Program-made: the position numbers and the translations under genes
The notes under the pieces: model-generated
Told to the model about the DNA's origin: nothing
Seen by the model: the letters and a program-made list of their open reading frames with translations, nothing else
Databases searched by the model: none
Shown here: positions 1 to 64,000 of the stretch, one piece after another
Numbering within the stretch: the stretch's first letter is position 1
Layout: the number at the start of each line of letters is the position of its first letter
NCBI GenBank assembly: GCA_949298795.1
Contig: CASFXV010000003.1
Span: forward strand, 1 to 64,000
DNA: 64,000 bases
Source of the DNA: an uncultured bacterium
GTDB lineage: Bacteria > Elusimicrobiota > Elusimicrobia > Elusimicrobiales > Elusimicrobiaceae
Direction: 5' to 3'

Positions 1-34
1 AAGCACGCCTATTTTGCTTTTTAATTTTAGACAC
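1..34 (-). CDS. 5' end of an unidentified minus-strand gene
   Basis: The first eleven codons of a gene that leaves the window at its left edge. Reading the minus strand from 34 gives a GTG start and the peptide MSKIKKQNRRA, rich in basic residues. A GGAGGGG ribosome site lies at 39-45, close to the GTG, and a promoter-like pair lies further upstream (65-92). Those two sites are the reason for calling the gene. Too little protein is visible to name it. Confidence 0.45.
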   Translation of the reverse strand, partial: MSKIKKQNRRA

Positions 35-64
35 AATCCCCTCCATTGGTTTTAACTAAAAGCC

Positions 65-92
65 ACTGTATCAAAAAAAAAAAACAAGTCAA
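65..92 (-). promoter_or_regulatory. Promoter of the left-edge minus-strand gene
   Basis: TTGACT (92-87) and TACAGT (70-65) on the minus strand are separated by 16 bases containing a long T run. Predicted transcription start is near 58, leaving a short leader with the GGAGGGG site. Inferred from the match to the sigma-70 consensus. Confidence 0.45.
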
Positions 93-213
93 GCGGTATT
101 AAAAAGGAAATAAAAAAGCAACCGCCTTTATTAAAAAACGGCAAAAAAATCAAGCTTTAGACGGAAACTATAAAAAATCATTTTTGGCGTTTTTTGGCCC
201 GCCCTCGGCAAAA

Positions 214-240
214 TTGACAAAGGTTCAAATTTGATAAAAT
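214..240 (+). promoter_or_regulatory. Possible promoter of the ftsA-like gene
   Basis: A perfect TTGACA at 214-219 is followed after 15 bases by TAAAAT at 235-240. The spacing is short, so the assignment is tentative. A TATACT at 245-250 is the other -10 candidate, but it sits 25 bases from the TTGACA. Confidence 0.35.
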
Positions 241-266
241 GAAGTATACTTTTGGTAGGAGTTTGC

Positions 267-1415
267 ATGAACCGCAATATACTGGCACTGGATTTTGGAA
301 GCGGCAAAATAACCGCCGTTCTAAGCGCGTATGATGATGAAACCGGCACCCTGCGCGTGCGCCGCACGCTTACGCAGCCGTGCAAGGCCGTCAATGCGTG
401 CGTGGTGCTGGATTTGCAGGAAACCCAAAACGCGTTAAACAAAATCTTTGCCGATATTTCGGAATATGTATCCTTTAATCCTTCGGTGATTGTGGGGCTT
501 AGGGGCAGTTTTTTAAGTTTTAAACGCGCCAGCGGTTTTAAAAATACAGACGGGCGCAACCGCATAATTACCACGCGTGACATTGCCGACGCGGTAAATA
601 ACTCCGTCCCCCGCAACCTAAGCGACACGCTGGAAGTGGTGGACGTCCTTCCCCAAACCTATACCATAGACGGGCAAACCGGCATTAAAAACCCGCGCGG
701 CATGGAGGGGTTTGGGCTGGAAGTGGAAACGTTTATTTCCTACGCTTTAATTACCCAATTAAACAATTTAAACCACGCTTTATGCGCTTGCGAATGTCCG
801 GACTATACCGTCCTGCCCAGCAGCGTCTGCCTGGGGCAAACCCTGCTTAGGGAAGAAGAAAAAAACAACAATACTTTATTTTTGGATATCGGCGGGGAGA
901 ATTCCTCCGCTCTGCTCTACCACAAAGGAACCATTTTGGAAGGGTGGGAGCTTCCCATCGGGGCCGAAATGATTGTGCAGGAAGTGGCCGATGTGCTGCA
1001 AAATGATTTGGGTGCCACCCGCGCCACACTTACCCGCTACGAATACGGCGATGACGAGGTAATAGACGACGTATTGGACGAAGCCTCCAAAAAAATGCTG
1101 CGCGCCATTAAAAAAGAGCTGTTGCAGTCCATGTTGTTTGTAAAATATCCGCCTGTGTGGGCCGTGCTTAGCGGGGGAGGAAGCTCTTTAAGCGTGCGGG
1201 ACGCGGCTAAAAATATCTTCAGCCTGCGCAAGGCGCGTCTAGCCGTTTACGACGATTTAATTTCCGACGCGCCAGACGCCGACAACCCCCTCTATTCTTC
1301 CGCCATCGCATTGACGCTTCACTCTCTGGAGCGTGACGCCCAGTCCCCCCTGCCCGTACGCCAGAAAGAAGAAGGTTTCTTGGGCGGATTGCTGGCTAAA
1401 CTGGGCTTAAATTAA
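267..1415 (+). CDS. FtsA-like actin-fold cell division protein
   Basis: A 382-residue actin-fold ATPase of the FtsA type, the family that tethers the FtsZ ring to the membrane. The start is the ATG at 267, preceded by TAGGAG (256-261); an in-frame TTG at 252 lies before that ribosome site and is less likely. Visible family marks are the N-terminal ALDFGSGK phosphate loop, an SHS2-type segment (around 125-160, with VLPQTYTIDGQTGIKNP), a second phosphate loop FLDIGGENSSALLY, and a short hydrophobic C-terminal GFLGGLLAKLGLN resembling the membrane-targeting helix. No ftsZ, ftsQ or mur gene is adjacent, so it could be either the sole FtsA or a paralogue such as a PilM-like protein; the SHS2 segment favours FtsA. 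Confidence 0.8.
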   Translation: MNRNILALDFGSGKITAVLSAYDDETGTLRVRRTLTQPCKAVNACVVLDLQETQNALNKIFADISEYVSFNPSVIVGLRGSFLSFKRASGFKNTDGRNRIITTRDIADAVNNSVPRNLSDTLEVVDVLPQTYTIDGQTGIKNPRGMEGFGLEVETFISYALITQLNNLNHALCACECPDYTVLPSSVCLGQTLLREEEKNNNTLFLDIGGENSSALLYHKGTILEGWELPIGAEMIVQEVADVLQNDLGATRATLTRYEYGDDEVIDDVLDEASKKMLRAIKKELLQSMLFVKYPPVWAVLSGGGSSLSVRDAAKNIFSLRKARLAVYDDLISDAPDADNPLYSSAIALTLHSLERDAQSPLPVRQKEEGFLGGLLAKLGLN

Positions 1416-1433
1416 TTTTATTTCAATACGATA

Positions 1434-1463
1434 AAAACCCCGGGCTGGAAACCGGGGTTTTTT
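1434..1463 (+). terminator. Rho-independent terminator after the ftsA-like gene
   Basis: AAAACCCCGG (1434-1443) pairs with CCGGGGTTTT (1452-1461), and the T run continues to 1463. A smaller GC hairpin follows at 1476-1492. Confidence 0.9.
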
Positions 1464-1501
1464 ATTCATAAATATCCCCGGCAAACCCGGGGCTTTATAT
1501 A

Positions 1502-1532
1502 CAAAAACACCCCCATGCACATGGGGGTGTTT
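1502..1532 (-). terminator. Terminator of lpxK
   Basis: A perfect inverted repeat, AAACACCCCCATG (1505-1517) against CATGGGGGTGTTT (1520-1532), followed on the minus strand by a T run (1507-1503). It lies 15 bases past the lpxK stop codon. Confidence 0.9.
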
Positions 1533-1546
1533 ACGCACAAACAAAA

Positions 1547-2644
1547 CTATTTGCGTTTGGAAAATTTAGGATACAGCACCTGGGTAAATTTATCCATTTG
1601 CTCTTCCCCGCCGCGTATTTTTAAATTGACGGATAAAACATATACGTCTTTTGTTAAAATCTCGCGCCAGTTGTCGGGGAATTTTACAAAATCCTTAAAC
1701 GTGGTAATAAGCGGAAGGGAACCGCGGGTTTCCTCAAACGTGCGCAAGTGCTCCGGCGTGTAGAACTGATGATCCGGAAAGCGCCAGCGCTGCTTAAGCG
1801 TAAGACCCAGGTTTTCAAGGGTTTTTTCAAACGTTTCCGGGTGCCCCAACGCGCAGAAGCAGGCGGCCTCTCCCTGCACGTCTTTCAAGTCTACCTTGCG
1901 CCCTTTGCAAACGTCAATATAATATTCGGGTTTGTGTTCGCTTTCCAAAATTTCCACTTCGTCGTTATATTCGCGGATTTTGTCTTTAATGTCTTCCAGT
2001 TCGCGCGGGGTGGCCTGGTCACAATGGGTCAACACCACTAGGGCGGCGCGCTGCAAAGCCGTCAGGGGTTCGCGCAAGTTGCCGTAGGGCAACAGTTCCC
2101 CGTTTCCAAAAGGGTTTTTGGCGTCCACCAGCACGATGTTGGCGTCCCGTTTTAAGCGGTGGTGTTGAAAACCGTCGTCCAACAAAATAATTTGGCTTTT
2201 AAAGCGGCGCAGGGCTTCGGTGGCGGCCTCGGCCCGGTCCGGCGAGATGACCACCGGCACTTTATACTGGCTAAGCACGCGGCTCATCATAAAAGGTTCG
2301 TCCCCGGCGCTTCTCCAGTCCGCGTCCGGGTTATCAAACAGTACTACCACTTCTTTGCTTTTTTGCTGGCGTTTATACCCGCGGGAAACAATAGCCACCC
2401 GCAGCCCCTCTTTGGCCAGAGCGGTGGCCGCCAACAAAACCGCCGTGGTTTTGCCGGTGCCCCCTGCCGTAATATTGCCAATACACACCACACGGGAATT
2501 TACGCTTCTGACCGTTTTCCACCCGTTTTGGTAAGCAAAACGGTTCAGCCAGCCGGCGGCGCCGTATAATTTGCTGGCCCCCAATAAAAGCCACCGGCCG
2601 GGCGCGGAATTTTGCAGCTTCGTTCTTACTTCTTGCAAGTCCAT
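1547..2644 (-). CDS. lpxK: Tetraacyldisaccharide 4'-kinase
   Basis: Phosphorylates the 4' position of the tetraacyl-disaccharide 1-phosphate precursor, giving lipid IVA, at the cytoplasmic face of the inner membrane. The 365-residue length is normal for the family. A P-loop GNITAGGTGKTT spans residues 56-67, and the family motif DDGFQHHRLKRD is present near residue 160. The N-terminal segment before the P-loop is amphipathic, as in other LpxK proteins. A modest AAGAGG precedes the ATG. The gene is transcribed away from the lpxL-like acyltransferase across a 102-base gap, so lipid A genes flank a shared divergent control region. The call rests on strong motif matches. Confidence 0.95.
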   Translation of the reverse strand: MDLQEVRTKLQNSAPGRWLLLGASKLYGAAGWLNRFAYQNGWKTVRSVNSRVVCIGNITAGGTGKTTAVLLAATALAKEGLRVAIVSRGYKRQQKSKEVVVLFDNPDADWRSAGDEPFMMSRVLSQYKVPVVISPDRAEAATEALRRFKSQIILLDDGFQHHRLKRDANIVLVDAKNPFGNGELLPYGNLREPLTALQRAALVVLTHCDQATPRELEDIKDKIREYNDEVEILESEHKPEYYIDVCKGRKVDLKDVQGEAACFCALGHPETFEKTLENLGLTLKQRWRFPDHQFYTPEHLRTFEETRGSLPLITTFKDFVKFPDNWREILTKDVYVLSVNLKIRGGEEQMDKFTQVLYPKFSKRK

Positions 2645-2735
2645 AAAAAACCTCTTTTTTAAAATCTGGCGGTCATTTTATTTTAGCATTTATGCGGCCT
2701 TTCTTTCTTACAATACACTCCCTATAGAAAATTGT

Positions 2736-2741
2736 TATAAT
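2736..2741 (+). promoter_or_regulatory. -10 box of the lpxL-like gene, unusually close to the start codon
   Basis: A perfect TATAAT ends five bases before the ATG at 2747. Transcription would begin at about the start codon, so the mRNA may be leaderless. No good -35 is seen at 17-18 bases, and no ribosome site precedes the ATG. Confidence 0.5.
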
Positions 2742-2746
2742 AAGAT

Positions 2747-3679
2747 ATGCGTTTTCAAAAAACTCCTTCTCATTATATTCAATATTTGGGCCTAAAAACC
2801 GTTTGTTTTGGCTTAAGGCTGCTTCCTTATTCCTGGGCCGTGGCGGCCGGACGGTTTGCCACGGGTTCCGTACGTTTTGTAATGCCCAAACGCTTTAAGC
2901 GCACCATGTATGACATACAGCGCGCTTTTCCGGATAAATCCCCTAAAGAAGTGTATGAAATTGCCTTGGAATCTTGGCGCAACATGGGGGCTATTTTATC
3001 GGAATTTATCCACTTAACCGCCATGAAACCGCAAAAGTTTAAACAATATGTAGACATCATCGGCGCGGAAAAAATGCTGGACGCCCAAACTAAAAAAACC
3101 GGCGGCATCATACACATCGGCCATTTTACCAATTGGGAGGCCTTTGGCCTGGCAGGCGCCGTTTGGGGCGTGGACAAAGCCGTACTGGCCCAACGGGTAG
3201 ACAACCCGTATGTGGACGAAGAAACCAACCGTCTGCGCAATATATTCACCGGCCGAACTTTTTACAGCAACCATGAAGACAAACCTTTCTTTGCCTCCAT
3301 GCGCTGGCTTAAAAAAGGCAAACTGTTAGGGATTTTGATTGACCAAAACGCCACCGCCAGCGAAGTATGGGTGCGCTTTATGGGGCGTGTGGCGGCGTTC
3401 TCCCCCATTACCGCTTTGTTGGCTATCAAAATGCAGGTGCCGGTGTTTCCGGTACAAGTGGTACGCAAAATGGGAAAAATTGTGTGTATTGTGCATGACC
3501 CGCTAATGCCGCCCAAAGAATTTTCCCAGGAAAGTATGCGCCAGTTTACGAAAGTATTGGTAGGCTGCTATGAAGATTGGCTGAAAGAAAACCCCTCTTC
3601 CTGGCTGTGGGCCCACAACCGTTGGAAACGCGAAGCGGAAGGGGAGCGTTATTTGCAGGAACATCCCGATGAAGCCTAA
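2747..3679 (+). CDS. Lipid A biosynthesis acyltransferase (LpxL/HtrB family)
   Basis: Probable late acyltransferase that adds a secondary acyl chain to lipid A at the inner membrane. The 310 residues include the HX4E catalytic motif HFTNWE at 126-131, and the segment LLPYSWAVAAG near residue 30 fits the conserved N-terminal stretch of the family. The family starts just before this region, which supports the ATG at 2747 although it has no ribosome site. The gene opens a cluster with gmhB (11-base overlap), a lipoprotein, hldE kinase and kdsB. Which acyl position it serves (LpxL or LpxM type) cannot be read from the sequence, so no symbol is given. Confidence 0.88.
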   Translation: MRFQKTPSHYIQYLGLKTVCFGLRLLPYSWAVAAGRFATGSVRFVMPKRFKRTMYDIQRAFPDKSPKEVYEIALESWRNMGAILSEFIHLTAMKPQKFKQYVDIIGAEKMLDAQTKKTGGIIHIGHFTNWEAFGLAGAVWGVDKAVLAQRVDNPYVDEETNRLRNIFTGRTFYSNHEDKPFFASMRWLKKGKLLGILIDQNATASEVWVRFMGRVAAFSPITALLAIKMQVPVFPVQVVRKMGKIVCIVHDPLMPPKEFSQESMRQFTKVLVGCYEDWLKENPSSWLWAHNRWKREAEGERYLQEHPDEA

Positions 3680-4226
3680 AATAAAAGCCGTATTTTTTGA
3701 CCGGGACGGCACCCTTATACACGAAAAACCGGGCACTTATTTAAGCGACCCCGCCAAAGTGCGCCCCTATAAAACGGTTTTGCCCGCTTTAAAAAAATTG
3801 CAGAAATTAGGCTTTTCTTTTTTTATTGTATCCAACCAGTCCGGCATTGGGCGCGGCTATTTTACCGCCAAAGAAGTAGACGCCTGCCACGCCCGCCTGC
3901 GCCAGCTGCTTAAACCGGTAACCATTCAAGACATTGTGTACTGCCCCCACGCCCCGCAAGAGGCGTGCGCCTGCCGCAAACCCGGCACCTTGCTGGGCGA
4001 AAAACTAATAAAAAAATACGGGGTGGACGTGGCGCAATCGTATATGGTGGGAGACAAAAAGGCGGACGTTATTTTTGGCCAAACCTTAGGCCTAAAAACC
4101 ATCTTAATGACTACCGCCAACGGCAAACACCATTTAAAAAAATATCCGGATTTAAAACCCAGTAAAATAGCCAATAATATGCTAAACGCGGCTAAATTTA
4201 TAGAAAAGGATTCTTCCCATGCGTAA
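3669..4226 (+). CDS. gmhB: D-glycero-D-manno-heptose 1,7-bisphosphate 7-phosphatase
   Basis: HAD-superfamily phosphatase that removes the 7-phosphate during ADP-heptose synthesis for the lipopolysaccharide inner core. The nucleophile motif is DRDGT, with D11 and D13. The zinc-binding loop typical of GmhB is visible around residues 95-112, with CPHAPQEACACRKPG supplying one His and three Cys. A later GDKKADV matches HAD motif IV. At 185 residues it has normal length. It overlaps the upstream acyltransferase by 11 bases and the downstream lipoprotein by 8, so all three are translationally coupled. Its partner kinase lies two genes downstream. Confidence 0.92.
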   Translation: MKPKIKAVFFDRDGTLIHEKPGTYLSDPAKVRPYKTVLPALKKLQKLGFSFFIVSNQSGIGRGYFTAKEVDACHARLRQLLKPVTIQDIVYCPHAPQEACACRKPGTLLGEKLIKKYGVDVAQSYMVGDKKADVIFGQTLGLKTILMTTANGKHHLKKYPDLKPSKIANNMLNAAKFIEKDSSHA

Positions 4227-5307
4227 ATTAGGACTGCTGACGGTTTTGTTTATGCTGTTAGCGGGCTGCAAAACCACCCCGCAGACAACCGCTCCCGCCA
4301 CGCAAGCCGCTTTGCCGCAAACCCAAACCGCCGCCGGCATGCAACAAGAAACTATCTCCTCCCCAAAGCAAGAAACACCCTCCCAAACGCAACCCCAACC
4401 CAGCGCCGAAGAAACTGCCCCCCAGCCCAAACAAGAAACTTTGCCGGCAGACGCTAACATACAAAAAAATCCGGCAGCCGCCCAAACACAAGAAAACCCG
4501 CCCGAACCCAAAGTACTGCCCAAAGACACCCCTGTTTTTGAAGATGAAGATTTAATAGATACCAAAGGCCGCCTGTTAAACCCGTACGCCTATCTAACGC
4601 CAGACGCTTCCGCCCGCACCGGCGCCCCGTGGGACGGAGAACAATTAAAATATGGCATTTACTATACGTTTATTAAAGCGGGCACGGCTTATATACGCAA
4701 CCGCGGGGTGGTGGATATAGACGGGCGTTTGGCCTATTTAATACAAACCACGGCATTTTCCGCCACGGTGATTGACGCGTTCTTTAAAGTGCGTGACATC
4801 AACCAATCCTGGATAGACACCCAAACATTTTATTCCTTGGGCTATGGGCAAAGCGTGCGGGAAGGCAGCTATAAGCGCGACGAGTGGGTAAACTTTGCCC
4901 CGCAGGAAAACCGCTACTACGGCCAAATACAAAAAAAAGACCCCGCCCCCCGGGAAATAAACGGGGAACTGACCGCACCCGTGGCGGACTTTTTATCCGC
5001 CCTATACTTTGTACGCGCACAAAAGCTGGAAGTGGGCAAAGACATCGTTTTTGACATTGTCAACCGGGAAAAGCAATACCCGCTGATTGTAAAAGTGCTT
5101 CGCAAAGAAAAAATAAAAACCCCGGCGGGAAAATTTAACTGCATTGTGGTGGAACCCCAGCTGCGGGGGGAAGGCATTTTTGTAAGCAAAGGCAAAAGCC
5201 TGGCCGTTTGGCTGACGGATGACGAATACCGCATGCCCGTTAAAATGAAAACGGAAGTTTTTATAGGCAGCGTATCGGCCACTTTATTGGAATATAAAAG
5301 GCTGTAA
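4219..5307 (+). CDS. DUF3108-family lipoprotein with a long Gln/Pro-rich linker
   Basis: A 362-residue predicted lipoprotein. The N-terminus MRKLGLLTVLFMLLAGC has a clear lipobox (LLAGC), so Cys17 should be lipidated. Residues 18 to about 105 form a low-complexity linker dominated by Gln, Pro, Thr and Ala. The rest matches the DUF3108 pattern, with the block YGIYYTFIKAGTAYI near residue 145. DUF3108 proteins are exported and of unknown biochemical role. Its ATG overlaps the gmhB stop, and it sits between heptose genes, so an outer-membrane or lipopolysaccharide-linked job is plausible but only inferred. Confidence 0.8.
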   Translation: MRKLGLLTVLFMLLAGCKTTPQTTAPATQAALPQTQTAAGMQQETISSPKQETPSQTQPQPSAEETAPQPKQETLPADANIQKNPAAAQTQENPPEPKVLPKDTPVFEDEDLIDTKGRLLNPYAYLTPDASARTGAPWDGEQLKYGIYYTFIKAGTAYIRNRGVVDIDGRLAYLIQTTAFSATVIDAFFKVRDINQSWIDTQTFYSLGYGQSVREGSYKRDEWVNFAPQENRYYGQIQKKDPAPREINGELTAPVADFLSALYFVRAQKLEVGKDIVFDIVNREKQYPLIVKVLRKEKIKTPAGKFNCIVVEPQLRGEGIFVSKGKSLAVWLTDDEYRMPVKMKTEVFIGSVSATLLEYKRL

Positions 5308-5331
5308 ACGCGCCAGTAAATATTTTATAAT
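5302..5331 (+). promoter_or_regulatory. Promoter of the hldE-kdsB unit
   Basis: A perfect TATAAT at 5326-5331, with a weak CTGTAA at 5302-5307 (18-base spacing), overlaps the end of the lipoprotein gene. The AAAGGAGAGG ribosome site follows at 5341-5350. Confidence 0.5.
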
Positions 5332-5354
5332 GGGATATAACAAAGGAGAGGTTT

Positions 5355-6344
5355 ATGACCACCGTACCTACCAAAAGATTAAAAGAGATTTTGCATTCAT
5401 TTAAAAACCAGCCGGTTATCGTCGTGGGCGATATTATGTTGGATCATTTTATTAAAGGGGACGTTACCCGCATTTCGCCCGAAGCCCCCGTACCGGTAGT
5501 AGCCGTAAAAAAAGAATTTTTTGTAGCCGGCGGGGCGGGAAACGTGGCCGTCAATTTATCCGCCATGGGGGCCAAACCTATTTTGGTTTCCGTAGTGGGG
5601 GACGACCTGGGCGGAGAAATGTTAAAAGGCTTCCTGCGCGATAAAAACGTAGACCTGCGCGGCGTGGCGGAAGACCCCAACCGCCCCACCACCCAAAAAG
5701 TACGCGTGATGGCGGAACAACAGCAAATTGTTCGCTTTGACCGGGAAAGCAAAAAAACAGTGGACTCCGGCGTAGGCAACCAATGCATGGAGAGTTTTAA
5801 AGCCGCGCTAAAAACCGCCAAAGGGGTTATTCTGTCAGACTACGGCAAAGGCATGCTGAGCGATCATAATATTCAAGACATCATCTCCATGTGCCGGGAG
5901 AAAAAAATCCCTGTTTGCGTAGACCCCAAAATAGACAATTTTAAAAAATACAAACACATTACCTGCATGACCCCCAACACCAAAGAAGCCTGGGAAGGGG
6001 CCGGGGAATCCCCCCGCAGCGGCGAGGAAGCCATTACCGAACTGGGCAATAAAATTTTAAAAATGCTGGATGCCGATTCCATCCTAATCACCCGCAGTGC
6101 AGACGGCATGAGCCTGTTTGAAAAAGGCAGCCAAACCCCCGTTACGGTAAAAGCCACCGCACGGGAAGTGTTTGATGTCACCGGCGCGGGAGATACGGTC
6201 ATATCCGTGCTTACCCTGGCCTTGGCGGCCGGGGCCAGCCTGCAGGAAGCGGCCGTCCTTTCCAACTATGCGGCAGGGATTGTGGTGGGTAAATCCGGCA
6301 CGGCCACGGCCACTGTGGAAGAAATTGAAGGAGTTTTGCCGTGA
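5355..6344 (+). CDS. hldE: D-glycero-beta-D-manno-heptose-7-phosphate kinase (kinase half of HldE only)
   Basis: A PfkB-family sugar kinase that phosphorylates heptose 7-phosphate at position 1, giving the substrate of GmhB. The N-terminal VGDIMLDHF and GGAGNVAVNLSAMG blocks are diagnostic of the RfaE domain I subfamily. The catalytic loop DVTGAGDTV places the general base at about D280. The 329 residues stop at the end of the kinase domain: the adenylyltransferase half found in bifunctional HldE is absent, so a separate RfaE domain II gene should exist outside the window. Its start is supported by AAAGGAGAGG. It overlaps kdsB by four bases. Confidence 0.93.
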   Translation: MTTVPTKRLKEILHSFKNQPVIVVGDIMLDHFIKGDVTRISPEAPVPVVAVKKEFFVAGGAGNVAVNLSAMGAKPILVSVVGDDLGGEMLKGFLRDKNVDLRGVAEDPNRPTTQKVRVMAEQQQIVRFDRESKKTVDSGVGNQCMESFKAALKTAKGVILSDYGKGMLSDHNIQDIISMCREKKIPVCVDPKIDNFKKYKHITCMTPNTKEAWEGAGESPRSGEEAITELGNKILKMLDADSILITRSADGMSLFEKGSQTPVTVKATAREVFDVTGAGDTVISVLTLALAAGASLQEAAVLSNYAAGIVVGKSGTATATVEEIEGVLP

Positions 6345-7078
6345 GCGACGTTTTAATAGCCGTACCCGCGCGGTACGGTTCCTCCCGCTTGCCGGGAAAA
6401 ATTTTAAAAAAGCTGGCGGGCAAGCCGGTTATCCAGCATGTGTATGAACAATGCTTAAAAGCCGGTGTGGGAGACGTGCTGATAGCTACGGAATCCCCGT
6501 TGGTGGTGGAAGCCTGCGCCCAGTTTGGCGCAAAAGCCATTTTAACCAGCGAGGCCTGCCAAAGCGGTACGGACCGTATTTACGAGGCCGCCCAAGGCCG
6601 TACGGAAAAATACATCATTAACGTACAGGGGGACGAGCCTTTTATCTCCCCCTCCACCATTACCAAAATGGCGGACATTTTAAAGAGTGACCCGGCCTGC
6701 GATATCGCCACCGCGGTGATTGCCACGCTGGACGACCAGATTATAGACAACCCCAACTGCGTAAAAGCGGTGCTTACGCCGGAAATGAAAGCGCTGTATT
6801 TTTCCCGCTCGCGCATTCCGTACAAACGCCAGCCGGACGAAGCCGCCCAAAAAGCTCCTTATTGGAAGCATTGCGGCATTTACGGCTACAAGCGGGAAGC
6901 GTTGGAAAAATTTGTCCACCTTCCGGTAAGCCCGTTGGAAAAACTGGAAAAGCTGGAACAGCTGCGCGCGCTGGAAGCCGGCATGACGATAAAATGCGCG
7001 CAAATAGAGCCCTCCGGCCCGGCCATAGATACCGAGGCGGACCTGGCGGCGGCCGAAAAATATTTACAAACTAAATAA
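6341..7078 (+). CDS. kdsB: 3-deoxy-manno-octulosonate cytidylyltransferase (CMP-Kdo synthetase)
   Basis: Activates Kdo with CTP, forming CMP-Kdo for transfer to lipid IVA. The 245-residue protein begins at a GTG that overlaps the hldE stop codon. Family motifs are IAVPARYGSSRLPGK at the N-terminus, NVQGDEPFI near residue 90, SRSRIPY near 152, HCGIYGYKR near 175, and IDTEADL near the C-terminus. Length and motif order are standard. It is followed by a GC hairpin and then pyrG, the enzyme that makes its CTP substrate. Confidence 0.96.
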   Translation: MSDVLIAVPARYGSSRLPGKILKKLAGKPVIQHVYEQCLKAGVGDVLIATESPLVVEACAQFGAKAILTSEACQSGTDRIYEAAQGRTEKYIINVQGDEPFISPSTITKMADILKSDPACDIATAVIATLDDQIIDNPNCVKAVLTPEMKALYFSRSRIPYKRQPDEAAQKAPYWKHCGIYGYKREALEKFVHLPVSPLEKLEKLEQLRALEAGMTIKCAQIEPSGPAIDTEADLAAAEKYLQTK

Positions 7079-8725
<1,647 letters not shown>

Positions 8726-8731
8726 CCCCTT

Positions 8732-8758
8732 AAAACCCCGCCAAACGGCGGGGTTTTT
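8732..8758. terminator. Bidirectional terminator after pyrG
   Basis: AAAACCCCGCC (8732-8742) pairs with GGCGGGGTTTT (8747-8757) around AAAC. T runs exist on both strands, so it could also end minus-strand transcription coming from the structured element to its right. Confidence 0.92.
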
Positions 8759-8762
8759 ACAT

Positions 8763-8930
8763 GGGGGGTTTAAGCAGTACGCACAAAGTGTTTTTGGGGC
8801 TGGCTTCCGCAGGCGTTTAAGAAAAAAGCGCCGGCAGAACATATGGTTTTATTTTCCGCCCGTGTCTATACACGGGCCGTATACTCCCCCAATACGGCGA
8901 ATGCGCTTAAACACATTGTGCCTTTTCTTT
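8763..8930. ncRNA. Candidate structured RNA element of unknown class
   Basis: No protein is supported here, but several perfect or near-perfect stems nest together. GCACAAAGTGTTT (8781-8793) pairs with AAACACATTGTGC (8909-8921) with one mismatch and closes the element. Inside lie GCTGGC (8799-8804) with GCCGGC (8830-8835), GCCCGTGT (8858-8865) with ACACGGGC (8870-8877), and CGTAT (8878-8882) with ATACG (8892-8896). The loop of the last hairpin carries CCCCCA, complementary to TTGGGG at 8794-8799, which would make a pseudoknot. GTTTAAGC (8768-8775) can instead pair with GCTTAAAC (8905-8912), an alternative to the closing stem. I do not recognise the class or the strand; the plus copy ends in a T-rich tract, the minus copy in the pyrG terminator. 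Confidence 0.4.
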
Positions 8931-9125
8931 GTTGTCTAGTTGTCTCTAAATTCCCTTTCCTTTACATCTTGCCACGTGGAAAAAGTCCTACCCCGTCCGC
9001 ACCGCAAATAACCATAAGCAAGCCCTTTTTATGGCTTAAATAGAAGCAATAAAAAGACAATAACCCTAAAAAACCGCTATTACAAAAAACCAGGCTATTT
9101 AAGGAGGAAGGCGGCGCATTCGGCA
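8931..9125. other. Intergenic stretch with nothing recognised
   Basis: About 195 bases between the structured element and the tig terminator. It has no supported reading frame. A short CCACGTGG palindrome at 8972-8979 is the only visible symmetry. Confidence 0.5.
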
Positions 9126-9160
9126 TAAAAACACCGGGGAAAGCGGTTCGCTTTCCCCGG
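9126..9160 (-). terminator. Distal terminator of tig
   Basis: CCGGGGAAAGCG (9134-9145) pairs perfectly with CGCTTTCCCCGG (9149-9160). On the minus strand it is followed by TGTTTTTATG. It lies about 140 bases past the tig stop, giving the transcript a long 3' region. Confidence 0.85.
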
Positions 9161-9302
9161 CTGAGGTAAACTAATCGCCTTGGGATAACCCAAAACGACG
9201 GTACTGCAAATTGTTGTTTTCCCTATATTTTATTAAGGGAACAGATGCCGCGGCCCCGCTTTTAACACCCTGCGGGGCCAAGGGCATACAATTAAACTTG
9301 TC
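9161..9302 (-). other. Structured 3' untranslated region of tig
   Basis: Between the tig stop and its terminator lie three further hairpins: GGCCCCGC (9252-9259) with GCGGGGCC (9272-9279), extended by outer ATGCC/GGCAT arms at 9245-9249 and 9283-9287; TTCCCT (9219-9224) with AGGGAA (9236-9241); and TTGGG (9180-9184) with CCCAA (9189-9193). With the terminator this makes four stems in about 175 bases, a possible 3'-derived small RNA. Confidence 0.45.
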
Positions 9303-10592
9303 TTATTTAGTAACGGCTTGCGCTTTTAAGAAATCAAACACTTTCCGTTCAGACAACGTGGCCATAATGTGGGCTTTGCGTTCATCAAAGAAAGTTTTAA
9401 TTTTCTTCTCTTCGGCTTTATTGCCGTTGCTGGAGGCCAAGCTCTTGTCCAATTCGGCTTTCCAGTCCGCCTCGGTGGCTTCCAAGTTTTCTTTCTTGGC
9501 GATGGCGTGGATAATATAGCCTACGCGCAGGTCTTTTTCCACAGACGGGCGGATGCGTTCCTCAAAGCTTTTGCGCTGTTCGGCGGTAAGCTGTTCGGGT
9601 TTCATGCGCGTCATGCTGGTAACGAAGTTGCGCAAAGAAGACTCCGTATATTCGTCCACCAAGCTTTGGGGCAAATCAAAATGGTTCATTTTTACCAAAT
9701 GGTCTTCAATTTCGGCCGTTTCGGCGCGGCGGGCGTTTTGTTTGGCTTCCGCGTCCAGGCTTTCTTTCACTTTGGCTTTTAAAGCGTCTAACGTGTCAAA
9801 ACCCATGTCTTTGGCAAAAGAATCGTCCAATTTGGGCAATACTTTATTTTTAATTTCGTCCACGGTTACTTCAAAAGACAAAGTATCTTCGCCTTCTTTG
9901 GTTTCAAAGGTTTTGCTGTCGCCTTTTTTCATTCCTTTTACCGCTTCGGCCAATCCGGGCATGGTTTGCGGGGCGGCCATGTCAATAAGCTCGCTGTCCG
10001 CGCTTAATTTATAATCTTCCGTACCGTTTCTTTTGCCTTTGTAATGCACCACGGCGTAGCATTTATCGTCCACCACGGCGCCGTCATCAGCGGTTTCCAA
10101 GCGGGCGTTGGCGTCCAACACGCGTTCTAAATTTTCCTGCACTTCGGCATCGGTAGCGGTTTCCGTCTTTTTGGTAAGCACAATGCCTTTGTAATCTTTT
10201 ACGTCAAATTCCGGCGCAACGTCCACGGCAATTTCAAAAGAAAAGGACTTGTCTTCGCTGAAAGAGGAAAAATCCCCCTTGGTCAGCACCGGCACGGTAA
10301 CGGGGTTTAATTTGGTTTCTTCCAAAGCGCCGGTAATAGCCGCTTTTACCACTAAATCCAAAGCGCGTTCTTTAATGTGACCGCCAAAATTTTGCTTGAC
10401 CAAATCCAACGGAACTTTCCCGGCGCGGAACCCCTGCATTTGCGCGCGGGACTGCACCTGTACGGCGGCATTTTGAAAGCTTTTTGCTACCAGAGCGGGG
10501 GTAGCCTCTACGGCTAACGTAACCTTGCAGCCTTCTTTAGAAAGCTGTTTGGCTTTTACTTCGCCCGCTTCTGCGGTTTTGAAAATAGACAT
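9303..10592 (-). CDS. tig: Trigger factor
   Basis: Ribosome-associated chaperone and peptidyl-prolyl isomerase that receives nascent chains at the tunnel exit. The ribosome-binding signature GFRAGKVP lies near residues 54-61, the FKBP-type isomerase domain spans about 150-240, and a helical C-terminal chaperone domain follows. The 429 residues match the family length. The ATG is preceded by AGGAGTG. Unlike the common tig-clpP-clpX arrangement, no protease gene follows. Two tRNA genes lie directly upstream on the same strand, only 28 bases separating tRNA-Leu from the tig start, so co-transcription is likely. Confidence 0.96.
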   Translation of the reverse strand: MSIFKTAEAGEVKAKQLSKEGCKVTLAVEATPALVAKSFQNAAVQVQSRAQMQGFRAGKVPLDLVKQNFGGHIKERALDLVVKAAITGALEETKLNPVTVPVLTKGDFSSFSEDKSFSFEIAVDVAPEFDVKDYKGIVLTKKTETATDAEVQENLERVLDANARLETADDGAVVDDKCYAVVHYKGKRNGTEDYKLSADSELIDMAAPQTMPGLAEAVKGMKKGDSKTFETKEGEDTLSFEVTVDEIKNKVLPKLDDSFAKDMGFDTLDALKAKVKESLDAEAKQNARRAETAEIEDHLVKMNHFDLPQSLVDEYTESSLRNFVTSMTRMKPEQLTAEQRKSFEERIRPSVEKDLRVGYIIHAIAKKENLEATEADWKAELDKSLASSNGNKAEEKKIKTFFDERKAHIMATLSERKVFDFLKAQAVTK

Positions 10593-10620
10593 GTATTACA
10601 CTCCTGTTCGGTTCAAGAAT

Positions 10621-10702
10621 TGGACGGAGAGGGACTTGAACCCTCAAGGATTTCTCCATACGCTCCTAAGGCGTACGCGTCTGCCGATTCCGCCATCCGT
10701 CC
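10621..10702 (-). tRNA. tRNA-Leu (anticodon TAG)
   Basis: On the minus strand GGACGGA (10702-10696) pairs with TCCGTCC plus discriminator A at 10621. The anticodon stem TACGC/GCGTA encloses CTTAGGA, giving anticodon TAG. A long variable arm and the GGTTCAAGTCC T-loop region confirm a class II leucine tRNA. The CCA end is not encoded. Confidence 0.95.
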
Positions 10703-10742
10703 TTGTTTCTCTTATTATTAAAAATTTGAGCGAAAATTAATA

Positions 10743-10815
10743 TGGGCCATGTGAGGCTCGAACTCACGACCTTACGCTTAAGAGGCGTCTGCTCTACCAA
10801 CTGAGCTAATGGCCC
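10743..10815 (-). tRNA. tRNA-Lys (anticodon CTT)
   Basis: A 73-base class I tRNA. Acceptor strands GGGCCAT and ATGGCCC pair, the D arm has TAGCTCAGTTGGTAGAGCA, the anticodon loop is CTCTTAA (anticodon CTT, reading AAG), and the T arm has GTGAGTTCGAGCCTCAC. CCA is not encoded. It precedes tRNA-Leu by 40 bases on the same strand. Confidence 0.96.
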
Positions 10816-10834
10816 GTAATAAGGATATACTTAG

Positions 10835-10864
10835 ATTATAGCAAAAAACGCGCTGAAAGGTCAG
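10835..10864 (-). promoter_or_regulatory. Promoter of the tRNA-Lys, tRNA-Leu, tig unit
   Basis: CTGACC (10864-10859) and a perfect TATAAT (10840-10835) on the minus strand are 18 bases apart. Predicted start is near 10828, 13 bases before the tRNA. A GC-rich inverted-repeat segment (10866-10907) lies just upstream. Confidence 0.65.
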
Positions 10865-10967
10865 GCCCGGCCCCTGGTTGGAACCGGCCGCGGGAAGCCC
10901 CGCCGCACGTTCTGTTTTGACGTTTTTATTTTATCATATTTATTTTAGCCGCGCAAAAGTTTATCTG

Positions 10968-10996
10968 TTCGGTTTTTTATTCACAATTTGTATAAT
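10968..10996 (+). promoter_or_regulatory. Promoter of the DUF885-like gene
   Basis: A perfect TATAAT at 10991-10996 with a poor TTCGGT at 10968-10973 (17-base spacing). An AAGGAAGG ribosome site precedes the ATG at 11031. Confidence 0.5.
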
Positions 10997-11030
10997 AAAA
11001 AGAAAATCAAATTAAGGAAGGCTTTTTTGT

Positions 11031-12866
11031 ATGAACTACTGGAAAAATACCCTATCCGCCGCCTTACTATGCCTTTGCACCGTATTGCCGGCCGCCGCAC
11101 AGCAAGACGCTTTCGCCGTATTTAACGATATTGACGACTTAATGCAAGACAATGTGTTAATGGACGCAGCCAACCGCCACGCTTCCGCCGTGCTTACCTT
11201 TTTGCCGGAACGCTCCACCCTGATTGGGTTTGAATCCGCCAACGGCCAGTTAAATACCCGTAATTCGGCCCAGGAGCAAGCCGTCAAAACCGCTTTGGAA
11301 GGCATTAAAACTTCTATGGCGGAGCTGGATTTAAGCGAGTTTTCCTCCTCCAAAGAAGCGGATTTTAACGTCTTGCAGGCCCGTATTAATTATGATTTGT
11401 GGAGTTTGTCCCGCAACCGCCTGGCGCTGGACCCGCTTTACTACACCCAAGCGTTTGACTCCGTCTATTCCTTAATGTTAAAACGCCTCAGCGCGCCGGT
11501 TATCCAAAATGAAGCGTTGGCGCAGCGCGCTTCCTCTTTAGGCATCACCGCCAAAGAAGCCAAAGCCAATTTAAAAAATCCTTCCGCTTTCTTGGCGCAG
11601 CTGGCCATGGAACGCGCTTATTATGCCTACTTGTCTTTTGATGATTTGGCCTCCCAATTAAACACAACCGCAGAAGACAAAATATCCCGCCAAGAAGCGG
11701 CCGCCACGGCCAACCAAGCCCGCCGCAACGTAAAAGAAATGTTTGACTTTTTTAAAACGCTGTCCAAGGCGGAAAATACGCCGGATTTTCGCCTGGGGGA
11801 AGAAGATTACCGCTTTGTATTGCAAAATAAATACTTTATTAATACCAAGACCGAAAAACTGCGCAAAACCCTAACCCGGCAATTTAAACAATCGCGCGAA
11901 AACTTATATTTTGCATTGGAACCTTTTACCGCCGCGCAAGACCCGGAAACGGTAACCGTGGAAGGCAACGCCCCCGTAGCCAAAAAGAAAAATAAAAAGA
12001 AAAAAATAGCCAAAAACCAGCCTCTTCCCACGGCAGCTAATTTTTACGCCGTACGCGGGCGGCTGGCATTGGACGTACCCGCCAATATCAATTTGCTGGC
12101 CAGCATTAAAAACCAAGCCCAAAATTGGGAAACGGATTTGGTGCAAAAAAAGGTATTGCCTAAAAACAATGTTTCTTTCAACATTAAACCGATGCCCGCT
12201 TATTTTGCGTATACAACGCCTTACCTGTTTGTCCCCCCGTATGGCACGCAAAACCAGCCTACGTTTGATTTTTTTGTACGCATGCCCAGCGGCAATAAAA
12301 TAACCCGTACGGAAATGCTGGAAAAAGATTTTAATGAACCCGCCCGCAAATTAATGATTGCCGGCCAGCTGGTGCCGGGGCTTTATTATAAGTCCGTATA
12401 CGGGCAAAACGCCTCGCCCATACGCAAACGCTACCCTGTGCCCACCCTGGCTAACGGCTGGAGCGTATACGCCCAGCATTTAGCGGCAGACAACGGCCTT
12501 ATCGTCACCGATACGGATTTGCTGTTCTTGGCGTGGGAAGACTACCGCCGGGTAGTGGCCGCTTTGGTGGATTTAAATTTACAAACCCGCCAATTTTCCT
12601 ATTCAGACGCGATGACTTTCCTTATACAGGCAAACGGTTTTAACCAAGAAGAAGCGGAAAGTATTATTAAAGCGTCCGTTTTAAACCCCGGGCAAGCCGT
12701 CAGCTATATGGTAGGGTTTGACACGCTTAACAAGCTGCATCAAAAATACCAAAAGAAATACGGCAAACATTTTGACGAGGCGGATTTCCACGCCAAAATA
12801 ATGGCTATTGGCGACGTAGCCCCCGATATTTTGGAAGAAGAATTGGCAAACGCTTATAAAAAATAA
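11031..12866 (+). CDS. DUF885-like exported protein lacking the metal-binding motif
   Basis: A 611-residue exported protein with signal peptide ending in PAAAQ. The C-terminal half follows the DUF885 layout: a PG-containing block near 449, a GW-xxYA block at 476-482, and a long helical tail with NPGQAVSYMVG. DUF885 members are thought to be zinc-dependent hydrolases using HExxPGH, then GWxxYAE and a later His. Here those positions read AGQLVPGL (A444, G445, L451), GWSVYAQ (Q482) and LNLQT. All four expected ligand or catalytic residues are therefore gone, which suggests a non-catalytic homologue. A Lys-rich stretch (KKKNKKKKIAK) sits near residue 320. It is monocistronic between its own promoter and a strong terminator. 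Confidence 0.75.
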   Translation: MNYWKNTLSAALLCLCTVLPAAAQQDAFAVFNDIDDLMQDNVLMDAANRHASAVLTFLPERSTLIGFESANGQLNTRNSAQEQAVKTALEGIKTSMAELDLSEFSSSKEADFNVLQARINYDLWSLSRNRLALDPLYYTQAFDSVYSLMLKRLSAPVIQNEALAQRASSLGITAKEAKANLKNPSAFLAQLAMERAYYAYLSFDDLASQLNTTAEDKISRQEAAATANQARRNVKEMFDFFKTLSKAENTPDFRLGEEDYRFVLQNKYFINTKTEKLRKTLTRQFKQSRENLYFALEPFTAAQDPETVTVEGNAPVAKKKNKKKKIAKNQPLPTAANFYAVRGRLALDVPANINLLASIKNQAQNWETDLVQKKVLPKNNVSFNIKPMPAYFAYTTPYLFVPPYGTQNQPTFDFFVRMPSGNKITRTEMLEKDFNEPARKLMIAGQLVPGLYYKSVYGQNASPIRKRYPVPTLANGWSVYAQHLAADNGLIVTDTDLLFLAWEDYRRVVAALVDLNLQTRQFSYSDAMTFLIQANGFNQEEAESIIKASVLNPGQAVSYMVGFDTLNKLHQKYQKKYGKHFDEADFHAKIMAIGDVAPDILEEELANAYKK

Positions 12867-12902
12867 AAAGAACCCCCGGCCTATAGACCGGGGGTTCTTT
12901 TT
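12865..12902 (+). terminator. Strong terminator after the DUF885-like gene
   Basis: AAAAAGAACCCCCGG (12865-12879) pairs perfectly with CCGGGGGTTCTTTTT (12888-12902) around an eight-base loop. Confidence 0.95.
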
Positions 12903-13096
12903 ATAGTACTTACGAGCATTTTCAGAACAAACCAGTTAATAAACCCCGGCCTTTTACAGCTCCTTATAAAAAAGGAATGTTTTGGGGCGGCCTAAAAATA
13001 TCTTCAAAAAAATACGCCGACCGGAAAAAACTTTTATACAATAAAAAGAACATTTACATAAAATAGATTTTTTAAACGTGAAGGAGGATCTTACTT

Positions 13097-14260
13097 ATGA
13101 TTAAAATTCCCGTGGAATTATTGCCTGCATCCACTTTTACCTGCGGCCCCAGCCAAGGGCACCCTATTCTTAGAGAAACGCCGCTTTACAAAACCATGTT
13201 TGAGCGCAGCCACCGCGCCAAAGACATTTCCACCGAAGGCTTATATAAAGAAGCCACTGAAAATTTAAAAAAACTCTTATCCCTGCCGCAGGATTATACC
13301 GTTATTTTCTTCTTGGGCGGGGCCACCCCCGCGCTGGATGCGGTAATGTGGAACTTGGTCACTAATTCCGTTTCCGGCCTGAGTTTTGGGGCGTTTTCCA
13401 AACTATGGTGCCAAAAAATAGCCTCCCGCTTGGGGGACAGCGTCACCAAAGAATTTAAAGAAGCCAAAGAGGGCGAGTTCTTCCCTTCAGAAAAACCCAA
13501 TTTTAACGCCAGCCTGGTAGTGCTCACCCCCAACGAAACTTCCACCGGCGTGCAAATACCCGACGAATATTTGGAAAACGCCTGGAAATCCAAAGGGGAG
13601 GACACCCTTATCGCTTGGGACTGCACCAGCTGCGCCGGCGGGCGGGACTTGCCTAAAAATATTTTTGACGTGATGCTATTTTCCATGCAAAAATGCTTTG
13701 GCGTAGGCGGGGGCAGCAGCGTAATTATCTTAAGCCCCAAAGCGGTAAAACGCCTGGAAGAAGTAAAAAAATACCGCACGGTTCCTTATTCTTTGGATTT
13801 GGCGGAAGCCGTTAAAAAAGCGCAGGAAAAATGCCAAACGGTAAACACCCCCTCCACCACCAATATTTGGATGTTCAACGAAGCCTGCAAATGGATGCTG
13901 GATAACGGCGGCCTGGCCGCTATGGACGGTTTATGCCGCCAACACGCCCAAGCTGTATTGGACTTTGCCCGCCAGAGCGATTATTTGGCCCCGCTGATTA
14001 AGGACGAAAAATTCCGCTCTTACACCACCCTTACGCTGGAAGTGACTGACCCGTCCATTAAAGACGCGGATATTTCCGCCGCGTTAAAAGCCACGGGCCT
14101 GGCTAACTTGGCGGACGGGGTAAAAAAATACTCCTCCGTTAAACAAAATTCTTTGCGCATAGGCTGTTTCCCGTTTGTAGACATTAACGGCACCGAACAG
14201 TTTGAAAAACTGCTTAAATGCATTGACCTGATTGTAAAAGATTTACGCGCAAGCAAATAA
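13097..14260 (+). CDS. serC: Phosphoserine aminotransferase
   Basis: PLP enzyme that transaminates 3-phosphohydroxypyruvate to phosphoserine, the second step of serine synthesis. The 387-residue protein has the N-terminal FTCGPSQG block and the PLP lysine in SMQKCFGVGGG (K199). It resembles the SerC group found in Bacteroidetes-like and archaeal lineages rather than the E. coli type, a judgement from layout only. AAGGAGGAT lies 9 bases before the ATG. The adjacent downstream genes are serA (10 bases away) and DUF1015. Confidence 0.92.
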   Translation: MIKIPVELLPASTFTCGPSQGHPILRETPLYKTMFERSHRAKDISTEGLYKEATENLKKLLSLPQDYTVIFFLGGATPALDAVMWNLVTNSVSGLSFGAFSKLWCQKIASRLGDSVTKEFKEAKEGEFFPSEKPNFNASLVVLTPNETSTGVQIPDEYLENAWKSKGEDTLIAWDCTSCAGGRDLPKNIFDVMLFSMQKCFGVGGGSSVIILSPKAVKRLEEVKKYRTVPYSLDLAEAVKKAQEKCQTVNTPSTTNIWMFNEACKWMLDNGGLAAMDGLCRQHAQAVLDFARQSDYLAPLIKDEKFRSYTTLTLEVTDPSIKDADISAALKATGLANLADGVKKYSSVKQNSLRIGCFPFVDINGTEQFEKLLKCIDLIVKDLRASK

Positions 14261-14270
14261 AGGAGATTTT

Positions 14271-15218
14271 ATGAATATTTTAATTGCAGACAAATTTCCC
14301 GCCCACTGGACGGAAGAACTGGCAAAACACCATACGGTAACCAGCAACCCCGCATTGGACGAGAACACCCTCCCCCAAGCCGTAGCGGATACGCAAATTT
14401 TAATTGTGCGCAGCACCAAAGTGCCCGCCGCCGTGATAGACGCCGCCCCCCATTTAAAACTAATCATCCGCGCCGGGGCCGGCTATGACACCATAGACAT
14501 TCAACACGCCGCCCAAAAAGGCGTGGCGGTTTGCAACTGCCCGGGAACCAACTCCATAGCGGTGGCGGAGCTGGCCATGGCCCTGCTGCTGGCGCTGGAC
14601 CGCCGCATATACGACAATGTAAATGACCTGCGCCAAGGCGTATGGAATAAATCCAAATACAGCAAGGCAAAAGGTATCTTTGGGCGTACCCTGGGCATTA
14701 TCGGGTTGGGAAACATAGGCAAAGAAGTGGCTAAACGCGCCCAAGCCTTTGGCATGAAAGTATTGGCGTATGACCCGTATGACAAGCCGGAAGTTTTTAC
14801 CCAGCTGCATATTACCCCCTATACGGATATTTACCAAATGGCCGCCCAGTGCGACGCCATCACCGTACACTTGCCAGATACGCCCCAAACGCACGGGCTG
14901 TTTAATAAAAAATTTTTTGACAGTATGAAAGACGGGGCTATCTTTATTAATACCGCCCGCGGAGGACTGGTAAACACGCAGGACTTAGTCCAAGCTATGA
15001 AAGCCAAACAAATCCGCGCCGCGTTAGACGTATATGAAAAAGAACCCAAAGCCACAGACACCGCCTTTGACTATTCCCCCTTTGAGGGAGTGGATTTTTA
15101 CGGCACCCACCACATAGGAGCCTCTACGGACCAAGCCCAAGACGCCGTGGCCCAGCGCGCCGTGGAAATTATAAACCACTACGCACAAACAAACGAGTTC
15201 TTGTACAAGGTAAATTAA
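14271..15218 (+). CDS. serA: D-3-phosphoglycerate dehydrogenase (short form)
   Basis: NAD-dependent dehydrogenase that commits 3-phosphoglycerate to serine synthesis. Of 315 residues, the Rossmann motif GLGNIGKEVAKRA lies near 146-158, and the catalytic Arg, Glu and His are in NTARGGLVN, DVYEKEP and GTHHIGAS. The regulatory ACT domain and intervening domain of long SerA enzymes are missing, so allosteric serine inhibition through ACT is not expected. AAAGGAG precedes the ATG. The gene sits between serC and DUF1015, which fixes the substrate over other 2-hydroxyacid dehydrogenases. Confidence 0.92.
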   Translation: MNILIADKFPAHWTEELAKHHTVTSNPALDENTLPQAVADTQILIVRSTKVPAAVIDAAPHLKLIIRAGAGYDTIDIQHAAQKGVAVCNCPGTNSIAVAELAMALLLALDRRIYDNVNDLRQGVWNKSKYSKAKGIFGRTLGIIGLGNIGKEVAKRAQAFGMKVLAYDPYDKPEVFTQLHITPYTDIYQMAAQCDAITVHLPDTPQTHGLFNKKFFDSMKDGAIFINTARGGLVNTQDLVQAMKAKQIRAALDVYEKEPKATDTAFDYSPFEGVDFYGTHHIGASTDQAQDAVAQRAVEIINHYAQTNEFLYKVN

Positions 15219-15222
15219 AACT

Positions 15223-16479
15223 ATGGCTACCGTCAAACCATTTAAGGGGATACGCCCTGAAAAGGATTTTGAAAAAATCGCCTGCCCGCCTTATGACGTG
15301 TTAAATACGGAAGAAGCACGGAAAATGGCGAAAGGAAATCCGATTTCTTTCTTGCATATAGACAAACCGGAGATTGATCTCCCCAAAGACACAGACCCCT
15401 ATTCTCCCGCCGTATATGCCAAAGCAAAAGAAAATTTAGGAAAATTCCTTTCCAAAGGCATTTTAAAGCAAGACGCTAACCCCTGCTTTTACTTATACGC
15501 CCAAACCATGGCGGACAGGACCCAATACGGCCTGGTGGCGGCCGTGTCCGCCTTGGAGTACGACCGGGGCATTATCCGCAAGCACGAACTGACGCGCAAA
15601 GATAAAGAACTGGACCGCAGCAAACACGTCAACGCGTTAAACGCCACCACCGGCCCCGTGTTTTTAACCTATCCGGACAGACAAGATTTAGATGAAATTG
15701 TAGCCGGCATCACCACGCAAATACCCGTCTGTTCTTTTATGTCTGACGACGGCATCCGCCATACCTTTTGGGTCATTGACGACGCCACGGACATTAAAAA
15801 AATAGAAAAAGCGTTTGAGCAAATCCCCGTCTTATATATAGCGGACGGGCACCACCGCTCCGCCGCCGCCGGCAACGTGGCCGCCATGCACCGCAAAAAA
15901 CACCCGGCCGCAAAAAAAGACGCTTCTTTTAACTATTTCTTGGCCGTTATATTTCCCTCCAGCCAGTTGTTTATTATGGACTACAACCGCTTGGTTAAAG
16001 ACTTAAACGGCCGAACGCCGGAAGAATTTATCCAAGCCTTGAAAAAAGATTTTTTTGTCCAGGCTACCGGACTATCCAAACCCCCTAAACGCCATATGTT
16101 TGGCATGTATTTCGGCGGACAATGGTACACGCTTACCGCCAAGCCGGGTTCTTTTAATGAAGAAGACCCCGTAAGCCGTTTGGATGTAAGCATTCTGCAA
16201 AGAAACGTCCTGCAGCCGCTGCTTAATATCGGGGACCCCCGCACAGACAAACGCATTGATTTTGTGGGCGGGATAAGAGGCGTAGCCGAATTGGAACGCC
16301 GGGTAAACAGCGGTGAATTTAAAGCGGCGTTTAGTATGTACCCCACTTCTATTGAAGAATTAATAAAAGTGGCTGACGCAAAACTTATTATGCCGCCCAA
16401 ATCCACCTGGTTTGAGCCTAAGTTAAGAAGCGGCCTCGTCATCTATCAATACGATGAGAAAGACTTAGATAAAAAATAA
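15223..16479 (+). CDS. DUF1015 family protein
   Basis: A 418-residue cytoplasmic protein of the DUF1015 family, recognised from the N-terminal FKGIRPEKDF and CPPYDV blocks, the HELTRKDKELDR segment near residue 125, and IADGHHRSAAAGN near residue 206. The family has no established reaction that I can state. It starts four bases after serA and shares its transcript, and no serB phosphatase gene is present in the cluster. A role in serine or phosphoserine handling is therefore reasonable but inferred from position only. Confidence 0.88.
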   Translation: MATVKPFKGIRPEKDFEKIACPPYDVLNTEEARKMAKGNPISFLHIDKPEIDLPKDTDPYSPAVYAKAKENLGKFLSKGILKQDANPCFYLYAQTMADRTQYGLVAAVSALEYDRGIIRKHELTRKDKELDRSKHVNALNATTGPVFLTYPDRQDLDEIVAGITTQIPVCSFMSDDGIRHTFWVIDDATDIKKIEKAFEQIPVLYIADGHHRSAAAGNVAAMHRKKHPAAKKDASFNYFLAVIFPSSQLFIMDYNRLVKDLNGRTPEEFIQALKKDFFVQATGLSKPPKRHMFGMYFGGQWYTLTAKPGSFNEEDPVSRLDVSILQRNVLQPLLNIGDPRTDKRIDFVGGIRGVAELERRVNSGEFKAAFSMYPTSIEELIKVADAKLIMPPKSTWFEPKLRSGLVIYQYDEKDLDKK

Positions 16480-16484
16480 TACAC

Positions 16485-16510
16485 ACCCGGGCTAACCCCC
16501 CGGGTTTTTT
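16485..16510 (+). terminator. Terminator of the serC-serA-DUF1015 unit
   Basis: ACCCGGG (16485-16491) pairs with CCCGGGT (16499-16505), followed by a T run to 16510. Confidence 0.88.
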
Positions 16511-16519
16511 ATTGCTTAA

Positions 16520-16544
16520 AAAACCCCGTTTAAAACGGGGTTTT
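16520..16544. terminator. Second, bidirectional hairpin
   Basis: AAAACCCCG (16520-16528) pairs with CGGGGTTTT (16536-16544) and could act on either strand between convergent genes. Confidence 0.75.
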
Positions 16545-16581
16545 GTTTTACGCTAAACAACCGCGCCGCTTATTTACCCAA

Positions 16582-16613
16582 TAAAAAGCCCGGGTCTTTT
16601 GTATGGACCCGGG
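16582..16613 (-). terminator. Terminator of the outer-membrane protein gene
   Basis: CCCGGGTC (16589-16596) pairs with GACCCGGG (16606-16613). On the minus strand it is followed by GCTTTTTAT. Confidence 0.88.
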
Positions 16614-16636
16614 TTATCAAAAAGAAACGCAGTAAA

Positions 16637-17404
16637 TTAGAAACGCAAAGAAAGAGAGCCTTCCGCCCCTAAGCCATAGTTGGCGTAATTGGCCGCAATG
16701 CTTAAATCCAAATAAGCGGGCAATTTAAAGTTTAACCCGGCGGTGGCTCTTGCCGTGGCGGCGTATTCATTGCTGCCTTCCAAAGACAAATCCCGGTCCG
16801 CCCGGTTAATATGCAAGGTGGTATAATCCACCCCGCCGCCGATATAAGGCACCACGTATTTAAATTTCATGGATAAAACCAAACTGGCGTTATAATGCGT
16901 GGCGGAAAAATCCCGCGCGCTGGCGCTGTGGGCGGAAACCACCAGCATGGGCTGGAAAGAATACAGCACTTCGCTGGGGCGGGTAATACCCCAACGCAAA
17001 CCGCCGCCGGCAATGGTCATGCCCTGGAAACTGCTGGCGCGGATAAACCCGTCCACGCGAAACGGCATACCAATATCCGCCTGCAGCCAAGGGTACCACA
17101 CCGTGCCTACGTCTTCCCGCTCCCCCAAGGCGGTTTGCTGGCGGGCCTCATAGGTGTCACCCTGGGCTTCGCTCATTTTAAAAATCATGCTGGCGCGCGG
17201 CCCAATCTGAAAGCCACCCCAGCCTAACACGCGCCCGGTAGTATACGTGCCGGAACCAATCAAACCGCCCAAGTCCTTCGTAAAAGCGCGTACATTTTGG
17301 GTGGTTACATGGTCTCCAAAATCGTCCCAAATATTTTTGGCGGATACATTTAACGCACAGCCAAGCGCCGCCGCCAAAACCAAAAACAGCTTTTTCCCAT
17401 TCAT
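16637..17404 (-). CDS. Predicted outer-membrane beta-barrel protein
   Basis: A 255-residue exported protein. The ATG at 17404 is chosen because GAGGAT lies just upstream and the signal peptide MNGKKLFLVLAAALGCALNVSA starts there; an earlier in-frame start would add a non-signal stretch. The mature part alternates polar and hydrophobic residues in short strands separated by Gly and Asp turns, and ends in LSLRF, with the terminal Phe typical of Bam substrates. No named family is evident. It is the last gene of a minus-strand run after EF-P, the exported protein and DUF192. Confidence 0.75.
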   Translation of the reverse strand: MNGKKLFLVLAAALGCALNVSAKNIWDDFGDHVTTQNVRAFTKDLGGLIGSGTYTTGRVLGWGGFQIGPRASMIFKMSEAQGDTYEARQQTALGEREDVGTVWYPWLQADIGMPFRVDGFIRASSFQGMTIAGGGLRWGITRPSEVLYSFQPMLVVSAHSASARDFSATHYNASLVLSMKFKYVVPYIGGGVDYTTLHINRADRDLSLEGSNEYAATARATAGLNFKLPAYLDLSIAANYANYGLGAEGSLSLRF

Positions 17405-17438
17405 ACTTATCCTCACTGCTATATAATAAATAAAAACG

Positions 17439-17783
17439 TTAGGGACGGACAAATTCCACCCGGTCCCCTTTTTTTACTTTTCCGTTCAACGTACCGGCGG
17501 GCAATTCCAGCGTGCCGCGCGCACCCCAAAAAATAGGGCTTACGCGCCAGGGCTTAAAATTTTCCAGCACCCCTATTATTAACCCGGAATGGTCCACAAA
17601 TATTACATCTATGGCAAAACGCATAAAAAACATGTGTATTTGGGGGCACGGCTCCAGCCATAAACCTTTCCCTTTCGCCAGCGAAGGCCGAAACATCAGC
17701 CCCAATAAGCGGGTTTTAAAGGTTTTGGCTTCTTCCACCTCAGAGGCGATCACCAAGCCCGTATCTTTTACTATACATTTCAT
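17439..17783 (-). CDS. DUF192 family protein
   Basis: A 114-residue protein matching DUF192 through the segments TRLLGLMFRPSL, MFFMRFAIDVIFVD and GARGTLELPAGT. The family is of unknown biochemical function and is often exported, but this copy has no obvious signal peptide. Its start overlaps the end of the upstream exported protein by four bases, so the two are co-translated. Confidence 0.9.
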   Translation of the reverse strand: MKCIVKDTGLVIASEVEEAKTFKTRLLGLMFRPSLAKGKGLWLEPCPQIHMFFMRFAIDVIFVDHSGLIIGVLENFKPWRVSPIFWGARGTLELPAGTLNGKVKKGDRVEFVRP

Positions 17784-18235
17784 ATATGCGCTTTTATTTG
17801 GTTCTTTAGGCCGTTTTCAACGGATTCTAAAAAACCTTTGTCTTTAAAAAGAACTTCATCCGGCAGCTTAATGCTAAAAGCATCCGCCCGTTTAAAAATT
17901 AAAAACGTAATCAGCAGCTGGCCGTTTACATCCACCTGGGCAATCCACATATTTTCACGGGTTTTAGCGGCCCGTAAAGAAAAGATGTTGTATTCTTTCC
18001 CGGCGGGAGGAAAAGAACATTTTTCTTCTTTGCAAGAAACTAAAAATTGGTATAAAGAACGGTCCAGCAAGCGTACATCCGCATATTTCTTACGGCTCAG
18101 CGGCATTTGCAGGCGTCCGTCCTGCCAAGCAATGCCGCGCACTTCCAGCACATCCCCATACAAAAGCGTTGCGGCGCCCGCACCTGCCGCCCAAAACAAC
18201 ACACAGGCCGGCAACAGCAGGCGCCGTAACCACAT
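17780..18235 (-). CDS. Exported protein of unknown function
   Basis: A 151-residue protein with an N-terminal signal peptide (LLLPACVLFWAAGAGA). I recognise no family. The mature part has a Cys pair in SCKEEKCSF near residue 70 and mixed alpha/beta character. It follows the EF-P gene directly, the ATG overlapping the EF-P stop region, and overlaps DUF192 downstream. Confidence 0.7.
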   Translation of the reverse strand: MWLRRLLLPACVLFWAAGAGAATLLYGDVLEVRGIAWQDGRLQMPLSRKKYADVRLLDRSLYQFLVSCKEEKCSFPPAGKEYNIFSLRAAKTRENMWIAQVDVNGQLLITFLIFKRADAFSIKLPDEVLFKDKGFLESVENGLKNQIKAHI

Positions 18236-18801
18236 TAAGCGTTAACCCGTTCCACGTAGGAGCCGTCACGCGTGTCTACCAGAACCGTATCCCCTTCGTT
18301 AATAAACAAAGGAACTTTAATAACGGTGCCGGTTTCCAGGGTGGCTTCTTTGGTCATGTTGGCCACCGTATCCCCTTTTACACCGGGCACGGTAGAGGCG
18401 ATTTTAAGCGGAACTTTAATGGGCAAATCAATGCTGAACAGCTGGTCGTTAATATACAGGCCGGTTACTTCCATATTATCTTTTAAATATTTGCGCTGTT
18501 CCCCTAATTTGGAAAGAGGAACTTCCACCTGTTCATAGTCGTTGCTGTTCATGAAAGTGGCCATATCGCCGGACGTATACAAATAGGTAAAGGGGCGTTT
18601 TTCCACTTCCACTTCTTTAAATTTGTCTTCGGGGCGGTAAGCCGTTTCAATTAAACCGCCGGTGTTGATGTTGCGCAATTTCACACGCACCACGGCGCGA
18701 GCCTGGGATTTGCGGTGATGCTGATAATCAATAATTTCTACCAGCTGGCCGTTTTCATCTTCAAAAATAAGACCTTCATGAAAGTCAGTCGTGCTTAACA
18801 T
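18235..18801 (-). CDS. efp: Translation elongation factor P with a non-canonical tip
   Basis: Elongation factor P helps ribosomes through polyproline stretches. The 188 residues have the three-barrel layout, including RVKLRN after the first barrel, the conserved TYLYTSGD middle block, and a C-terminal GDTVLVDTRDGSYVERV. Aligning back from RVKLR places Q33 where E. coli has the modified K34, and the loop reads HHRKSQA instead of VKPGKGQ. Neither Lys (EpmA type) nor Arg (EarP type) is present at the tip, although R30 and K31 flank it. A GAAGAGG ribosome site precedes the ATG. Confidence 0.93.
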   Translation of the reverse strand: MLSTTDFHEGLIFEDENGQLVEIIDYQHHRKSQARAVVRVKLRNINTGGLIETAYRPEDKFKEVEVEKRPFTYLYTSGDMATFMNSNDYEQVEVPLSKLGEQRKYLKDNMEVTGLYINDQLFSIDLPIKVPLKIASTVPGVKGDTVANMTKEATLETGTVIKVPLFINEGDTVLVDTRDGSYVERVNA

Positions 18802-18830
18802 AATATTACCTCTTCTCGGGGCAAAAGCCC

Positions 18831-19895
18831 TTAATTTTTAGTCAACTTTTTGGAACCGCCGGCCGTCACCAAAAAAGTGTCTTCCAGCCGCACGCCCCAT
18901 TTACCGGCAAAATAAATGCCCGGTTCTACGGTAACAGGGGAATTGGCTTCCAGCTCCTGCACCGAACGCGGCCCCAACAGCGGGCCGTCGTGCACTTGCA
19001 AACCTACGCCGTGGCCTGTGGAATGGAAAAATTCCTTGCCAAATCCGGCGGCTTCTATAATGCGCCGGGCGGCGGCGTCAGCCTCCCGGCAGGGCAAGCC
19101 TGCGCGCAAACTTTTGGCGCAAGCCTGATAGGCGGCGTGCGTAATATTCCAAATCTGTTCATATTGGGCCGGGGGATTATCCCCATGCCACCAGCTGCGC
19201 GTCATGTCGGAATTATATCCTTCATACTGGCAGCCAAAATCCATTAATACCGCTTCATTCTTTTTTAACTTACGCGTTTTGGAAGCGGTGTGGTGCGCGT
19301 CCGCCGTGTTTTCCCCAAAACAGACGATGTTAAAAGGAATAGCCTCCGCCCCGCGGCGAAGCATGGCCCCCGCCAACAGCGCGGCTACGGCGTGTTCCGT
19401 CATGCCGGTTTTAATTTGCGGTTTTACTTCTTTAAACGCTTCGGAAGCGATACGGCAGGCGGTTTTTAATTTGGCAATCTCATCAGGGTATTTTACCAGG
19501 CGCATTTCGTCTAATATGGCGCCGGCGGAAACAAAGCCTTCCTGCGCTAATTGCCGCCCCAATAAAAAGTTTACTTTGTCCTGCGCAAACCCCACGGTTT
19601 TCAGCCCCGCTTGGCGTACAAACTGTAGGGCCGCCTGGGCCAATGTGCCGGAAGTTACATCTTTTACGCTAATAAACCCGGTTGCCGGCGCCATTTTGGG
19701 GACAATCATCGTGCGCGTAAAAAAGCACGCTTTGCGCGGCGTTACCAGCAGAACGGCTTCCCCTTCCGACAGTTCCACCCCGGACAAATAACGCATTTCC
19801 ACCGGGGCCGCCGTGAAATAGGCCTCCAGCCCGGCTTGTTTAAGCAGGCGTTTAAAATCTTTTACGCGTTCTTTGGACAAATCTTTTACTGACAT
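18831..19895 (-). CDS. M24-family metallopeptidase (Xaa-Pro peptidase type), copy 2
   Basis: A 354-residue creatinase-fold peptidase with an N-terminal domain (about 1-130) and a pita-bread catalytic domain. The five metal ligands of the family are all visible: Asp in MDFG and SDMTR, His in TGHGVG, and Glu in EPGIY and RLEDT. It should remove N-terminal residues before proline or split Xaa-Pro dipeptides. It overlaps the start of the upstream homologous gene by one base, and the two share a DFGC-Y-GY-SD-TRSWWHG block, so they are tandem paralogues. Confidence 0.9.
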   Translation of the reverse strand: MSVKDLSKERVKDFKRLLKQAGLEAYFTAAPVEMRYLSGVELSEGEAVLLVTPRKACFFTRTMIVPKMAPATGFISVKDVTSGTLAQAALQFVRQAGLKTVGFAQDKVNFLLGRQLAQEGFVSAGAILDEMRLVKYPDEIAKLKTACRIASEAFKEVKPQIKTGMTEHAVAALLAGAMLRRGAEAIPFNIVCFGENTADAHHTASKTRKLKKNEAVLMDFGCQYEGYNSDMTRSWWHGDNPPAQYEQIWNITHAAYQACAKSLRAGLPCREADAAARRIIEAAGFGKEFFHSTGHGVGLQVHDGPLLGPRSVQELEANSPVTVEPGIYFAGKWGVRLEDTFLVTAGGSKKLTKN

Positions 19896-20950
19896 TATTT
19901 TTTAGTTAAAATTTTAGCGCCGGTTTTGCTGACTGCTACCGTGTCTTCCAACCGTACCCCGTATTTGCCGGGAAGATAGATGCCGGGCTCCACGGTAACG
20001 ATATTGCCTTGCGTCAATATAGCGTCAGACTCTTGGTTATTATAAGGGGCTTCGTGGTTTTCCATTCCCATACCGTGCCCGGTTCCGTGCGTAAAATAAG
20101 CGCCGTACCCGCCGGCTTTAATAATATTGCGGGCGGTGTTGTCCACCTCGCGCGTAGCCATGCCGGGCTTTACGGCTTTAATGCCCGCTTTGCGGGCTTT
20201 ATCCACCAGCTGCCATATTTTTTTATATTCGGCCGGTTCTTTTTTGCCGTGCCACCAGCTGCGGGTAATGTCGGAACAATATCCCTTATATACACATCCA
20301 AAATCCATTAAAATGCAGTCTTCGGCTTTTAATTTGCGCGAACCGGTAACATGGTGCGGGTTGGCGCAGTCCTCCCCAAAACCAACAATGGTATAAAAGG
20401 AAGTAGTGGTAGCCCCGTGGGTGCGCATGTATTTTTCCAACTCGGCCGCTACGTCCAGCTCCGTCATGCCGGTTTTGATTAAAGGCTTTACATATTCATA
20501 AGCGTTGTAAGCAATGCGGCACGCGTCACGGATAATTTTTACTTCGCTTTCGTCTTTTACTTCCCGCAGCTGGCTGATTAAACTCGGGCATTCCACAAAA
20601 CCGTTTTTAGCCAGCAAACATCCGGCGGCGTAACCCTCTTTTGCCGCGTCAAAGCCAACCTTTTTCAACCCGCATTTGCGGGCCTGTTTTACGGCCGTAT
20701 TCAAACGGTCCTCATCAGCAAAAGCAGTCATAAACGGGGCGCGCACGGCTACATCGGTTAAATAAAGCTCGCGCGTCCAGCAGAAAATGTCTTTAGAGGT
20801 AACCAAAAAAACAGCCTCATGCGGGTAAAAATAAAAACCGCCCAAATAAAATTGGTCTAAATTATCAGTAATTAAAAAACCGTCTAAACCGTTTTTCTTT
20901 ATTAATTTACGTAAAAGAGTAATTTTTTGCGGGATTTGTTTTTTGTTCAT
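19895..20950 (-). CDS. M24-family metallopeptidase (Xaa-Pro peptidase type), copy 1
   Basis: A 351-residue creatinase-fold peptidase, the first of two tandem copies. Metal ligands are conserved in MDFG, SDITR, TGHGMG, EPGIY and RLEDT. The substrate-binding His pair appears in CANPHHVTG near residue 190. The ATG is preceded by GAGGAG and a good promoter at 20974-21002. The two copies differ throughout the N-terminal domain, which suggests different substrate choice rather than a recent duplication. Confidence 0.9.
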   Translation of the reverse strand: MNKKQIPQKITLLRKLIKKNGLDGFLITDNLDQFYLGGFYFYPHEAVFLVTSKDIFCWTRELYLTDVAVRAPFMTAFADEDRLNTAVKQARKCGLKKVGFDAAKEGYAAGCLLAKNGFVECPSLISQLREVKDESEVKIIRDACRIAYNAYEYVKPLIKTGMTELDVAAELEKYMRTHGATTTSFYTIVGFGEDCANPHHVTGSRKLKAEDCILMDFGCVYKGYCSDITRSWWHGKKEPAEYKKIWQLVDKARKAGIKAVKPGMATREVDNTARNIIKAGGYGAYFTHGTGHGMGMENHEAPYNNQESDAILTQGNIVTVEPGIYLPGKYGVRLEDTVAVSKTGAKILTKK

Positions 20951-20973
20951 ATAGCGGGATCTCCTCTATATAT

Positions 20974-21002
20974 ATGATAACAATTTTACCCCTGTGATAC
21001 AA
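20974..21002 (-). promoter_or_regulatory. Promoter of the M24 peptidase pair
   Basis: TTGTAT (21002-20997) and TATCAT (20979-20974) on the minus strand, exactly 17 bases apart. The GAGGAG ribosome site follows. The next gene starts divergently at 21087. Confidence 0.6.
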
Positions 21003-21086
21003 CGCCAAAAAGCCGATATTCTTTGGATTTTTTCTTCATTTTCGCCAGAAATATAATATAATAATTTATATTATGGGTTTGATTTG

Positions 21087-22715
21087 ATGAAGCACAAAAT
21101 TTTATTCTTTTTAACGATTTTATTTTGCAGCCATACGTTAACAGCGGGGGTATTTACATCTTCCGACGGAAGATTTACCATGGATATGCCCTCGGGTTGG
21201 GCGTCGGCTTCTTCAAAAAATAAAAACGCGGTGTTAAGCCTGCAAAAATCCGCCGCGCGGATAGATATTACTTCTTTTGCCGAATGCACCACCGAAACCT
21301 GCCTAGAAAAGAAAATTAATGAAGACTTGGCTGAAATAAAAGCCAAGAAAATGAAAGTAATCGGCAATACTTACACCGGTGAAGAAATTAAACGCATTGA
21401 TTTTTCCACCGGGGAGCCTTTTTTCTACATCAGCTACTTTTCCCCCAAAGAAGATTTCAGCTCCGGTTATTTTTTGGTAGGTCAAAAAGCCTATGCCATT
21501 ATGGCAAAAAAACTTTCTTACGCGGAAACGGATTTAATTTTTTCCTTTATCTACCCGGTGGAACAGGAAGAAAAAATTCCCGCCCCCCAACCGGAACCTG
21601 AAACCATTACCTTAAATATGGATTTAAAAGACCCGCGCGCTTACGATATTGCCGCCGCGCCGCAAGTGCAAGAGGAATCCCTTATCCCCGCGCCGGCAGA
21701 AACTCAAAAAGAAGCAAAAGCGCAACAAGCAAAAGACAAAATTTCCGTATTAAACACCTACTGGGAAGCATTTAAAAAACGTTTAGCTAAATTAGACGCC
21801 GGCACCCTGGTTACCCAGGACATGCCCCCCTTTATCCGCCGGGCGGGCCATACGCTGGACGTTATTGCGCTTTTATTTGCGCTGTATCTGTTAGCCCTGG
21901 GGCTGGGCTTACTAATTAAATTGCTGCGTCCTTCCAGAAAAGAAGAACAAAAAGTAAATCCCAACTCGCTCTACCCCATTAAATTTAAACGGTTATACGG
22001 TACGCCGTCTTTGATTTTCCGCGCGCGGGACAACCAGGGCAACACGCTGATTTCGTTGTCCTCCCGCTGGGATTCCGTGTTTCTGTTTACCGGGGCTTGC
22101 AGCGTGGTGTTGGCGTTAGGAGCCATGATGGCGGCGGGATTGCTGCAAATGTTGAATGTAACGGAAATATCCGCTTTTGCGTACAGCACGATATATTCCG
22201 GGGCGTCGCTTGTACTGCCGTTGGGGGTGCTGGTGTTTTTCTGCGGGGTGATATGGTCCCAGCTTATGCTGCGTGAAATTACTTTGTATGACCGCCGCGG
22301 GCAAAAAGCCGTGTTCATTTTGCAAAAAGGCTTTGGGCTTAGCAAAGAACGATACGAAATTTATTTTGCCAAATCCAAAGACGTAGTAGTGCTGGAACGC
22401 AAACGCTTTAGTTATTACCGCCAGTGGAAAATGTCCACCCGGGAAGGGATTTCTTTGGCCGTTATTACGGAAGACAACCGTTTTAAAGCCGTGCTTCGCA
22501 AATTTACAGGGCACCTGTGGGGCTTGCTGCGCGCCAGCTATCATATAGCAGGCCCTATGGACAGCAAAGGCTATATCACCAATTCTTGCTGCGCCTTTGA
22601 CACCTTTACCTGCAACATAGACAAACCGCAAGCCATCGCCGCAAGGGATATGCTGGCCGCGGCGCTGGTGATTAATATAAGGGATAAAGACAAATGGTAC
22701 CCTTGGTTTAATTAA
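21087..22715 (+). CDS. Exported and membrane-spanning protein of unknown function
   Basis: A 542-residue protein; I do not recognise a named family. The ATG at 21087 begins a signal peptide (MKHKILFFLTILFCSHTLTAG); a TTG one codon earlier is less likely. Residues 22-165 look like a small PsbP/DUF1795-type domain (SSDGRFTMDMPSGW). A Pro/Glu/Ala-rich linker covers about 170-220. Three hydrophobic segments follow near 258-280, 340-360 and 375-395, then a cytoplasmic-looking beta-rich tail with a Cys pair (TNSCCAFDTFTC). TATAAT copies at 21052-21062 may drive it. Confidence 0.65.
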   Translation: MKHKILFFLTILFCSHTLTAGVFTSSDGRFTMDMPSGWASASSKNKNAVLSLQKSAARIDITSFAECTTETCLEKKINEDLAEIKAKKMKVIGNTYTGEEIKRIDFSTGEPFFYISYFSPKEDFSSGYFLVGQKAYAIMAKKLSYAETDLIFSFIYPVEQEEKIPAPQPEPETITLNMDLKDPRAYDIAAAPQVQEESLIPAPAETQKEAKAQQAKDKISVLNTYWEAFKKRLAKLDAGTLVTQDMPPFIRRAGHTLDVIALLFALYLLALGLGLLIKLLRPSRKEEQKVNPNSLYPIKFKRLYGTPSLIFRARDNQGNTLISLSSRWDSVFLFTGACSVVLALGAMMAAGLLQMLNVTEISAFAYSTIYSGASLVLPLGVLVFFCGVIWSQLMLREITLYDRRGQKAVFILQKGFGLSKERYEIYFAKSKDVVVLERKRFSYYRQWKMSTREGISLAVITEDNRFKAVLRKFTGHLWGLLRASYHIAGPMDSKGYITNSCCAFDTFTCNIDKPQAIAARDMLAAALVINIRDKDKWYPWFN

Positions 22716-22720
22716 ACTTT

Positions 22721-22750
22721 AAAACCGTGCCAACAAAGCGCGGTTTTTTT
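22721..22750 (+). terminator. Terminator before dacB
   Basis: AAAACCGTGC (22721-22730) pairs with GCGCGGTTTT (22738-22747), including one T-G pair, followed by T's to 22750. Confidence 0.85.
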
Positions 22751-22754
22751 ATGT

Positions 22755-22784
22755 TTGCGCCAACGCCAAAGCGTTTGCTATTCT
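22755..22784 (+). promoter_or_regulatory. Promoter of dacB, placed for a leaderless mRNA
   Basis: TTGCGC (22755-22760) and TATTCT (22779-22784) are 18 bases apart. Only six bases (ATATTT) separate the -10 from the ATG at 22791, and there is no ribosome site. Confidence 0.45.
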
Positions 22785-22790
22785 ATATTT

Positions 22791-24245
22791 ATGAAAAAAT
22801 TTTTTATTATTCCTTTTCTTTTTGGCGGGCTTCTGGATGCCCAGCCTTTGCAAGAAACCATTCAAAACATGACGGATCAAGCCCCCGTACTGAAAGGGGC
22901 TTGGTGGGCCGGTGTCGCCCAATATCCGGGGGAAGAGGTTTTATTTTCCGTTAATGAAAGCCAGCGCATGGCGCCGGCCTCCACCTTAAAATTAATCACC
23001 AGCGCGGCCGTGCTGGAAACCTTTGGACCGGATTACCAATTTGAAACCCGCCTATACGCAGACGCTCTGCCGGACGCAGAGGGCGTACTAAACGGTAATA
23101 TTTACATCCGCGGCGGAGGAGACCCCTCTTTAGGCTCCACCCGCCCCGCCGGAGGAGAAAACGCCCAAAAACTCTTGCGCCGCTGGGCAAAAGAAATAAA
23201 AAAAAGCGGTATAAAAACCATACGGGGCAATATTTATGCGGACGAAACCTTATTTGAAGGCCTTTCTGTTCCGCCCAAAGTAAATTGGGAGAATATGGGC
23301 AATTACTACGCGGCGCCCGTATCCGCCCTGTCCTTGGCGGACAATTCTTTTAAAATCCGTTTTTCCCCCCAGCCCGGGCACGGCAAAGAAGCCAAAGTTT
23401 CCAACACCGAACCGGAAATACCGGGCCTTTCCATCCGTTCTTTTGTAACCGCCAGCGCGCAAGACCGCCGGGACAACGCCTATGTATACGCCGCGCCCGG
23501 GCAGTTTGATTTGGATATTTACGGCACCATTCCCACTAATTTACTGGGGTTTACCATCCAAGCTGCCTTGCCGGACCCGGCCCTCTTTACCGCCCAATAT
23601 TTACAGCAAATATTGCAGGAAGAAGGGATCAGCGTAACCGGAAATGCTCAAAAAGCGGAAACATCTCCGGATTACTCCGCCATGCATTTACTGTATACGC
23701 AAAAATCCGCCAAGTTAAAAGATATTTTATATGTACTTAACAAACGCAGTTTTAACTTTTACGCAGAAATGCTGGTGCGCCATTTGGCTTTGCACGCCGG
23801 GCAAAAAGGCACCCTGCAAAACGGCATACAGCAGCTGGAAAACTGGTTAAAAGCACATAACATCCCGCTTAATGACGTAAAAATTTACGATGCCAGCGGC
23901 CTTTCGCGCGATAATATGCTCACCGTCCGCGCCCTAACCGGCACCTTAAACGCCATGAGAAACAGCCCGTATTTTAATGTGTATTATCAAACCCTGGCCA
24001 CTCCTAACGACCGGGGAGACTTGCTTCTTCTGCGCCGCTGGCTCTACCCGCAAAAACGCCTGGATGACGTACACGTAAAAGGCGGCACCATAGACGGGGT
24101 AAAAGCCATGGCCGGTTATGTAAAAGACAAAGAAGGCAAACTGATTTCCTTTGCCTTAATTGCCAATAACCTGGAAGACAAAAGCGAGGCAATCAACCGC
24201 ATACATGAAAACATCATAAAAACGCTTTTGCATTACCAGCATTAA
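22791..24245 (+). CDS. dacB: D-alanyl-D-alanine carboxypeptidase/endopeptidase (PBP4)
   Basis: Periplasmic class C penicillin-binding protein that trims or cuts peptidoglycan cross-links. The ATG at 22791 starts the signal peptide MKKFFIIPFLFGGLLDAQP; the 12 codons before it are not signal-like. The active-site triad is visible: SxxK in PASTLK near residue 64, SxN in KRSFNFYAEM near residue 325, and KGGT in VKGGTIDG near residue 428 in place of the usual KTG. The large insert between SxxK and SxN typical of PBP4 is present. With 484 residues it has normal length. Confidence 0.92.
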   Translation: MKKFFIIPFLFGGLLDAQPLQETIQNMTDQAPVLKGAWWAGVAQYPGEEVLFSVNESQRMAPASTLKLITSAAVLETFGPDYQFETRLYADALPDAEGVLNGNIYIRGGGDPSLGSTRPAGGENAQKLLRRWAKEIKKSGIKTIRGNIYADETLFEGLSVPPKVNWENMGNYYAAPVSALSLADNSFKIRFSPQPGHGKEAKVSNTEPEIPGLSIRSFVTASAQDRRDNAYVYAAPGQFDLDIYGTIPTNLLGFTIQAALPDPALFTAQYLQQILQEEGISVTGNAQKAETSPDYSAMHLLYTQKSAKLKDILYVLNKRSFNFYAEMLVRHLALHAGQKGTLQNGIQQLENWLKAHNIPLNDVKIYDASGLSRDNMLTVRALTGTLNAMRNSPYFNVYYQTLATPNDRGDLLLLRRWLYPQKRLDDVHVKGGTIDGVKAMAGYVKDKEGKLISFALIANNLEDKSEAINRIHENIIKTLLHYQH

Positions 24246-24259
24246 ACCGGTGTAATAAA

Positions 24260-24295
24260 AATAAAAACCGCGCCGGTAAAAGCGCGGTTTTTATT
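24260..24295. terminator. Bidirectional terminator between dacB and the MATE gene
   Basis: AATAAAAACCGCGC (24260-24273) pairs perfectly with GCGCGGTTTTTATT (24282-24295). Convergent genes end on both sides. Confidence 0.92.
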
Positions 24296-24308
24296 TTTCA
24301 TCAAATCA

Positions 24309-25676
24309 TTAATTACCCGTTACGCTGATGTTTTTCCATTTTCCGGCCAAAAAGCGCCACAGCATAAACACGGCCGTGAGCGCTGCGTAAAAGGTAAGCC
24401 AGCTCCAAACCTGAAACACGCTTCCGCGCAGTTGGTACACAATAAACCATGTGCCCGGTATAAGTAGCAGCCAAGCGCAAAATACCATGACGTACATGTA
24501 AAATTTGGTATCTCCGGCGCCGCGGATAGCTTCGCCAAAAATCAGGTAAGTAGTGTCAAACAAAACAAATATGCTTACCAGTTTCATAAGCGGATAAGTT
24601 TTAGCGGCAATTTCGGCCGCATCGGGAGAGGTGGCCGGTATAAACAGCCCCACAAAAAACGGGGAAAAACAGAAAAAGCTTACCCCCACCAGCCCCGCAT
24701 AAGCGTAGCCAATTTTGCAGGCGTTTTTAACCACTTTTACAGCTAAGTCCGAACGCTTTAACCCCTGATATTTGCTGACTAAAATTTGAATACCAACACC
24801 CAATCCCAAAATAACCGTAAACACTACCGGCTGCATAGACATCACCACATTGCTGGCCTGCAGGGATATGGTATCAATATTACCAATCATAAACGTAAAC
24901 AGGGTAAAAGACATAATGTCCATCAAAAACCCAAAACCATTGGGCACCCCGAAGCGCAGCAAGCGGGCAAATACCGGCTTGTAGAACCCGGCCAGACGGG
25001 ACACCTTAAACGCCTTGCCCGTTTTGGAAGCAAAAATAAGCGTGCCAAAAACTACCGTCATGCTGGCAGTCCCCAACACGGTGGCCCAGGCAGCGCCCAC
25101 AATCCCCATCTCCGGGAAGCCCAACTTACCAAAAATCATCACATAATCCAACACAATGTTTACCAGGTTACCAAACAAAGCGGTGTACATGGGTACTTTG
25201 GTTTTTCCGCGGCCGCTAAAAAAGCTGGCCAGCGCATTGTTAATAACCGCAAACCCGCCCAATAAGTTTAAAATAGTAAAGTATTGTATTTCTAACGCGG
25301 TTACCTGCGGGCCGTGATTAAACAGGCGAATTACCCAATTACCCACCGGGGTAAGAGACGCCAGCAGCAAAGAAGACAACACCGCCAGCAAAATCCCCTG
25401 CCATAAAGAAACCGTAACCGACGCAAACTTACGCCGTGCATAATACTGGGATATAAACACGCTGGTATAGGTGGCTAACCCCATAAACAGGGAACCAAAC
25501 GTCATGGCCAAAGCGCCGCCCGGCACACACGCGGCTAGGGCGTCGTGCGAATACCAGGCCAAAAACATTCTGTCTGCAAATTGCATCACTACCTGTGAGG
25601 CCATGGTAACAATCAACGGATAAGACAAAAACCACAATTCCGATAACGAGGCTTGCGGATATGTTTTTACGCTCAC
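24309..25676 (-). CDS. MATE-family multidrug or metabolite efflux transporter
   Basis: A 455-residue inner-membrane transporter with about twelve hydrophobic segments in two similar halves, matching the MATE/NorM pattern (N-terminal LWFLSYPLIVTMASQVVMQF, then QFADRMFLAW and the mid-protein G-A-WATVLG segment). It probably exports cationic or other small molecules with Na+ or H+. The start is taken as the GTG at 25676 because AAGGAG lies ten bases before it; an ATG eleven codons earlier lies in front of that site. It begins 30 bases after the terminator of the cold-shock gene. Substrate cannot be inferred. Confidence 0.9.
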   Translation of the reverse strand: MSVKTYPQASLSELWFLSYPLIVTMASQVVMQFADRMFLAWYSHDALAACVPGGALAMTFGSLFMGLATYTSVFISQYYARRKFASVTVSLWQGILLAVLSSLLLASLTPVGNWVIRLFNHGPQVTALEIQYFTILNLLGGFAVINNALASFFSGRGKTKVPMYTALFGNLVNIVLDYVMIFGKLGFPEMGIVGAAWATVLGTASMTVVFGTLIFASKTGKAFKVSRLAGFYKPVFARLLRFGVPNGFGFLMDIMSFTLFTFMIGNIDTISLQASNVVMSMQPVVFTVILGLGVGIQILVSKYQGLKRSDLAVKVVKNACKIGYAYAGLVGVSFFCFSPFFVGLFIPATSPDAAEIAAKTYPLMKLVSIFVLFDTTYLIFGEAIRGAGDTKFYMYVMVFCAWLLLIPGTWFIVYQLRGSVFQVWSWLTFYAALTAVFMLWRFLAGKWKNISVTGN

Positions 25677-25705
25677 TTCTTTAATACTCCTTCTACAACC
25701 GTACA

Positions 25706-25737
25706 CAAAAAAAGACCTGCCCTTTAGGAGCAGGTCT
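25706..25737 (-). terminator. Terminator of the cold-shock gene
   Basis: AGACCTGC (25713-25720) pairs with GCAGGTCT (25730-25737), followed on the minus strand by seven T's. Confidence 0.9.
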
Positions 25738-25757
25738 GTTCAGTAGTTAAACTTAAA

Positions 25758-25961
25758 TTACAGTTTGCGAACTTTAACTGCTTTCGGGCCTTTTTCAGAC
25801 TCAACGATATCAAATTCAACTTCCTGTCCTTCAGCTAAGGTTTTAAAACCATCGCCTTGGATTTCTTGATAGTGAACAAAGAGATCTTTGGAACCATCTT
25901 CGGGAGTTACGAAACCGTAACCTTTCTGGTCGTTAAACCATTTTACTTTTCCTTTAGCCAT
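25758..25961 (-). CDS. Cold-shock domain protein
   Basis: A 67-residue single OB-fold RNA and single-strand DNA binding protein of the CspA family. RNP1 is KGYGFV and RNP2 is LFVHY, with the KWFN start typical of the family. It should act as an RNA chaperone. AAGGAAG precedes the ATG. The leader carries a clear stem-loop (25993-26017), which fits post-transcriptional control of csp genes, though temperature response is not shown by sequence. Confidence 0.96.
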
Positions 25962-25984
25962 TTTACTTTTTACTTCCTTATTTA

Positions 25985-26054
25985 AGTATATCAGGTGCTT
26001 GAACTTAACAAGTACCTACAATTATTATACTATAAATCACACGCATTGGCACAA
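25985..26054 (-). promoter_or_regulatory. Promoter candidates and leader hairpin of the cold-shock gene
   Basis: Two -10 candidates are seen on the minus strand: TATAAT (26029-26024) with TTGTGC (26054-26049) at 19 bases, and TATACT (25990-25985) with TTGTTA (26011-26006) at 15. Between them AGGTGCTTG (25993-26001) pairs with CAAGTACCT (26009-26017), including one G-T pair, so the upstream promoter would produce a leader with a nine-base-pair hairpin. Confidence 0.45.
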
Positions 26055-26076
26055 GTAATTTTTCTGTTTTGTCTTC

Positions 26077-26105
26077 TTACAAATACCGGTTTTATAGTAT
26101 ATAAT
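26077..26105 (+). promoter_or_regulatory. Promoter of ftcD, placed for a leaderless mRNA
   Basis: TTACAA (26077-26082) and a perfect TATAAT (26100-26105) are 17 bases apart. Six bases separate the -10 from the ATG at 26112, and no ribosome site fits between. Confidence 0.55.
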
Positions 26106-26111
26106 TATTCT

Positions 26112-27086
26112 ATGAAAATAATAGAATGCGTACCAAATATTTCTTTATCCGCGCGGCCTGAAAAATTACGGCGCATTATAAACGCCGTGCAAAATATTCC
26201 CGGCGCGCTCCTTTTGCATACGGACGAAAACCCCTCCGCCAACCGTACCGTGCTTACTTTTGCCGGAGAACCCGGCGCCGTGCGTCAAGCGGCCGCCGCG
26301 TGCATTCAAACCGCCTTGCAAGAAATTGATATGCGCACCCACCGCGGCGCGCACCCGCGTTTAGGCGCGGTGGACGTTTGCCCGCTGGTTCCCGTTCAAA
26401 ACATTACCCTGGAAGAAACCGCCCTTCTGGCCCGCACGTTAGCCCGCCAAGCCGCGCTGGAAAACAACCTGCCCGTTTATTTATACGAAGCCGCGGCCCA
26501 ACACCCCGAACGCAAAAACCTGGCAGACGTACGCCGCGGGGAATATGAAAGCCTTCCCCAAAAACTGCAAAGCCAACCGCCGGACTTTGGACCGAACGTT
26601 TGGGACGAACACACCCAAAAAACAGGCGCTTGTATCATAGGCGCGCGGAACATACTAATTGCTTTTAATATTAATTTAAATACCCAAGATGCCGCCCCGG
26701 CGAAACAAATAGCCGCCGCCATAAGAGAAAAAAACGGCGGTTTAAAATGCGTAAAAGCCATCGGCTGGTATATGGAAAATTTTGGAAGGGCGCAGGTTTC
26801 CTGCAATTTAACAGATTATACAACCACCGGCCCCGCCCAAGTATTTGAGGCATGCAAACGCCAAGCCGCGCGCTTAGGTGTTAAAGCCACCGGGTGCGAA
26901 TTAGTAGGGCTTATCCCCCGCCAAGCCCTGCTAAACGCCGGGAAGTTCTACGCCCGCGATAAAGCGCTGCCCCCGCAGGACCTGATAAAACTGGCGGTAG
27001 AAAAACTAAATTTAAACGACGTAAAACCTTTCCGCCCGCACCAACAAATATTGGAAGAATTATTGGAACAAAACCAACGCAGCTAG
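26112..27086 (+). CDS. ftcD: Glutamate formimidoyltransferase
   Basis: Transfers the formimino group of N-formimino-glutamate (from histidine breakdown) to tetrahydrofolate. The N-terminal IIECVPNISLS and the catalytic His region RTHRGAHPRLGAVDVCPL near residues 74-92 are family marks. The 324 residues cover the transferase only; the cyclodeaminase domain of bifunctional enzymes is absent. The ATG at 26112 is supported by homology of the first residues, while the longer in-frame start at 25995 would add a hydrophobic tail crossing the cold-shock leader. No hut genes are next to it, so a one-carbon role rather than full histidine degradation is possible. Confidence 0.9.
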   Translation: MKIIECVPNISLSARPEKLRRIINAVQNIPGALLLHTDENPSANRTVLTFAGEPGAVRQAAAACIQTALQEIDMRTHRGAHPRLGAVDVCPLVPVQNITLEETALLARTLARQAALENNLPVYLYEAAAQHPERKNLADVRRGEYESLPQKLQSQPPDFGPNVWDEHTQKTGACIIGARNILIAFNINLNTQDAAPAKQIAAAIREKNGGLKCVKAIGWYMENFGRAQVSCNLTDYTTTGPAQVFEACKRQAARLGVKATGCELVGLIPRQALLNAGKFYARDKALPPQDLIKLAVEKLNLNDVKPFRPHQQILEELLEQNQRS

Positions 27087-27089
27087 CGG

Positions 27090-27878
27090 TTATTTAGCGC
27101 TAAGCGTTTGGGATATTTGTTTAAACTGCAAAAGGGAAATTTTTTCCGGCCGGGTTTGCAAGTCCACTCCGGCCCGTTCCAGCGCGCGGGCGATTTTTTC
27201 TTTATCAAACCCGCACAAAAGCAAAGCGTTATAAATGGTTTTGCGGCGGTGCAAAAAAGAGGACTGCACCACTTTTTTAAAAAAAGGCCAGGCATCTTTT
27301 TCCACCGCCGGCTGGGAAAGTTTTTCAAAAACAAGCACGGCGCTTTCTACCTTAGGGGGCGGGTTAAAACTGCCTTTTCCTACCTGACACAATAAGGAAA
27401 TTTTTGCCCGCGCCTGGCTTAATATGGAAAGCGGGCCGTAAAACTCCCCGCCCGGCTGGGCCTGAATGCGGTTGGCTTGCTCTTTTTGAAACATAAAAAC
27501 AGCCGCTGAAAAATAAGGGAAAGATAACGTTTTATCCAAAATATCCGCCGCCGCCGCGTACGGCAAATTGCCCACAAACAAAGTATCTTCCGGCAACAAC
27601 GTTTCCGGGGGCAAGAGGGTAAAATCCCCCTCCAAAATATTTACCCCCGCCTGGGGCGGCAAATGCTGTTTTAAAAAAGCAATCATTTCCGGGTCAATTT
27701 CCGCCGCTTTAAAATGGCTAAAACCCGCCCGTATAAGCGCAAAAGTAAGTGCGCCTTTTCCGGGGCCTATTTCCACCAACTGCTTGGTTTGCAAACGCCG
27801 GGCCGCTTGGATGATTTGCTCAATCACCCGTTCATTTACTAAAAAGTGCTGCCCGTAACGCTGGCGCATATGGCGCAT
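27090..27878 (-). CDS. rsmA: 16S rRNA dimethyladenosine transferase
   Basis: KsgA/RsmA dimethylates two adjacent adenines near the 3' end of 16S rRNA late in 30S assembly. In 262 residues the SAM-binding motif EIGPGKGALT lies near 36-45, the catalytic NLPY near 104, and the N-terminal RYGQHFLVN is diagnostic. The C-terminal helical domain contains SFLHRRKTI. It starts three bases after the TPR gene on the same strand and converges on ftcD with a three-base gap and no visible terminator. Confidence 0.95.
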   Translation of the reverse strand: MRHMRQRYGQHFLVNERVIEQIIQAARRLQTKQLVEIGPGKGALTFALIRAGFSHFKAAEIDPEMIAFLKQHLPPQAGVNILEGDFTLLPPETLLPEDTLFVGNLPYAAAADILDKTLSFPYFSAAVFMFQKEQANRIQAQPGGEFYGPLSILSQARAKISLLCQVGKGSFNPPPKVESAVLVFEKLSQPAVEKDAWPFFKKVVQSSFLHRRKTIYNALLLCGFDKEKIARALERAGVDLQTRPEKISLLQFKQISQTLSAK

Positions 27879-27881
27879 GGC

Positions 27882-29576
27882 TTATTCCTCTTGCAATACG
27901 TTTAAATTCTTTTTGGCGGTTTTGTTTTTAGGGTTTAGCCGCAAAGCCTGGTTATAAAAATCTTTGGCTTGGGCGTCATTTCCGGCAATTACAGAAGCCG
28001 TGCCTAACCCCATAAGAGGCAAATCATCCGCCGGGGCCAGGCTGCGGGCCTGCGCAAAACTTTGGGAAGCCTGAGCCGCCTCCCCCGCCACCAAATAGGC
28101 AAGCCCGGTTAACAGGCTGGTTTGCTCTGCGCTTAATGCACTGTCCCCGGAGGACAAATCCTCCAAAGCCGCTTGTACCAGCGCCAGCCAGGATTTACCC
28201 GTAACCCATAAACCCATATCATTGCCCACTATGCGCGGGTCATACGCCGCGCGCGGGGCGGAGGAATTCTGCTGCGTCAAGGCGGAGGGAGAGGCGTAGT
28301 CCAGCGTGCGCCCTTGCAGAGAAAGGGTAACGTCATACTTGCCTTCGCCTTGTTTTACGGCGTTTTCCAACCCTTCTATAAATTCATTAATTTGGTTTTC
28401 ACGCTGGGCCTGTGCAGCCGCGGCCAATACAAAACTGCGCTTAAAAGCCATAGGCGGCACTTCCTGTTCCCCCGGCAGGGCGGAAGAAGAACGCAGTTTT
28501 TGGTAGGCGCGCTCAAAAGAACCGGCGCTGGGAGAAGGCTTCTCGCTCGGTTTTACCAAAGGGGCATATTCTAAAGAAACATCCACATTAATGTCTTTGG
28601 CGGCCGGCACGCGTGATAAGTTGTTACGGAAATTTTCTATTTCTTTGGCAAAAGCCTCCGCCGTACGCCCGCTGGAACGGTATACGGCGTTGAGAGCCAA
28701 ACCCTCTTGCTTAAAACGGATAATGGAAAATGCCCCGTCCAGCACTTCGCGCGCTTTGGCGGCCTCGCCTTTCTGATAATATAGTTTAGCCAACAGCAAA
28801 CGCGCCACAAAATCCCCCGGTTTGGTGCGTACGGCTTTTTTATAATATTTTAAAGCGGCGTCATCATCCCCCGTTTTTTCATACAAAGCGCCCAACGAAA
28901 GCATGGCGTCTTCGTACCCCCAAAACAAAGAAAGCGCTTTTTTAAAGCTGTCCTCCGCCTGGGCGTCACGCCCCATGCGCTCATACAAAGAACCCAACTG
29001 ATAATGGTATAAAGGCTCCCGCGGGGCCAGTTCTACCGCGCGGCGGTAATGCTCAAGGGCTTTTTCCCAATTTTTTTGGGCGGCGTAAGTAGAGGCTAAG
29101 TTCATGTTGGTGTCGGATTTATCCGGCTCCAACTCATAGGATTTCTTAAAATACTCCTGGGCTTGTTCCAAATCCCCTTTCCAACCGTAGGCAATGCCTA
29201 AAAGCTGGTAGGCAAGTGCGTTTTTGGGGTCCAGGGTGAGGGCTTCGCGGTATTCGCTCATGGCCTCGTCCACCTTGCCGCTCCAGTATAAAGCGGCGCC
29301 TAATAATAAAAAGCCCATGGGGTCTTTGGGATTTTTAATAACGGCTTTGGCAAAAGAATTTTGCGCCTCTTTATAGCGGGAAAGCCCCATCTCCCCCAGC
29401 CCGCGGCGCATATCGGAAAGAGATTGGTCTTGCATGATTTGGTCCCACACGGTATTAGAATAATCCGTACGAATTGTTTTTTTGCCAAAAGAGAACGGAA
29501 ATACCGCCCCCCAACTTACGCAAGAAAAGGAGAACAAACAACAAATACAAATTATTTTTTTACCCGTATTTGCCAT
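27882..29576 (-). CDS. Exported TPR protein
   Basis: A 564-residue protein with a signal-like N-terminus (MANTGKKIICICCLFSFSCVSWGA) and at least seven TPR repeats between about 65 and 310, for example PKDPMGFLLLGAALYWSGKVDEAMSEY-type units, plus two more near the C-terminus. A low-complexity Ser/Pro region lies between. TPR arrays bind partner proteins in the periplasm or at the membrane. The ATG at 29576 is chosen over one 12 codons earlier because it begins the signal peptide and lies six bases after a -10 box. Partners are unknown. Confidence 0.82.
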   Translation of the reverse strand: MANTGKKIICICCLFSFSCVSWGAVFPFSFGKKTIRTDYSNTVWDQIMQDQSLSDMRRGLGEMGLSRYKEAQNSFAKAVIKNPKDPMGFLLLGAALYWSGKVDEAMSEYREALTLDPKNALAYQLLGIAYGWKGDLEQAQEYFKKSYELEPDKSDTNMNLASTYAAQKNWEKALEHYRRAVELAPREPLYHYQLGSLYERMGRDAQAEDSFKKALSLFWGYEDAMLSLGALYEKTGDDDAALKYYKKAVRTKPGDFVARLLLAKLYYQKGEAAKAREVLDGAFSIIRFKQEGLALNAVYRSSGRTAEAFAKEIENFRNNLSRVPAAKDINVDVSLEYAPLVKPSEKPSPSAGSFERAYQKLRSSSALPGEQEVPPMAFKRSFVLAAAAQAQRENQINEFIEGLENAVKQGEGKYDVTLSLQGRTLDYASPSALTQQNSSAPRAAYDPRIVGNDMGLWVTGKSWLALVQAALEDLSSGDSALSAEQTSLLTGLAYLVAGEAAQASQSFAQARSLAPADDLPLMGLGTASVIAGNDAQAKDFYNQALRLNPKNKTAKKNLNVLQEE

Positions 29577-29582
29577 AAATAT

Positions 29583-29612
29583 ATGATAGATAAAAACCCT
29601 TATAACCGGCAA
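29583..29612 (-). promoter_or_regulatory. Promoter of the TPR gene, placed for a leaderless mRNA
   Basis: TTGCCG (29612-29607) and TATCAT (29588-29583) on the minus strand are 18 bases apart. The same six bases, ATATTT, separate the -10 from the ATG as in dacB. Confidence 0.45.
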
Positions 29613-29732
29613 CCAAAATGCAAGGTTAATATTTCTTGGGCTAAACCCGCCAGGCCAGCAGTGTAAAATTTCCCGATGCTAAAATGTTTAAACGCAATCA
29701 ATATTTCCCGGCCCAGCTGGGGGTTTTTATTA

Positions 29733-29768
29733 CATAAAAAAGGGGCCCTCTGGTAAGAGGGCCCCTTT
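29733..29768 (-). terminator. Terminator of the block C envelope operon
   Basis: AAAGGGGCCCTC (29739-29750) pairs perfectly with GAGGGCCCCTTT (29757-29768), followed on the minus strand by TTTT. It lies 14 bases past the stop of the 1169-residue gene. Confidence 0.93.
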
Positions 29769-29781
29769 AATATATTGTGAA

Positions 29782-32700
29782 CTACTTAGTAGGAGTACAA
29801 TCTATTTCATTACACGAAACTTCTTGGTTCATACTCTGGGAAGAACGCACTCCTCCAGCATTATAGAACTTCTTAGCGGGATTTGCATCCGGCTTATACT
29901 GCAAGCCATTTGTACATACCAAGTTAACATATTGCTGCAAATCCTTCTTGGCTACTTGTACAGAACTCAAACTCTGGCACTGCCCGGAGAACATGGGCAT
30001 ATACTGCGTTTTATATTTGCCTCTGTACATAGCGGGGGCGGCGCTGTTCCCTACGGGGAAAGAATCCTTGCCGCTGGCTAACGCCCGTAACGGGTACCCG
30101 CCGTGGCCGCTGTTTCTGTTTACAATCTCCGGATTGGTAGAATACGGATACGCGCTGTATTTGCGTTTGCCCGCTACCAAGGAATTATTATACGGAATAT
30201 CCGAAGGATAAATGTCGTTCCCGCGGTTCCAGCCCGGTTTGTTAAAGCGCGGGTTGGCCGTATAATTCTCATCAATAGAGCGGCCGGGATAGAACGCCGC
30301 CGCAGTCGGGCTGACGTACACCGCATACGTACCAAACGTATTTTCAAACCGGCTGTCATTCACGTCCGGATCCACAGACCAAGAGGCCACTTGATGCGCT
30401 AAATAGCATACAGAGTCACCCCGGATAGTGAAGTTCGGATCTTCATCCAACAGTAAAGCCTGCAAGAACACCGCTACCGGAATTTCACCGCTGTGCTGCT
30501 TAATATATTCCTGCACCTCTTGTTGGGTAGGCACAATGATAGTGGGGTCTTGCTCGTGCATTTGCTGGGCTTTTTTAAGCAGCTGGTTTGTAAGAATTTG
30601 GGTATAGCTTTCCACGCATTCCATACAAGAGAACGCATATTTTACAAACAGCTGTCTCATAGTGGCCGCTTCTATATTGGCATTGATGCCATCCGTAGAC
30701 ATACGGTACTTTACGTTAGCCCCTTCAGGAGCTTTGGCACCGCCGCATTTAAACTCATTGGCATAGGCTTTAATTAAAAACCCTAATTCTATGCGCGCCG
30801 TTTTGGAACCACCGGTCGGCTTCGGTTCCGGGTCTGGCTCTTCTTCTGACGGAGGCTCCGGAGTAGGAGGCACGGGCGGGTTGATACTCACTTCATCATA
30901 ATAAGAACATTCCGCAATGCTTACTTCCGTACCCGGCAGACCGGGGCCAATTTCCGTACGGGTTTGTTCCGCGTTGGCGGAAACATGCAACTCCAAGGAT
31001 TCCCCAGGTGCATATTTCCCTTCATTGATACCCTCTACCTGGCGGATAAACCAACGAATGCGAAGCGGCTGCTGCCCTTTCGGGATATTGGTAGCCAATA
31101 CATCCAGCTCCATTCCGCGAGTTTCTGCGCCTACGCGCGCAGCCGTGGTTTTGGCTTTTACCGTGTCACGCTCCACCGTATAGGCAGCCGGCTCATAATG
31201 CCGCACCGAGGTAACACCCTCAAACGTTTTGGAGAACTGCGCTTTGGCAGAGTCCCACACAGAATACATAATGGTGAACTTATCTTTAATTTCGTTATAA
31301 GTTACCTTGTCTCCCGACGCGTTAAGAAGCGTTACACGCGCATAAGGAATTTGGTTCCCGTCTTTTTTCAACATGGCGTTATCTTCGCAAGTAATACGCG
31401 CTAACGGGAATTCACAGCGCGCGCCAATCAGCCAGTCACGCCCCAATTTGCCGGGTTTCGTGCGCATAGCCGCCTTGGTTACCGGGTACATGCCTTCCGA
31501 TTTTACAACAGCGCTCTTGGTGGCATAGGAAACATTGCGTCCGCTGGCCAATAAGCCGATAAACTCGTTATATTTCAAAGGTAAAGAGCGGCTTTCTCTG
31601 ACGGTTTCCCCTTCTTCATTTTTAGTCTTAACAGTTACGTCCAAAGAGCGGGTCCCGTCCGCATTCACTTCAGACTTTAAGTCTTTTTCAAAAGCTACGC
31701 TTTCAATAAACAACGGCACATAACCTGTTTTGTCCGCATATACTTGCGCTTTGGTGCGGAAAACAGGGCCCTCATCCATATAAAAGACTTCCAACATATC
31801 CGCGCGTGCATTTTCCGTAGCTTTATAGTAACGGGCAATGTCCGCAGCTTTTACACCCACCACATAGTGGTAGATGTTCCAATCGCCTTTGCGGTTGCTT
31901 ACAAAGGAAGCCTTATACACGTCTGTAGATGCAAAATCATAGCAACCGCTGACTTCCACCAATTTGCGGCTTGCCTTGCCTTTGTCACCCAAGCCAAATA
32001 AGTTAAAACCTATACAATCGGCGCGGGTTTTCCAAAAGCCGCCGCCGGTTGCTTTGGCACTTTGCCATTCACAACCATATTGTTCTTTGGCTTCTTTGGA
32101 TTTACACCAATCTTTCAAAGACAGCCCCGCCGGTGCGCTGGCCGGAACGGACCCAATCATGGATTTGCCGCATTTGCAGCCTTCCTGCTGGGCACCTTCC
32201 CCGCTGGCGCCAAACATCTCGCCCATGGCGCCGTCGTCTTCGCCGGTAATCAAACAATTAATTAAACCGCCCAAGATGTTTTGAGCCAACTTGTCTGCCC
32301 AGCCAATCCAGTCCCACTTACGGTTAAAGCGTTTTTCCCATTCCATTTGGGAGCGGGTTTTCATCAAATCCCACCACCAAGGGGTAATGCCGTTGTAGCC
32401 AAAGCCGTGTTTCAAATCGCTCGGGCCACCGCCAATGCGGGACTCACCAGAAGCTAAACCGCCTATGCGCCCAGACTTAATGGGAGCATACTGCGCATCG
32501 CGCAGAGCTTGCATAGCATCCCCTTTGGTTAAGGCTTGCATTGAGCGGCGGGCTTGTTCCCCGCTGCCCATGCCAAAATACCCGCGCTGCGGGCGGCCGG
32601 CTGCCTGCAAAGGCTGCAAAGACACCGGTTTAGGCGGCGTTACAGGGGTATCCGCCCCTACTTTTTGAGCCGCGCCTTTTAAGCTGCCCCCCCACGGAGT

Positions 32701-33291
32701 GACATTCAACCCACCTCCGGCAGACGCCATGGCCGCGCGCCCCATTTCTTTAATTTTAGTAGTGGAACGGCGCACAGCCGCACGGGTGGCCGGGGCGGCG
32801 GTTCTTCTGTAAATATTGGTGGTCGTCTTCGTAGTGGGCGAAGAAGTGTAAGAAGAACTGCTGTCTTCTAACGCACTGCGGTCATAATCGTATGAGGAAC
32901 CTTCAGATTCTTCATCACCGCCCCATCCTTTAATCAGGCTTAATGAATCACGCCCAGAAAACTGCGCAATTTCATTTTCCGGATCCGTAATCGCCGTATC
33001 AAAGCCATAGCGTTCCGGGTCAAAAATAGTATCCTCGCTGGAAGGAGCGATGATAGCCTCTTCGTTGACTTGGCCGCTGTATTTATACAAAAACGGCAAC
33101 AACAACAGGGCCACCAACGCCGCAATAAAGAAAGGCGCATCGCGCTTGGTACGCTCAAACAGCGTTTTCTTTGGGCGGCCATTGCTCCCTATCTTAGAGG
33201 AAATACGATTAGCAAAAGATGCAGAAGCAGCCGATTTGCTGTTTTTGATCTTATCGCTAAAGGTAAAACTTTCCTTTTTTCCCTCTGGCAT
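29782..33291 (-). CDS. Very large single-anchored envelope protein of unknown function
   Basis: A 1169-residue protein with no family I recognise. A cytoplasmic N-terminus of about 50 residues is followed by one hydrophobic helix (FFIAALVALLLLPFLYKY), so most of the chain should be periplasmic. Regions in order are Ser/Thr-rich (about 125-170), Gly/Ala-rich (180-290), a Trp-rich patch with WWWDLMK near 305, a Cys-rich part (CKCGKSM and several more), a long beta-rich part, a Pro/Glu-rich linker near 800, and a C-terminal domain with further Cys and many Tyr and Asn. The many Cys residues suggest disulfides; a DsbA-like gene is in block A. It is last in block C and may also have its own promoter. 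Confidence 0.75.
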   Translation of the reverse strand: MPEGKKESFTFSDKIKNSKSAASASFANRISSKIGSNGRPKKTLFERTKRDAPFFIAALVALLLLPFLYKYSGQVNEEAIIAPSSEDTIFDPERYGFDTAITDPENEIAQFSGRDSLSLIKGWGGDEESEGSSYDYDRSALEDSSSSYTSSPTTKTTTNIYRRTAAPATRAAVRRSTTKIKEMGRAAMASAGGGLNVTPWGGSLKGAAQKVGADTPVTPPKPVSLQPLQAAGRPQRGYFGMGSGEQARRSMQALTKGDAMQALRDAQYAPIKSGRIGGLASGESRIGGGPSDLKHGFGYNGITPWWWDLMKTRSQMEWEKRFNRKWDWIGWADKLAQNILGGLINCLITGEDDGAMGEMFGASGEGAQQEGCKCGKSMIGSVPASAPAGLSLKDWCKSKEAKEQYGCEWQSAKATGGGFWKTRADCIGFNLFGLGDKGKASRKLVEVSGCYDFASTDVYKASFVSNRKGDWNIYHYVVGVKAADIARYYKATENARADMLEVFYMDEGPVFRTKAQVYADKTGYVPLFIESVAFEKDLKSEVNADGTRSLDVTVKTKNEEGETVRESRSLPLKYNEFIGLLASGRNVSYATKSAVVKSEGMYPVTKAAMRTKPGKLGRDWLIGARCEFPLARITCEDNAMLKKDGNQIPYARVTLLNASGDKVTYNEIKDKFTIMYSVWDSAKAQFSKTFEGVTSVRHYEPAAYTVERDTVKAKTTAARVGAETRGMELDVLATNIPKGQQPLRIRWFIRQVEGINEGKYAPGESLELHVSANAEQTRTEIGPGLPGTEVSIAECSYYDEVSINPPVPPTPEPPSEEEPDPEPKPTGGSKTARIELGFLIKAYANEFKCGGAKAPEGANVKYRMSTDGINANIEAATMRQLFVKYAFSCMECVESYTQILTNQLLKKAQQMHEQDPTIIVPTQQEVQEYIKQHSGEIPVAVFLQALLLDEDPNFTIRGDSVCYLAHQVASWSVDPDVNDSRFENTFGTYAVYVSPTAAAFYPGRSIDENYTANPRFNKPGWNRGNDIYPSDIPYNNSLVAGKRKYSAYPYSTNPEIVNRNSGHGGYPLRALASGKDSFPVGNSAAPAMYRGKYKTQYMPMFSGQCQSLSSVQVAKKDLQQYVNLVCTNGLQYKPDANPAKKFYNAGGVRSSQSMNQEVSCNEIDCTPTK

Positions 33292-33443
33292 AAGTGCCTC
33301 CTATAAAAATAAAATTTACTATAAATATAAACCAGGCTGGAATTGCCGGATTTTTAAAAAATCCCCAATTACACAACCTTATCATTTACTAATTGTTCTA
33401 CTGCTTACCCCATGCAACAGGGCCCTTCAAAACGGCTTATACT

Positions 33444-33475
33444 ATTATATTAGCAACTGAAACTTAAATAATCAA
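33444..33475 (-). promoter_or_regulatory. Possible internal promoter before the 1169-residue gene
   Basis: A perfect TATAAT (33449-33444) on the minus strand with TTGATT (33475-33470) at a long 20-base spacing, inside the 192-base gap after the 536-residue gene. The gap also holds a short GGATTTTT/AAAAATCC symmetry. Only the -10 is convincing. Confidence 0.35.
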
Positions 33476-33483
33476 GGCCTAAT

Positions 33484-35094
33484 TTAATCCTCATAACTCC
33501 ACCATTGGGAACCGGAAAGATCCGTTTCAGGAAAGAAATCGTTAGGAGTGGAAGACCCTGATGAACCACCCCATACGGGTACGTTAAATGTGCCGTGTAC
33601 ACTTTCGGTAACCTGCTGGTCGGAAAATTGTTCCGGGTTGTAAATGGATAAATCTATCTCTTCACCCTCTGCGGCCGCAGCCTGGTCTTTTAAATATTCC
33701 GCGCACATGCGCTCATATTCGTTCAGTTTGTCATCTAAATTATTGGTGCTGCATTCACCGGCACGGCTGTATTTCAACTGTAAAAAACATTTTTCTCCCA
33801 AAGCATCATAATCCCTTTTTACCTGGGAACAAGCATTGCGCGCCTGCGCTAAAGCAGAGCGCCAATTATTTACTTTGGCGGAATTGGTACAATCAGCCGG
33901 GAAAGCCGGGAAGGTGCCTTGCAGGGCATTAATCATATTTATGACATTACGGGTTAGACTGGTGATTTGGGGGCCTACCGTCCGGGCAGTGTCGTCACAC
34001 TCCTGTTGGCGCCGTTGTTGCTCTTCAGCCGTTTCAATATCCGCCCGAACATCGTCCTCATCTAAGCTGGCTATAGCTATCCCACCGGTGGCGCTAAACA
34101 CTTTTTGGGGCATCTCCTGTGCCATAAATCCAGCCAGCGCCAGTGTTTTCTTTAGCGGAATTTGCTTGGCATACACAGAAGCCTGGCTGGTAAGCCAAAT
34201 ATAGCGAAAGTCAGACAGTGTTTTACCCGCATTATTTAACATCATCATGGAGGAACTGAGCCCTCCCAGTTTTTTGTCCCAATCGGTTGTCTGCTGCAAA
34301 ACTGCTTTTTGAAAAAGCTCGTCCTTCCAGTCCGTCTTAGTGGCCCCCGTTACCCCCACATTGAGCTTTTTTAATCCTAAAGAGGCATCATACCCATCTG
34401 TAGAAATGCGGGAAATTAAAGAAGCGTCTTGCCCATAATACATATCTGTTTTAGCTTGGGAAGAGGCCCGGGCGTCTTTACTGAGTTGGTTTATAGCCCG
34501 GTTAAAGCGAACCTGCCCCTGTTCGGAGTCATCCCCCGTATTTTGGGCAACCCCGGAAATAGAGTCCACCGGTTTGCCTTGCTGACGCAATGAAGCATTA
34601 AGTGCCTGGAAATCAATTAAAGTGGAAGATTCTTCCCCTACAGCCCCATAAGCGGCCGCCCCGCGGTTAATGGCATCAAACCGCCCGGGTTGAGTAGAAA
34701 AGATAGAGTAAGAGTTAGCTGTCACCCGGGCTATAGGCCCGCGTTCATCATCCGCCCAATACAATAATGTCTTTAAGAAAGACATTTCCTGCATTTGCTC
34801 TTCACTGTATCCCATCGCGCGGGCCAAAGAAGACAAAACCGGAATATGGCTTACAGGAACCAAACCACCCACCCCGCCAAAAAATAAAAGAAGCAAGGCT
34901 AAAAGCAAATATTTTTTAGAAAACCATTTTTGCTTAATTGATTTTTCTTCTAGGGGATTAGTATTTCCTTTAATATGTAACGAAAAAGCATCCTCAGGCA
35001 AAGCAGATTTGCCTGCTGGCGTTACATTCTGCTGCACCGGTTTATTTGGAACCGGTGCAGCAGAAGGATTATCCGGCGGAAGTTGATCTACCAT
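33484..35094 (-). CDS. Single-anchored envelope protein of unknown function
   Basis: A 536-residue protein with no recognised family. A Pro/Asn-rich cytoplasmic N-terminus of about 60 residues precedes one helix (YLLLALLLLFFGGVGGL), and the remainder should be periplasmic. It is Gln, Ala and Ser rich, with a Gln/Glu coiled stretch (ETAEEQQRRQQECDD) near 350 followed by six Cys residues in about 110 residues. The C-terminus is Gly/Ser rich and ends in SQWWSYED. It follows the 70-residue gene by 15 bases. Topology matches the 1169-residue protein next to it. Confidence 0.72.
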   Translation of the reverse strand: MVDQLPPDNPSAAPVPNKPVQQNVTPAGKSALPEDAFSLHIKGNTNPLEEKSIKQKWFSKKYLLLALLLLFFGGVGGLVPVSHIPVLSSLARAMGYSEEQMQEMSFLKTLLYWADDERGPIARVTANSYSIFSTQPGRFDAINRGAAAYGAVGEESSTLIDFQALNASLRQQGKPVDSISGVAQNTGDDSEQGQVRFNRAINQLSKDARASSQAKTDMYYGQDASLISRISTDGYDASLGLKKLNVGVTGATKTDWKDELFQKAVLQQTTDWDKKLGGLSSSMMMLNNAGKTLSDFRYIWLTSQASVYAKQIPLKKTLALAGFMAQEMPQKVFSATGGIAIASLDEDDVRADIETAEEQQRRQQECDDTARTVGPQITSLTRNVINMINALQGTFPAFPADCTNSAKVNNWRSALAQARNACSQVKRDYDALGEKCFLQLKYSRAGECSTNNLDDKLNEYERMCAEYLKDQAAAAEGEEIDLSIYNPEQFSDQQVTESVHGTFNVPVWGGSSGSSTPNDFFPETDLSGSQWWSYED

Positions 35095-35109
35095 AAAAAC
35101 CCCTTTTAG

Positions 35110-35322
35110 TTATGGGCGGCTGCCGTGCTGATATTGGAACTTTAAGAATTGTTCCTGGCGGGCTTGTCTTTCCGCTTTTTGGGCACGGTATTCATTTAGC
35201 TCACGGGTAGCGTCTTTATATTGGGCATCAAAATAAAGCCAAATGCCAAAACAGGTAACCACAAGCACCACCAGTAAAGCTAAACCAAGAAACCTTCTGA
35301 ATTTGATATCTGCATTTGCCAT
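35110..35322 (-). CDS. Small single-TM coiled-coil protein
   Basis: A 70-residue protein with one helix (FLGLALLVVLVVTCFGIWLYF) and a charged C-terminal helix rich in Arg, Gln and Glu (DATRELNEYRAQKAERQARQ). It has the same layout as the 88-residue protein at 36815-37081, and both directly follow one of the large Gly/Ala-rich proteins. It is tightly spaced, 15 bases on either side, so it is part of the operon. I recognise no family. Confidence 0.7.
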   Translation of the reverse strand: MANADIKFRRFLGLALLVVLVVTCFGIWLYFDAQYKDATRELNEYRAQKAERQARQEQFLKFQYQHGSRP

Positions 35323-35337
35323 AATTTACCTTTATTT

Positions 35338-36795
35338 TTATTTCAACTCGGTATTGGTAATATCGCCGCCATCCTCTTTAAGGGCTTTCCCCTCGCTAAG
35401 GACCTGCTGGCCGGCCCCTGTAATGACGCCTACTCCTGAAGCGGCACCTACGATAGGCGCTCCAAACACCCCATTCAGCCAGCCCGTAAATTTATTAAGA
35501 AGTTTTCCTACCGCTTTAATGTAAGAAATACCAATTAAAGCAAGCAGCGTAGGGCCGACAATCATACAGGCGGTTGTCAGGCCGCTTCCGCCCCATTTCT
35601 TCATATATTTGCCGGCATCCGCCATAAACAGCCCGATGGCTAAAGTCATCAATGCCCCAATAGCGATGGCCGCTACTGTACCCCACGGAGCTTTTCTGAC
35701 CAATGCACTGATAGCAAACATGGCGGGAATGGTTAAGAAAACCAATGCCACCATAGCACGTTTTAAACGGGTGCGGTCTTGTTTGCGCTCCAGTTCTTCT
35801 TCCATTAAATCATCTGTAGCTTGTCCTAAATTCTTGCGGGCGTTAATAGTGGCTTCCTCAAAGTCGTCGGAGATTGCCCCCCCTTCAGATAGTTGTCCGT
35901 CCTCCACCTGTATACCGCCGGAGTTTTGAGAGCTTGCCATAAAGGCTCTGCCCGCCTCATTAGCGGCACGGTATTTATTTTTTGCAATATCTGCAGAGCG
36001 CTTTCTCATCTGTTCCAACGTGCGCCCTTCGCCAGACTCCATACCACGCCCGGCGCGCCCGTTGCGTGAGCCGCCGAAAGAAGCATCCACGTCTCTAAAT
36101 TTAGTACTGGCTACCAGGGTAGACCCCTCCGGCATAGCACCGGATAAGCGGTAGGCTTCCATAGCCGCACTTCCTAAAGAATTGCCGCTTCTATTTACGT
36201 TTCCGCCGGCACCAGCACTGCCGGAACGGGAAGCCCCACCATACGTAACACCGGACACCCCGCCGGAAGCCGTGGCCATGATACCACGCTGCGCCATGGC
36301 CGCCGCCGCGCGGGCTCCTCCGGCAACCCCGGCGTCAACCAAGGCTTTGCCTCCGTTGGAATCTGCTTTTTGCTCTACCACTACAATGTCATTATTTCCG
36401 CCTAACCCCTCGCTGCGTCCAGCCATACCACGAGTGGCAGGGCCTTTACCGGTTCCCAAATTGCCCCCCAGCTTGTCTACGGCAGCCAAGCTGGCGTCAT
36501 CCGCCGCCCAATCATAACCGGCTGAAGCCAAAGCATCCCCGGCAGAAGTTATGCCTTGCGCCCCGGCAATTTGCACCGTTTCCCCCATAGCCTCCGGGCT
36601 GCCCGCCTGACGGCCGTAATCGCTCATGACCGTGCTGCGCACCCGCCCGGCATCTTGCTGGGAAGAAGCTCTGTCGCCAGTAGCATACATCACCCCGACA
36701 GCCGCCGCGCCCAAACCGGCCGTTAACGCTATTTTTTGCGGCAAACCTAGTACAAATTTTCCCGCTTTACTTTTTAAAATATCAAATAGATGCAT
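35338..36795 (-). CDS. Gly/Ala-rich membrane protein, block C paralogue 2
   Basis: A 485-residue protein; the start is the ATG at 36795, right after GGAGGAG (an in-frame TTG overlaps that site). The N-terminus MHLFDILKSKAGK leads into a hydrophobic helix, then about 250 residues rich in Gly, Ala and Ser. Near residue 270 is a block shared with the 516-residue neighbour: ANEAGRAFMASSQNSGGI, then SDDF. Near the C-terminus are three or four hydrophobic segments (VALVFLTIPAMFAISALV and following). The disordered middle between membrane parts suggests a periplasmic tether. No family recognised. Confidence 0.75.
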   Translation of the reverse strand: MHLFDILKSKAGKFVLGLPQKIALTAGLGAAAVGVMYATGDRASSQQDAGRVRSTVMSDYGRQAGSPEAMGETVQIAGAQGITSAGDALASAGYDWAADDASLAAVDKLGGNLGTGKGPATRGMAGRSEGLGGNNDIVVVEQKADSNGGKALVDAGVAGGARAAAAMAQRGIMATASGGVSGVTYGGASRSGSAGAGGNVNRSGNSLGSAAMEAYRLSGAMPEGSTLVASTKFRDVDASFGGSRNGRAGRGMESGEGRTLEQMRKRSADIAKNKYRAANEAGRAFMASSQNSGGIQVEDGQLSEGGAISDDFEEATINARKNLGQATDDLMEEELERKQDRTRLKRAMVALVFLTIPAMFAISALVRKAPWGTVAAIAIGALMTLAIGLFMADAGKYMKKWGGSGLTTACMIVGPTLLALIGISYIKAVGKLLNKFTGWLNGVFGAPIVGAASGVGVITGAGQQVLSEGKALKEDGGDITNTELK

Positions 36796-36814
36796 AAGCT
36801 CCTCCAATACAACC

Positions 36815-37081
36815 TTACTCTCCTGTTACGGCGTTCAAACTTTGATTTGCAGCAGAAGAGTTCATTTGCGTTGAACGCATAAAACTTTGTATGCGCTGCA
36901 TCTCTTCCTGCTTTAATTCATACTCCGCTTCCTGCTTGTCTAAAATAGCTTTATTATGAAAATATCCCATCCAACCAACCAACATCCACGCCAGCCATAC
37001 CAGCCCTATAATGCCATATACCCAAGCGGCACGGTCAAATCTTTTTAGCTCTTTCTCTGTTAAAATCGTCTGTTCTGCCAT
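36815..37081 (-). CDS. Small single-TM coiled-coil protein
   Basis: An 88-residue protein starting at the ATG at 37081 after GGAGGGAGT. One helix (YGIIGLVWLAWMLVGWMGYF) is followed by a charged helical tail (KQEAEYELKQEEMQRIQ). The architecture repeats that of the 70-residue protein 1.5 kb downstream, though the sequences differ. Gaps of 10 and 19 bases join it to the neighbouring large genes. Confidence 0.7.
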   Translation of the reverse strand: MAEQTILTEKELKRFDRAAWVYGIIGLVWLAWMLVGWMGYFHNKAILDKQEAEYELKQEEMQRIQSFMRSTQMNSSAANQSLNAVTGE

Positions 37082-37091
37082 ACTCCCTCCT

Positions 37092-38642
37092 CTAGCGGCC
37101 ATCCGTACGCGTCATATACTGCTGGGCTTGTTCTCTGCTATTGGCACTGGCAGAACGCCCCTCGGATACGTCCAAAGTAGAGCCCGGCTCATTAACCGTG
37201 GAAGTGTCACGCACTGTACTGACGCGGCCTTGTTCGGCAGAATCATCCTCTGCTTTTAGCTTGTCTACAGAAGTCGTCCAACCAAAAGCATCCGCTAACA
37301 TCCAAGGGATCATTGCCCCAAATAAGATTAGACCAAAACCCCCCGCTTTGGCACAAATCCTAAGCTTATTGGCAATTTTCTTACCGGCTTTGGCTTCTTT
37401 GCTGCGGTCTCCATATTTTTCATCATATTCCGCGGCGGCGGCATAGTAATCGTTAAATTTGCCACGCACTGCCAACCACCCTAACCATGGAATGGCACAA
37501 GCAAATGCAAGAAACGTATAGCCTATCAGTTTTCTTAATTTCTTACGCAAATCTTTGCGTTCTTGGCGAAACTGCTCCTCTTCGGTCATTATTTCGTCCA
37601 TAGCGGAACCTACCGCCCCATTAATGCCGGATAAAGAAGCGTCGCCAAAGTCATCCGAACTGGCTCCCTGTCCTACAGAAACCTCTCCTACGCCGTCTAA
37701 ACGGATACCGCCGGAATTTTTTGTACTGGCCATAAAGGCGCGCCCGCCTTCGTTAGCGGAGCGGGTTTCATTACCGGCTATTTCCACAGAACGTTTAGCC
37801 ATTAACTCCAAACTATTAAACTCTTTTGAATTTTGCCGTGGGCGTACATCTGCCCCAAAACTGGGTTTAGCCCGTTGGTTGCGGGCATTGGGAATACGGG
37901 CCCCCTCCTGATCCGGCAAGTAAACCCCGTCCGTACCGGAAGTGATGCCATCGGAACCATTGAAATTTTTACCGGAATCAGCCGCCCCGGGCATGCCCAC
38001 ATATTGAGCCGAACCAGCGGAAGATAAACCAGCCCCCGCCATGGTTCCGCCACTTAAGCCCAGCCCCCCCGCGGCCCCACTGCGTGCAGCGGCGTTGTTC
38101 ACCCCGCTGGCTGCCGCCGCGGCAATAGCATCCGCTTGGAGTTTACCCGCCGTTGCAGCCGCTTGCGCTTGCTGCAAGGCTTGGGCTTGCATGGCTTTAA
38201 TCTGTTCCGGAGAAAAAGATTCCATCTTTTTATTCCCCAACCCTTCGTTTAACCCGCCGACGGAATTAGCCTGTACCGTAGGGGCTGAGGTCTGCGCCTC
38301 ATAGGCGGCGCGTTCTGCCGCTTCACGTTCCAGCTCCTGCTGGCGCAGAAATTCCGCTTCACGCTGTTGCATTTCAATCGCTTTAGAAGGGGCGGCGCGA
38401 AAAGCGCTTTCCGTATATTCTTCCTTGCCATATTGGCCGGTGGCTGCATTGGATACGTAGACCACCTCTTCCTGCGGCTGATAACCTAAAGAACTAAAAG
38501 CATTGTCTGAACTGCCGTCAGAACCTAAAATCTGCCAAGCGGCTATACCGCCTAAGCCCACGGCGGCGGAGGCGGCTATTGCTTGGGTAGCCGAAAGCAT
38601 GGCTTTACCCGCTCTGCTTTTAAAAAAATTAAATAATTTCAT
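37092..38642 (-). CDS. Gly/Ala-rich membrane protein, block C paralogue 1
   Basis: A 516-residue protein; the ATG at 38642 follows GGAGG, and an in-frame TTG overlapping that site is rejected. N-terminus MKLFNFFKSRAGK, then a helix (AASAAVGLGGIAAWQIL). A Glu/Arg/Gln coiled segment lies near 75-100 and a long Ala/Gly/Gln region follows. ANEGGRAFMASTKNSGGI near residue 305 matches the 485-residue protein, and SDDF follows in both. The end has a Lys/Arg-rich patch and two hydrophobic helices (GYTFLAFACAIPWLGWLA and FGLILFGAMIPWMLA). Clearly homologous to its neighbour, with no outside family recognised. Confidence 0.75.
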   Translation of the reverse strand: MKLFNFFKSRAGKAMLSATQAIAASAAVGLGGIAAWQILGSDGSSDNAFSSLGYQPQEEVVYVSNAATGQYGKEEYTESAFRAAPSKAIEMQQREAEFLRQQELEREAAERAAYEAQTSAPTVQANSVGGLNEGLGNKKMESFSPEQIKAMQAQALQQAQAAATAGKLQADAIAAAAASGVNNAAARSGAAGGLGLSGGTMAGAGLSSAGSAQYVGMPGAADSGKNFNGSDGITSGTDGVYLPDQEGARIPNARNQRAKPSFGADVRPRQNSKEFNSLELMAKRSVEIAGNETRSANEGGRAFMASTKNSGGIRLDGVGEVSVGQGASSDDFGDASLSGINGAVGSAMDEIMTEEEQFRQERKDLRKKLRKLIGYTFLAFACAIPWLGWLAVRGKFNDYYAAAAEYDEKYGDRSKEAKAGKKIANKLRICAKAGGFGLILFGAMIPWMLADAFGWTTSVDKLKAEDDSAEQGRVSTVRDTSTVNEPGSTLDVSEGRSASANSREQAQQYMTRTDGR

Positions 38643-38687
38643 ACAAACCTCCAAAAGTGCTCCTATGCCTCAAAACATACTCCGTAT

Positions 38688-39962
38688 TTATTTCTTATTA
38701 TTTTCGCCATCTTTCTTTACCGGGTCTTTATTACTACTTCTGCCATACCCGCTGAAAGCGGGAGCTTCTAAAAAGCCGTTCCCTATCCAATTACCCTGAC
38801 TGCGGGCATGATTATAGGAATCATTTCTAAAAAATGCAGCCCCATCCGGCGTAATGGTATAAGAATTATCAGCTCCTCTGGTTACATAACCTGCTTGTTC
38901 ATAATTGCTAAGGGTGCCCGAACTCCAAGAAGACGGCACACTGTTCCCAGACGACAAATCAGATAAGCTGGCCCCGTATATGTTTTTGGCATAATTATTG
39001 CTTTGGATGCCAGCACCCCACTTGTTCAGCGCGTTGCCAAGTAACTGTTTGCCCAAGTCCAACCCTACTTGTATGGCCCCCTCTAAAAACATGTCCCATA
39101 AACTTTTTTCTTCAGCCAACTGTTTTTTCTCCGCTTTCTCGCGGGCATCAGCCGCGCGATCTTGCATGGTTTTATCCAAATTACTCAAATCCGGGGTTTC
39201 TGCATCAGAATAGTTTACACCGTCACCGACTCCCGCCAACGGAACCCCACTCTCGTTAAAACTGCCTGTACCATCCACATGAGAGCCAAGCAACGCCTTC
39301 CGGGAATCACTCGCCTTATTGGCGCCGCGGGCCGCGGCACGGCTGGCGGCATTAAAACGAGCCAAGGCCTGGCGGGCATTATTCGGATCAACAAAGGGGG
39401 CTTCTTTCCCTTTATCCTCACGCTGGAAGGGAGAAAAATCCCCCTTTATAGTACCGCCAAAAGTGGCAGACGTATTTCCCCCACTGGCCGAGGCCATAGA
39501 CCCGCTGGGAGTAAAAGAGCCTATTTGCGTGGGTGTACGGGCGGAACCGCCTGCCCCGCCGCCGCGGTAGCCAGTGTATGCACTGGAAGAAGACGATGAT
39601 TCATCCGAGGATTCCTTCACTTCTTCTTGCGCTTCTTCTTGTGCGTCCTGCGCCTGGCGGGCAGCCTTCTCTTCTTTAGAATAGATAGCGTTTACGTTGT
39701 TGTTGCGCATATCCGGGTATTTAGAGGCTAGCAAAAACTGCTCCGCCTCGTCATTCACAAAAGGCATTTGGGCTAAATCATAGCCGCGGCCGGACAAATC
39801 ATCAAAAGAATCGTCCGCCCCACTGCCCGAAGCGGCCGCCAATGTAAGCAACGCAACCAACACAACAATGGCAATACCGCCATAGGTATACGCTTGCTTT
39901 TTATCCATATGGTTTAGTTTCTTAAATACTTTGCCAGCCAACGGCGATTTTAAATTAAACAT
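38688..39962 (-). CDS. Single-anchored Ser/Gly-rich envelope protein, first gene of block C
   Basis: A 424-residue protein. The N-terminus MFNLKSPLAGKVFKKLN carries the same KS-AGK type motif as the 485- and 516-residue proteins, followed by one helix (IAIVVLVALLTLAAASG). Next come an acidic Glu/Gln/Ser run near residues 95-125, a Gly/Ser/Thr region, an Ala/Arg-rich stretch (ASRAAARGANKASDSRKALL) and a C-terminal part with many Asn, Ser and Tyr. No C-terminal membrane helices are seen. AAGGACAG precedes the ATG. It is the first gene behind the strong promoter at 40074-40102. Confidence 0.72.
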   Translation of the reverse strand: MFNLKSPLAGKVFKKLNHMDKKQAYTYGGIAIVVLVALLTLAAASGSGADDSFDDLSGRGYDLAQMPFVNDEAEQFLLASKYPDMRNNNVNAIYSKEEKAARQAQDAQEEAQEEVKESSDESSSSSSAYTGYRGGGAGGSARTPTQIGSFTPSGSMASASGGNTSATFGGTIKGDFSPFQREDKGKEAPFVDPNNARQALARFNAASRAAARGANKASDSRKALLGSHVDGTGSFNESGVPLAGVGDGVNYSDAETPDLSNLDKTMQDRAADAREKAEKKQLAEEKSLWDMFLEGAIQVGLDLGKQLLGNALNKWGAGIQSNNYAKNIYGASLSDLSSGNSVPSSWSSGTLSNYEQAGYVTRGADNSYTITPDGAAFFRNDSYNHARSQGNWIGNGFLEAPAFSGYGRSSNKDPVKKDGENNKK

Positions 39963-40073
39963 AAACTGTCCTTTTTACATGATATAAAAATTACTCCTGT
40001 CGGCCCGTACGTCAACAAATACATACGCCCAAACACAGAGTTTCTTATAAATTCCCCTATAGGGTGTACTTTT

Positions 40074-40102
40074 AGTATAAGCAACCAAAAAGGCCTTGTC
40101 AA
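40074..40102 (-). promoter_or_regulatory. Near-consensus promoter of block C
   Basis: TTGACA (40102-40097) and TATACT (40079-40074) on the minus strand, exactly 17 bases apart, the best promoter in the window. Predicted start near 40067, giving a leader of about 105 bases. Confidence 0.8.
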
Positions 40103-40118
40103 GGGAACAATTCCCTTG
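40100..40118. promoter_or_regulatory. Inverted repeat overlapping the block C -35 box
   Basis: CAAGGGAA (40100-40107) and TTCCCTTG (40111-40118) are a perfect eight-base inverted repeat around CAA. It overlaps the TTGACA hexamer, so it could be an operator. On the plus strand it is followed by TTTTAT and could fold as a weak terminator, but no plus gene ends here. A second palindrome, CCCTATAGGG (40055-40064), lies just after the predicted start. Confidence 0.5.
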
Positions 40119-40133
40119 TTTTATACAAAAAGA

Positions 40134-40667
40134 TTAATCCGGCTGCACATACGGTATGACGCGCTCGTTTTTACCTACAAATTTTTTGACTTCAATCTCT
40201 CCGCCGGTGTCACACAAATATTCATATCCTTTATAGCAGCGGTTGTCCCCTTTGCAGACCTCAAATTTGTCATAATTGCATAAAAAACGAATACGCGGAG
40301 GATTAGTAAAAACCCTTAAAGTAACCAATGTCCAAGTACCGGATACATCCACATTCAGCGTAAAACGCCGCAAACTTAAAAAAGTTTTCATCCCCGTATT
40401 GTTAAAACCCAGGTAATCTTCTACCTTTTTTTTAATATCTTTTTCCAAAAACTGCCTGTTCCAGGTTTGGGCGGAATCCGGCTCACTCCACTGCAGCTGA
40501 TAACGCCTCCCCGCATAAAAAGCGGCAATTTCCATTTTTTGGTTTAAGACAAGCAAGCCAAATATTTTAATAATAAATACCGCAAAAATTACAAACAGCG
40601 GAAACAGAAGGACCACCTCGGTAGTGGCCTGCCCTTTGCGTTTGCGTAAAAAAGATAAATTTATCAT
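40134..40667 (-). CDS. TadE-like pilus assembly protein
   Basis: A 177-residue pseudopilin-like protein of the TadE class. The N-terminal RKRKGQATTEVVLLFPLFVIFAVF has the basic patch, the GQxxxE motif and the hydrophobic helix typical of TadE/TadF minor pilins. The exported part holds four Cys residues in a short stretch (CNYDKFEVCKGDNRC and later). It overlaps the upstream pilin-like gene by four bases and is the last gene of block B. Likely a minor pilin or assembly factor of the Tad pilus. Confidence 0.85.
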   Translation of the reverse strand: MINLSFLRKRKGQATTEVVLLFPLFVIFAVFIIKIFGLLVLNQKMEIAAFYAGRRYQLQWSEPDSAQTWNRQFLEKDIKKKVEDYLGFNNTGMKTFLSLRRFTLNVDVSGTWTLVTLRVFTNPPRIRFLCNYDKFEVCKGDNRCYKGYEYLCDTGGEIEVKKFVGKNERVIPYVQPD

Positions 40668-41776
40668 GAAGGCTGCATCCTCACACTATATTTGGGAAGC
40701 GGGTTGGGCCACACACAATTATTTCCGCTGCGGGGACACTGCAAACCCACTTGGGTACGTACTTTAGGCTTATATTTAACGGTTAAATTAATATCAAAAT
40801 TATTAAGAGGGAGTTGATATCCCTGCTCTAACTTAATGCCGTTGCGCAATTTTTTAAGTTTATCCAAGCTGGAAGAATCCAAATATGCAAATTGAAAAAG
40901 TTTCTTTTTGACGTCAACAGACATATCCAAGTCTACCGGATAGGCACTTGTCATGGTAGTGCCAATATCTTCCGAAAAATACGCCCGTACCTTTTCAATT
41001 TCAAACGGCTTGGACTGCATATTAATATAATTGGCGATAATAGCCGCGCTTTGGCGGGCGCAATCCTGCTGGGTACGGCAAGAAGGAGAGTTTAAGTAAT
41101 ACGCCTCCCTAAACATACGCGCATTACGGGTGGTATCTTGAAAAGAAAAAGTTTGGCTCTGATAAATCTGCCCCAACAACAAATAAACAAGTAGGTATTG
41201 CTGCAGCGTGGGAATACCAATGGTGGTAGAAGGAAAAAAGTTTTCATCCGCTATGGCCTTGCTGGTGAGCACATAACGCCCTTCCTCATCGGGAGATTCG
41301 GAGGGTTGTTCTTTTATCCAATTTTTACGCTTGTCTTGGTAATACGCATAATCCCAATCATCCGACTCTGGCGCCGGGTTTGGATTAAAGCCGGCTTTGT
41401 CTCCGTGATCCGGCCCCAACGCCGGGAAAGCACCCGCTTGATAAAATACGTCAAACACCGTATACTTCCCTCTGGTGCCGGCGGCGCCTTTAGGGGACAA
41501 ATAATCCGAATTATAGCTTTTCATCACCCTATAAGGAGAGTTTCCATTAATATAAGCAAGCGCATTCAAATATACCGTCACAGAAGACATTTGGCTGTAC
41601 ACCGCATTATCCAATGCAAACTGGTTACGAATTTTATACATAGACACTTTAGAGGTTTCAAACAGCAAGTAAATAACCAATATAAAAATGGGAGCCAGCA
41701 ACACCGCCGGGAGCAGTACCTGCGCCCGGTTATTGCTTATGGTCTTTTTACATGCTTTCCCTAAAATGCCCAGCAT
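40664..41776 (-). CDS. Pilin-like anchored protein, TadG/TadF-type
   Basis: A 370-residue protein with a TadE/TadG-style N-terminus: basic residues, then NRAQVLLPAVLLAPIFILVIYLLFE, followed by a helical stretch in which a pilin stem would continue. The long exported part has Tyr-rich and Cys-containing regions (PSCRTQQDCARQ). No von Willebrand domain is seen, so it is not a standard TadG. It starts two bases after the end of a short Flp-like gene and overlaps the TadE gene downstream, which makes a three-gene minor pilin set. Confidence 0.72.
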   Translation of the reverse strand: MLGILGKACKKTISNNRAQVLLPAVLLAPIFILVIYLLFETSKVSMYKIRNQFALDNAVYSQMSSVTVYLNALAYINGNSPYRVMKSYNSDYLSPKGAAGTRGKYTVFDVFYQAGAFPALGPDHGDKAGFNPNPAPESDDWDYAYYQDKRKNWIKEQPSESPDEEGRYVLTSKAIADENFFPSTTIGIPTLQQYLLVYLLLGQIYQSQTFSFQDTTRNARMFREAYYLNSPSCRTQQDCARQSAAIIANYINMQSKPFEIEKVRAYFSEDIGTTMTSAYPVDLDMSVDVKKKLFQFAYLDSSSLDKLKKLRNGIKLEQGYQLPLNNFDINLTVKYKPKVRTQVGLQCPRSGNNCVWPNPLPKYSVRMQPS

Positions 41777-41778
41777 AC

Positions 41779-41955
41779 TCAGTACCCCATCAGCATTCCT
41801 ATAAACGAAAAGAAAATACGCACAATGTCTTTATTAAAAAGCATAATAAAAGCAGAAAACAGGGTAAGTACTGTCCCCAACATCAGAACATACTCTATAG
41901 TAGCCTGGCCGCTTTGGCCTGCTAAACCTGTTTTGCGCTTTTGCTTTGCAGACAT
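41779..41955 (-). CDS. Short Flp-type pilin
   Basis: A 58-residue reading frame starting at the ATG at 41955. Residues 16-40 read GQATIEYVLMLGTVLTLFSA and onward, the Flp pilin signature (Gly before the cleavage site, Glu at +5, then Tyr, then the hydrophobic core). The basic leader AKQKRKTGLAGQS fits the part removed by a prepilin peptidase. It lies six bases after the NarL-type regulator gene and two bases before the TadG-like gene. It is a third Flp-type gene in the locus and is easily missed because of its length. Confidence 0.8.
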   Translation of the reverse strand: MSAKQKRKTGLAGQSGQATIEYVLMLGTVLTLFSAFIMLFNKDIVRIFFSFIGMLMGY

Positions 41956-41961
41956 GGCGTA

Positions 41962-42651
41962 TTATTCTCCGTATTCGTCGGAAATACGCGTCCCTTCAGA
42001 AGAGATAAGCCCTTTCTCTATTGCTTTTACCACCGCTTCCGTACGGCTGCTTACACCCAGTTTATGAAACGCGCTGTTTAAATGGTTTTTGATGGTTTTA
42101 ACGCTGCAACCCAGCTCTTTGGCCAATTCCTTGTTGCTCATGCCTTTGCCCAAAAGATCCATCACTTTAATTTCTGTTTTGGTTAACGTGGCTTGGGAAG
42201 GCATAGAACCGTCCCCCATTTTACGAAGACCATGCAATAATTTACCCATCAGCTGCTGGGGAATCATCAACCCTTCGCTGGTAAATGTTTTAATGGAGTT
42301 GACCAATTCCGCCGCAGGAAGCATTTTGGACAAATAGCCGTTAGCCCCCGCTTGAATAGCGTCCAGCACGTGGGCTTCGTCTTCAAAGCTGGACAACATA
42401 AGCACATTTACTTCCGGTACGGCCAAACGGATTTGTTTGGTGGCGGAAATACCGTCCATCTTAGGCAATTTGATGTCCATTAACACCACGTCCGGTTTAA
42501 GCTTTTTGGCTAAAGCCACCGCTTCCACGCCGTCAGCGGCCTCACCAACCACTTCAATCCATTTTTCGTTGGTCAGAACGTCTTTAATACCTTCACGAAA
42601 AAGGGTTTGGTCGTCTGCTATCAACACGGATACTTTTTTCTTTTTATTCAT
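41962..42651 (-). CDS. NarL/FixJ-type response regulator
   Basis: A 229-residue regulator. The receiver domain (about 7-125) has the acidic pair D13-D14, the phosphoacceptor D59 in LMDIKLPKMDG, and the conserved Lys in YLSK. The C-terminal LuxR-type helix-turn-helix shows LTKTEIKVMDLLGKGMSNKELA and SVKTIKNHLN. It should bind DNA as a dimer once phosphorylated. Two histidine kinases lie directly upstream on the same strand and pilin genes directly downstream, so the pilus promoters are its likely targets; the inverted repeat at 40100-40118 is a candidate site. Confidence 0.93.
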   Translation of the reverse strand: MNKKKKVSVLIADDQTLFREGIKDVLTNEKWIEVVGEAADGVEAVALAKKLKPDVVLMDIKLPKMDGISATKQIRLAVPEVNVLMLSSFEDEAHVLDAIQAGANGYLSKMLPAAELVNSIKTFTSEGLMIPQQLMGKLLHGLRKMGDGSMPSQATLTKTEIKVMDLLGKGMSNKELAKELGCSVKTIKNHLNSAFHKLGVSSRTEAVVKAIEKGLISSEGTRISDEYGE

Positions 42652-42678
42652 ATGTTAGCTCCCATATCCAAGTTAAAA

Positions 42679-43803
42679 TTATAAAGAAACAATCGGCAAA
42701 GTAAAAATAAATGTTGCGCCCTTTCCTAAGCCTTCACTCTGGGCCCAAATACGCCCGCCATGGTTAATCACAATATCCTTGGCGATAGACAAACCCAACC
42801 CCAAACGCCCCACGCGGGATTTATCCCCCACTTGAATAAAACTGGTAAACAAATTAGGCGCATGGTCCGGGTCTATCCCGTCACCAGAGTCTGTAACCGA
42901 TACTTTAGCATTTTTTTCGTCTATTCTGCCAACCCGTACGGCAATTTTTCCGTTATCGGGCGTATGACGTACGGCATTTTCCAATATGTTAGAGATAACT
43001 TGGCGGATGCGTTTTTCATCGGCAAAAACGCCAATTTCCCCTTCGCTTTCAAACGTAACGGTGATGGCGCGTTTGGCGGCTTTGGCTTTAAAAATTTCCG
43101 CCGTCTTTTTAAGACTGGAGGTTAATTCAAATTTGGCTTTTTCTATACGCAGCTTGCCTTTTTCAATAGCGGCCCAATCCACCAAGTCTTTAATCAAGTG
43201 TTCTATTTGGCTGATGCTTTCATCCATAAACATCATTTTTCGGCTCTGGTCTGCATCGGGGGTTTGTAATTTCTTTTTAAGCATGTCAAAACTCATTTTG
43301 AGCGTCATGAGTGAGTTAGACAAATCGTGCGACACGATAGAAAAGAATTTAGACTTCATATTGTTCAGCCGGTCTAAATCTTCATTACGTTGCTTGAGCT
43401 GCACCAATAATTCTTTGTTGCTTTGTTCCAAAAGATATTTATCCAACGCGCGGGAAATGGTGCGTTTTAAATAGTCAAAATCCACCGGTTTAACCAGAAA
43501 ATCATAAACGGATTCCTGCATGGCTTCCATAATAGCGTTTAAAGAAGCGTAAGCGGTAATCATAATAATTTGGGAATCTTGGTTAAACGCGCGGATTTTG
43601 CGTATCAAATCCAGCCCGGTTTCATCAGGCAGGTTATAGTCCATTAAAATAACGTTAAAAAATTCATTGGCGCAAATATCCAAACATTCCTTGGCGTCGC
43701 CGGCTTGATATACCTTATAGCCTTCAATTTCCAGCAAATCCACCATGGTTTCGCGTAAATTGTTATCATCGTCTACCACTAAAATCTTTGCTTCTTTATC
43801 CAT
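42679..43803 (-). CDS. Receiver-histidine kinase hybrid (cytoplasmic)
   Basis: A 374-residue protein with the order receiver (about 6-120), coiled-coil linker, HisKA (SHDLSNSLMTL) and HATPase (NILENAVRHTP, then GDGIDP and GLGLSIAKDIV). No membrane segment is present. The receiver has D12-D13 and the phosphoacceptor in LMDYNLPDETG. It could take phosphate from the upstream membrane kinase and pass it to the NarL-type regulator, an inference from gene order. Its start overlaps the upstream kinase gene by eight bases. Confidence 0.92.
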   Translation of the reverse strand: MDKEAKILVVDDDNNLRETMVDLLEIEGYKVYQAGDAKECLDICANEFFNVILMDYNLPDETGLDLIRKIRAFNQDSQIIMITAYASLNAIMEAMQESVYDFLVKPVDFDYLKRTISRALDKYLLEQSNKELLVQLKQRNEDLDRLNNMKSKFFSIVSHDLSNSLMTLKMSFDMLKKKLQTPDADQSRKMMFMDESISQIEHLIKDLVDWAAIEKGKLRIEKAKFELTSSLKKTAEIFKAKAAKRAITVTFESEGEIGVFADEKRIRQVISNILENAVRHTPDNGKIAVRVGRIDEKNAKVSVTDSGDGIDPDHAPNLFTSFIQVGDKSRVGRLGLGLSIAKDIVINHGGRIWAQSEGLGKGATFIFTLPIVSL

Positions 43804-45682
43804 AACTGGTATCTCCTGGTTTTTTATAAATTCTCAAATAAAGCTCAAAACACGTTCCTTTTCCTTCCTGGCTGTTAATAAAAATTTTACCTTTATGGCG
43901 GGCCACCGCCTTTCCAACCACGGCCAAGCCTAACCCGGTACCCCGCGCCTTAGTAGTAAAAAACGGGGAGAAGATTTTATTTCTTAACTCTGGGCTAATC
44001 CCAGGCCCTTCGTCTTGTATAAAAATACACACCACCTGCTTGCCTACTTTGGTGCCCACCGTAATGGTTCCCTTTTCCTGCATGGCTTCGGCCGCATTGG
44101 ATATTAAATTGCGAATAGCCTGTTTTATCTCCTCGGCATCTATTTTAACACGCACGCTTTCCGCATCCAAAGCCTCTTTGATACGCACGCTGCTATTTAC
44201 TGGAAAAGAAAGAATAATTTCTTTTAAATAGCTGTTTAAATCTATAGCCGTTAAAATAAGTTCCCGGCTGCGGGCATAACCCAATACTTCGCTAATAATA
44301 CTGCTGGCCTGTTTAATCTCTGAATCAATAATGCCGAATTGTTTGATTAGTTTGGGCTCCTTGGGGGAAACAATCGTTTTAATCAGGCGCGTGGCATTAC
44401 TGATCACCGCCAGCGGATTGCGAATCTCGTGGCTGATAATGGAGGCCATTTGCCCAATAGCCGCCAAACGTTCTGTTTTTACTAACTCACGCGTGGTTTC
44501 TTTTAATTCCCGGGTGCGTTCCTCCACGCGTTTTTCTAACGTGCGGTTCATTAAAGCCAGCTCTTGCTGGGATTTCAACACTTCTTCTTTGCGCTGCCTT
44601 AACGTGGCGGCCATGTCTAAAAATACGCTGGCCAAATCACCAATTTCATTATTGGGAATTTCCACATCGGCTTGGGTAGGGATATAATTATCCTCTTCCC
44701 GCAAACGGATAGCCGCCGCCTGCAAACGCCCTAACGGGCGGGTAATAGGAATAATAACCAAATAACTTACAATGACTACAAACAATATCATTCCTATCAC
44801 AATAACCAGTAAATCCACTAAAGAACTAAAGGTGTCTTCCAATAACAAAGCGGTGGGCTGGTCCGCCGGCTGCATAACAAATACCGTCCAATGCGCTTGG
44901 GCAACCTCCGCCGAGGCCACCAACATATGCTCTCCGTCCGGCATGACAATTTCCCCGGAGCGCCGTGCCCCCAGCTGGCGTTCTATATATAAAGCTTTTT
45001 CCCGCAACGACGGCTGCGCCTCCAGCGCCAACCCATGCGGAGCCCCGGAATAAGAAATAATCGTTCCATCGGAAGCAAATACCAATACCTGCATGTCCTG
45101 TGGAAATGCCGATAATAAACTTCCCCCCAAATCACTTAAATCCAACTCCACCACCATGACGCCCGTCACTTCTTTGTCGTCTAAATGTTCCCGAATGGGA
45201 AAAGCCATTAAGGCAGACATCTTTCCGTCCGCCCGCTTAACAGAGCCAACATAAGCCTGTCCATTCATTACACAAGTGGTTAAAATGTTATCCAGTTCGG
45301 CCGCGTAACTAAACCGGCTGGCTGCGTCGCTGGAATAAAACAACTGCTGCCCATTACTGTTTAAAACAGAAATATGAGTAATACCCGGGTTGCGTTCACG
45401 CAAGTAATCTATATCGGTTTGGTCTATAAAACGGTGGCCGCCAAAATCGGTATGTAAATCAGTAAAAATGGAAAAAACATTCGCCCGGCGCGTTACGTTA
45501 TTGCGCAAAATAGACACCAAGCGGCTGGCAACCGCCTGTTGCTTTTCCAAAAGTTCATTATTTAATAAACGGTTGTTTACCCCCAACACATGGTATCCAA
45601 TAATAAAAATAGGCACAATGGATACAATGCTTAAAACCAATAACGCTTTAGGAAATAAACCACCCAGCTTATATTTCACCAT
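43796..45682 (-). CDS. Membrane sensor histidine kinase
   Basis: A 628-residue kinase. TM1 is near 12-32, a Cache-like periplasmic domain of about 250 residues follows, TM2 is near 290-312 (LLVIVIGMILFVVIVSYLVII), then HAMP and a coiled coil. The phosphorylated His is in SHEIRNPLAVI near residue 415, and the HATPase has RNLISNAAEAM, DEGPGI and TGLGLAVVGK. The layout is NtrB/AtoS-like. It is the first gene of block B, behind a promoter candidate with a palindrome and a strong hairpin. Confidence 0.92.
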   Translation of the reverse strand: MVKYKLGGLFPKALLVLSIVSIVPIFIIGYHVLGVNNRLLNNELLEKQQAVASRLVSILRNNVTRRANVFSIFTDLHTDFGGHRFIDQTDIDYLRERNPGITHISVLNSNGQQLFYSSDAASRFSYAAELDNILTTCVMNGQAYVGSVKRADGKMSALMAFPIREHLDDKEVTGVMVVELDLSDLGGSLLSAFPQDMQVLVFASDGTIISYSGAPHGLALEAQPSLREKALYIERQLGARRSGEIVMPDGEHMLVASAEVAQAHWTVFVMQPADQPTALLLEDTFSSLVDLLVIVIGMILFVVIVSYLVIIPITRPLGRLQAAAIRLREEDNYIPTQADVEIPNNEIGDLASVFLDMAATLRQRKEEVLKSQQELALMNRTLEKRVEERTRELKETTRELVKTERLAAIGQMASIISHEIRNPLAVISNATRLIKTIVSPKEPKLIKQFGIIDSEIKQASSIISEVLGYARSRELILTAIDLNSYLKEIILSFPVNSSVRIKEALDAESVRVKIDAEEIKQAIRNLISNAAEAMQEKGTITVGTKVGKQVVCIFIQDEGPGISPELRNKIFSPFFTTKARGTGLGLAVVGKAVARHKGKIFINSQEGKGTCFELYLRIYKKPGDTSYG

Positions 45683-45708
45683 GAGAGCCCTTCCGTTTTA
45701 TCTAAGGG

Positions 45709-45740
45709 AAAGCGGGGACTGGCAAACCAGCCCCCGCTTT
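45709..45740. terminator. Long hairpin between blocks A and B
   Basis: AAAGCGGGGACTGG (45709-45722) pairs with CCAGCCCCCGCTTT (45727-45740), 14 base pairs with one G-T pair. On the minus strand it lies between the DsbA-like stop and the kinase start, so it may end block A transcripts partly and attenuate block B. Confidence 0.7.
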
Positions 45741-45741
45741 T

Positions 45742-45765
45742 ATTATAGAAACTAAATGATTAGTT
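45742..45765 (-). promoter_or_regulatory. Promoter candidate with palindrome before the sensor kinase
   Basis: A perfect TATAAT (45747-45742) on the minus strand. Just upstream, where the -10/-35 spacer would be, is the perfect inverted repeat AACTAA (45750-45755) / TTAGTT (45760-45765). The -35 position is poor (TGCAGA), as in activator-dependent promoters. Confidence 0.45.
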
Positions 45766-45776
45766 CTGCACGCTTT

Positions 45777-46724
45777 TTAGCAGCTTCCGGCAGGAACAGC
45801 TTGCCCATTGGCGGCAGGGGCGCTCGGGTTCATAAACTCAAACCCTTCCAATTCAGCTACGCCGCCAAAATCCAACACCACTTTTCCTTCCCACAAGAAA
45901 GAAGGAGAAGCGTTAACGCCGTACTCTTCGGTATACTTAGCTTCTTGCTTTAATAATTCCACCCCTTCCGTATCAAATTTTTTCATGATTTTTTTGCTGT
46001 TAATGCCCGCTTCTTCCATGGCTTTATCCCAGCGGCTGGAGCGGTAGTCTTTGTTGCGGATTTCCAAATATTTCCAGAATTTTTTAGGATAGTATTTGGC
46101 AATTAACAGCTGGCGGATGTTTTCTTCCCATTCGGCGGAACCATGCAAGCTGGAAAAACCGTCTTTGTCGCTGTAATTTACGATATAGCGCACGCGAATA
46201 TCTTTGCCTTCCGGCAATTTGCCCGCTTTTTGGGCTTCAATAATTTTATTTTCAGCCATGGCGCCATAAGGGCATTGAGACATTACAAAAAGTTCCAACA
46301 CGCCCGGTTTGGCTTCTTTTTCCGGCAATACGCCTTGGCGGGTTTGCTTGGGCAAAGCAATAAATTCATCTTTTTCAATAGCTACACCATATTGAATATG
46401 CTGCGCCAGTTTTTCTTTAATGGCATCCGTCTTTTTAATTAAATACAAAGGTAAAAAGGAATAATCCATTTCTGCCAGTTTAGGATCTTTTTTAGCTTCT
46501 TCAACCGTTACTTTGGTTACTTTAGGCTCCATACCTAAAAACTGGGCAATCCCCTCGGTAAGCTGAGGATCTTCTTTCCCGGCGTTATAATCTTGCGCCT
46601 CAATGATAATGAACTCAGCCGTTTGTTTTTTATCAGCCTTAGCCGTTTTGGCGGTCTTAGCCGTTGCGGCAAAAGCAACGCCGGCCACAGCAAAAGCCAA
46701 CAATACTGTTAATATTTTTTTCAT
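45777..46724 (-). CDS. DsbA-like thioredoxin-fold exported protein
   Basis: A 315-residue exported protein. The ATG at 46724 is supported by AGGAG and by the signal peptide MKKILTVLLAFAVAGVAFAA; upstream in-frame codons give a basic non-signal stretch. The active-site-like segment ELFVMSQCPYGAMAE shows one Cys followed by PYG instead of CxxC, and a cis-Pro block ASPSFLWEG lies near residue 275. A further Cys is the last residue. The fold suggests thiol oxidation, isomerisation or protection in the periplasm. Cys-rich pilus-locus proteins nearby are plausible clients. Confidence 0.8.
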   Translation of the reverse strand: MKKILTVLLAFAVAGVAFAATAKTAKTAKADKKQTAEFIIIEAQDYNAGKEDPQLTEGIAQFLGMEPKVTKVTVEEAKKDPKLAEMDYSFLPLYLIKKTDAIKEKLAQHIQYGVAIEKDEFIALPKQTRQGVLPEKEAKPGVLELFVMSQCPYGAMAENKIIEAQKAGKLPEGKDIRVRYIVNYSDKDGFSSLHGSAEWEENIRQLLIAKYYPKKFWKYLEIRNKDYRSSRWDKAMEEAGINSKKIMKKFDTEGVELLKQEAKYTEEYGVNASPSFLWEGKVVLDFGGVAELEGFEFMNPSAPAANGQAVPAGSC

Positions 46725-46741
46725 TGTCTGTAATCTCCTGT

Positions 46742-47011
46742 TTATTTGTCTTCTAATTCTACCCTTACGCCGCGAATCCCCACAGCGCACAAAATATTAT
46801 ACGCCAATAAAAAGAACACCACGCTTACCAATGCAAGCAAAGTGCCTTGAATGGAACGCATAATTAAAGTCATAATATAATCCAGCGTGATAGCTCCGTC
46901 CGGATTAAACAGTTCTAACAACGCGGTAATTAACATCACCGCAAATACCGCTACCGGAAAGGCGGAAAAAATAACGTTGCCGATTGCTATCTTTTTTATT
47001 TCTACTCTCAT
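46742..47011 (-). CDS. Small two-TM membrane protein
   Basis: An 89-residue protein with two hydrophobic helices (VIFSAFPVAVFAVMLITALLE and LLALVSVVFFLLAYNILCAV) and charged ends (MRVEIKKIAIG and VRVELEDK). The layout is similar to DUF3566-type proteins, but I am not certain of the family. It lies 17 bases before the DsbA-like gene and 24 after the sensor gene, so it belongs to block A. Confidence 0.7.
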   Translation of the reverse strand: MRVEIKKIAIGNVIFSAFPVAVFAVMLITALLELFNPDGAITLDYIMTLIMRSIQGTLLALVSVVFFLLAYNILCAVGIRGVRVELEDK

Positions 47012-47035
47012 AAACTCTCCCTAAATGAAACCCGG

Positions 47036-48142
47036 CTACTTCTCCGGTTCCAACACCAAAACCATGCGGTTTTTACCGGCATCATCCGGTAATTGTACGG
47101 CCTTCACTAAACATTGTACATTTTTATTAATCACTGTGCCGCGCAAAACTTTGGTGGGGTTTTCCAACGCTTCCCCTACCACTTGAATAATATTCTGCTG
47201 GCGTCCGTCAAAAATATCCAACAAATGTACAGGTCCAGATTTTTTACTGTTCAATTCAAAATTGGTGTATAAAATATTGTTATTCTCATCTATCACCAAC
47301 GCCCGGGAGCCTTTAGGAACTGTAACGGCCAAAATGGTTTTCCACCATTTGCGTTCTTTTTCCAAAGACATAATTTCCACATTTTCCAAGCTTTTGATGT
47401 CTTCCCGTATTTTTAACAACAAATTATCTATCGCTTTGGCCACGTCGCCAATTTCATCACCGCGGGCCGGGAAAGAAAGCGTCAACGTATTTAAAGAAAC
47501 AGCATCCACCGCATCTTTTAAACTGTCCAACGGGCGCAAAATCTTAAGCAGCATAAACAAATACAATACGCCGCCAATAAGCAATATCATAAAAAACACA
47601 CCAATGGTATAACGCACCATGGCGGAATGTATCAGCTCTTTGGCGCTGGCGCGGGAAACGGCTACGTTAACAACCCCTGCCACCGTATCTTTTGCCAATA
47701 ACGGAATAGCCATATCATAGGTATTTCCGTCATCATACATAATGGCTTTGGGGGAACGTTCATTAATGGCGTAAACCACGGCGCTGGTGGGAAAACCTAC
47801 CGTAGCGTTAAAATCAGAATATGATTTGCCCAAAAACTGCGTATTTTCATGCCAGCGGATGGAACCGTCATAGTTAAAATAAATCAAATCCTTGATACGG
47901 TCATCATTATTCTTCCAGGATTTCATGATATCCGCTTCCACAAACGTTACCGGCCCTTTAGGGCGCGAAGCCAGGGCCGTTACCAACCGGGGAGCGCGAA
48001 AGCGAACCATTTCCACCATTTCATTTTGCAATTTTTTATCAAAGACGAATTTGAACATATTGTAATACACCAGCCCGCCAAACACCGCCGCATACAATGA
48101 TACCAGTGCAAACCACAATATCCACTTAGGAGTCAATTTCAT
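47036..48142 (-). CDS. HAMP/PAS-type membrane sensor without a kinase domain
   Basis: A 368-residue protein. TM1 (WILWFALVSLYAAVFGGLVYY) and TM2 (GVFFMILLIGGVLYLFMLLKIL, near 185-205) flank a Cache-like periplasmic domain. A HAMP linker (LRPLDSLKDAVDAV) and a coiled coil follow, then a PAS-like domain with ALVIDENNNILYTN. No HisKA, GGDEF, EAL or methyl-accepting domain is present. It may sense an envelope signal and act through protein contact with the kinases of block B or the pilus machine; this is an inference. Confidence 0.75.
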   Translation of the reverse strand: MKLTPKWILWFALVSLYAAVFGGLVYYNMFKFVFDKKLQNEMVEMVRFRAPRLVTALASRPKGPVTFVEADIMKSWKNNDDRIKDLIYFNYDGSIRWHENTQFLGKSYSDFNATVGFPTSAVVYAINERSPKAIMYDDGNTYDMAIPLLAKDTVAGVVNVAVSRASAKELIHSAMVRYTIGVFFMILLIGGVLYLFMLLKILRPLDSLKDAVDAVSLNTLTLSFPARGDEIGDVAKAIDNLLLKIREDIKSLENVEIMSLEKERKWWKTILAVTVPKGSRALVIDENNNILYTNFELNSKKSGPVHLLDIFDGRQQNIIQVVGEALENPTKVLRGTVINKNVQCLVKAVQLPDDAGKNRMVLVLEPEK

Positions 48143-48160
48143 AATTTCAAATCCTCTTTA

Positions 48161-49525
48161 TTAACGTATACCGGTTAACTCTTCCACTTTCTGCAAGCCG
48201 ATGGCCGCATCGGAGTTGCCCGGGTCTAACTGCACGGCCTGCACCCATGCGGCGCGGGCCCGCTCGTAATCATCCTGAGTAAAAGCGTCCAACCCTTCTA
48301 CGTATTTCTGACGGGAAGCCGCCCGCGCTTCTTCCGATACCTGGCCCGTGGTAGGAGCCAATTCTGGCAAAGTTTCATTTACGCCCACCGTTTCAGGCAA
48401 GGGCTCCGCCGGTTCCGGCTTTACTTCCGGCTGGGTAGTAACAGAAGTGGATTCAATCACCTCTTCCACAATATTGCCCTGGGCGTCCTTCGTGCGTTTT
48501 ACAGAGCGGAACTTCTTTTCTTGGGCAATACGCAAAGCGTTTTCTTTGGCGTTGCGGGCTTTCTTAATCCAAGAATCCATCTCCGCCGTATTGGAACCCC
48601 ACTTTTTGGCTTTCGTCCAATAAGCGATGGCGGAATCGTACTTTCCGCCGCCATACGCTTTGCTGCCCGCATTGGCATAACCGTTATAAATCTCATCTTT
48701 CAGCTGCATCATGTATTTTTGTACGCGCTGATCGCCCGGCTGGATTTTCATAATCCGTTCAAATACAGAGTAAGCTTCCACGTATTGGCCTTGGTTATAA
48801 TAGGCCATGGCCTTTTCCATATATTCCTGTACCTGTTGCTTGCGCACCACGTTTTCCGTTTGGGAAATCTTCGTCACCAAGCTGGCGTCCTCTTTGCGAA
48901 TCATGAGTGCGTTATACCAATTATCCAACGCTTTTTGATAGTCTCCCGCGTCATAAGCCCTGTCGCCGCGGCGTACATATTCGCCCGCAATGTCAGCGGT
49001 GATTTTACGTTTCCAAGTCATCGCTTTGCTGTTTCCGGGGCGAATGGTTAAAATTTCGTCTAATTTTTGGTTTGCCTCTACCAGGCGTCCGCTGTCATAT
49101 AAACGCAGGGCCTCTTGAAATTTAGCCTCTATTACTTGGGACTCTGACACCGTACCGTAAGTCCCCATATGATTGGCTTGCAACGCCAAAGTTTGGGCCT
49201 GGGTAAAGTTTGGGTCAATGCTTAAAATGGTTTGGGCCAATTCCTGTGCGCGCTGGTAGTCCCCCTGTTTATATAATTGATACGCGTTTTCATATACCAT
49301 ACGCAAGGTATAATTTTGAATACGCTGCTTTTCCAACTGAACGGTAGAAAGGTATTGTTTGCGTTCTTCCACATCATTTAAGGTTCCTAAGGAAATCTTG
49401 CTTAAATCCAACAGCATGCCGGCTTCCTTACCATGTTGGCGAACCGGAATTTCCCGCAAAACCGGAGCGGCTATTGTTGGAAACGCCACTGCAGCACACA
49501 AAACCAATAAAAAATATTTTTTCAT
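48161..49525 (-). CDS. Exported TPR protein of the Tad locus (TadD-like position)
   Basis: A 454-residue protein with a signal peptide (MKKYFLLVLCAAVAFPTIAA) and at least six TPR-like units (YKQGDYQRAQELAQTILSID, YDSGRLVEANQKL and others), ending in a unit LDAFTQDDYERARAAW. The signal peptide lacks a good lipobox, unlike the TadD pilotin, so the TadD role is only suggested by its place after tadC. A Thr/Pro/Glu linker lies near residue 365-400. Confidence 0.8.
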   Translation of the reverse strand: MKKYFLLVLCAAVAFPTIAAPVLREIPVRQHGKEAGMLLDLSKISLGTLNDVEERKQYLSTVQLEKQRIQNYTLRMVYENAYQLYKQGDYQRAQELAQTILSIDPNFTQAQTLALQANHMGTYGTVSESQVIEAKFQEALRLYDSGRLVEANQKLDEILTIRPGNSKAMTWKRKITADIAGEYVRRGDRAYDAGDYQKALDNWYNALMIRKEDASLVTKISQTENVVRKQQVQEYMEKAMAYYNQGQYVEAYSVFERIMKIQPGDQRVQKYMMQLKDEIYNGYANAGSKAYGGGKYDSAIAYWTKAKKWGSNTAEMDSWIKKARNAKENALRIAQEKKFRSVKRTKDAQGNIVEEVIESTSVTTQPEVKPEPAEPLPETVGVNETLPELAPTTGQVSEEARAASRQKYVEGLDAFTQDDYERARAAWVQAVQLDPGNSDAAIGLQKVEELTGIR

Positions 49526-49537
49526 AAGATATCCTCT

Positions 49538-50431
49538 TTAAAAACTAAGCCCGCCCGCCAGTAGGCCTTTCACCATGGGGGCAAGAATTAAAATAAAAAT
49601 CGTCGGGAAAATAAAGAAAAACAACGGAAACAACATCTTGGTAGACGCTTGCGCCGCTAACTTTTCCGCCAGGCTTAAACGACGAGAGCGTAAGTCCGTA
49701 GAAAAGTTGCGCAGCAAATCCACCAAGCTGGTACCTAATTCATCGGACTGTTTAATCAGCCCCACCAATGAGCGAATTTCCTGCACCCCCGTTCTAGCGG
49801 AAAAACGGTCCAGCGCTTCACGCCGTGAATAACCTAATTTAATCTCATTAATGGTTTTCTCTAATTCCTCTTCCAAAACGGTTTTTTCTTTGGCGATTTT
49901 AATAATACGCTCAAAAGCGGTTAAATAATCCAAACCAGACTCAATAATCAAAGCGGCCAAATCCACCGTGGTAGAAAAGTTACCCAATATCTCCGCCTGA
50001 CGTTTTTGTATTTTACTCTTTAACATCAAGTCCGGCAAATAAAAACCTACAGGAAAGGCTATTATCGTTATCAAAAAACTTTGGAAAATAATCAAAGCGC
50101 CTACCGGAAAGGCGATAGCCAACCCCACTTTAAGATACAAAATATCTACCGGCTGCGGAGTATCCGGGCTGCCCAGCTGCAGGTGCATTTCTTCCAACGA
50201 TTTTTCCAAATGAAAAGTATGCAGAAAAAACAATGCCAAACGGTCAAAAAATTTATCCGGGTTTAATTTGGAAAAACTGGACGTGGATTTAAAACGGCGT
50301 ACGGCAACGTCCACCAGCTCCTCTTTTTCTTCTTTAGGAGACAGCAACGCCAACACCCCGATAAATAAAGCGATGGTGCCAATAATTGCACAAAAGCCTA
50401 ATAATAAGCGCAAACCTAATGATACTTCCAT
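49538..50431 (-). CDS. tadC: Tad pilus inner-membrane platform protein TadC
   Basis: A 297-residue type II secretion F-domain protein. Hydrophobic helices lie at the N-terminus (LLLGFCAIIGTIALFIGVLALL), near 100-130 (two adjacent) and at the C-terminus (FPLFFFIFPTIFILILAPMV). The cytoplasmic F domain holds SGLDYLTAFERI and QSDELGTSL. It forms the platform with TadB that the ATPase acts on. It overlaps the end of tadB by one base, and the neighbours fix the assignment. Confidence 0.9.
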   Translation of the reverse strand: MEVSLGLRLLLGFCAIIGTIALFIGVLALLSPKEEKEELVDVAVRRFKSTSSFSKLNPDKFFDRLALFFLHTFHLEKSLEEMHLQLGSPDTPQPVDILYLKVGLAIAFPVGALIIFQSFLITIIAFPVGFYLPDLMLKSKIQKRQAEILGNFSTTVDLAALIIESGLDYLTAFERIIKIAKEKTVLEEELEKTINEIKLGYSRREALDRFSARTGVQEIRSLVGLIKQSDELGTSLVDLLRNFSTDLRSRRLSLAEKLAAQASTKMLFPLFFFIFPTIFILILAPMVKGLLAGGLSF

Positions 50432-52116
50432 TATACTTTCACCTCGCCTATCTTTCTAATAATCTTCATGCCGATGGAAATCCACACAATACAGAAAAAG
50501 AATACCATCATACCCCCCGGGCTGCCATAAAAAGAAACCATTTCTCCCGGGCGGAAAAGAAACATAACGCCCATCATCAAAAACGGCATTACGCAAACCA
50601 CAATGGCCTGGATTTTTTGCTGGGCCGTCATAGCCTGCAGCTTTTCTTCCAGCTTGCTTTCTTCCCGGATATTTTCCACCAAGCGGGCAAAAATAACCGT
50701 TAAGTTACCGCCGACCTGCCGCTGAATAACAATGGCTTTGATAATATAGCTTAACATGCGGCTGTCTATGCGGTCGTTCATGCCGTCTAACGCTTTTTCA
50801 AAAGGAGTACCCAACTGATAATTTTTAATCACCAGGCCAAATTCATCCGAAATGGGCGGGCGCATTTCCGTAGAGACTTTTTCAAACCCCTGCACAATAT
50901 CCATACCGGAACGCAGCGAGTTTGAAAGTAAAATCAGCGCGTCCATCAGCTGGGCATTAATTTTGCGCCCGCGCGCTTTTTTAAGGGAATCCAACACCGC
51001 TTCCGGCATACGGATACTGGCAAATACCCCAATGCCCACAAACACCAAAAAGGAAAATAAGCCGCCAAATCCGCCCATACTAAAACCCGCAAATAACCCC
51101 AGCAACGCAAAAAGGCCTATCGTACCAAAAACAATATACCGGATATCTATCGTTAAAAACTGTCTGTTAAAATCTTCCGCCCAAGCCACACTTTTTACGC
51201 GGTAATCTTCCATCATCAGTTCAATGCTTTGCCGTTTGACCTCTAAAAATAAAAATACCGCCAAACCCGCCAAGGCACTGCCAATAATCAGCATAACCAA
51301 ATACATCATTTTGTCAGCGGCTGTCGTTTGTATGGCTTTAGGATCCGGCGGGAAAGTAGGAATAGCGCTAGACATAAACTCCGCATACAGCTGATTGGAG
51401 AAAACCACCACCGCCTGAACCGCTTTGCGGTATTTATCATCCCGCTCTTTGGAAGGAGCGGAGAAAGATTCTATGGTGCTGAAAAATTCATTATTAATTA
51501 ACTCTAACGTGGCCAGCATGGCGCGCCCGCGGCCGCCCATACTGTCTTTCATAATTAAAGGTTTGGAACCAAACAACAAATCTTTATTTAAGCGGTCCAG
51601 CGTAGCCACTAAATTGATACGGTTCCCCACATAACCGCGCACCAACTGATCTATAGAAATAGGCTGAGAAGGGTCCATAGACATAGCCGCCCGGTCCAAA
51701 TACAAATAAACGTTAGAAAACGCCTGGCGCCACAAATCCGCCTCGCTGTAAGTTCCTTCGCCGGGAATATAAACCACTTTGGTCTTATCCATCCGGTCCA
51801 GCTCCGGCTCTTTATGAACGGTTACTATTTGCCCGTTCGCGTCTTTTGTTTTTACGTCTTCCCCCTCCACAAACCACTTAGGCGGCTTTACCACCGTGCC
51901 GGCGTTCGGGCAAGAAGAAGGCAATTCCTGCGTTTTCTTGTTAAGAGGAACTTTTGCATCAAACATTTCCGCCAAAATGCGCATTTTTTCTTTGGCGCAT
52001 TCTATGCGGTTCTTATCCGCTTTGCCCAACCCCCGGGCCAATACAGGCGCCGGAGCCCCAACTAAGCCCAAGGAAAAAACAGCAATCAAAGCAAAAAATA
52101 AAAAATTCTTCTTCAT
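50431..52116 (-). CDS. tadB: TadB-like platform protein with an exported N-terminal extension
   Basis: A 561-residue protein. The C-terminal half (about 285-561) is a standard TadB: paired helices near 285-355, the F domain (LSNSLRSGMDIVQGFEKVS, then RQVGGNLTVIF), and two C-terminal helices. The first half is unusual: a signal-peptide-like start (MKKNFLFFALIAVFSLGL) and about 240 residues with two Cys and mixed charge before the first platform helix. TadB proteins are normally near 300 residues. The added domain should be periplasmic and might contact the secretin or pilins. It follows the fusion ATPase gene by 13 bases. Confidence 0.88.
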   Translation of the reverse strand: MKKNFLFFALIAVFSLGLVGAPAPVLARGLGKADKNRIECAKEKMRILAEMFDAKVPLNKKTQELPSSCPNAGTVVKPPKWFVEGEDVKTKDANGQIVTVHKEPELDRMDKTKVVYIPGEGTYSEADLWRQAFSNVYLYLDRAAMSMDPSQPISIDQLVRGYVGNRINLVATLDRLNKDLLFGSKPLIMKDSMGGRGRAMLATLELINNEFFSTIESFSAPSKERDDKYRKAVQAVVVFSNQLYAEFMSSAIPTFPPDPKAIQTTAADKMMYLVMLIIGSALAGLAVFLFLEVKRQSIELMMEDYRVKSVAWAEDFNRQFLTIDIRYIVFGTIGLFALLGLFAGFSMGGFGGLFSFLVFVGIGVFASIRMPEAVLDSLKKARGRKINAQLMDALILLSNSLRSGMDIVQGFEKVSTEMRPPISDEFGLVIKNYQLGTPFEKALDGMNDRIDSRMLSYIIKAIVIQRQVGGNLTVIFARLVENIREESKLEEKLQAMTAQQKIQAIVVCVMPFLMMGVMFLFRPGEMVSFYGSPGGMMVFFFCIVWISIGMKIIRKIGEVKV

Positions 52117-52129
52117 TTCAAACTCCGTT

Positions 52130-54439
52130 TTATTTCACTGCCGGGGGAGGCGGCGGAACCGCAGGTCCGCTGGCCGCTTGCGCCGGGGAGAGTATCGGTT
52201 TGCCGCTTTCATCAAACGGAACCGCATTCTTAGTAAAAATATCTTCCGGAAGGGGAACCCCTTTTGCCTTAAAATCATTAAAGAAAGAAGGAATGTTTCC
52301 CGTAGGAGCAAAGAAACCTTGCACTTTTCCGTTTTCGTCCACACCGGTTTGTACATAACGGAACAAGTCCACAGACTGGATTTCATTATTCTTCTGACCG
52401 GTCATTTCCGTAATATAGGTTACTTTTCTGGACCCGTCGGAAAAACGGGAAAGCTGTACAATCATGTTCACGGCGGAAGAAATCATCTCCCGGATAGCAA
52501 AAATCGGCAAATCCGCACCCGTCTGCATGCACATGGCTTCCAAGCGGGACAGCCCGTCGCGCGGCGTATTGGCGTGAATGGTGGTTAAAGACCCTTCGTG
52601 ACCGGTATTCATGGCCTGTAACATGTCCAACGCTTCGCCGCCGCGGCACTCCCCTACTACAATTCGGTCCGGACGCATACGCAAACAGTTCTTTACCAAA
52701 TCTTGAATGGTAATGGCCCCTTTGCCTTCCACGTTTGGCGGACGGCTTTCCAAAGACACCCAGTGCGGCTGCTGCAAACGAAGTTCGGCCGTGTCTTCCA
52801 CCGTAATAATACGTTCATCGTTGGCAATATAGCCGGATAAGGCGTTTAAAAATGTAGTTTTACCGGTACCCGTACCGCCGCAAACAATAATGTTCTTGCG
52901 GATGCGGACGCATTTCTCCAAAAAATCCATACATTCCCGGCTGATGGTGCCAAAACGGAAATAATCTTCCGGACCAAACGGCTTTTGTGAGAAACGACGA
53001 ATAGTAAGCGTAGGGCCGGAAACCGCCAGCGGAGCAATAATGGCGTTTACACGGGAACCGTCTTTTAAACGCGCGTCCACCAGCGGGACGGATTCGTCAA
53101 TACGACGCCCTAAAGGAGATACAATACGCTTAATTACCTGAACAACCTGATCGTTATTGCGGAATTTATATTTGGTAAGCGTTAATTTACCTTTTTGTTC
53201 GATGAAAATCTTATCAAAAGCATTTACCATGATTTCGGTAACGCTTGGATCGCGCATTAAATTTTCAAGCGGCCCCAAACCTAAAATTTCATCTAACAAT
53301 TCCGAACTAAAACGTACGCGCTGGTCGCGTGAAAATTGCAGGTTGGGCTGCTTTTGCAAAATATCATCTACAATAGCAGCCACACGCTTGCGGGTCTGCT
53401 CGCTGGCGGAACTTTCATCACTGACGACAATATGCTCAATTTCCAGCGTACGGACAACCTCTTTATGGATTTTTTGCTTTAAATCATCCCAAAAAGACAT
53501 CTTCGTCTTAGCGGAAGAGGAAGAGTCCTCCCCTTCCACCGCAAAATGAGAATTTTCCGCCTTGGTTTCATTGTTTTGGAATAAAACCGGACTCCAAATC
53601 TCTTTGGCGGCCTGGGTAAATTCTTCATCAGAAACTTCCGCCACCCAGTCTTTCGGGGCGGGTTTTAAATCGCGTATTTGGGCTAAAAGCAAACGAAGGC
53701 CTTTTATCCATTCGCTCTGCGGGTTAACGATAATTTCTATTTCGCGGCGGTTGGACGAAGCCATAATGCCTTCGTCCCACGGTAAAAACACATCAATATT
53801 GCGCCCCAACAGCGAAGTGTAAACCCGCTCCATTTCTTCATAAGGAATAGAGCCGGGGGTATCATAAGAATTGCAAATAACATTAATGCGTTCCAGCGGG
53901 TAACGCTGTTCTTTGTAATCATTAAAAAGCTGTATGGTGGAGTTTAAATGAGAACGCGTTGCGTGCGTGACCCAAAAAATCTTGTCAGAAATATCAAACG
54001 CAAACGCCTGCATGGGGAAACTGGAATCCACGTCTAAAAAGATATCAAACGTTTGGGAAAGGCGTGATAAAATAGGAATTAAAATCTTGGGGCTGATGCT
54101 GGCTACTTGCGCGCGCGTATTGCCCAAAGGCAACACGCCCACCCCCCATTGGGACATGGAAATTTTCCCGCGCAAAAGCCCCCCCACTACCGCAATATTC
54201 GTGTTGCCCAGCGTGCGCAAAATATCCGCTACGCTGACCGGCTTTTTAATATTTAAATAAAAACTATGTTCTTGGCGGGCTAACGGGTCCAGCGGAACAA
54301 TAAGAACAGGCCTTTTTTGAATACCCGCCCAGCCTAACGCTAAGTTAAGTACGAGGGTGGTCTTCCCCGCCCCTTCTTTCGGGCCGGAGAAAGTAATAAT
54401 TTTAGCGTCTGTTTTTAAAGAAGGGTCCTGTTCAGCCAT
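52130..54439 (-). CDS. Fused TadZ (CpaE) and TadA (CpaF) pilus ATPase
   Basis: A 769-residue protein joining two Tad proteins that are normally separate. Residues 1 to about 275 are a MinD/ParA-like TadZ domain with P-loop [10 protein letters not shown] (19-28), the localisation factor. A 45-residue linker follows. Residues about 320-740 are a CpaF-type secretion ATPase with Walker [10 protein letters not shown] near 519-527, the Asp-box TVEDTAEL, the Walker B region [15 protein letters not shown] and the His-box [13 protein letters not shown] Pro-rich tail closes it. The TadZ part lacks a receiver domain. The frame runs through both domains without a stop or restart site. Confidence 0.93.
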
Positions 54440-54444
54440 AATTG

Positions 54445-55191
54445 TTACTCAACAACCTCTACCGTTACAAACAGGAACAAAGAACGTTGGTCTTCCGTTA
54501 CGTCTTTGCTCTTAAAGAATAACCCGATTAAAGGCAAACGGCCTAAAAACGGCACCCGGTCTTCCGACACGTTGCGGCTGCTGCTTTTTAAGCCCCCGAT
54601 AACCAAGGTTTCCCCGCTGTTAAGCTCTACATGGGTTTGCACCAAACGTTCCAAAATAGAGTAAGAAGTGGAGGTACCAATCATAATCGCGCGGGAATAG
54701 TCCGGCTGGGATACTTTCAATTCCAGCTGCAAGTCAATAATATTGCCGCGTTCGGGGATGATAGTAGGGGTTACGTTTAGCAATACGCCATACGTTTCCA
54801 TCTGCGTACCCACGGCCCCTTGGCTGTTCACCACAGGGTAAGGAATACGCCCCCCTACGGAAATATTGGCCTGGTTGCCGGAACTGGTGACAATTTTAGG
54901 GTTAGATAAAATTTGGGCGCGGCCCTCATTCTCCATCAGTCTAAGACGGGTGGCCACCGCCGTTTTACGTTCAAAATCGCCCAGTGAAAAAATACCCGGG
55001 ATGGCGGCCTCTTCAAAGTCAAAGATTTGGTTCCACGCAAAACCTTTAACTGAGCTCATGGAGCCGGCAATTTCAACCACGTCTGCACTTACGGACACCA
55101 AACGGGTCTTTTTTGCGTACGCACACGGGGCCAACATGGCCACCACCAACACGGCTGCGGATATTCTAGTAATAAAGTTCATTTTTATCAT
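54445..55191 (-). CDS. Minimal secretin (RcpA/CpaC-type pore domain only)
   Basis: A 248-residue protein with a signal peptide ending in CAYA and only the secretin beta-domain: EGRAQILSNPKIVTSSGNQANISVGG, then VLLNVTPTI, GETLVIGGL and the closing VPFLGRLPLIGLFF. Tad secretins normally carry BON/N0/N1 domains in front and are about twice this length. About 40 residues separate the signal peptide from the pore domain here. The 12-base gap to cpaB leaves no room for a lost N-terminal part, so the short form appears genuine. Confidence 0.88.
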   Translation of the reverse strand: MIKMNFITRISAAVLVVAMLAPCAYAKKTRLVSVSADVVEIAGSMSSVKGFAWNQIFDFEEAAIPGIFSLGDFERKTAVATRLRLMENEGRAQILSNPKIVTSSGNQANISVGGRIPYPVVNSQGAVGTQMETYGVLLNVTPTIIPERGNIIDLQLELKVSQPDYSRAIMIGTSTSYSILERLVQTHVELNSGETLVIGGLKSSSRNVSEDRVPFLGRLPLIGLFFKSKDVTEDQRSLFLFVTVEVVE

Positions 55192-55203
55192 GATGATTCC
55201 TAT

Positions 55204-55956
55204 TTACTGAAATAATTTTTCAAAGGTTGCAATTTCCATTAAGTAATTGGTTCCGTCACCAGGAGAACGCAAAATAACGGAAATAGTGCCTTGTTGTTTG
55301 GCCAACGCCAAATACTGCGCATCGCGCGGAGAAAGAGCCAAAGACAGGGTGGAACTATCCGTATACGCGGCAGCTTCTTCCTCTTTGCTTTGCAAACCGG
55401 CAGCGCTTTTTGCGTCCAAGCCTTGGCCTAAATTTCCCCCAACGCCTAACACTTTAATATTTTGCAACAAAGTAACCGTTACCATCTGCTGGGTATTGTT
55501 TTTCATCAAAGCGGTAAAAGTTAATAAAATATCCACATTGTCATCCGGCTTAATCATAGCGGCGGAGGCAGCGTCTACCTGAATGATGAACCCTCTCATT
55601 CTGGCAGGTATTTTGCTGGACAAACCCGCTTCCGGAGACAAAGCCGTAATAGCATACTTGGATATTTGGTTCCCTTTGGGAATTTGAATACGGGCAACAG
55701 CATTTTCCACGGAGGCGAAATCCGAATCGGTAGAATAGGTCAACGCGTCTTTTTGTACATATTTAGCCGGTATGGGAACCCATTTAATGGAATCCCTTTT
55801 AATCACTTCCCTTTCTTTGATGTCCCGGATAGGCACAAAAACACGTTTGATAACTTTATCATTCTCCAATTTGCTGGACGCGCTGTTGACAATCAACAAA
55901 TATACTAATGCCGCGCCAAGTGCCACAATAAACGGCAAAAATACTCCTTTTTTCAT
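55204..55956 (-). CDS. cpaB: Pilus assembly protein CpaB/RcpC
   Basis: A 250-residue inner-membrane-anchored periplasmic protein. An N-terminal helix (VFLPFIVALGAALVYLLIV) is followed by an SAF domain (VPIRDIKEREVIKRDSIKWV) and the RcpC/CpaB domain (IIQVDAASAAMIKPDDNVDILLTF). In Tad systems CpaB lies in the periplasm beside the secretin. Position and length agree. GGAGAA precedes the ATG. Confidence 0.92.
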   Translation of the reverse strand: MKKGVFLPFIVALGAALVYLLIVNSASSKLENDKVIKRVFVPIRDIKEREVIKRDSIKWVPIPAKYVQKDALTYSTDSDFASVENAVARIQIPKGNQISKYAITALSPEAGLSSKIPARMRGFIIQVDAASAAMIKPDDNVDILLTFTALMKNNTQQMVTVTLLQNIKVLGVGGNLGQGLDAKSAAGLQSKEEEAAAYTDSSTLSLALSPRDAQYLALAKQQGTISVILRSPGDGTNYLMEIATFEKLFQ

Positions 55957-55994
55957 AAATTCTCCTTAAAACGCTGTCAATTATAAATAAAAAT

Positions 55995-56483
55995 CTATTT
56001 CTTATCCGTACTTAAATACATCTTTTCCACAGGCATGCGCGCCTCGGTTTCTATTATACGTATTCCCTCTTTACGAGGTTTACTGGCTAAAATAAAACTG
56101 CTTCCGGGAAAAAGCAACTTTATAGGATATTTTAATTCCACCACAATATCCTGATGAATATGCGGGGAATAAAACGGGTCCCGGCCCGTTGTCTCCATTT
56201 TTATACTTACTTTTATCCGGTCTCCCGCCGCGCCAAATACGCGGCGTTTAGCCTGGGATATTTTTTGCTGCACTGTCCAACTGTTTGGTTTTCCGCTGGG
56301 CTCTTTTACTGCCACCATAGCCCCTATGCGGGCAAATTCATAGGAAGCGTGGTTTGCCAACAGCGTGTGGTATGCAATATTGCCATATTCCAAGATGAAA
56401 AAAATCATCAGCATAAATATAGGCAATATTAACAGCAACTCCACGGTTACCTGCCCACCACGCCTCCTACGAAAAAGGTTCAT
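55995..56483 (-). CDS. TadE-like minor pilin
   Basis: A 162-residue TadE family protein. The basic start NLFRRRRGGQVTVELLLILPIFMLMIFF contains the GGQxTxE motif and helix, and the following NHASYEFARIGAM matches the TadE stem. The rest is an exported domain without Cys. It lies between the Flp gene and cpaB. Confidence 0.88.
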   Translation of the reverse strand: MNLFRRRRGGQVTVELLLILPIFMLMIFFILEYGNIAYHTLLANHASYEFARIGAMVAVKEPSGKPNSWTVQQKISQAKRRVFGAAGDRIKVSIKMETTGRDPFYSPHIHQDIVVELKYPIKLLFPGSSFILASKPRKEGIRIIETEARMPVEKMYLSTDKK

Positions 56484-56498
56484 TTTTGCACCTTAAAA

Positions 56499-56723
56499 CT
56501 ACTCAATGCTGTTTACGCCGCCCAAGATTTTGGCTTTGATGCTGTCAAACACTTCAGGCATCATCTTTTTAACCAAAGTACCCACTAAAAGAGCAATACC
56601 CACCACAACACCTAACATCAAAATGTATTCCACGGTGTTCTGGCCTTCTTTCTTTTTTAAGCAAGAAAGGGCGGCATTCTTTACGGCTTCCAGCTTATTT
56701 TCCAAGGCAATAATAAACTTCAT
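56499..56723 (-). CDS. Flp-type pilin, probable main pilus subunit
   Basis: A 74-residue Flp pilin. Leader residues 1-27 include an extended charged segment, then EGQNTVEYILMLGVVVGIALLVGTLV carries the cleavage and assembly signature (Gly, Glu at +5, Tyr at +6). The short polar C-terminus fits major Flp subunits. GGAGG precedes the ATG. No prepilin peptidase gene is in the window, so it must be encoded elsewhere. Confidence 0.9.
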   Translation of the reverse strand: MKFIIALENKLEAVKNAALSCLKKKEGQNTVEYILMLGVVVGIALLVGTLVKKMMPEVFDSIKAKILGGVNSIE

Positions 56724-56750
56724 GTGCTCCTCCTGATTTTACAAATCAAT

Positions 56751-56936
56751 CTAATTTGCTTCATATACTTCTAAAATAACTTTGGCCCCCTGTTCAAACT
56801 GCATGGGAACTATATGAGAATAAAACGCATAAAACGCTAAAAAAGCACTAAATAACGCCGCCGCCGTAATTACATATTCAATGGCGGTTTGCCCTTTTTT
56901 ATCTTTAATTATACGCTTTTCTTCTCCTTGTTTCAT
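56751..56936 (-). CDS. Second Flp-like pilin
   Basis: A 61-residue pilin-like protein with basic leader KRIIKDKKGQTAIEYVITAAALFSAFLAFYAF. The GQTAIEYV motif matches the Flp signature. The stem is shorter than in the 74-residue pilin. It precedes that gene by 27 bases, and both follow the PorV-like gene. Confidence 0.87.
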   Translation of the reverse strand: MKQGEEKRIIKDKKGQTAIEYVITAAALFSAFLAFYAFYSHIVPMQFEQGAKVILEVYEAN

Positions 56937-56939
56937 ACA

Positions 56940-57905
56940 TTAAAACTGTATACCAATGGCTATCTGCTGCGAGGTACCCAGCGCCCCAAACGGCGTAACG
57001 GCATAATCAATAGACGCCCCGTAGCCAAACAGCTCAGAACTGTAAATACCAAAACCAAAAGAAACTTTAGAGGTTTCATCCAACCCTAAGCTTTTTAAGG
57101 TTTCGCTGTCGCTAATACCGGTGTTATCACGCGTATAATACCCCACGCGCAAATCAAACCGGGCCACGGAAAGCAGATCTTCCGGTATGTGCACCTCTAA
57201 ACCAATACCATAGCGGGAGTCATCGTCTTCATAATCCATCCATTCGCCGGAAATGGTAAAGTAGCGCGTATTGATATCCGCCCCTAAACGCAAGCCTTGG
57301 GGCATGTCTTCCCGGTCGCCAATGTTTACCAAGGCGCCGCCTAAACCTAACCAATTTACCAAACGGAGTTTGGCTCCTACGTCAAACCCTACGCTGGTAT
57401 AGCGGTTGGTGTCCAGTTTTTCATTCACGTACTTAGCCGTACCGCCGATTTGCAATTTTTGGTTAAAGAAACCGCGGGCCAAAGAAACGCTACCCACAAA
57501 GTTCTGCACCGGGTTGGCGCCAGACCATTGCAAATTACCCCATTCATCGCGGTAATCAAAGCCGCCCATGTCCATATAGTTAAGCGTAACGCCTAAAATG
57601 GTCTTTCCCAAGGGCTGCAAATAGGCCAATGTGCGGGCTTTATAACCCTGCAAATAGGCCAAGTAAGAAAACTGCAGCTCCCGCGAAGTGGCAGACGCCG
57701 CACCGGCCGGGTTCCAAAACAAAGCCTCAGGCCCGTCCGCTACAGACACATAGGCATTACCCAAGGCCTGGGCCCGCGGGGAGCCGGCGTCAATCTTTAA
57801 AAACTGGCTGCCGCTGGTACCGGCCCATTCATTAATGGCATAGGCCGGAACATGCACCAAACCGGCAATTAAACAAGCTGCTAAAAGTTTTATTTTTATA
57901 TTCAT
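56940..57905 (-). CDS. PorV/UPF0164-type outer-membrane barrel protein
   Basis: A 321-residue outer-membrane protein with signal peptide ending in PAYA. The segment GNAYVSVADGPEALFWNPAG near residues 48-68 is the hallmark of the UPF0164/PorV group. Later strands alternate in beta-barrel fashion and the chain ends in IGIQF. PorV-type proteins help display or release large surface proteins. Its neighbour upstream is exactly such a large surface protein. Confidence 0.87.
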   Translation of the reverse strand: MNIKIKLLAACLIAGLVHVPAYAINEWAGTSGSQFLKIDAGSPRAQALGNAYVSVADGPEALFWNPAGAASATSRELQFSYLAYLQGYKARTLAYLQPLGKTILGVTLNYMDMGGFDYRDEWGNLQWSGANPVQNFVGSVSLARGFFNQKLQIGGTAKYVNEKLDTNRYTSVGFDVGAKLRLVNWLGLGGALVNIGDREDMPQGLRLGADINTRYFTISGEWMDYEDDDSRYGIGLEVHIPEDLLSVARFDLRVGYYTRDNTGISDSETLKSLGLDETSKVSFGFGIYSSELFGYGASIDYAVTPFGALGTSQQIAIGIQF

Positions 57906-57919
57906 AAATCTTTTCTACC

Positions 57920-60900
57920 TTATGGGATTAAAATCTTTACCACTTTTTGGCAATGTTCACGCCCGTTTTGGGCTTTAAAGTCCACCAAACCAAAGTATAC
58001 GCCGTGGGCTACTTGCTTGCCGTGTTGGTTGGTTTTATCCCACGTGCAGCGAAGCGCCGCATTACGCACATTGGGAATGGAATCGTCTGCCAAGGCGGTA
58101 CCACTAATATTATTATCCGGGCTGAACGATAATGTCTGTCCCATGGTGGTGGTATAGTTATTAGCGTCCACGCAAGTATAACCGCTGTCACGTATCAAAG
58201 TGCCCGCTAAGGTATACAGCTTGATAGACATGGTGCCGGGCACCGGCATCTTGGTAACTTCCAAGGTACCATACGCTTGGCGAAGCGGGTTCGGGTAGAA
58301 GAATACCGTCTTTTCCCAATCTTCGCACACAAAGCGCCCGTCACCCACCGCAATAGTGGCTTTATGCAACATTTGATACTGGTAAGCGTCCGCCACGTAA
58401 TTTACCTTCCAATCCGCCGCGTCTAACGAGGCATCGTCCCCCGGTAAGATTTCACCGGTTATGCTGTCAATATCAGCAGAGGTGGTGGCCGTTACAAAGC
58501 GGAACGGATAGGTGCCGTCCGGCACTTCCTGCTGGGCATAATCGCGGCCGTCCCACTCTTCGGTAATAAGCGTGGTGGAAGGGCGGATACCCACAATGGC
58601 GCGTACTAATACTTCGCGGATGTCCTGCACTTCTTTACCCGTGGTGGGGTTGCGCAAAGTACCTTTTTGGTAATCGTAAATGGTGGTGCCGGGTTTAAAG
58701 ATTTGTATGGCTACTTTCATAGGTACGGAAATCTGGTAGCTAATCGGCACAATTTGGTTACGTACGGATTGGGCATAGCCGTCTACCTCGGCCAAGTCAA
58801 ACACTTTAAGCAGTTCCGCATTGAGCGTTAAACTCTTGACCGTTTCCTGATACAAATTGGCATCCGGATAGTTCTTGGCGATTAAGCGCACCTCATAAAT
58901 GTCAGATTTCACATAATAGCCGTTATCGTCCGTGCCGTCCCAATACACTTTGCGGATGGCATTGGCGTCAAAATTACCCGTATTGAGAATGGTAGTAGTA
59001 GCCAAGTGTTTGCAAACGTCACCCACCGCGTTATTCTTGGTGCCGCCGTCCGTGGCGGAAGTGGTGCACACGTTGGGCTTCAGCGCAACAATTTGCACGT
59101 CCACCGTGGCCGCGCGGGACACCGCAAAGTTAATTTCATACGGGGGCACAAACACCGTACCGCTGGAGGTGTTGAACAGCTGGGGCTGGTTCGGATACAC
59201 CGCCGTGGAACCTTCCAAGAAGAACACCGGCCCGCGTGTTACATTAATGCGGGAATTGGGTTTTTCCGTGGCGTAGATATAATCTACCTGTTGTACATCC
59301 CCCGGCGTTTTAAAAGGTTCGCTGACGGCATAATCAAACTCCGTAGAGTCCTCCGCCGCAGTATAGGCCCGGTCAGCATAGTACAGGGATACGGGCTCGT
59401 TGGAGCGGGCGGATATATAGAACGGATATTGTCCGTCCGGCACCATTTCATAGGCGCAAGCCTTGATATCCGTGCCCCCTTGGCACTGCGGAGAAGACGG
59501 ATTATAGAAATACAGCGCGTCCCATTCTTCCACAATGCGGGCGCCTTCGCCCGGGCGGGTGGAGCTGGCGTCAAACGTTTTAATAGGCTGCAAACGGACA
59601 TCCAACGCCGTATAGTCTTGGTTGGCCGGGTAGTTGGTAAACGACGTATCGTTCACGTAAATACATTTGATACCGGTCGCAGCCACTTTGGCGGGATCCA
59701 CATATCCGCTGGTCATAATGTCCGTATCGGTCTGGTCGCATACGCGCGGAGGCCAATTTGACATTACGCTTTGGGTGGTAGTAACGGTAGTTTGCACCTT
59801 ATATTTGTTTTCAGCATAGCAAGTGGCCAGCTCGTCCGGGTCCGTAATACCGGGGCACTGGGCATTTAATTCATCCTGCGTAGCCAAGGCAACTACATTT
59901 TCCGTAGTGGTTACCGTAGTAATGTTGTTTTCAAAATCCGTTTTGGTGTCATACGTTGTACCCACCGTGGCGGAAGGTACATACGACGTGGTGGGACCCG
60001 TTACGGAAGAAGAAGTAGTTTCCCCGCCCACCAAGGTGTTGTTCACCGGGATCACCACGTCCTTATTATAAATATTCACTTGAACATTCATGGCTTTGGA
60101 CAGGTAGTAGCTGATGGTGGCTTTTGCTTCACTGTCACCATATACGTCCGTTGTGCCTACGTCAACCACGTGGTACAAGTCCACCGGGAAGACCGCCGTT
60201 GCCGTGGTTTGCACTTCCGGGAACATGGCGTCTTTGGAAGTTACCGCAAACACATAGGTGCCCGGGCCCACCATGCGGCCGTCATCGTCGCGCCCGTCCC
60301 AACTCAAGGTATTAATTTGCTGGGATACGGAGGACGCGCCTTCTTCCGGCGTGAGCATTTTAACCGTCACGCCGGCCGTGTTCTGCACGCTGGCTACGGC
60401 CACCGCATCACGCGATAAAATGTATTTGAATATGAACGGATCTAACCCATAAGCCGTTGGGCTGGAACCTACCGTGGAATAGCTGACCGGCTGAATGGTA
60501 ATATCCACCAACCCGCGTTCCACCGGCATGGTACCTATTGTATAGGTCGCAGTCTTGACGGCATTAAACGTAACCCCGGCCGCGTTGGTATAGGGGGTTT
60601 GATACGGTATCTCCGCCCACAATACATATACATAATTGCCATCCGGCAGCGGCGCGCCGTAATTAAATGTTTTATTATCCAACGCCGGGATTGCGGTGGG
60701 GTCAGTGCCCGAACCCAAAACAGGGCACACCGCTGTATTAGTACAAGTACCGTCCCACTTCGTAGTATAAGTAGCGCGGGAACCGCGTTCTTCCACAGAA
60801 GAATACAGTAAGAAGCCTGTATTGCCCTCAATAGCGGGCCCTGTTCCCGTACCGGCGGGAGGTGTTTCAATAGCGCTTGCCGTACCGGTTGCTTCGGCAA

Positions 60901-62500
60901 ACTGCGTACCGGGCGAGTACACCTGGAAGTACACTTTAGAAGCTTCCGTAGGTACATATTTAATGGTGGCGTAAGCGGTGGCCTGTTTATTTAAGCCGGA
61001 AACCACCACGTCCGTCAGTTTGAGCGGGTCTAAAGAAAGCTGGCGGGTTACCGCGCGGGAAAAGTCAATCCCCGGCCATTCATCCTGAGATTTAGCCTGG
61101 ATAGACACCACATAGTTACCAGCCGGCAACAAGCGGCCGCTGTCGTCGCGCCCGTCCCAAGAGTCAAATTCCACCAACATTTTATCGGTAGACTGGCCTT
61201 TCATCCCTTCGCCTAAGCGGGGCTGCCAATTCACCAACAGACGGCGCAAGTTATCAGTATTTAAATCCTCCGGGTTAGCCGTGCCGGTATAAGAACTGTC
61301 AGAAGAGGTAGACGCATCATAAATGGCTATGCGGACATCAGAATCTTTACTTAACCGATAAGCCAACGTGTACGGCTGGGCGGAAACAGAGGTAATATCA
61401 CCCACTACGGTAGGCGTGCTGCGCACGGTGTGTACGTTGGTTACGTCCACCTGTATGGGGATTTGGTTTTCACCCGGGTAAGGAATAGAAGAATCAATGG
61501 TAATTTTGTCTACGGTTATGTTATCGCCGGGCACATCACTCTGTACCGTGGCGCGGAAACCGTACTGGCCGTTCATTTTGCCAAATTCACCGCCGATTTC
61601 AAAAGAACCGTCCCAACCGGCGCAGAAAGACATCGGGCTGCCATACTCTTTCCCGTTATTATCAAAAATCACACAGTTTGTAGCCCCAGTGGTGCCGCCA
61701 TACTGAGTGGTGCAACAATTTTGTGGATTATTGTTATCACAGTTTAGTGTGGTGAAATGGAAACAAGAAGGATCTGCTGTCGCAGTACCGCATTGAGAAG
61801 GCCCGCTGGCAGCGCCCTCCGCCACACACCAACTGGTTGAGCTCTGTCCGTTACAATAATATAAAGCGGACGGACAAGTGGTACCGTTAGCAGCATCATA
61901 ACAATGGTAAGAACCGCAAATATAATCTTCTGCCTGCACCGTGCCGCTGTCACCGGCGCCAGGGTACATGGTTAAAGTGCGGATAGGCGGCGTATCGCTG
62001 GAACTGGCAATATTTTTGCCGTTTTCGTACTTAACAATATCAAATTTGATGGTTTGCAAAGGAAACGCAATGGAATACGTACTCATGGCCAACGGTTTGT
62101 TGGCGCAATATACCGTCATGCACAAACCTAAACATTGGTTAGGATAATTATTTTGCTGTGTAGGGCTGGGATAAGGCTGGTCATATTCAATTAAGGCGGA
62201 ATTTTCCCACGGATCGGCATACGTAGAGCCGTTGGAATTGTTAATATTTGTGCTTACAAAACTGCGGTTAGATGGATCCGTCTGCAAATTGCCAGAAAAG
62301 GTATTTGCATCCCACCCGCAGTATTGGTCTGTTGTATCCGTAGCCCCATCTTGATAAAAAACACCGGCAAATTTTACGTCTGCCTGGGCTTGGCCAAACA
62401 CGGGAGAGGCCGTTAATACAAAAAACAAAGGCAAAGCCGCCAAAAAAGCCACTTTACCAAGTAAAAATTTCCACATATTTTTATTTATAATCGTGTTCAT
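57920..62500 (-). CDS. Giant FlgD-repeat surface protein with a Cys-rich N-terminal region
   Basis: A 1526-residue exported protein. I take the ATG at 62500, which begins a signal peptide (MNTIINKNMWKFLLG, hydrophobic core, then SPVFGQ); an ATG at 62515 is also possible. Residues about 150-310 contain some 20 Cys in a disulfide-rich domain. From about 380 onward there are at least six FlgD_ig-type units, each marked by WDGRDD-G-xxxPxGxY or close variants (WDGRDDDGRMVGPGTY, WDGTDDNGYYVKSDIY, EWDGRDYAQQEVPDGTY). The C-terminus has FFYPNP and ends in KVVKILIP, a layout seen in secreted proteins of PorV-bearing phyla. Likely an adhesin or pilus-associated surface fibre. Confidence 0.82.
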   Translation of the reverse strand: MNTIINKNMWKFLLGKVAFLAALPLFFVLTASPVFGQAQADVKFAGVFYQDGATDTTDQYCGWDANTFSGNLQTDPSNRSFVSTNINNSNGSTYADPWENSALIEYDQPYPSPTQQNNYPNQCLGLCMTVYCANKPLAMSTYSIAFPLQTIKFDIVKYENGKNIASSSDTPPIRTLTMYPGAGDSGTVQAEDYICGSYHCYDAANGTTCPSALYYCNGQSSTSWCVAEGAASGPSQCGTATADPSCFHFTTLNCDNNNPQNCCTTQYGGTTGATNCVIFDNNGKEYGSPMSFCAGWDGSFEIGGEFGKMNGQYGFRATVQSDVPGDNITVDKITIDSSIPYPGENQIPIQVDVTNVHTVRSTPTVVGDITSVSAQPYTLAYRLSKDSDVRIAIYDASTSSDSSYTGTANPEDLNTDNLRRLLVNWQPRLGEGMKGQSTDKMLVEFDSWDGRDDSGRLLPAGNYVVSIQAKSQDEWPGIDFSRAVTRQLSLDPLKLTDVVVSGLNKQATAYATIKYVPTEASKVYFQVYSPGTQFAEATGTASAIETPPAGTGTGPAIEGNTGFLLYSSVEERGSRATYTTKWDGTCTNTAVCPVLGSGTDPTAIPALDNKTFNYGAPLPDGNYVYVLWAEIPYQTPYTNAAGVTFNAVKTATYTIGTMPVERGLVDITIQPVSYSTVGSSPTAYGLDPFIFKYILSRDAVAVASVQNTAGVTVKMLTPEEGASSVSQQINTLSWDGRDDDGRMVGPGTYVFAVTSKDAMFPEVQTTATAVFPVDLYHVVDVGTTDVYGDSEAKATISYYLSKAMNVQVNIYNKDVVIPVNNTLVGGETTSSSVTGPTTSYVPSATVGTTYDTKTDFENNITTVTTTENVVALATQDELNAQCPGITDPDELATCYAENKYKVQTTVTTTQSVMSNWPPRVCDQTDTDIMTSGYVDPAKVAATGIKCIYVNDTSFTNYPANQDYTALDVRLQPIKTFDASSTRPGEGARIVEEWDALYFYNPSSPQCQGGTDIKACAYEMVPDGQYPFYISARSNEPVSLYYADRAYTAAEDSTEFDYAVSEPFKTPGDVQQVDYIYATEKPNSRINVTRGPVFFLEGSTAVYPNQPQLFNTSSGTVFVPPYEINFAVSRAATVDVQIVALKPNVCTTSATDGGTKNNAVGDVCKHLATTTILNTGNFDANAIRKVYWDGTDDNGYYVKSDIYEVRLIAKNYPDANLYQETVKSLTLNAELLKVFDLAEVDGYAQSVRNQIVPISYQISVPMKVAIQIFKPGTTIYDYQKGTLRNPTTGKEVQDIREVLVRAIVGIRPSTTLITEEWDGRDYAQQEVPDGTYPFRFVTATTSADIDSITGEILPGDDASLDAADWKVNYVADAYQYQMLHKATIAVGDGRFVCEDWEKTVFFYPNPLRQAYGTLEVTKMPVPGTMSIKLYTLAGTLIRDSGYTCVDANNYTTTMGQTLSFSPDNNISGTALADDSIPNVRNAALRCTWDKTNQHGKQVAHGVYFGLVDFKAQNGREHCQKVVKILIP

Positions 62501-62584
62501 TGTGCAATTTTCCATAACCTTAAACCGGCTATTATTTAATTGAATATATCCCAAATCTGTTGCGGCGCATTAACTGCTTATAAT

Positions 62585-62637
62585 ACGACGCGCCGGCCCA
62601 ACGCATACAATATATTATATATAAAAATACGCGTCGT
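62585..62637. repeat. Inverted repeat flanking an AT-rich promoter region of the surface-protein gene
   Basis: ACGACGCG (62585-62592) and CGCGTCGT (62630-62637) form a perfect inverted repeat around 37 AT-rich bases that contain TATAAT-like sequences on the minus strand. A TTGACA (62680-62675) lies upstream without a well-spaced -10. The repeat may be a pair of regulator half-sites or a leader stem. Confidence 0.4.
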
Positions 62638-62708
62638 GCCTGCTCTTATAAATTTTTGCAACTTTTGGAGCTCTTGTCAACTGTTTTATACTCCCCAAAT
62701 GGGCGGGG

Positions 62709-64000
62709 TTATTCTTCCGCACCCGCCACATCGCGGTACAGCGCAAAAGAGCCGCGCCCGGCTTGTTTTACGGCGTATAAGGCTTTGTCCGCTTTCTCCA
62801 ACAAAGAGGATTCGTCCTTCCCGTCCATGGGAAAAACGGATATCCCCTGGCTGATGCTTAAATGCACTTCTTTCCCCTCCGTATAGCGGCTGGGAATGGT
62901 AATGGCGCGGATACGTTCCTGCAACCGTTTGGCAATGATTTTGGCTTCCTCTCCGTTCGTGCGCGGAAGCATAATAATCATCTCGTCCCCGCCGAAGCGG
63001 CAAGGAAAGTCCGTCTGTCTTAAACTGGTGCGTATGACGCGCGCCACTTCTTTTAAGGCCCAGTCCCCTATTTGGTGGCCGTAACCGTCGTTAATCTGTT
63101 TGAATAAATCAATATCCAAGATGATTAAAGACATGATTAAATCAAAACGTTTGGAGCGGTACAGCTCTTCAGCAAATTTTTCATTAAAGAAACGCCGCAC
63201 GGGAAGCTTGGTCAGTTCGTCGTAATTGGACAGTTCCTGCACGCGTTCAAACAGCATGGCGTTATCAATGGACAAAGCTATCTGCGTGGAAAACTGTTTT
63301 AAAGAAATAAAATCCAAATAACCGATTTTCCGGCGGGAAAGCAAATTGTCAAATGTCAAAAAGCCCACTTTGTTTCTCTGCACTTTAAGCGGAATATAAA
63401 TAACGCTTCTGCGGGAAGTATAAGTGTTTGGGGAATCAAACACTTCACGCAGCAGTTCCTTTTCCCCCTCTTTTAAAGCCGTTTCATCCTGCACGGTTAC
63501 CTGGCCGGAAATATCCGCCCCCAAAATGGATTTTATTTTAGTGCCGTCGTAATTAGTCAAATACAGGCGTACGCGGTCAAAGCGGAAATACTTTTGCACC
63601 CCTTTTAAAATCAGTTCCAAGCCGTCGTTTAAACGCAAGGAAGAGGCAAAAATAGTGGCCAACTGATTTAAGGCCGTGGAAACCGCCAGCCGCTGGTTTT
63701 TGGCCTGGTCAATTTCCGTATTGCGCAAATTGTGGGAAATTTCTTCCGCCAAGGCTTTAATCAGTTTTTCCTCTTGAGCGGTAAACACGCGGTTCTTTCG
63801 GAAACGTTCCATGCGTATTACCCCTACCCGCTCTTCCATATAAGTTTTTAGCGCCTCCCCGCTGATAGACATAGCCGGGCGCTGCCAGCGCACCAACACA
63901 TAGGCGGCGGGATAGCTTAAATCCGTACTGACAACAAAACCTTCCCGCAGCAGGGTTTTTAAAAACATAGGCTCATTAATAACGGATATGTCTTCCTGCA
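62709..64000 (-). CDS. GAF-GGDEF diguanylate cyclase (N-terminus outside the window)
   Basis: The frame is open to the right edge, so the start is not visible. At least 430 residues are seen: a GAF-like region at the edge, a second GAF domain (about 100-260 of the visible part), then GGDEF. The active site reads GGDEM with the inhibitory I-site RQTD five residues before it, and LDIDLFKQINDGYGH is intact, so c-di-GMP synthesis with product feedback is expected. No membrane segment is visible. It ends 209 bases before the surface-protein start at 62500, on the same strand. A c-di-GMP link to pilus use is plausible from position. Confidence 0.9.
   Translation of the reverse strand, partial: QEDISVINEPMFLKTLLREGFVVSTDLSYPAAYVLVRWQRPAMSISGEALKTYMEERVGVIRMERFRKNRVFTAQEEKLIKALAEEISHNLRNTEIDQAKNQRLAVSTALNQLATIFASSLRLNDGLELILKGVQKYFRFDRVRLYLTNYDGTKIKSILGADISGQVTVQDETALKEGEKELLREVFDSPNTYTSRRSVIYIPLKVQRNKVGFLTFDNLLSRRKIGYLDFISLKQFSTQIALSIDNAMLFERVQELSNYDELTKLPVRRFFNEKFAEELYRSKRFDLIMSLIILDIDLFKQINDGYGHQIGDWALKEVARVIRTSLRQTDFPCRFGGDEMIIMLPRTNGEEAKIIAKRLQERIRAITIPSRYTEGKEVHLSISQGISVFPMDGKDESSLLEKADKALYAVKQAGRGSFALYRDVAGAEE

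What the first reader, a model, noticed from the sequence alone, without database searches (positions are those of the whole stretch)
35338..39962. Repeated module: large KS-AGK proteins paired with tiny membrane coiled-coil proteins
The 516- and 485-residue proteins share the start KS(R/K)AGK and a block ANE(G/A)GRAFMAS(T/S)xNSGGI followed by SDDF, so they are paralogues. Each is followed by a small protein with one helix and a charged coiled tail (88 and 70 residues). The 424-residue protein has a related start (KSPLAGK). The operon therefore appears to have grown by duplication of a large-plus-small unit, and the conserved block is a good candidate for a binding site.
Basis: seen in the sequence. 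Interest (0 to 1): 0.78.

Follow-up and report, generated by a model that had tools for sequence, protein, structure and literature searches.

The report
Elusimicrobia pilus-linked membrane protein module
Two related large membrane proteins and their two small membrane partners, next to a pilus gene cluster, turn out to belong to an undescribed set of cell-envelope genes that recurs across the bacterial class Elusimicrobia, copies its parts in tandem and, in this bacterial family, carries a conserved folded RNA leader, although what it does is still unknown.

Summary
The core observation is real. The 516- and 485-residue proteins (KA, KB) are full-length paralogues: hhalign 100%, E 5e-55; shared block z=16 over composition-preserving shuffles. 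Each is followed by a small one-helix protein. The "KSPLAGK" start of the 424-residue protein is a coincidence, absent from its orthologues; the 424 protein is probably a distant relative, but through the block region.

The genes end a Tad/Flp pilus locus in an Elusimicrobiales bacterium. Profile chains show a conserved envelope module B(424)-K-K-P(536)-Big across class Elusimicrobia, fused to tad in some lineages and a separate operon in family f2. In a 150-genome sample it occurs only where this tad TadE-like gene occurs. The large-plus-small unit is specific to the window's family, one or two per operon; relatives lost one small gene or the other, only the window's clade keeps both. Growth by unit duplication is supported, though gene conversion blurs its timing.

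Upstream lies an invariant promoter and a new covarying RNA hairpin (42 copies, 11 compensatory pairs, no Rfam match) that follows the module when it moves.

Structure predictions were uninformative; large-small contact was not testable. Function is inferred: a membrane-anchored periplasmic scaffold working with Tad pili.

The parts
40074..40102 (-). Promoter TTGACA-N17-TATACT of the module, identical hexamers and spacing in all 14 aligned loci
   Evidence: 0 mismatches; about 0.15 matches expected per window at up to 1 mismatch
39972..40046 (-). Structured RNA leader (long imperfect hairpin, 18 pairs) between promoter and the 424-aa gene
   Evidence: no Rfam match
38688..39962 (-). B protein (424 aa): N-terminal membrane helix and periplasmic region with RGYDLAQMPF.NDEAEQYLLASKYPDM; present in 4 genera, distant relative in f2
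37092..38642 (-). KA (516 aa): N-terminal helix, about 300-aa Cys-free Gly/Ala/Ser-rich region, conserved block, C-terminal helices
37647..37811 (-). Conserved block of KA (residues 278-332: LELMAKRSVEIAGNETRSANEGGRAFMASTKNSGG...SSDDF)
36815..37081 (-). sA (88 aa): one membrane helix plus charged, probably coiled-coil, tail; C-terminal NAV(T/D) motif shared with orthologues
35338..36795 (-). KB (485 aa): paralogue of KA, usually three C-terminal helices
35860..36018 (-). Conserved block of KB (residues 260-312)
35110..35322 (-). sB (70 aa): one membrane helix plus charged tail; orthologous to the small gene of clade 2
33484..35094 (-). P protein (536 aa): N-terminal membrane helix and helical domain with conserved Cys
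29782..33291 (-). Big protein (1169 aa): conserved basic N-terminus, one membrane helix, RDSLSLIKG motif, Cys-containing domain
40134..41955 (-). Upstream Flp-like pilin (41779-41955), TadG-like (40664-41776) and TadE-like (40134-40667) genes
48161..56483 (-). Tad core: TadE (55995), RcpC (55204), secretin (54445), TadZ-TadA fusion (52130), two T2SSF platform proteins (50431, 49538), TPR protein (48161)

Best explanation
KA and KB belong to a previously unnamed family (K) of inner-membrane-anchored proteins. Each has an N-in helix, a long flexible Cys-free periplasmic stretch carrying one conserved block, and a C-terminal bundle of helices that returns to the membrane. With B (424), P (536) and Big (1169) they form a conserved envelope module of class Elusimicrobia. 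In the window's family each K gained a small one-helix partner with a coiled tail, and the operon grew and shrank by K-s units. Most likely mechanism (inferred): K, B, P, Big and s make a periplasmic scaffold, anchored in the inner membrane, that joins or gates the Tad pilus machine between its inner-membrane platform and its secretin. The conserved block is the docking site and the small coiled tails set the pairing or number of K subunits. Transcription starts at a dedicated promoter, and an RNA hairpin in the leader adjusts expression of the module separately from the pilin genes. Shown: paralogy, module conservation, unit gain and loss, co-occurrence with the tad TadE-like gene, conserved promoter and RNA structure. 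Inferred: topology, complex formation, regulation and function.
For: Paralogy. Conserved order Flp-TadG-TadE-B-KA-(s)-KB-(s)-P-Big-TPR in about 20 genus loci. Module kept together after leaving the tad locus in g15. Same module B-K-K-P-Big as its own operon in f2 and inside tad loci of f7 and g14. Profile chain with column-shuffle nulls: Kg1~Kg15 score 160 against null maximum 43, Kg15~g14 74 against 52, g14~f7 121 against 74; f2B~424 98.3%, f2P~536 85%, f2Big~Big 95%, f2K1~Kg15 98.2%. Phylogenetic profile in 150 genomes: K found by profile or locus reading in 66 of 69 genomes with this TadE-like gene and in 0 of 81 without. N-flank about +3 and negative C-flank at the first helix of B, KA, KB. 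Invariant promoter and covarying leader.
Against: In f2 and in g12 the module is not linked to tad, so it may act on its own. Co-occurrence may only reflect class ancestry, since Tad core genes occur in other classes of the phylum without K. No fold, no domain match and no multimer prediction support a scaffold. The flanks of the C-terminal helices do not settle topology. Small partners are absent in f2 and single small genes are lost freely, so they cannot be essential to every K.
Confidence: 0.45

Rival explanations
1. A stand-alone envelope complex (surface, shape or adhesion function) that does not work with the Tad pilus; it sits next to tad only in some lineages.
For: Separate operon, unlinked to tad, in f2 genomes; dispersed in the single-contig genome G091, with B-K-s, P, Big and tad at four places.
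Against: Profile co-occurrence with the tad TadE-like gene, with absence from the 5 class genomes of the sample that lack it (f3, f4, f6, f9); fusion to tad in f1, f7, f8 and f5 loci.
Confidence: 0.3
2. Non-canonical minor pilins or a pilus-tip complex, comparable in role to TadEFG/KilLMN tips: N-terminal helix plus large exposed region, several interchangeable copies.
For: Position directly after the TadG- and TadE-like genes; N-terminal helix with basic flank; tandem diversification resembling the four Kil tip clusters (PMC12075869).
Against: No prepilin site: no Glu at +5 after a Gly and no Pfam pilin match; K proteins have 2-4 further C-terminal helices, which a pilus subunit should not have.
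Confidence: 0.12
3. Effector-immunity pairs: large membrane-active effector followed by a small membrane immunity protein, duplicated as units.
For: Large-small pairing, unit duplication, link to a Tad machine of the kind used for contact killing in Myxococcus.
Against: Small genes are lost while the large gene stays, in both directions, which an immunity gene should not allow; the module is conserved in order across a class; no toxin domain.
Confidence: 0.06
4. The resemblance is low-complexity Gly/Ala/Ser convergence.
For: Central regions are about 40-47% Gly+Ala+Ser.
Against: 0 of 300 composition-preserving shuffles reach the score, for the block and for the N-terminus; block conserved in about 48 orthologues.
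Confidence: 0.01

Closest known systems
Tad/Flp (type IVc) pilus system
   Same: The locus holds RcpC, secretin, TadZ-TadA, TadB/C-type platform proteins, TPR protein, TadE-like, TadG-like and Flp-like genes; Tad systems in Elusimicrobia were already reported (PMC6668835)
   Different: B, K, s, P and Big match no described Tad component and no Pfam or NCBIfam family
Myxococcus Kil Tad system with tip complexes KilLMN
   Same: Large accessory proteins next to TadE/G genes, present as several related sets
   Different: Kil tips are processed minor pilins with a pilin fold; K proteins lack a prepilin site and have extra C-terminal membrane helices
Inner-membrane alignment subcomplexes of type IV pili and T2SS (PilN/PilO, GspL/GspM)
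   Same: Bitopic proteins with coiled periplasmic tails, as in s (T2SSM was the best weak Pfam hit of s70, E 0.019, below cut-off)
   Different: No significant profile match; K architecture is different

Membership tests
Tad/Flp pilus locus | TadA-type ATPase, TadB/C platform, secretin, RcpC, Flp/TadE genes | tested here: met
   T2SSE E 3e-63 with CbiA/ParA N-terminus, two T2SSF proteins, Secretin 3e-41, RcpC 2e-19, TadE 4e-11; TadA model 1.8e-99 (below its strict cut-off)
Tad/Flp pilus locus | K, B, s, P or Big match a known Tad component | tested here: not met
   No Pfam, NCBIfam or PDB family at significance
Class III / type IV prepilins | Gly followed at +5 by Glu at the start of the N-terminal helix | tested here: not met
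   No such site in KA/KB orthologues
PilN/PilO, GspL/GspM | Significant profile match | tested here: not met
   T2SSM only at E 0.019, below gathering
Kil tip complex (TadEFG-like) | Pilin fold and heterotrimer | tested here: inconclusive
   Model of KA has mean pLDDT 42; complexes could not be predicted
Effector-immunity pair | Obligate retention of the small gene with the large one | tested here: not met
   KB without s in the main clade, KA without s in clade 2
Known riboswitch or leader RNA | Match to an Rfam family | tested here: not met
   nothing near a gathering score

The most novel reading that the evidence does not exclude
A previously undescribed envelope machine of class Elusimicrobia (B-K-K-P-Big plus small coiled subunits), built by repeated duplication of one ancestral membrane protein, works with the Tad pilus and, in one family, is controlled by a new cis-regulatory RNA that moves with its genes.
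Probability: 0.35. Interest if true: 0.75.

Novelty: new variant of a known kind. Interest (0 to 1): 0.55.

Why it matters
Tad loci are usually described by a fixed set of core genes. Here a whole class of bacteria carries a second conserved module that occurs with this tad type, has no database family, and changes by tandem duplication of recognisable units. The stepwise alignments make the family searchable, and the covarying leader RNA gives an independent handle (a new regulatory RNA candidate) on when the module is made.

Tried and rejected
Relatedness of the 424 protein through its KSPLAGK start: rejected. Pairwise homology of the two small proteins: not significant; profile links are weak and coiled-coil composition may inflate them. 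AlphaFold2 of KA with 7 sequences and of P with 3 gave mean pLDDT 42 and 41, so no fold search was run. PDB profile searches found nothing. One old duplication shared by KA and the K1 genes of g15 is rejected by the tree (AU p about 3e-69), but gene conversion and long branches could mimic repeated duplication, so independent origins are not claimed as proven. Early searches with genus-level profiles missed f2 and g14 altogether: absence by those profiles was not real absence. A direct link between the g1 block and the g1 424 region fails (27 of 60 nulls as high); the link holds only through sister genera and f2, and the regions compared were chosen by eye.

Full report
Check of the observation. 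The minus-strand ORFs exist as described. KA (516 aa) and KB (485 aa) are full-length paralogues: local score 295 against a windowed-shuffle mean of 88 (0/300 as high), the block alone 160 against 34, the N-terminus 75 against 28; profile-profile E 4.6e-55. The 424-aa protein shows no such similarity (z<1), and its orthologues start MFKLKPGNVFQK, so the KSPLAGK resemblance is chance. The 88- and 70-aa proteins are not alike pairwise.

Setting. The window lies in a genome whose near relatives are catalogued as Elusimicrobiales. Upstream are Tad core genes, two-component genes, then Flp-like, TadG-like and TadE-like genes, followed by 424-KA-s88-KB-s70-536-1169-TPR. This order holds in about 20 genus loci, and KA/KB pairs were found throughout the genus.

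Units. In most of the genus only the small gene after KA is present; in a second clade (L025, L027, L031, L033, L038) only the one after KB; in the window's clade both. Orthologue profiles tie s88 to the first kind (hhalign 94%) and s70 to the second (97%), and the two kinds weakly to each other (79%). In sister genus g15 the module has one K-s unit or two. The large-plus-small unit is therefore a real unit of gain and loss, but small genes are lost without their large neighbour.

Reach. g14 carries at least four K-type proteins after its TadE-like gene. Profiles built from those and from f7 loci found K genes in all 15 f2 genomes sampled, most as a tandem pair, in an operon of its own: 400-aa protein, B, K, K, P, Big. 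Profile comparisons against column-shuffled nulls link each member to its window counterpart, and B to K through the element ending in LK.NDPSLN.

Age of duplication. Trees group KA with KB and the g15 copies with one another. Either duplication happened repeatedly or gene conversion homogenises tandem copies; L063 K1 has a K1-type N-terminus and a K2-type block, which suggests conversion does occur.

Link to Tad. In 150 genomes across the phylum, K was found by profile or by reading the locus in 66 of the 69 with the tad TadE-like gene and in none of the other 81. Of the three left, G186 (f5) has K-type architecture in its tad locus without a profile match; G111 and G093 have no K call. Tad core genes alone (RcpC) also occur in other classes without K, so ancestry explains part of this.

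Leader RNA. Between the TadE-like gene and the 424 gene all 14 aligned loci share TTGACA-N17-TATACT, followed by a hairpin with 97.5% paired cells and 8 pairs changed on both sides. A covariance model found 42 copies in four genera: before the 424-type genes, both copies where there are two, also where the module has left the tad locus, and before Big in G091. On these, 95.8% of cells pair, 11 of 18 pairs show double changes and the covariation score is 0.56 against 0.24 in shuffles and at most 0.15 in slid controls (that alignment was fitted to the model, so it leans towards it). Rfam has no match. f2 loci show none. That it regulates anything is inference.

Mechanism. Basic N-flank and acidic C-flank of the first helix put the Cys-free, Gly/Ala/Ser-rich middle in the periplasm and the K ends in the inner membrane. 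I infer a periplasmic scaffold joined to the Tad machine, with the block as docking site and small coiled tails as pairing subunits. This is inference; structure predictions were uninformative.

Noticed in passing
window 39972-40102 (-): Invariant promoter and a covarying RNA hairpin leader before the 424-aa gene, 42 copies in four genera, no Rfam family.
   Followed up: yes
window 33292-33483 (-): The gap before Big also carries a conserved leader in the genus: a TTGAAA...TATAAT-type promoter and a GTTGTTACGGAGTGGG..CCATCTCTGAACAAC hairpin (main clade), different in sequence from the first; the window copy scores only E 0.86 with the leader model.
   Followed up: partly
L065 12147-12241: In G091 a copy of the 424-gene leader RNA stands before Big, 65 kb away from B-K-s.
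   Followed up: partly
L063 3685-7581: K1 has the N-terminus of K1-type genes but a block like K2-type genes, which suggests gene conversion between tandem copies.
   Followed up: partly
L086 2-8947, L088 4507-11154, L090 7921-18000: Very large ORFs (2,200 to 3,360 aa) downstream of the tad TadE-like gene in f2 genomes, possible surface proteins.
   Followed up: no
L091 15237-16862, L097 15688-17403, L109 4023-5648: A 540-600 aa protein with two N-terminal helices (e.g. ..WYLAGVEENTRRYI..) follows the TadE-like gene in f2, f5, f7 and f8 but was not seen in the window's family.
   Followed up: no
window 52130-54439 (-): TadZ-like and TadA ATPase domains are fused in one 769-aa protein.
   Followed up: no

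What the first reader, a model, noticed from the sequence alone, without database searches (positions are those of the whole stretch)
52130..54439. TadZ and TadA fused in one 769-residue polypeptide
A MinD/ParA-like domain with P-loop [10 protein letters not shown] is joined in frame to a complete CpaF-type ATPase. These are normally separate proteins, one placing the machine and the other powering it. The fusion implies direct 1:1 coupling and would impose hexamer geometry on the TadZ part.
Basis: partly seen in the sequence, partly recalled or inferred. Interest (0 to 1): 0.62.

Follow-up and report, generated by a model that had tools for sequence, protein, structure and literature searches.

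The report
Fused TadZ–TadA pilus motor subunit
In this bacterium and its phylum two proteins of a pilus-building machine, one that positions it and one that powers it, are joined into a single chain; the same fusion occurs in several other phyla and seems to have arisen once, so it offers a natural test of how the two parts are counted and coupled.

Summary
Real. Window 52130-54439, minus strand, is one intact 769-residue frame: a receiver-less TadZ/MinD domain (about residues 12-260), a linker predicted to be disordered, and a complete CpaF/TadA ATPase (about 315-740). It sits in a Tad pilus operon exactly where separate tadZ and tadA lie elsewhere. It is not a sequencing error. Both halves match in one stretch in 54 of 61 relatives and 113 of 147 genomes of the class. 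No standalone TadZ was found in the genome. The fusion also occurs in Bdellovibrionota, Omnitrophota, WOR-3 and one 'Deltaproteobacteria' MAG. Fused and separate proteins lie on opposite sides of one branch (100/99), so one fusion event is the simplest history. In the window's genus the TadZ P-loop is conserved; in most other Elusimicrobiota lineages it is degraded although the domain is kept. Most likely reading: a motor subunit carrying its own TadZ tether, fixed at one TadZ per TadA, where the Caulobacter in situ model has two CpaE per CpaF. That coupling is inferred, not shown. I found no description of this architecture; a 2025 survey of 292 CpaF orthologs lists three other classes.

The parts
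52130..54439 (-). tadZ-tadA fusion gene, 769 aa
53660..54406 (-). TadZ/MinD-like domain, about residues 12-260, P-loop [10 protein letters not shown], no receiver domain
53507..53659 (-). linker, about residues 261-311; low-confidence helix 271-281, predicted disorder 281-311
52220..53497 (-). CpaF/TadA ATPase, about residues 315-740 (three-helix bundle, NTD, ATPase domain)
54445..55191 (-). short secretin, 248 aa (RcpA/CpaC position)
   Evidence: PF00263 E 2.7e-41
55204..55956 (-). CpaB/RcpC
   Evidence: TIGR03177 over cut-off
55995..56483 (-). TadE-like minor pilin
   Evidence: PF07811 E 4.4e-11
56499..56723 (-). candidate Flp-like prepilin, 74 aa, G|QNTVEY
   Evidence: motif read by eye (motif recalled)
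56751..56936 (-). candidate Flp-like prepilin, 61 aa, G|QTAIEY
   Evidence: PF04964 E 0.006, below cut-off
50431..52116 (-). TadB platform protein with long N-terminal extension, 561 aa
   Evidence: PF00482 E 1.8e-17
49538..50431 (-). TadC platform protein
   Evidence: PF00482 E 1.9e-13
48161..49525 (-). TPR protein in TadD position

Best explanation
It is the motor subunit of a Tad (type IVc) pilus in an Elusimicrobiota bacterium, in which the motor ATPase TadA/CpaF carries a receiver-less TadZ/CpaE domain at its N-terminus on a flexible linker. Shown: one chain, both domains, operon context, wide conservation, one branch between fused and separate forms. Inferred: the six TadA parts form the usual ring under the TadB/TadC platform; the six TadZ parts hang from the three-helix bundles as a fixed, one-per-subunit collar that holds the ring at the pilus base, replacing recruitment of a separate TadZ. 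The receiver domain, which the Caulobacter model uses for contacts between CpaE dimers, is gone because the TadA ring now arranges the TadZ parts. In the window's genus the TadZ P-loop is conserved, so ATP binding and pairing of neighbouring TadZ halves is likely still used; in most other lineages of the phylum the domain is kept without a P-loop, so there it can only act as a scaffold.
For: One frame, two domains. A profile of fused and separate TadZ domains matches 3ea0 at 3.5e-52 and 3fkq (E. rectale TadZ) after its receiver domain at 1.2e-12; model Z 24.4 to 3ea0, 21.3 to 3fkq, 38.5 to CpaF 8rjf. Same slot between secretin and TadB as separate tadZ-tadA in L084. Spans both halves in 54 of 61 and 113 of 147 genomes; 23 of 24 genomes of other classes of the phylum have the long frame. 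No TadZ besides it in the genome: other hits are Soj, Mrp and LpxK. Fused and separate divided by one branch, 100/99, 200 of 200 bootstrap trees. Genus P-loop conserved: K in 44 of 46, R in 2. Internal start not conserved: ATG or TTG in 11 of 45, no Shine-Dalgarno.
Against: No experiment. The linker helix and any membrane-tether role rest on weak amphipathicity and low model confidence. pTM 0.62: the orientation of the two halves is not predicted. P-loop decay cannot be blamed on the fusion alone: the Walker A lysine is also missing in 34 of 56 separate TadZ. Proteolytic separation of the halves in the cell cannot be excluded. The 80 loci are the best of 481 against a fused query, so frequencies across phyla are not representative.
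Confidence: 0.7

Rival explanations
1. The chain is translated whole but the halves work apart: it is cleaved in the linker, or an internal start gives free TadA, so ordinary stoichiometry is restored.
For: Linker of about 30-50 residues predicted disordered; an ATG stands at codon 314 just before the TadA three-helix bundle.
Against: At that codon ATG or TTG in only 11 of 45 relatives and no Shine-Dalgarno; the single frame is kept over the phylum and in other phyla, which free halves would not require.
Confidence: 0.12
2. The N-terminal half is a degenerate passenger left from the fusion and the system runs on TadA alone.
For: Loop glycines of the P-loop kept in only 11 of 28 Elusimicrobiota rows; one genome (G075, f12) has TadA with no TadZ, CpaB-like sequence directly upstream.
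Against: Domain length and profile signal kept even without the P-loop; in the window's genus the P-loop lysine is kept in 44 of 46 and whole-chain identity is 81-98%.
Confidence: 0.12
3. Assembly or frame artefact joining two genes.
For: In one single-contig MAG (G154) the halves lie in different frames.
Against: The same junction in 113 of 147 genomes of the class and in the complete Bdellovibrio sp. qaytius chromosome; G154 is the exception and is 83% complete.
Confidence: 0.01

Closest known systems
TadZ/CpaE (E. rectale TadZ 3fkq; Caulobacter CpaE)
   Same: MinD/ParA-family domain with deviant Walker A, encoded in tad loci directly before tadA
   Different: No receiver domain: the ATPase domain starts at residue 3-51 of the fused frames, usually at 130 or later in separate ones; covalently joined to TadA
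CpaF/TadA classes I-III (PMC12019362, section 10 read)
   Same: Three-helix bundle, NTD and ATPase domain; Z 38.5 to 8rjf over 422 residues
   Different: N-terminal extension is a TadZ domain, not absent (I), disordered (II) or FHA (III)
Caulobacter in situ Tad machine (PMC13170226, passages read)
   Same: CpaE placed around the CpaF hexamer under the inner membrane
   Different: Model has six CpaE dimers per CpaF hexamer with REC contacts; one chain here allows six TadZ per ring and has no REC
Kil system KilF of Myxococcus (PMC8460266, passages read)
   Same: TadA with an extra N-terminal domain
   Different: The domain is FHA

Membership tests
TadA/CpaF | NTD plus VirB11-type ATPase core with Walker A | tested here: met
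   T2SSE E 2.9e-63; TIGR03819 E 1.8e-99 but 333 bits, under its 373-bit cut-off; GGTGTGKTT; Z 38.5 to 8rjf
TadA/CpaF | Hexamer | not testable with these tools
   No multimer prediction
TadZ/CpaE | MinD/ParA-type ATPase domain | tested here: met
   CbiA E 9.8e-9
TadZ/CpaE | Lies in tad locus next to TadA | tested here: met
   Joined to it; same slot as separate tadZ
TadZ/CpaE | N-terminal atypical receiver domain | tested here: not met
   Domain starts at about residue 12; nothing upstream. So it is a receiver-less TadZ domain, not a typical TadZ
TadZ/CpaE | Polar placement, membrane binding | not testable with these tools
   Only weak amphipathic helices seen
Tad pilus system | TadA, TadB, TadC, CpaB, secretin, TadE, pilin, prepilin peptidase | tested here: met
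   one prepilin peptidase elsewhere, G000:C1:78661; pilins by motif only, Flp_Fap below cut-off
CpaF class III (FHA) | N-terminal FHA domain | tested here: not met
   MinD-type domain instead; no FHA among the 25 of 35 Pfam rows shown

The most novel reading that the evidence does not exclude
A single ancient TadZ-TadA fusion defines a fourth architectural class of the Tad motor, spread over at least four phyla. Once tethered, TadZ needs neither its receiver domain nor, in most Elusimicrobiota lineages, its ATP switch: a positioning ATPase turned into a fixed collar of the motor ring, one copy per motor subunit, unlike the twelve-copy collar modelled in Caulobacter.
Probability: 0.5. Interest if true: 0.62.

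Novelty: new variant of a known kind. Interest (0 to 1): 0.5.

Why it matters
TadZ's role and its number per Tad machine are open. A lineage in which the ratio is fixed by one chain, the receiver domain is gone and the P-loop is intact in some members and lost in others separates three questions: whether twelve copies are needed, whether REC contacts are needed, and whether TadZ must bind ATP. It also gives a one-chain protein for structural work.

Tried and rejected
Internal start for free TadA: rejected. Standalone TadZ elsewhere in the genome: not found; the held assembly is 92% complete. TadZ beside second, unfused TadA copies: none of the TadZ-profile hits lies beside those copies in G326, G328 or G077. 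The G148 hit of 266 aa ends at a contig edge, after the secretin, and is a cut fusion. P-loop loss as a mark of the fusion: not clean, since separate TadZ often lack the Walker A lysine too. L121, L150 and L156 looked fused by frame length but are over-long frames in GC-rich DNA; they were dropped. Six loci (L100, L122, L126, L130, L132, L135) gave no TadA frame by motif and are not in the TadA trees; L077 was dropped as short. L070 and L081 were left out of the concatenated tree; L070 costs the TadA-only tree its second change. Paper searches for a described fusion (open PMC papers only): the listings showed none; passages read in PMC6668835, PMC8460266, PMC11300603, PMC13319060, PMC13170226, PMC3818213 and PMC12019362, with section 10 of the last in full. 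The two founding TadZ papers are not held.

Full report
Observation. The frame 52130-54439 lies on the minus strand, starts with ATG and is 769 aa without an internal stop. Pfam finds CbiA (MinD/ParA) at 15-232 and T2SSE at 387-668; NCBIfam's best is TIGR03819, below its cut-off. The AlphaFold model (58-row alignment, mean pLDDT 85, pTM 0.62) has two confident domains and a linker below pLDDT 50 at 281-311. Structural comparison gives CpaF 8rjf, Z 38.5 over 422 residues (model 315-741), and for the N-terminal part 3ea0, Z 24.4 over 237, and E. rectale TadZ 3fkq, Z 21.3 over 226 (a second look at Foldseek's list, not a search).

Context. The gene order on the minus strand is FlgD-Ig protein, PorV-like protein, two small candidate prepilins, TadE, CpaB, secretin, fusion, TadB, TadC, TPR protein. 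In the unfused locus L084 (Firmicutes UBA3943) the order is TadE-like, CpaB, secretin, TadZ, TadA, TadB, TadC; in L080 (Paraburkholderia plasmid pPT70) TadE-like proteins, TadZ, TadA and the two platform proteins follow each other. So the fused gene sits exactly where the two separate genes lie. One prepilin peptidase is elsewhere in the genome.

Host. A named record, L127 (uncultured Elusimicrobiales bacterium BRZ_RC__bin78), carries a 98% identical protein in the same operon, so the window is from Elusimicrobiota.

Artefact test. In 61 relatives the query is spanned in one match in 54; in five it is cut at contig ends or only partly found, one (G060) has only a weak hit and one (G026) none (my count from the rows). 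In the class, 130 of 147 genomes match and 113 are spanned from residue 13 or earlier to 735 or later, with open frames of at least 724 aa (my count). In the phylum 276 of 340 match (not all rows listed). Of 24 genomes of other classes looked at closely, 23 have a frame long enough for both halves (two of them cut; the match in G323 reads through two stops) and one (G236) has not. Exceptions within the class: f6 genomes whose BLAST match covers TadA only, though hhalign finds a TadZ remnant in G064 (Prob 93.5); G075 with TadA alone; G154 with the halves in different frames; 17 genomes, mostly of f5, f8 and f13, without a match.

No separate TadZ. A CbiA search of the genome gives four places: Soj beside ParB, Mrp, LpxK and the fusion itself. 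A TadZ profile finds the fusion and Soj only.

Other phyla. The N-terminal profile hits 63 of 82 loci (80 plus two plasmids); seven are in the same frame as TadA: L127, L082 ('Deltaproteobacteria' MAG), L083 (Omnitrophota), L085, L086, L089 (Bdellovibrionota; L086 is a complete chromosome) and L113 (WOR-3). In 56 it is a separate frame, its ATPase domain usually starting after about 130 or more residues; L125, L147 and L129 start earlier. Because the query was fused and the list is the top of a limited scan, these numbers say where the fusion occurs, not how often.

History. TadA domains of 95 rows: fused and separate need two changes, one due to G075. TadZ domains of 90 rows: one change, SH-aLRT 97. 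Concatenated, 76 rows (29 fused, 47 separate): one branch, UFBoot/SH-aLRT 100/99, 200 of 200 bootstrap trees. The tree is unrooted, so one fusion or one split fit equally; Denise et al. (PMC6668835, passages) describe archaeal relatives with two adjacent ATPase genes, which favours one fusion. The Elusimicrobiota rows do not form one clade, so transfer between phyla is possible.

P-loop. In the genus, 46 of 46 keep [GSA]PK[ED]G[AV]G[KR]TT, with K in 44. Over 34 fused rows, loop glycines are kept in 17 and the complete motif in 9; over 56 separate TadZ, in 55 and 21. Within Elusimicrobiota 11 of 28 keep the glycines; all 6 fused rows of other phyla do. Group f21 has no P-loop, yet its N-terminal region still matches the TadZ profile (hhalign Prob 94.6, E 7e-8). 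So the domain outlives its nucleotide site in much of the phylum; loss of the Walker A lysine alone is common in separate TadZ too.

Mechanism. PMC13170226 (passages) fits six CpaE dimers around one CpaF hexamer, with REC domains between dimers and a C-terminal amphipathic helix on the membrane. A fusion gives six TadZ per hexamer and, here, no REC. I infer that the TadA ring takes over arranging the TadZ parts and that the flexible linker lets them reach the membrane or pair. Cleavage is not excluded; an internal start is unlikely.

Novelty. PMC12019362 section 10 sorts 292 CpaF orthologs into three classes: no extension, disordered, FHA. KilF has an FHA domain (PMC8460266, passages). None of eight paper searches showed a TadZ-TadA fusion in its listing; most subscription papers are not held. 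I rate it a new variant of a known kind.

Noticed in passing
L180 2777-4565 (G326) and L181 13207-15608 (G328): A second, unfused TadA (352 and 407 aa) directly follows a secretin in or near the same Tad locus that holds the fusion: two motor ATPases per locus.
   Followed up: partly
window 54445-55191: Very short secretin (248 aa), little more than the secretin core; a short secretin is also reported for KilC in Myxococcus (PMC8460266, passage).
   Followed up: no
window 50431-52116: TadB with an N-terminal extension of about 300 residues starting with a signal-like segment; a long form also in L183 (same class), about 300 aa in total in most loci outside the class.
   Followed up: no
window 56499-56936: Two small prepilin-like frames (74 and 61 aa) not called by Pfam Flp_Fap above cut-off.
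   Followed up: partly
window 57920-62554: 1544-aa FlgD-Ig protein with a weak CHU_C match at its C-terminus beside a PorV-like protein, just upstream of the Tad genes; the pair is also beside the Tad genes in L127 and L179.
   Followed up: no
L185 (G075): Elusimicrobia-class genome whose TadA has no TadZ part; CpaB-like sequence directly upstream.
   Followed up: partly
f5 and f8 genomes: Families of the class without any match to the fusion among the genomes drawn, hence possibly without this Tad system.
   Followed up: no
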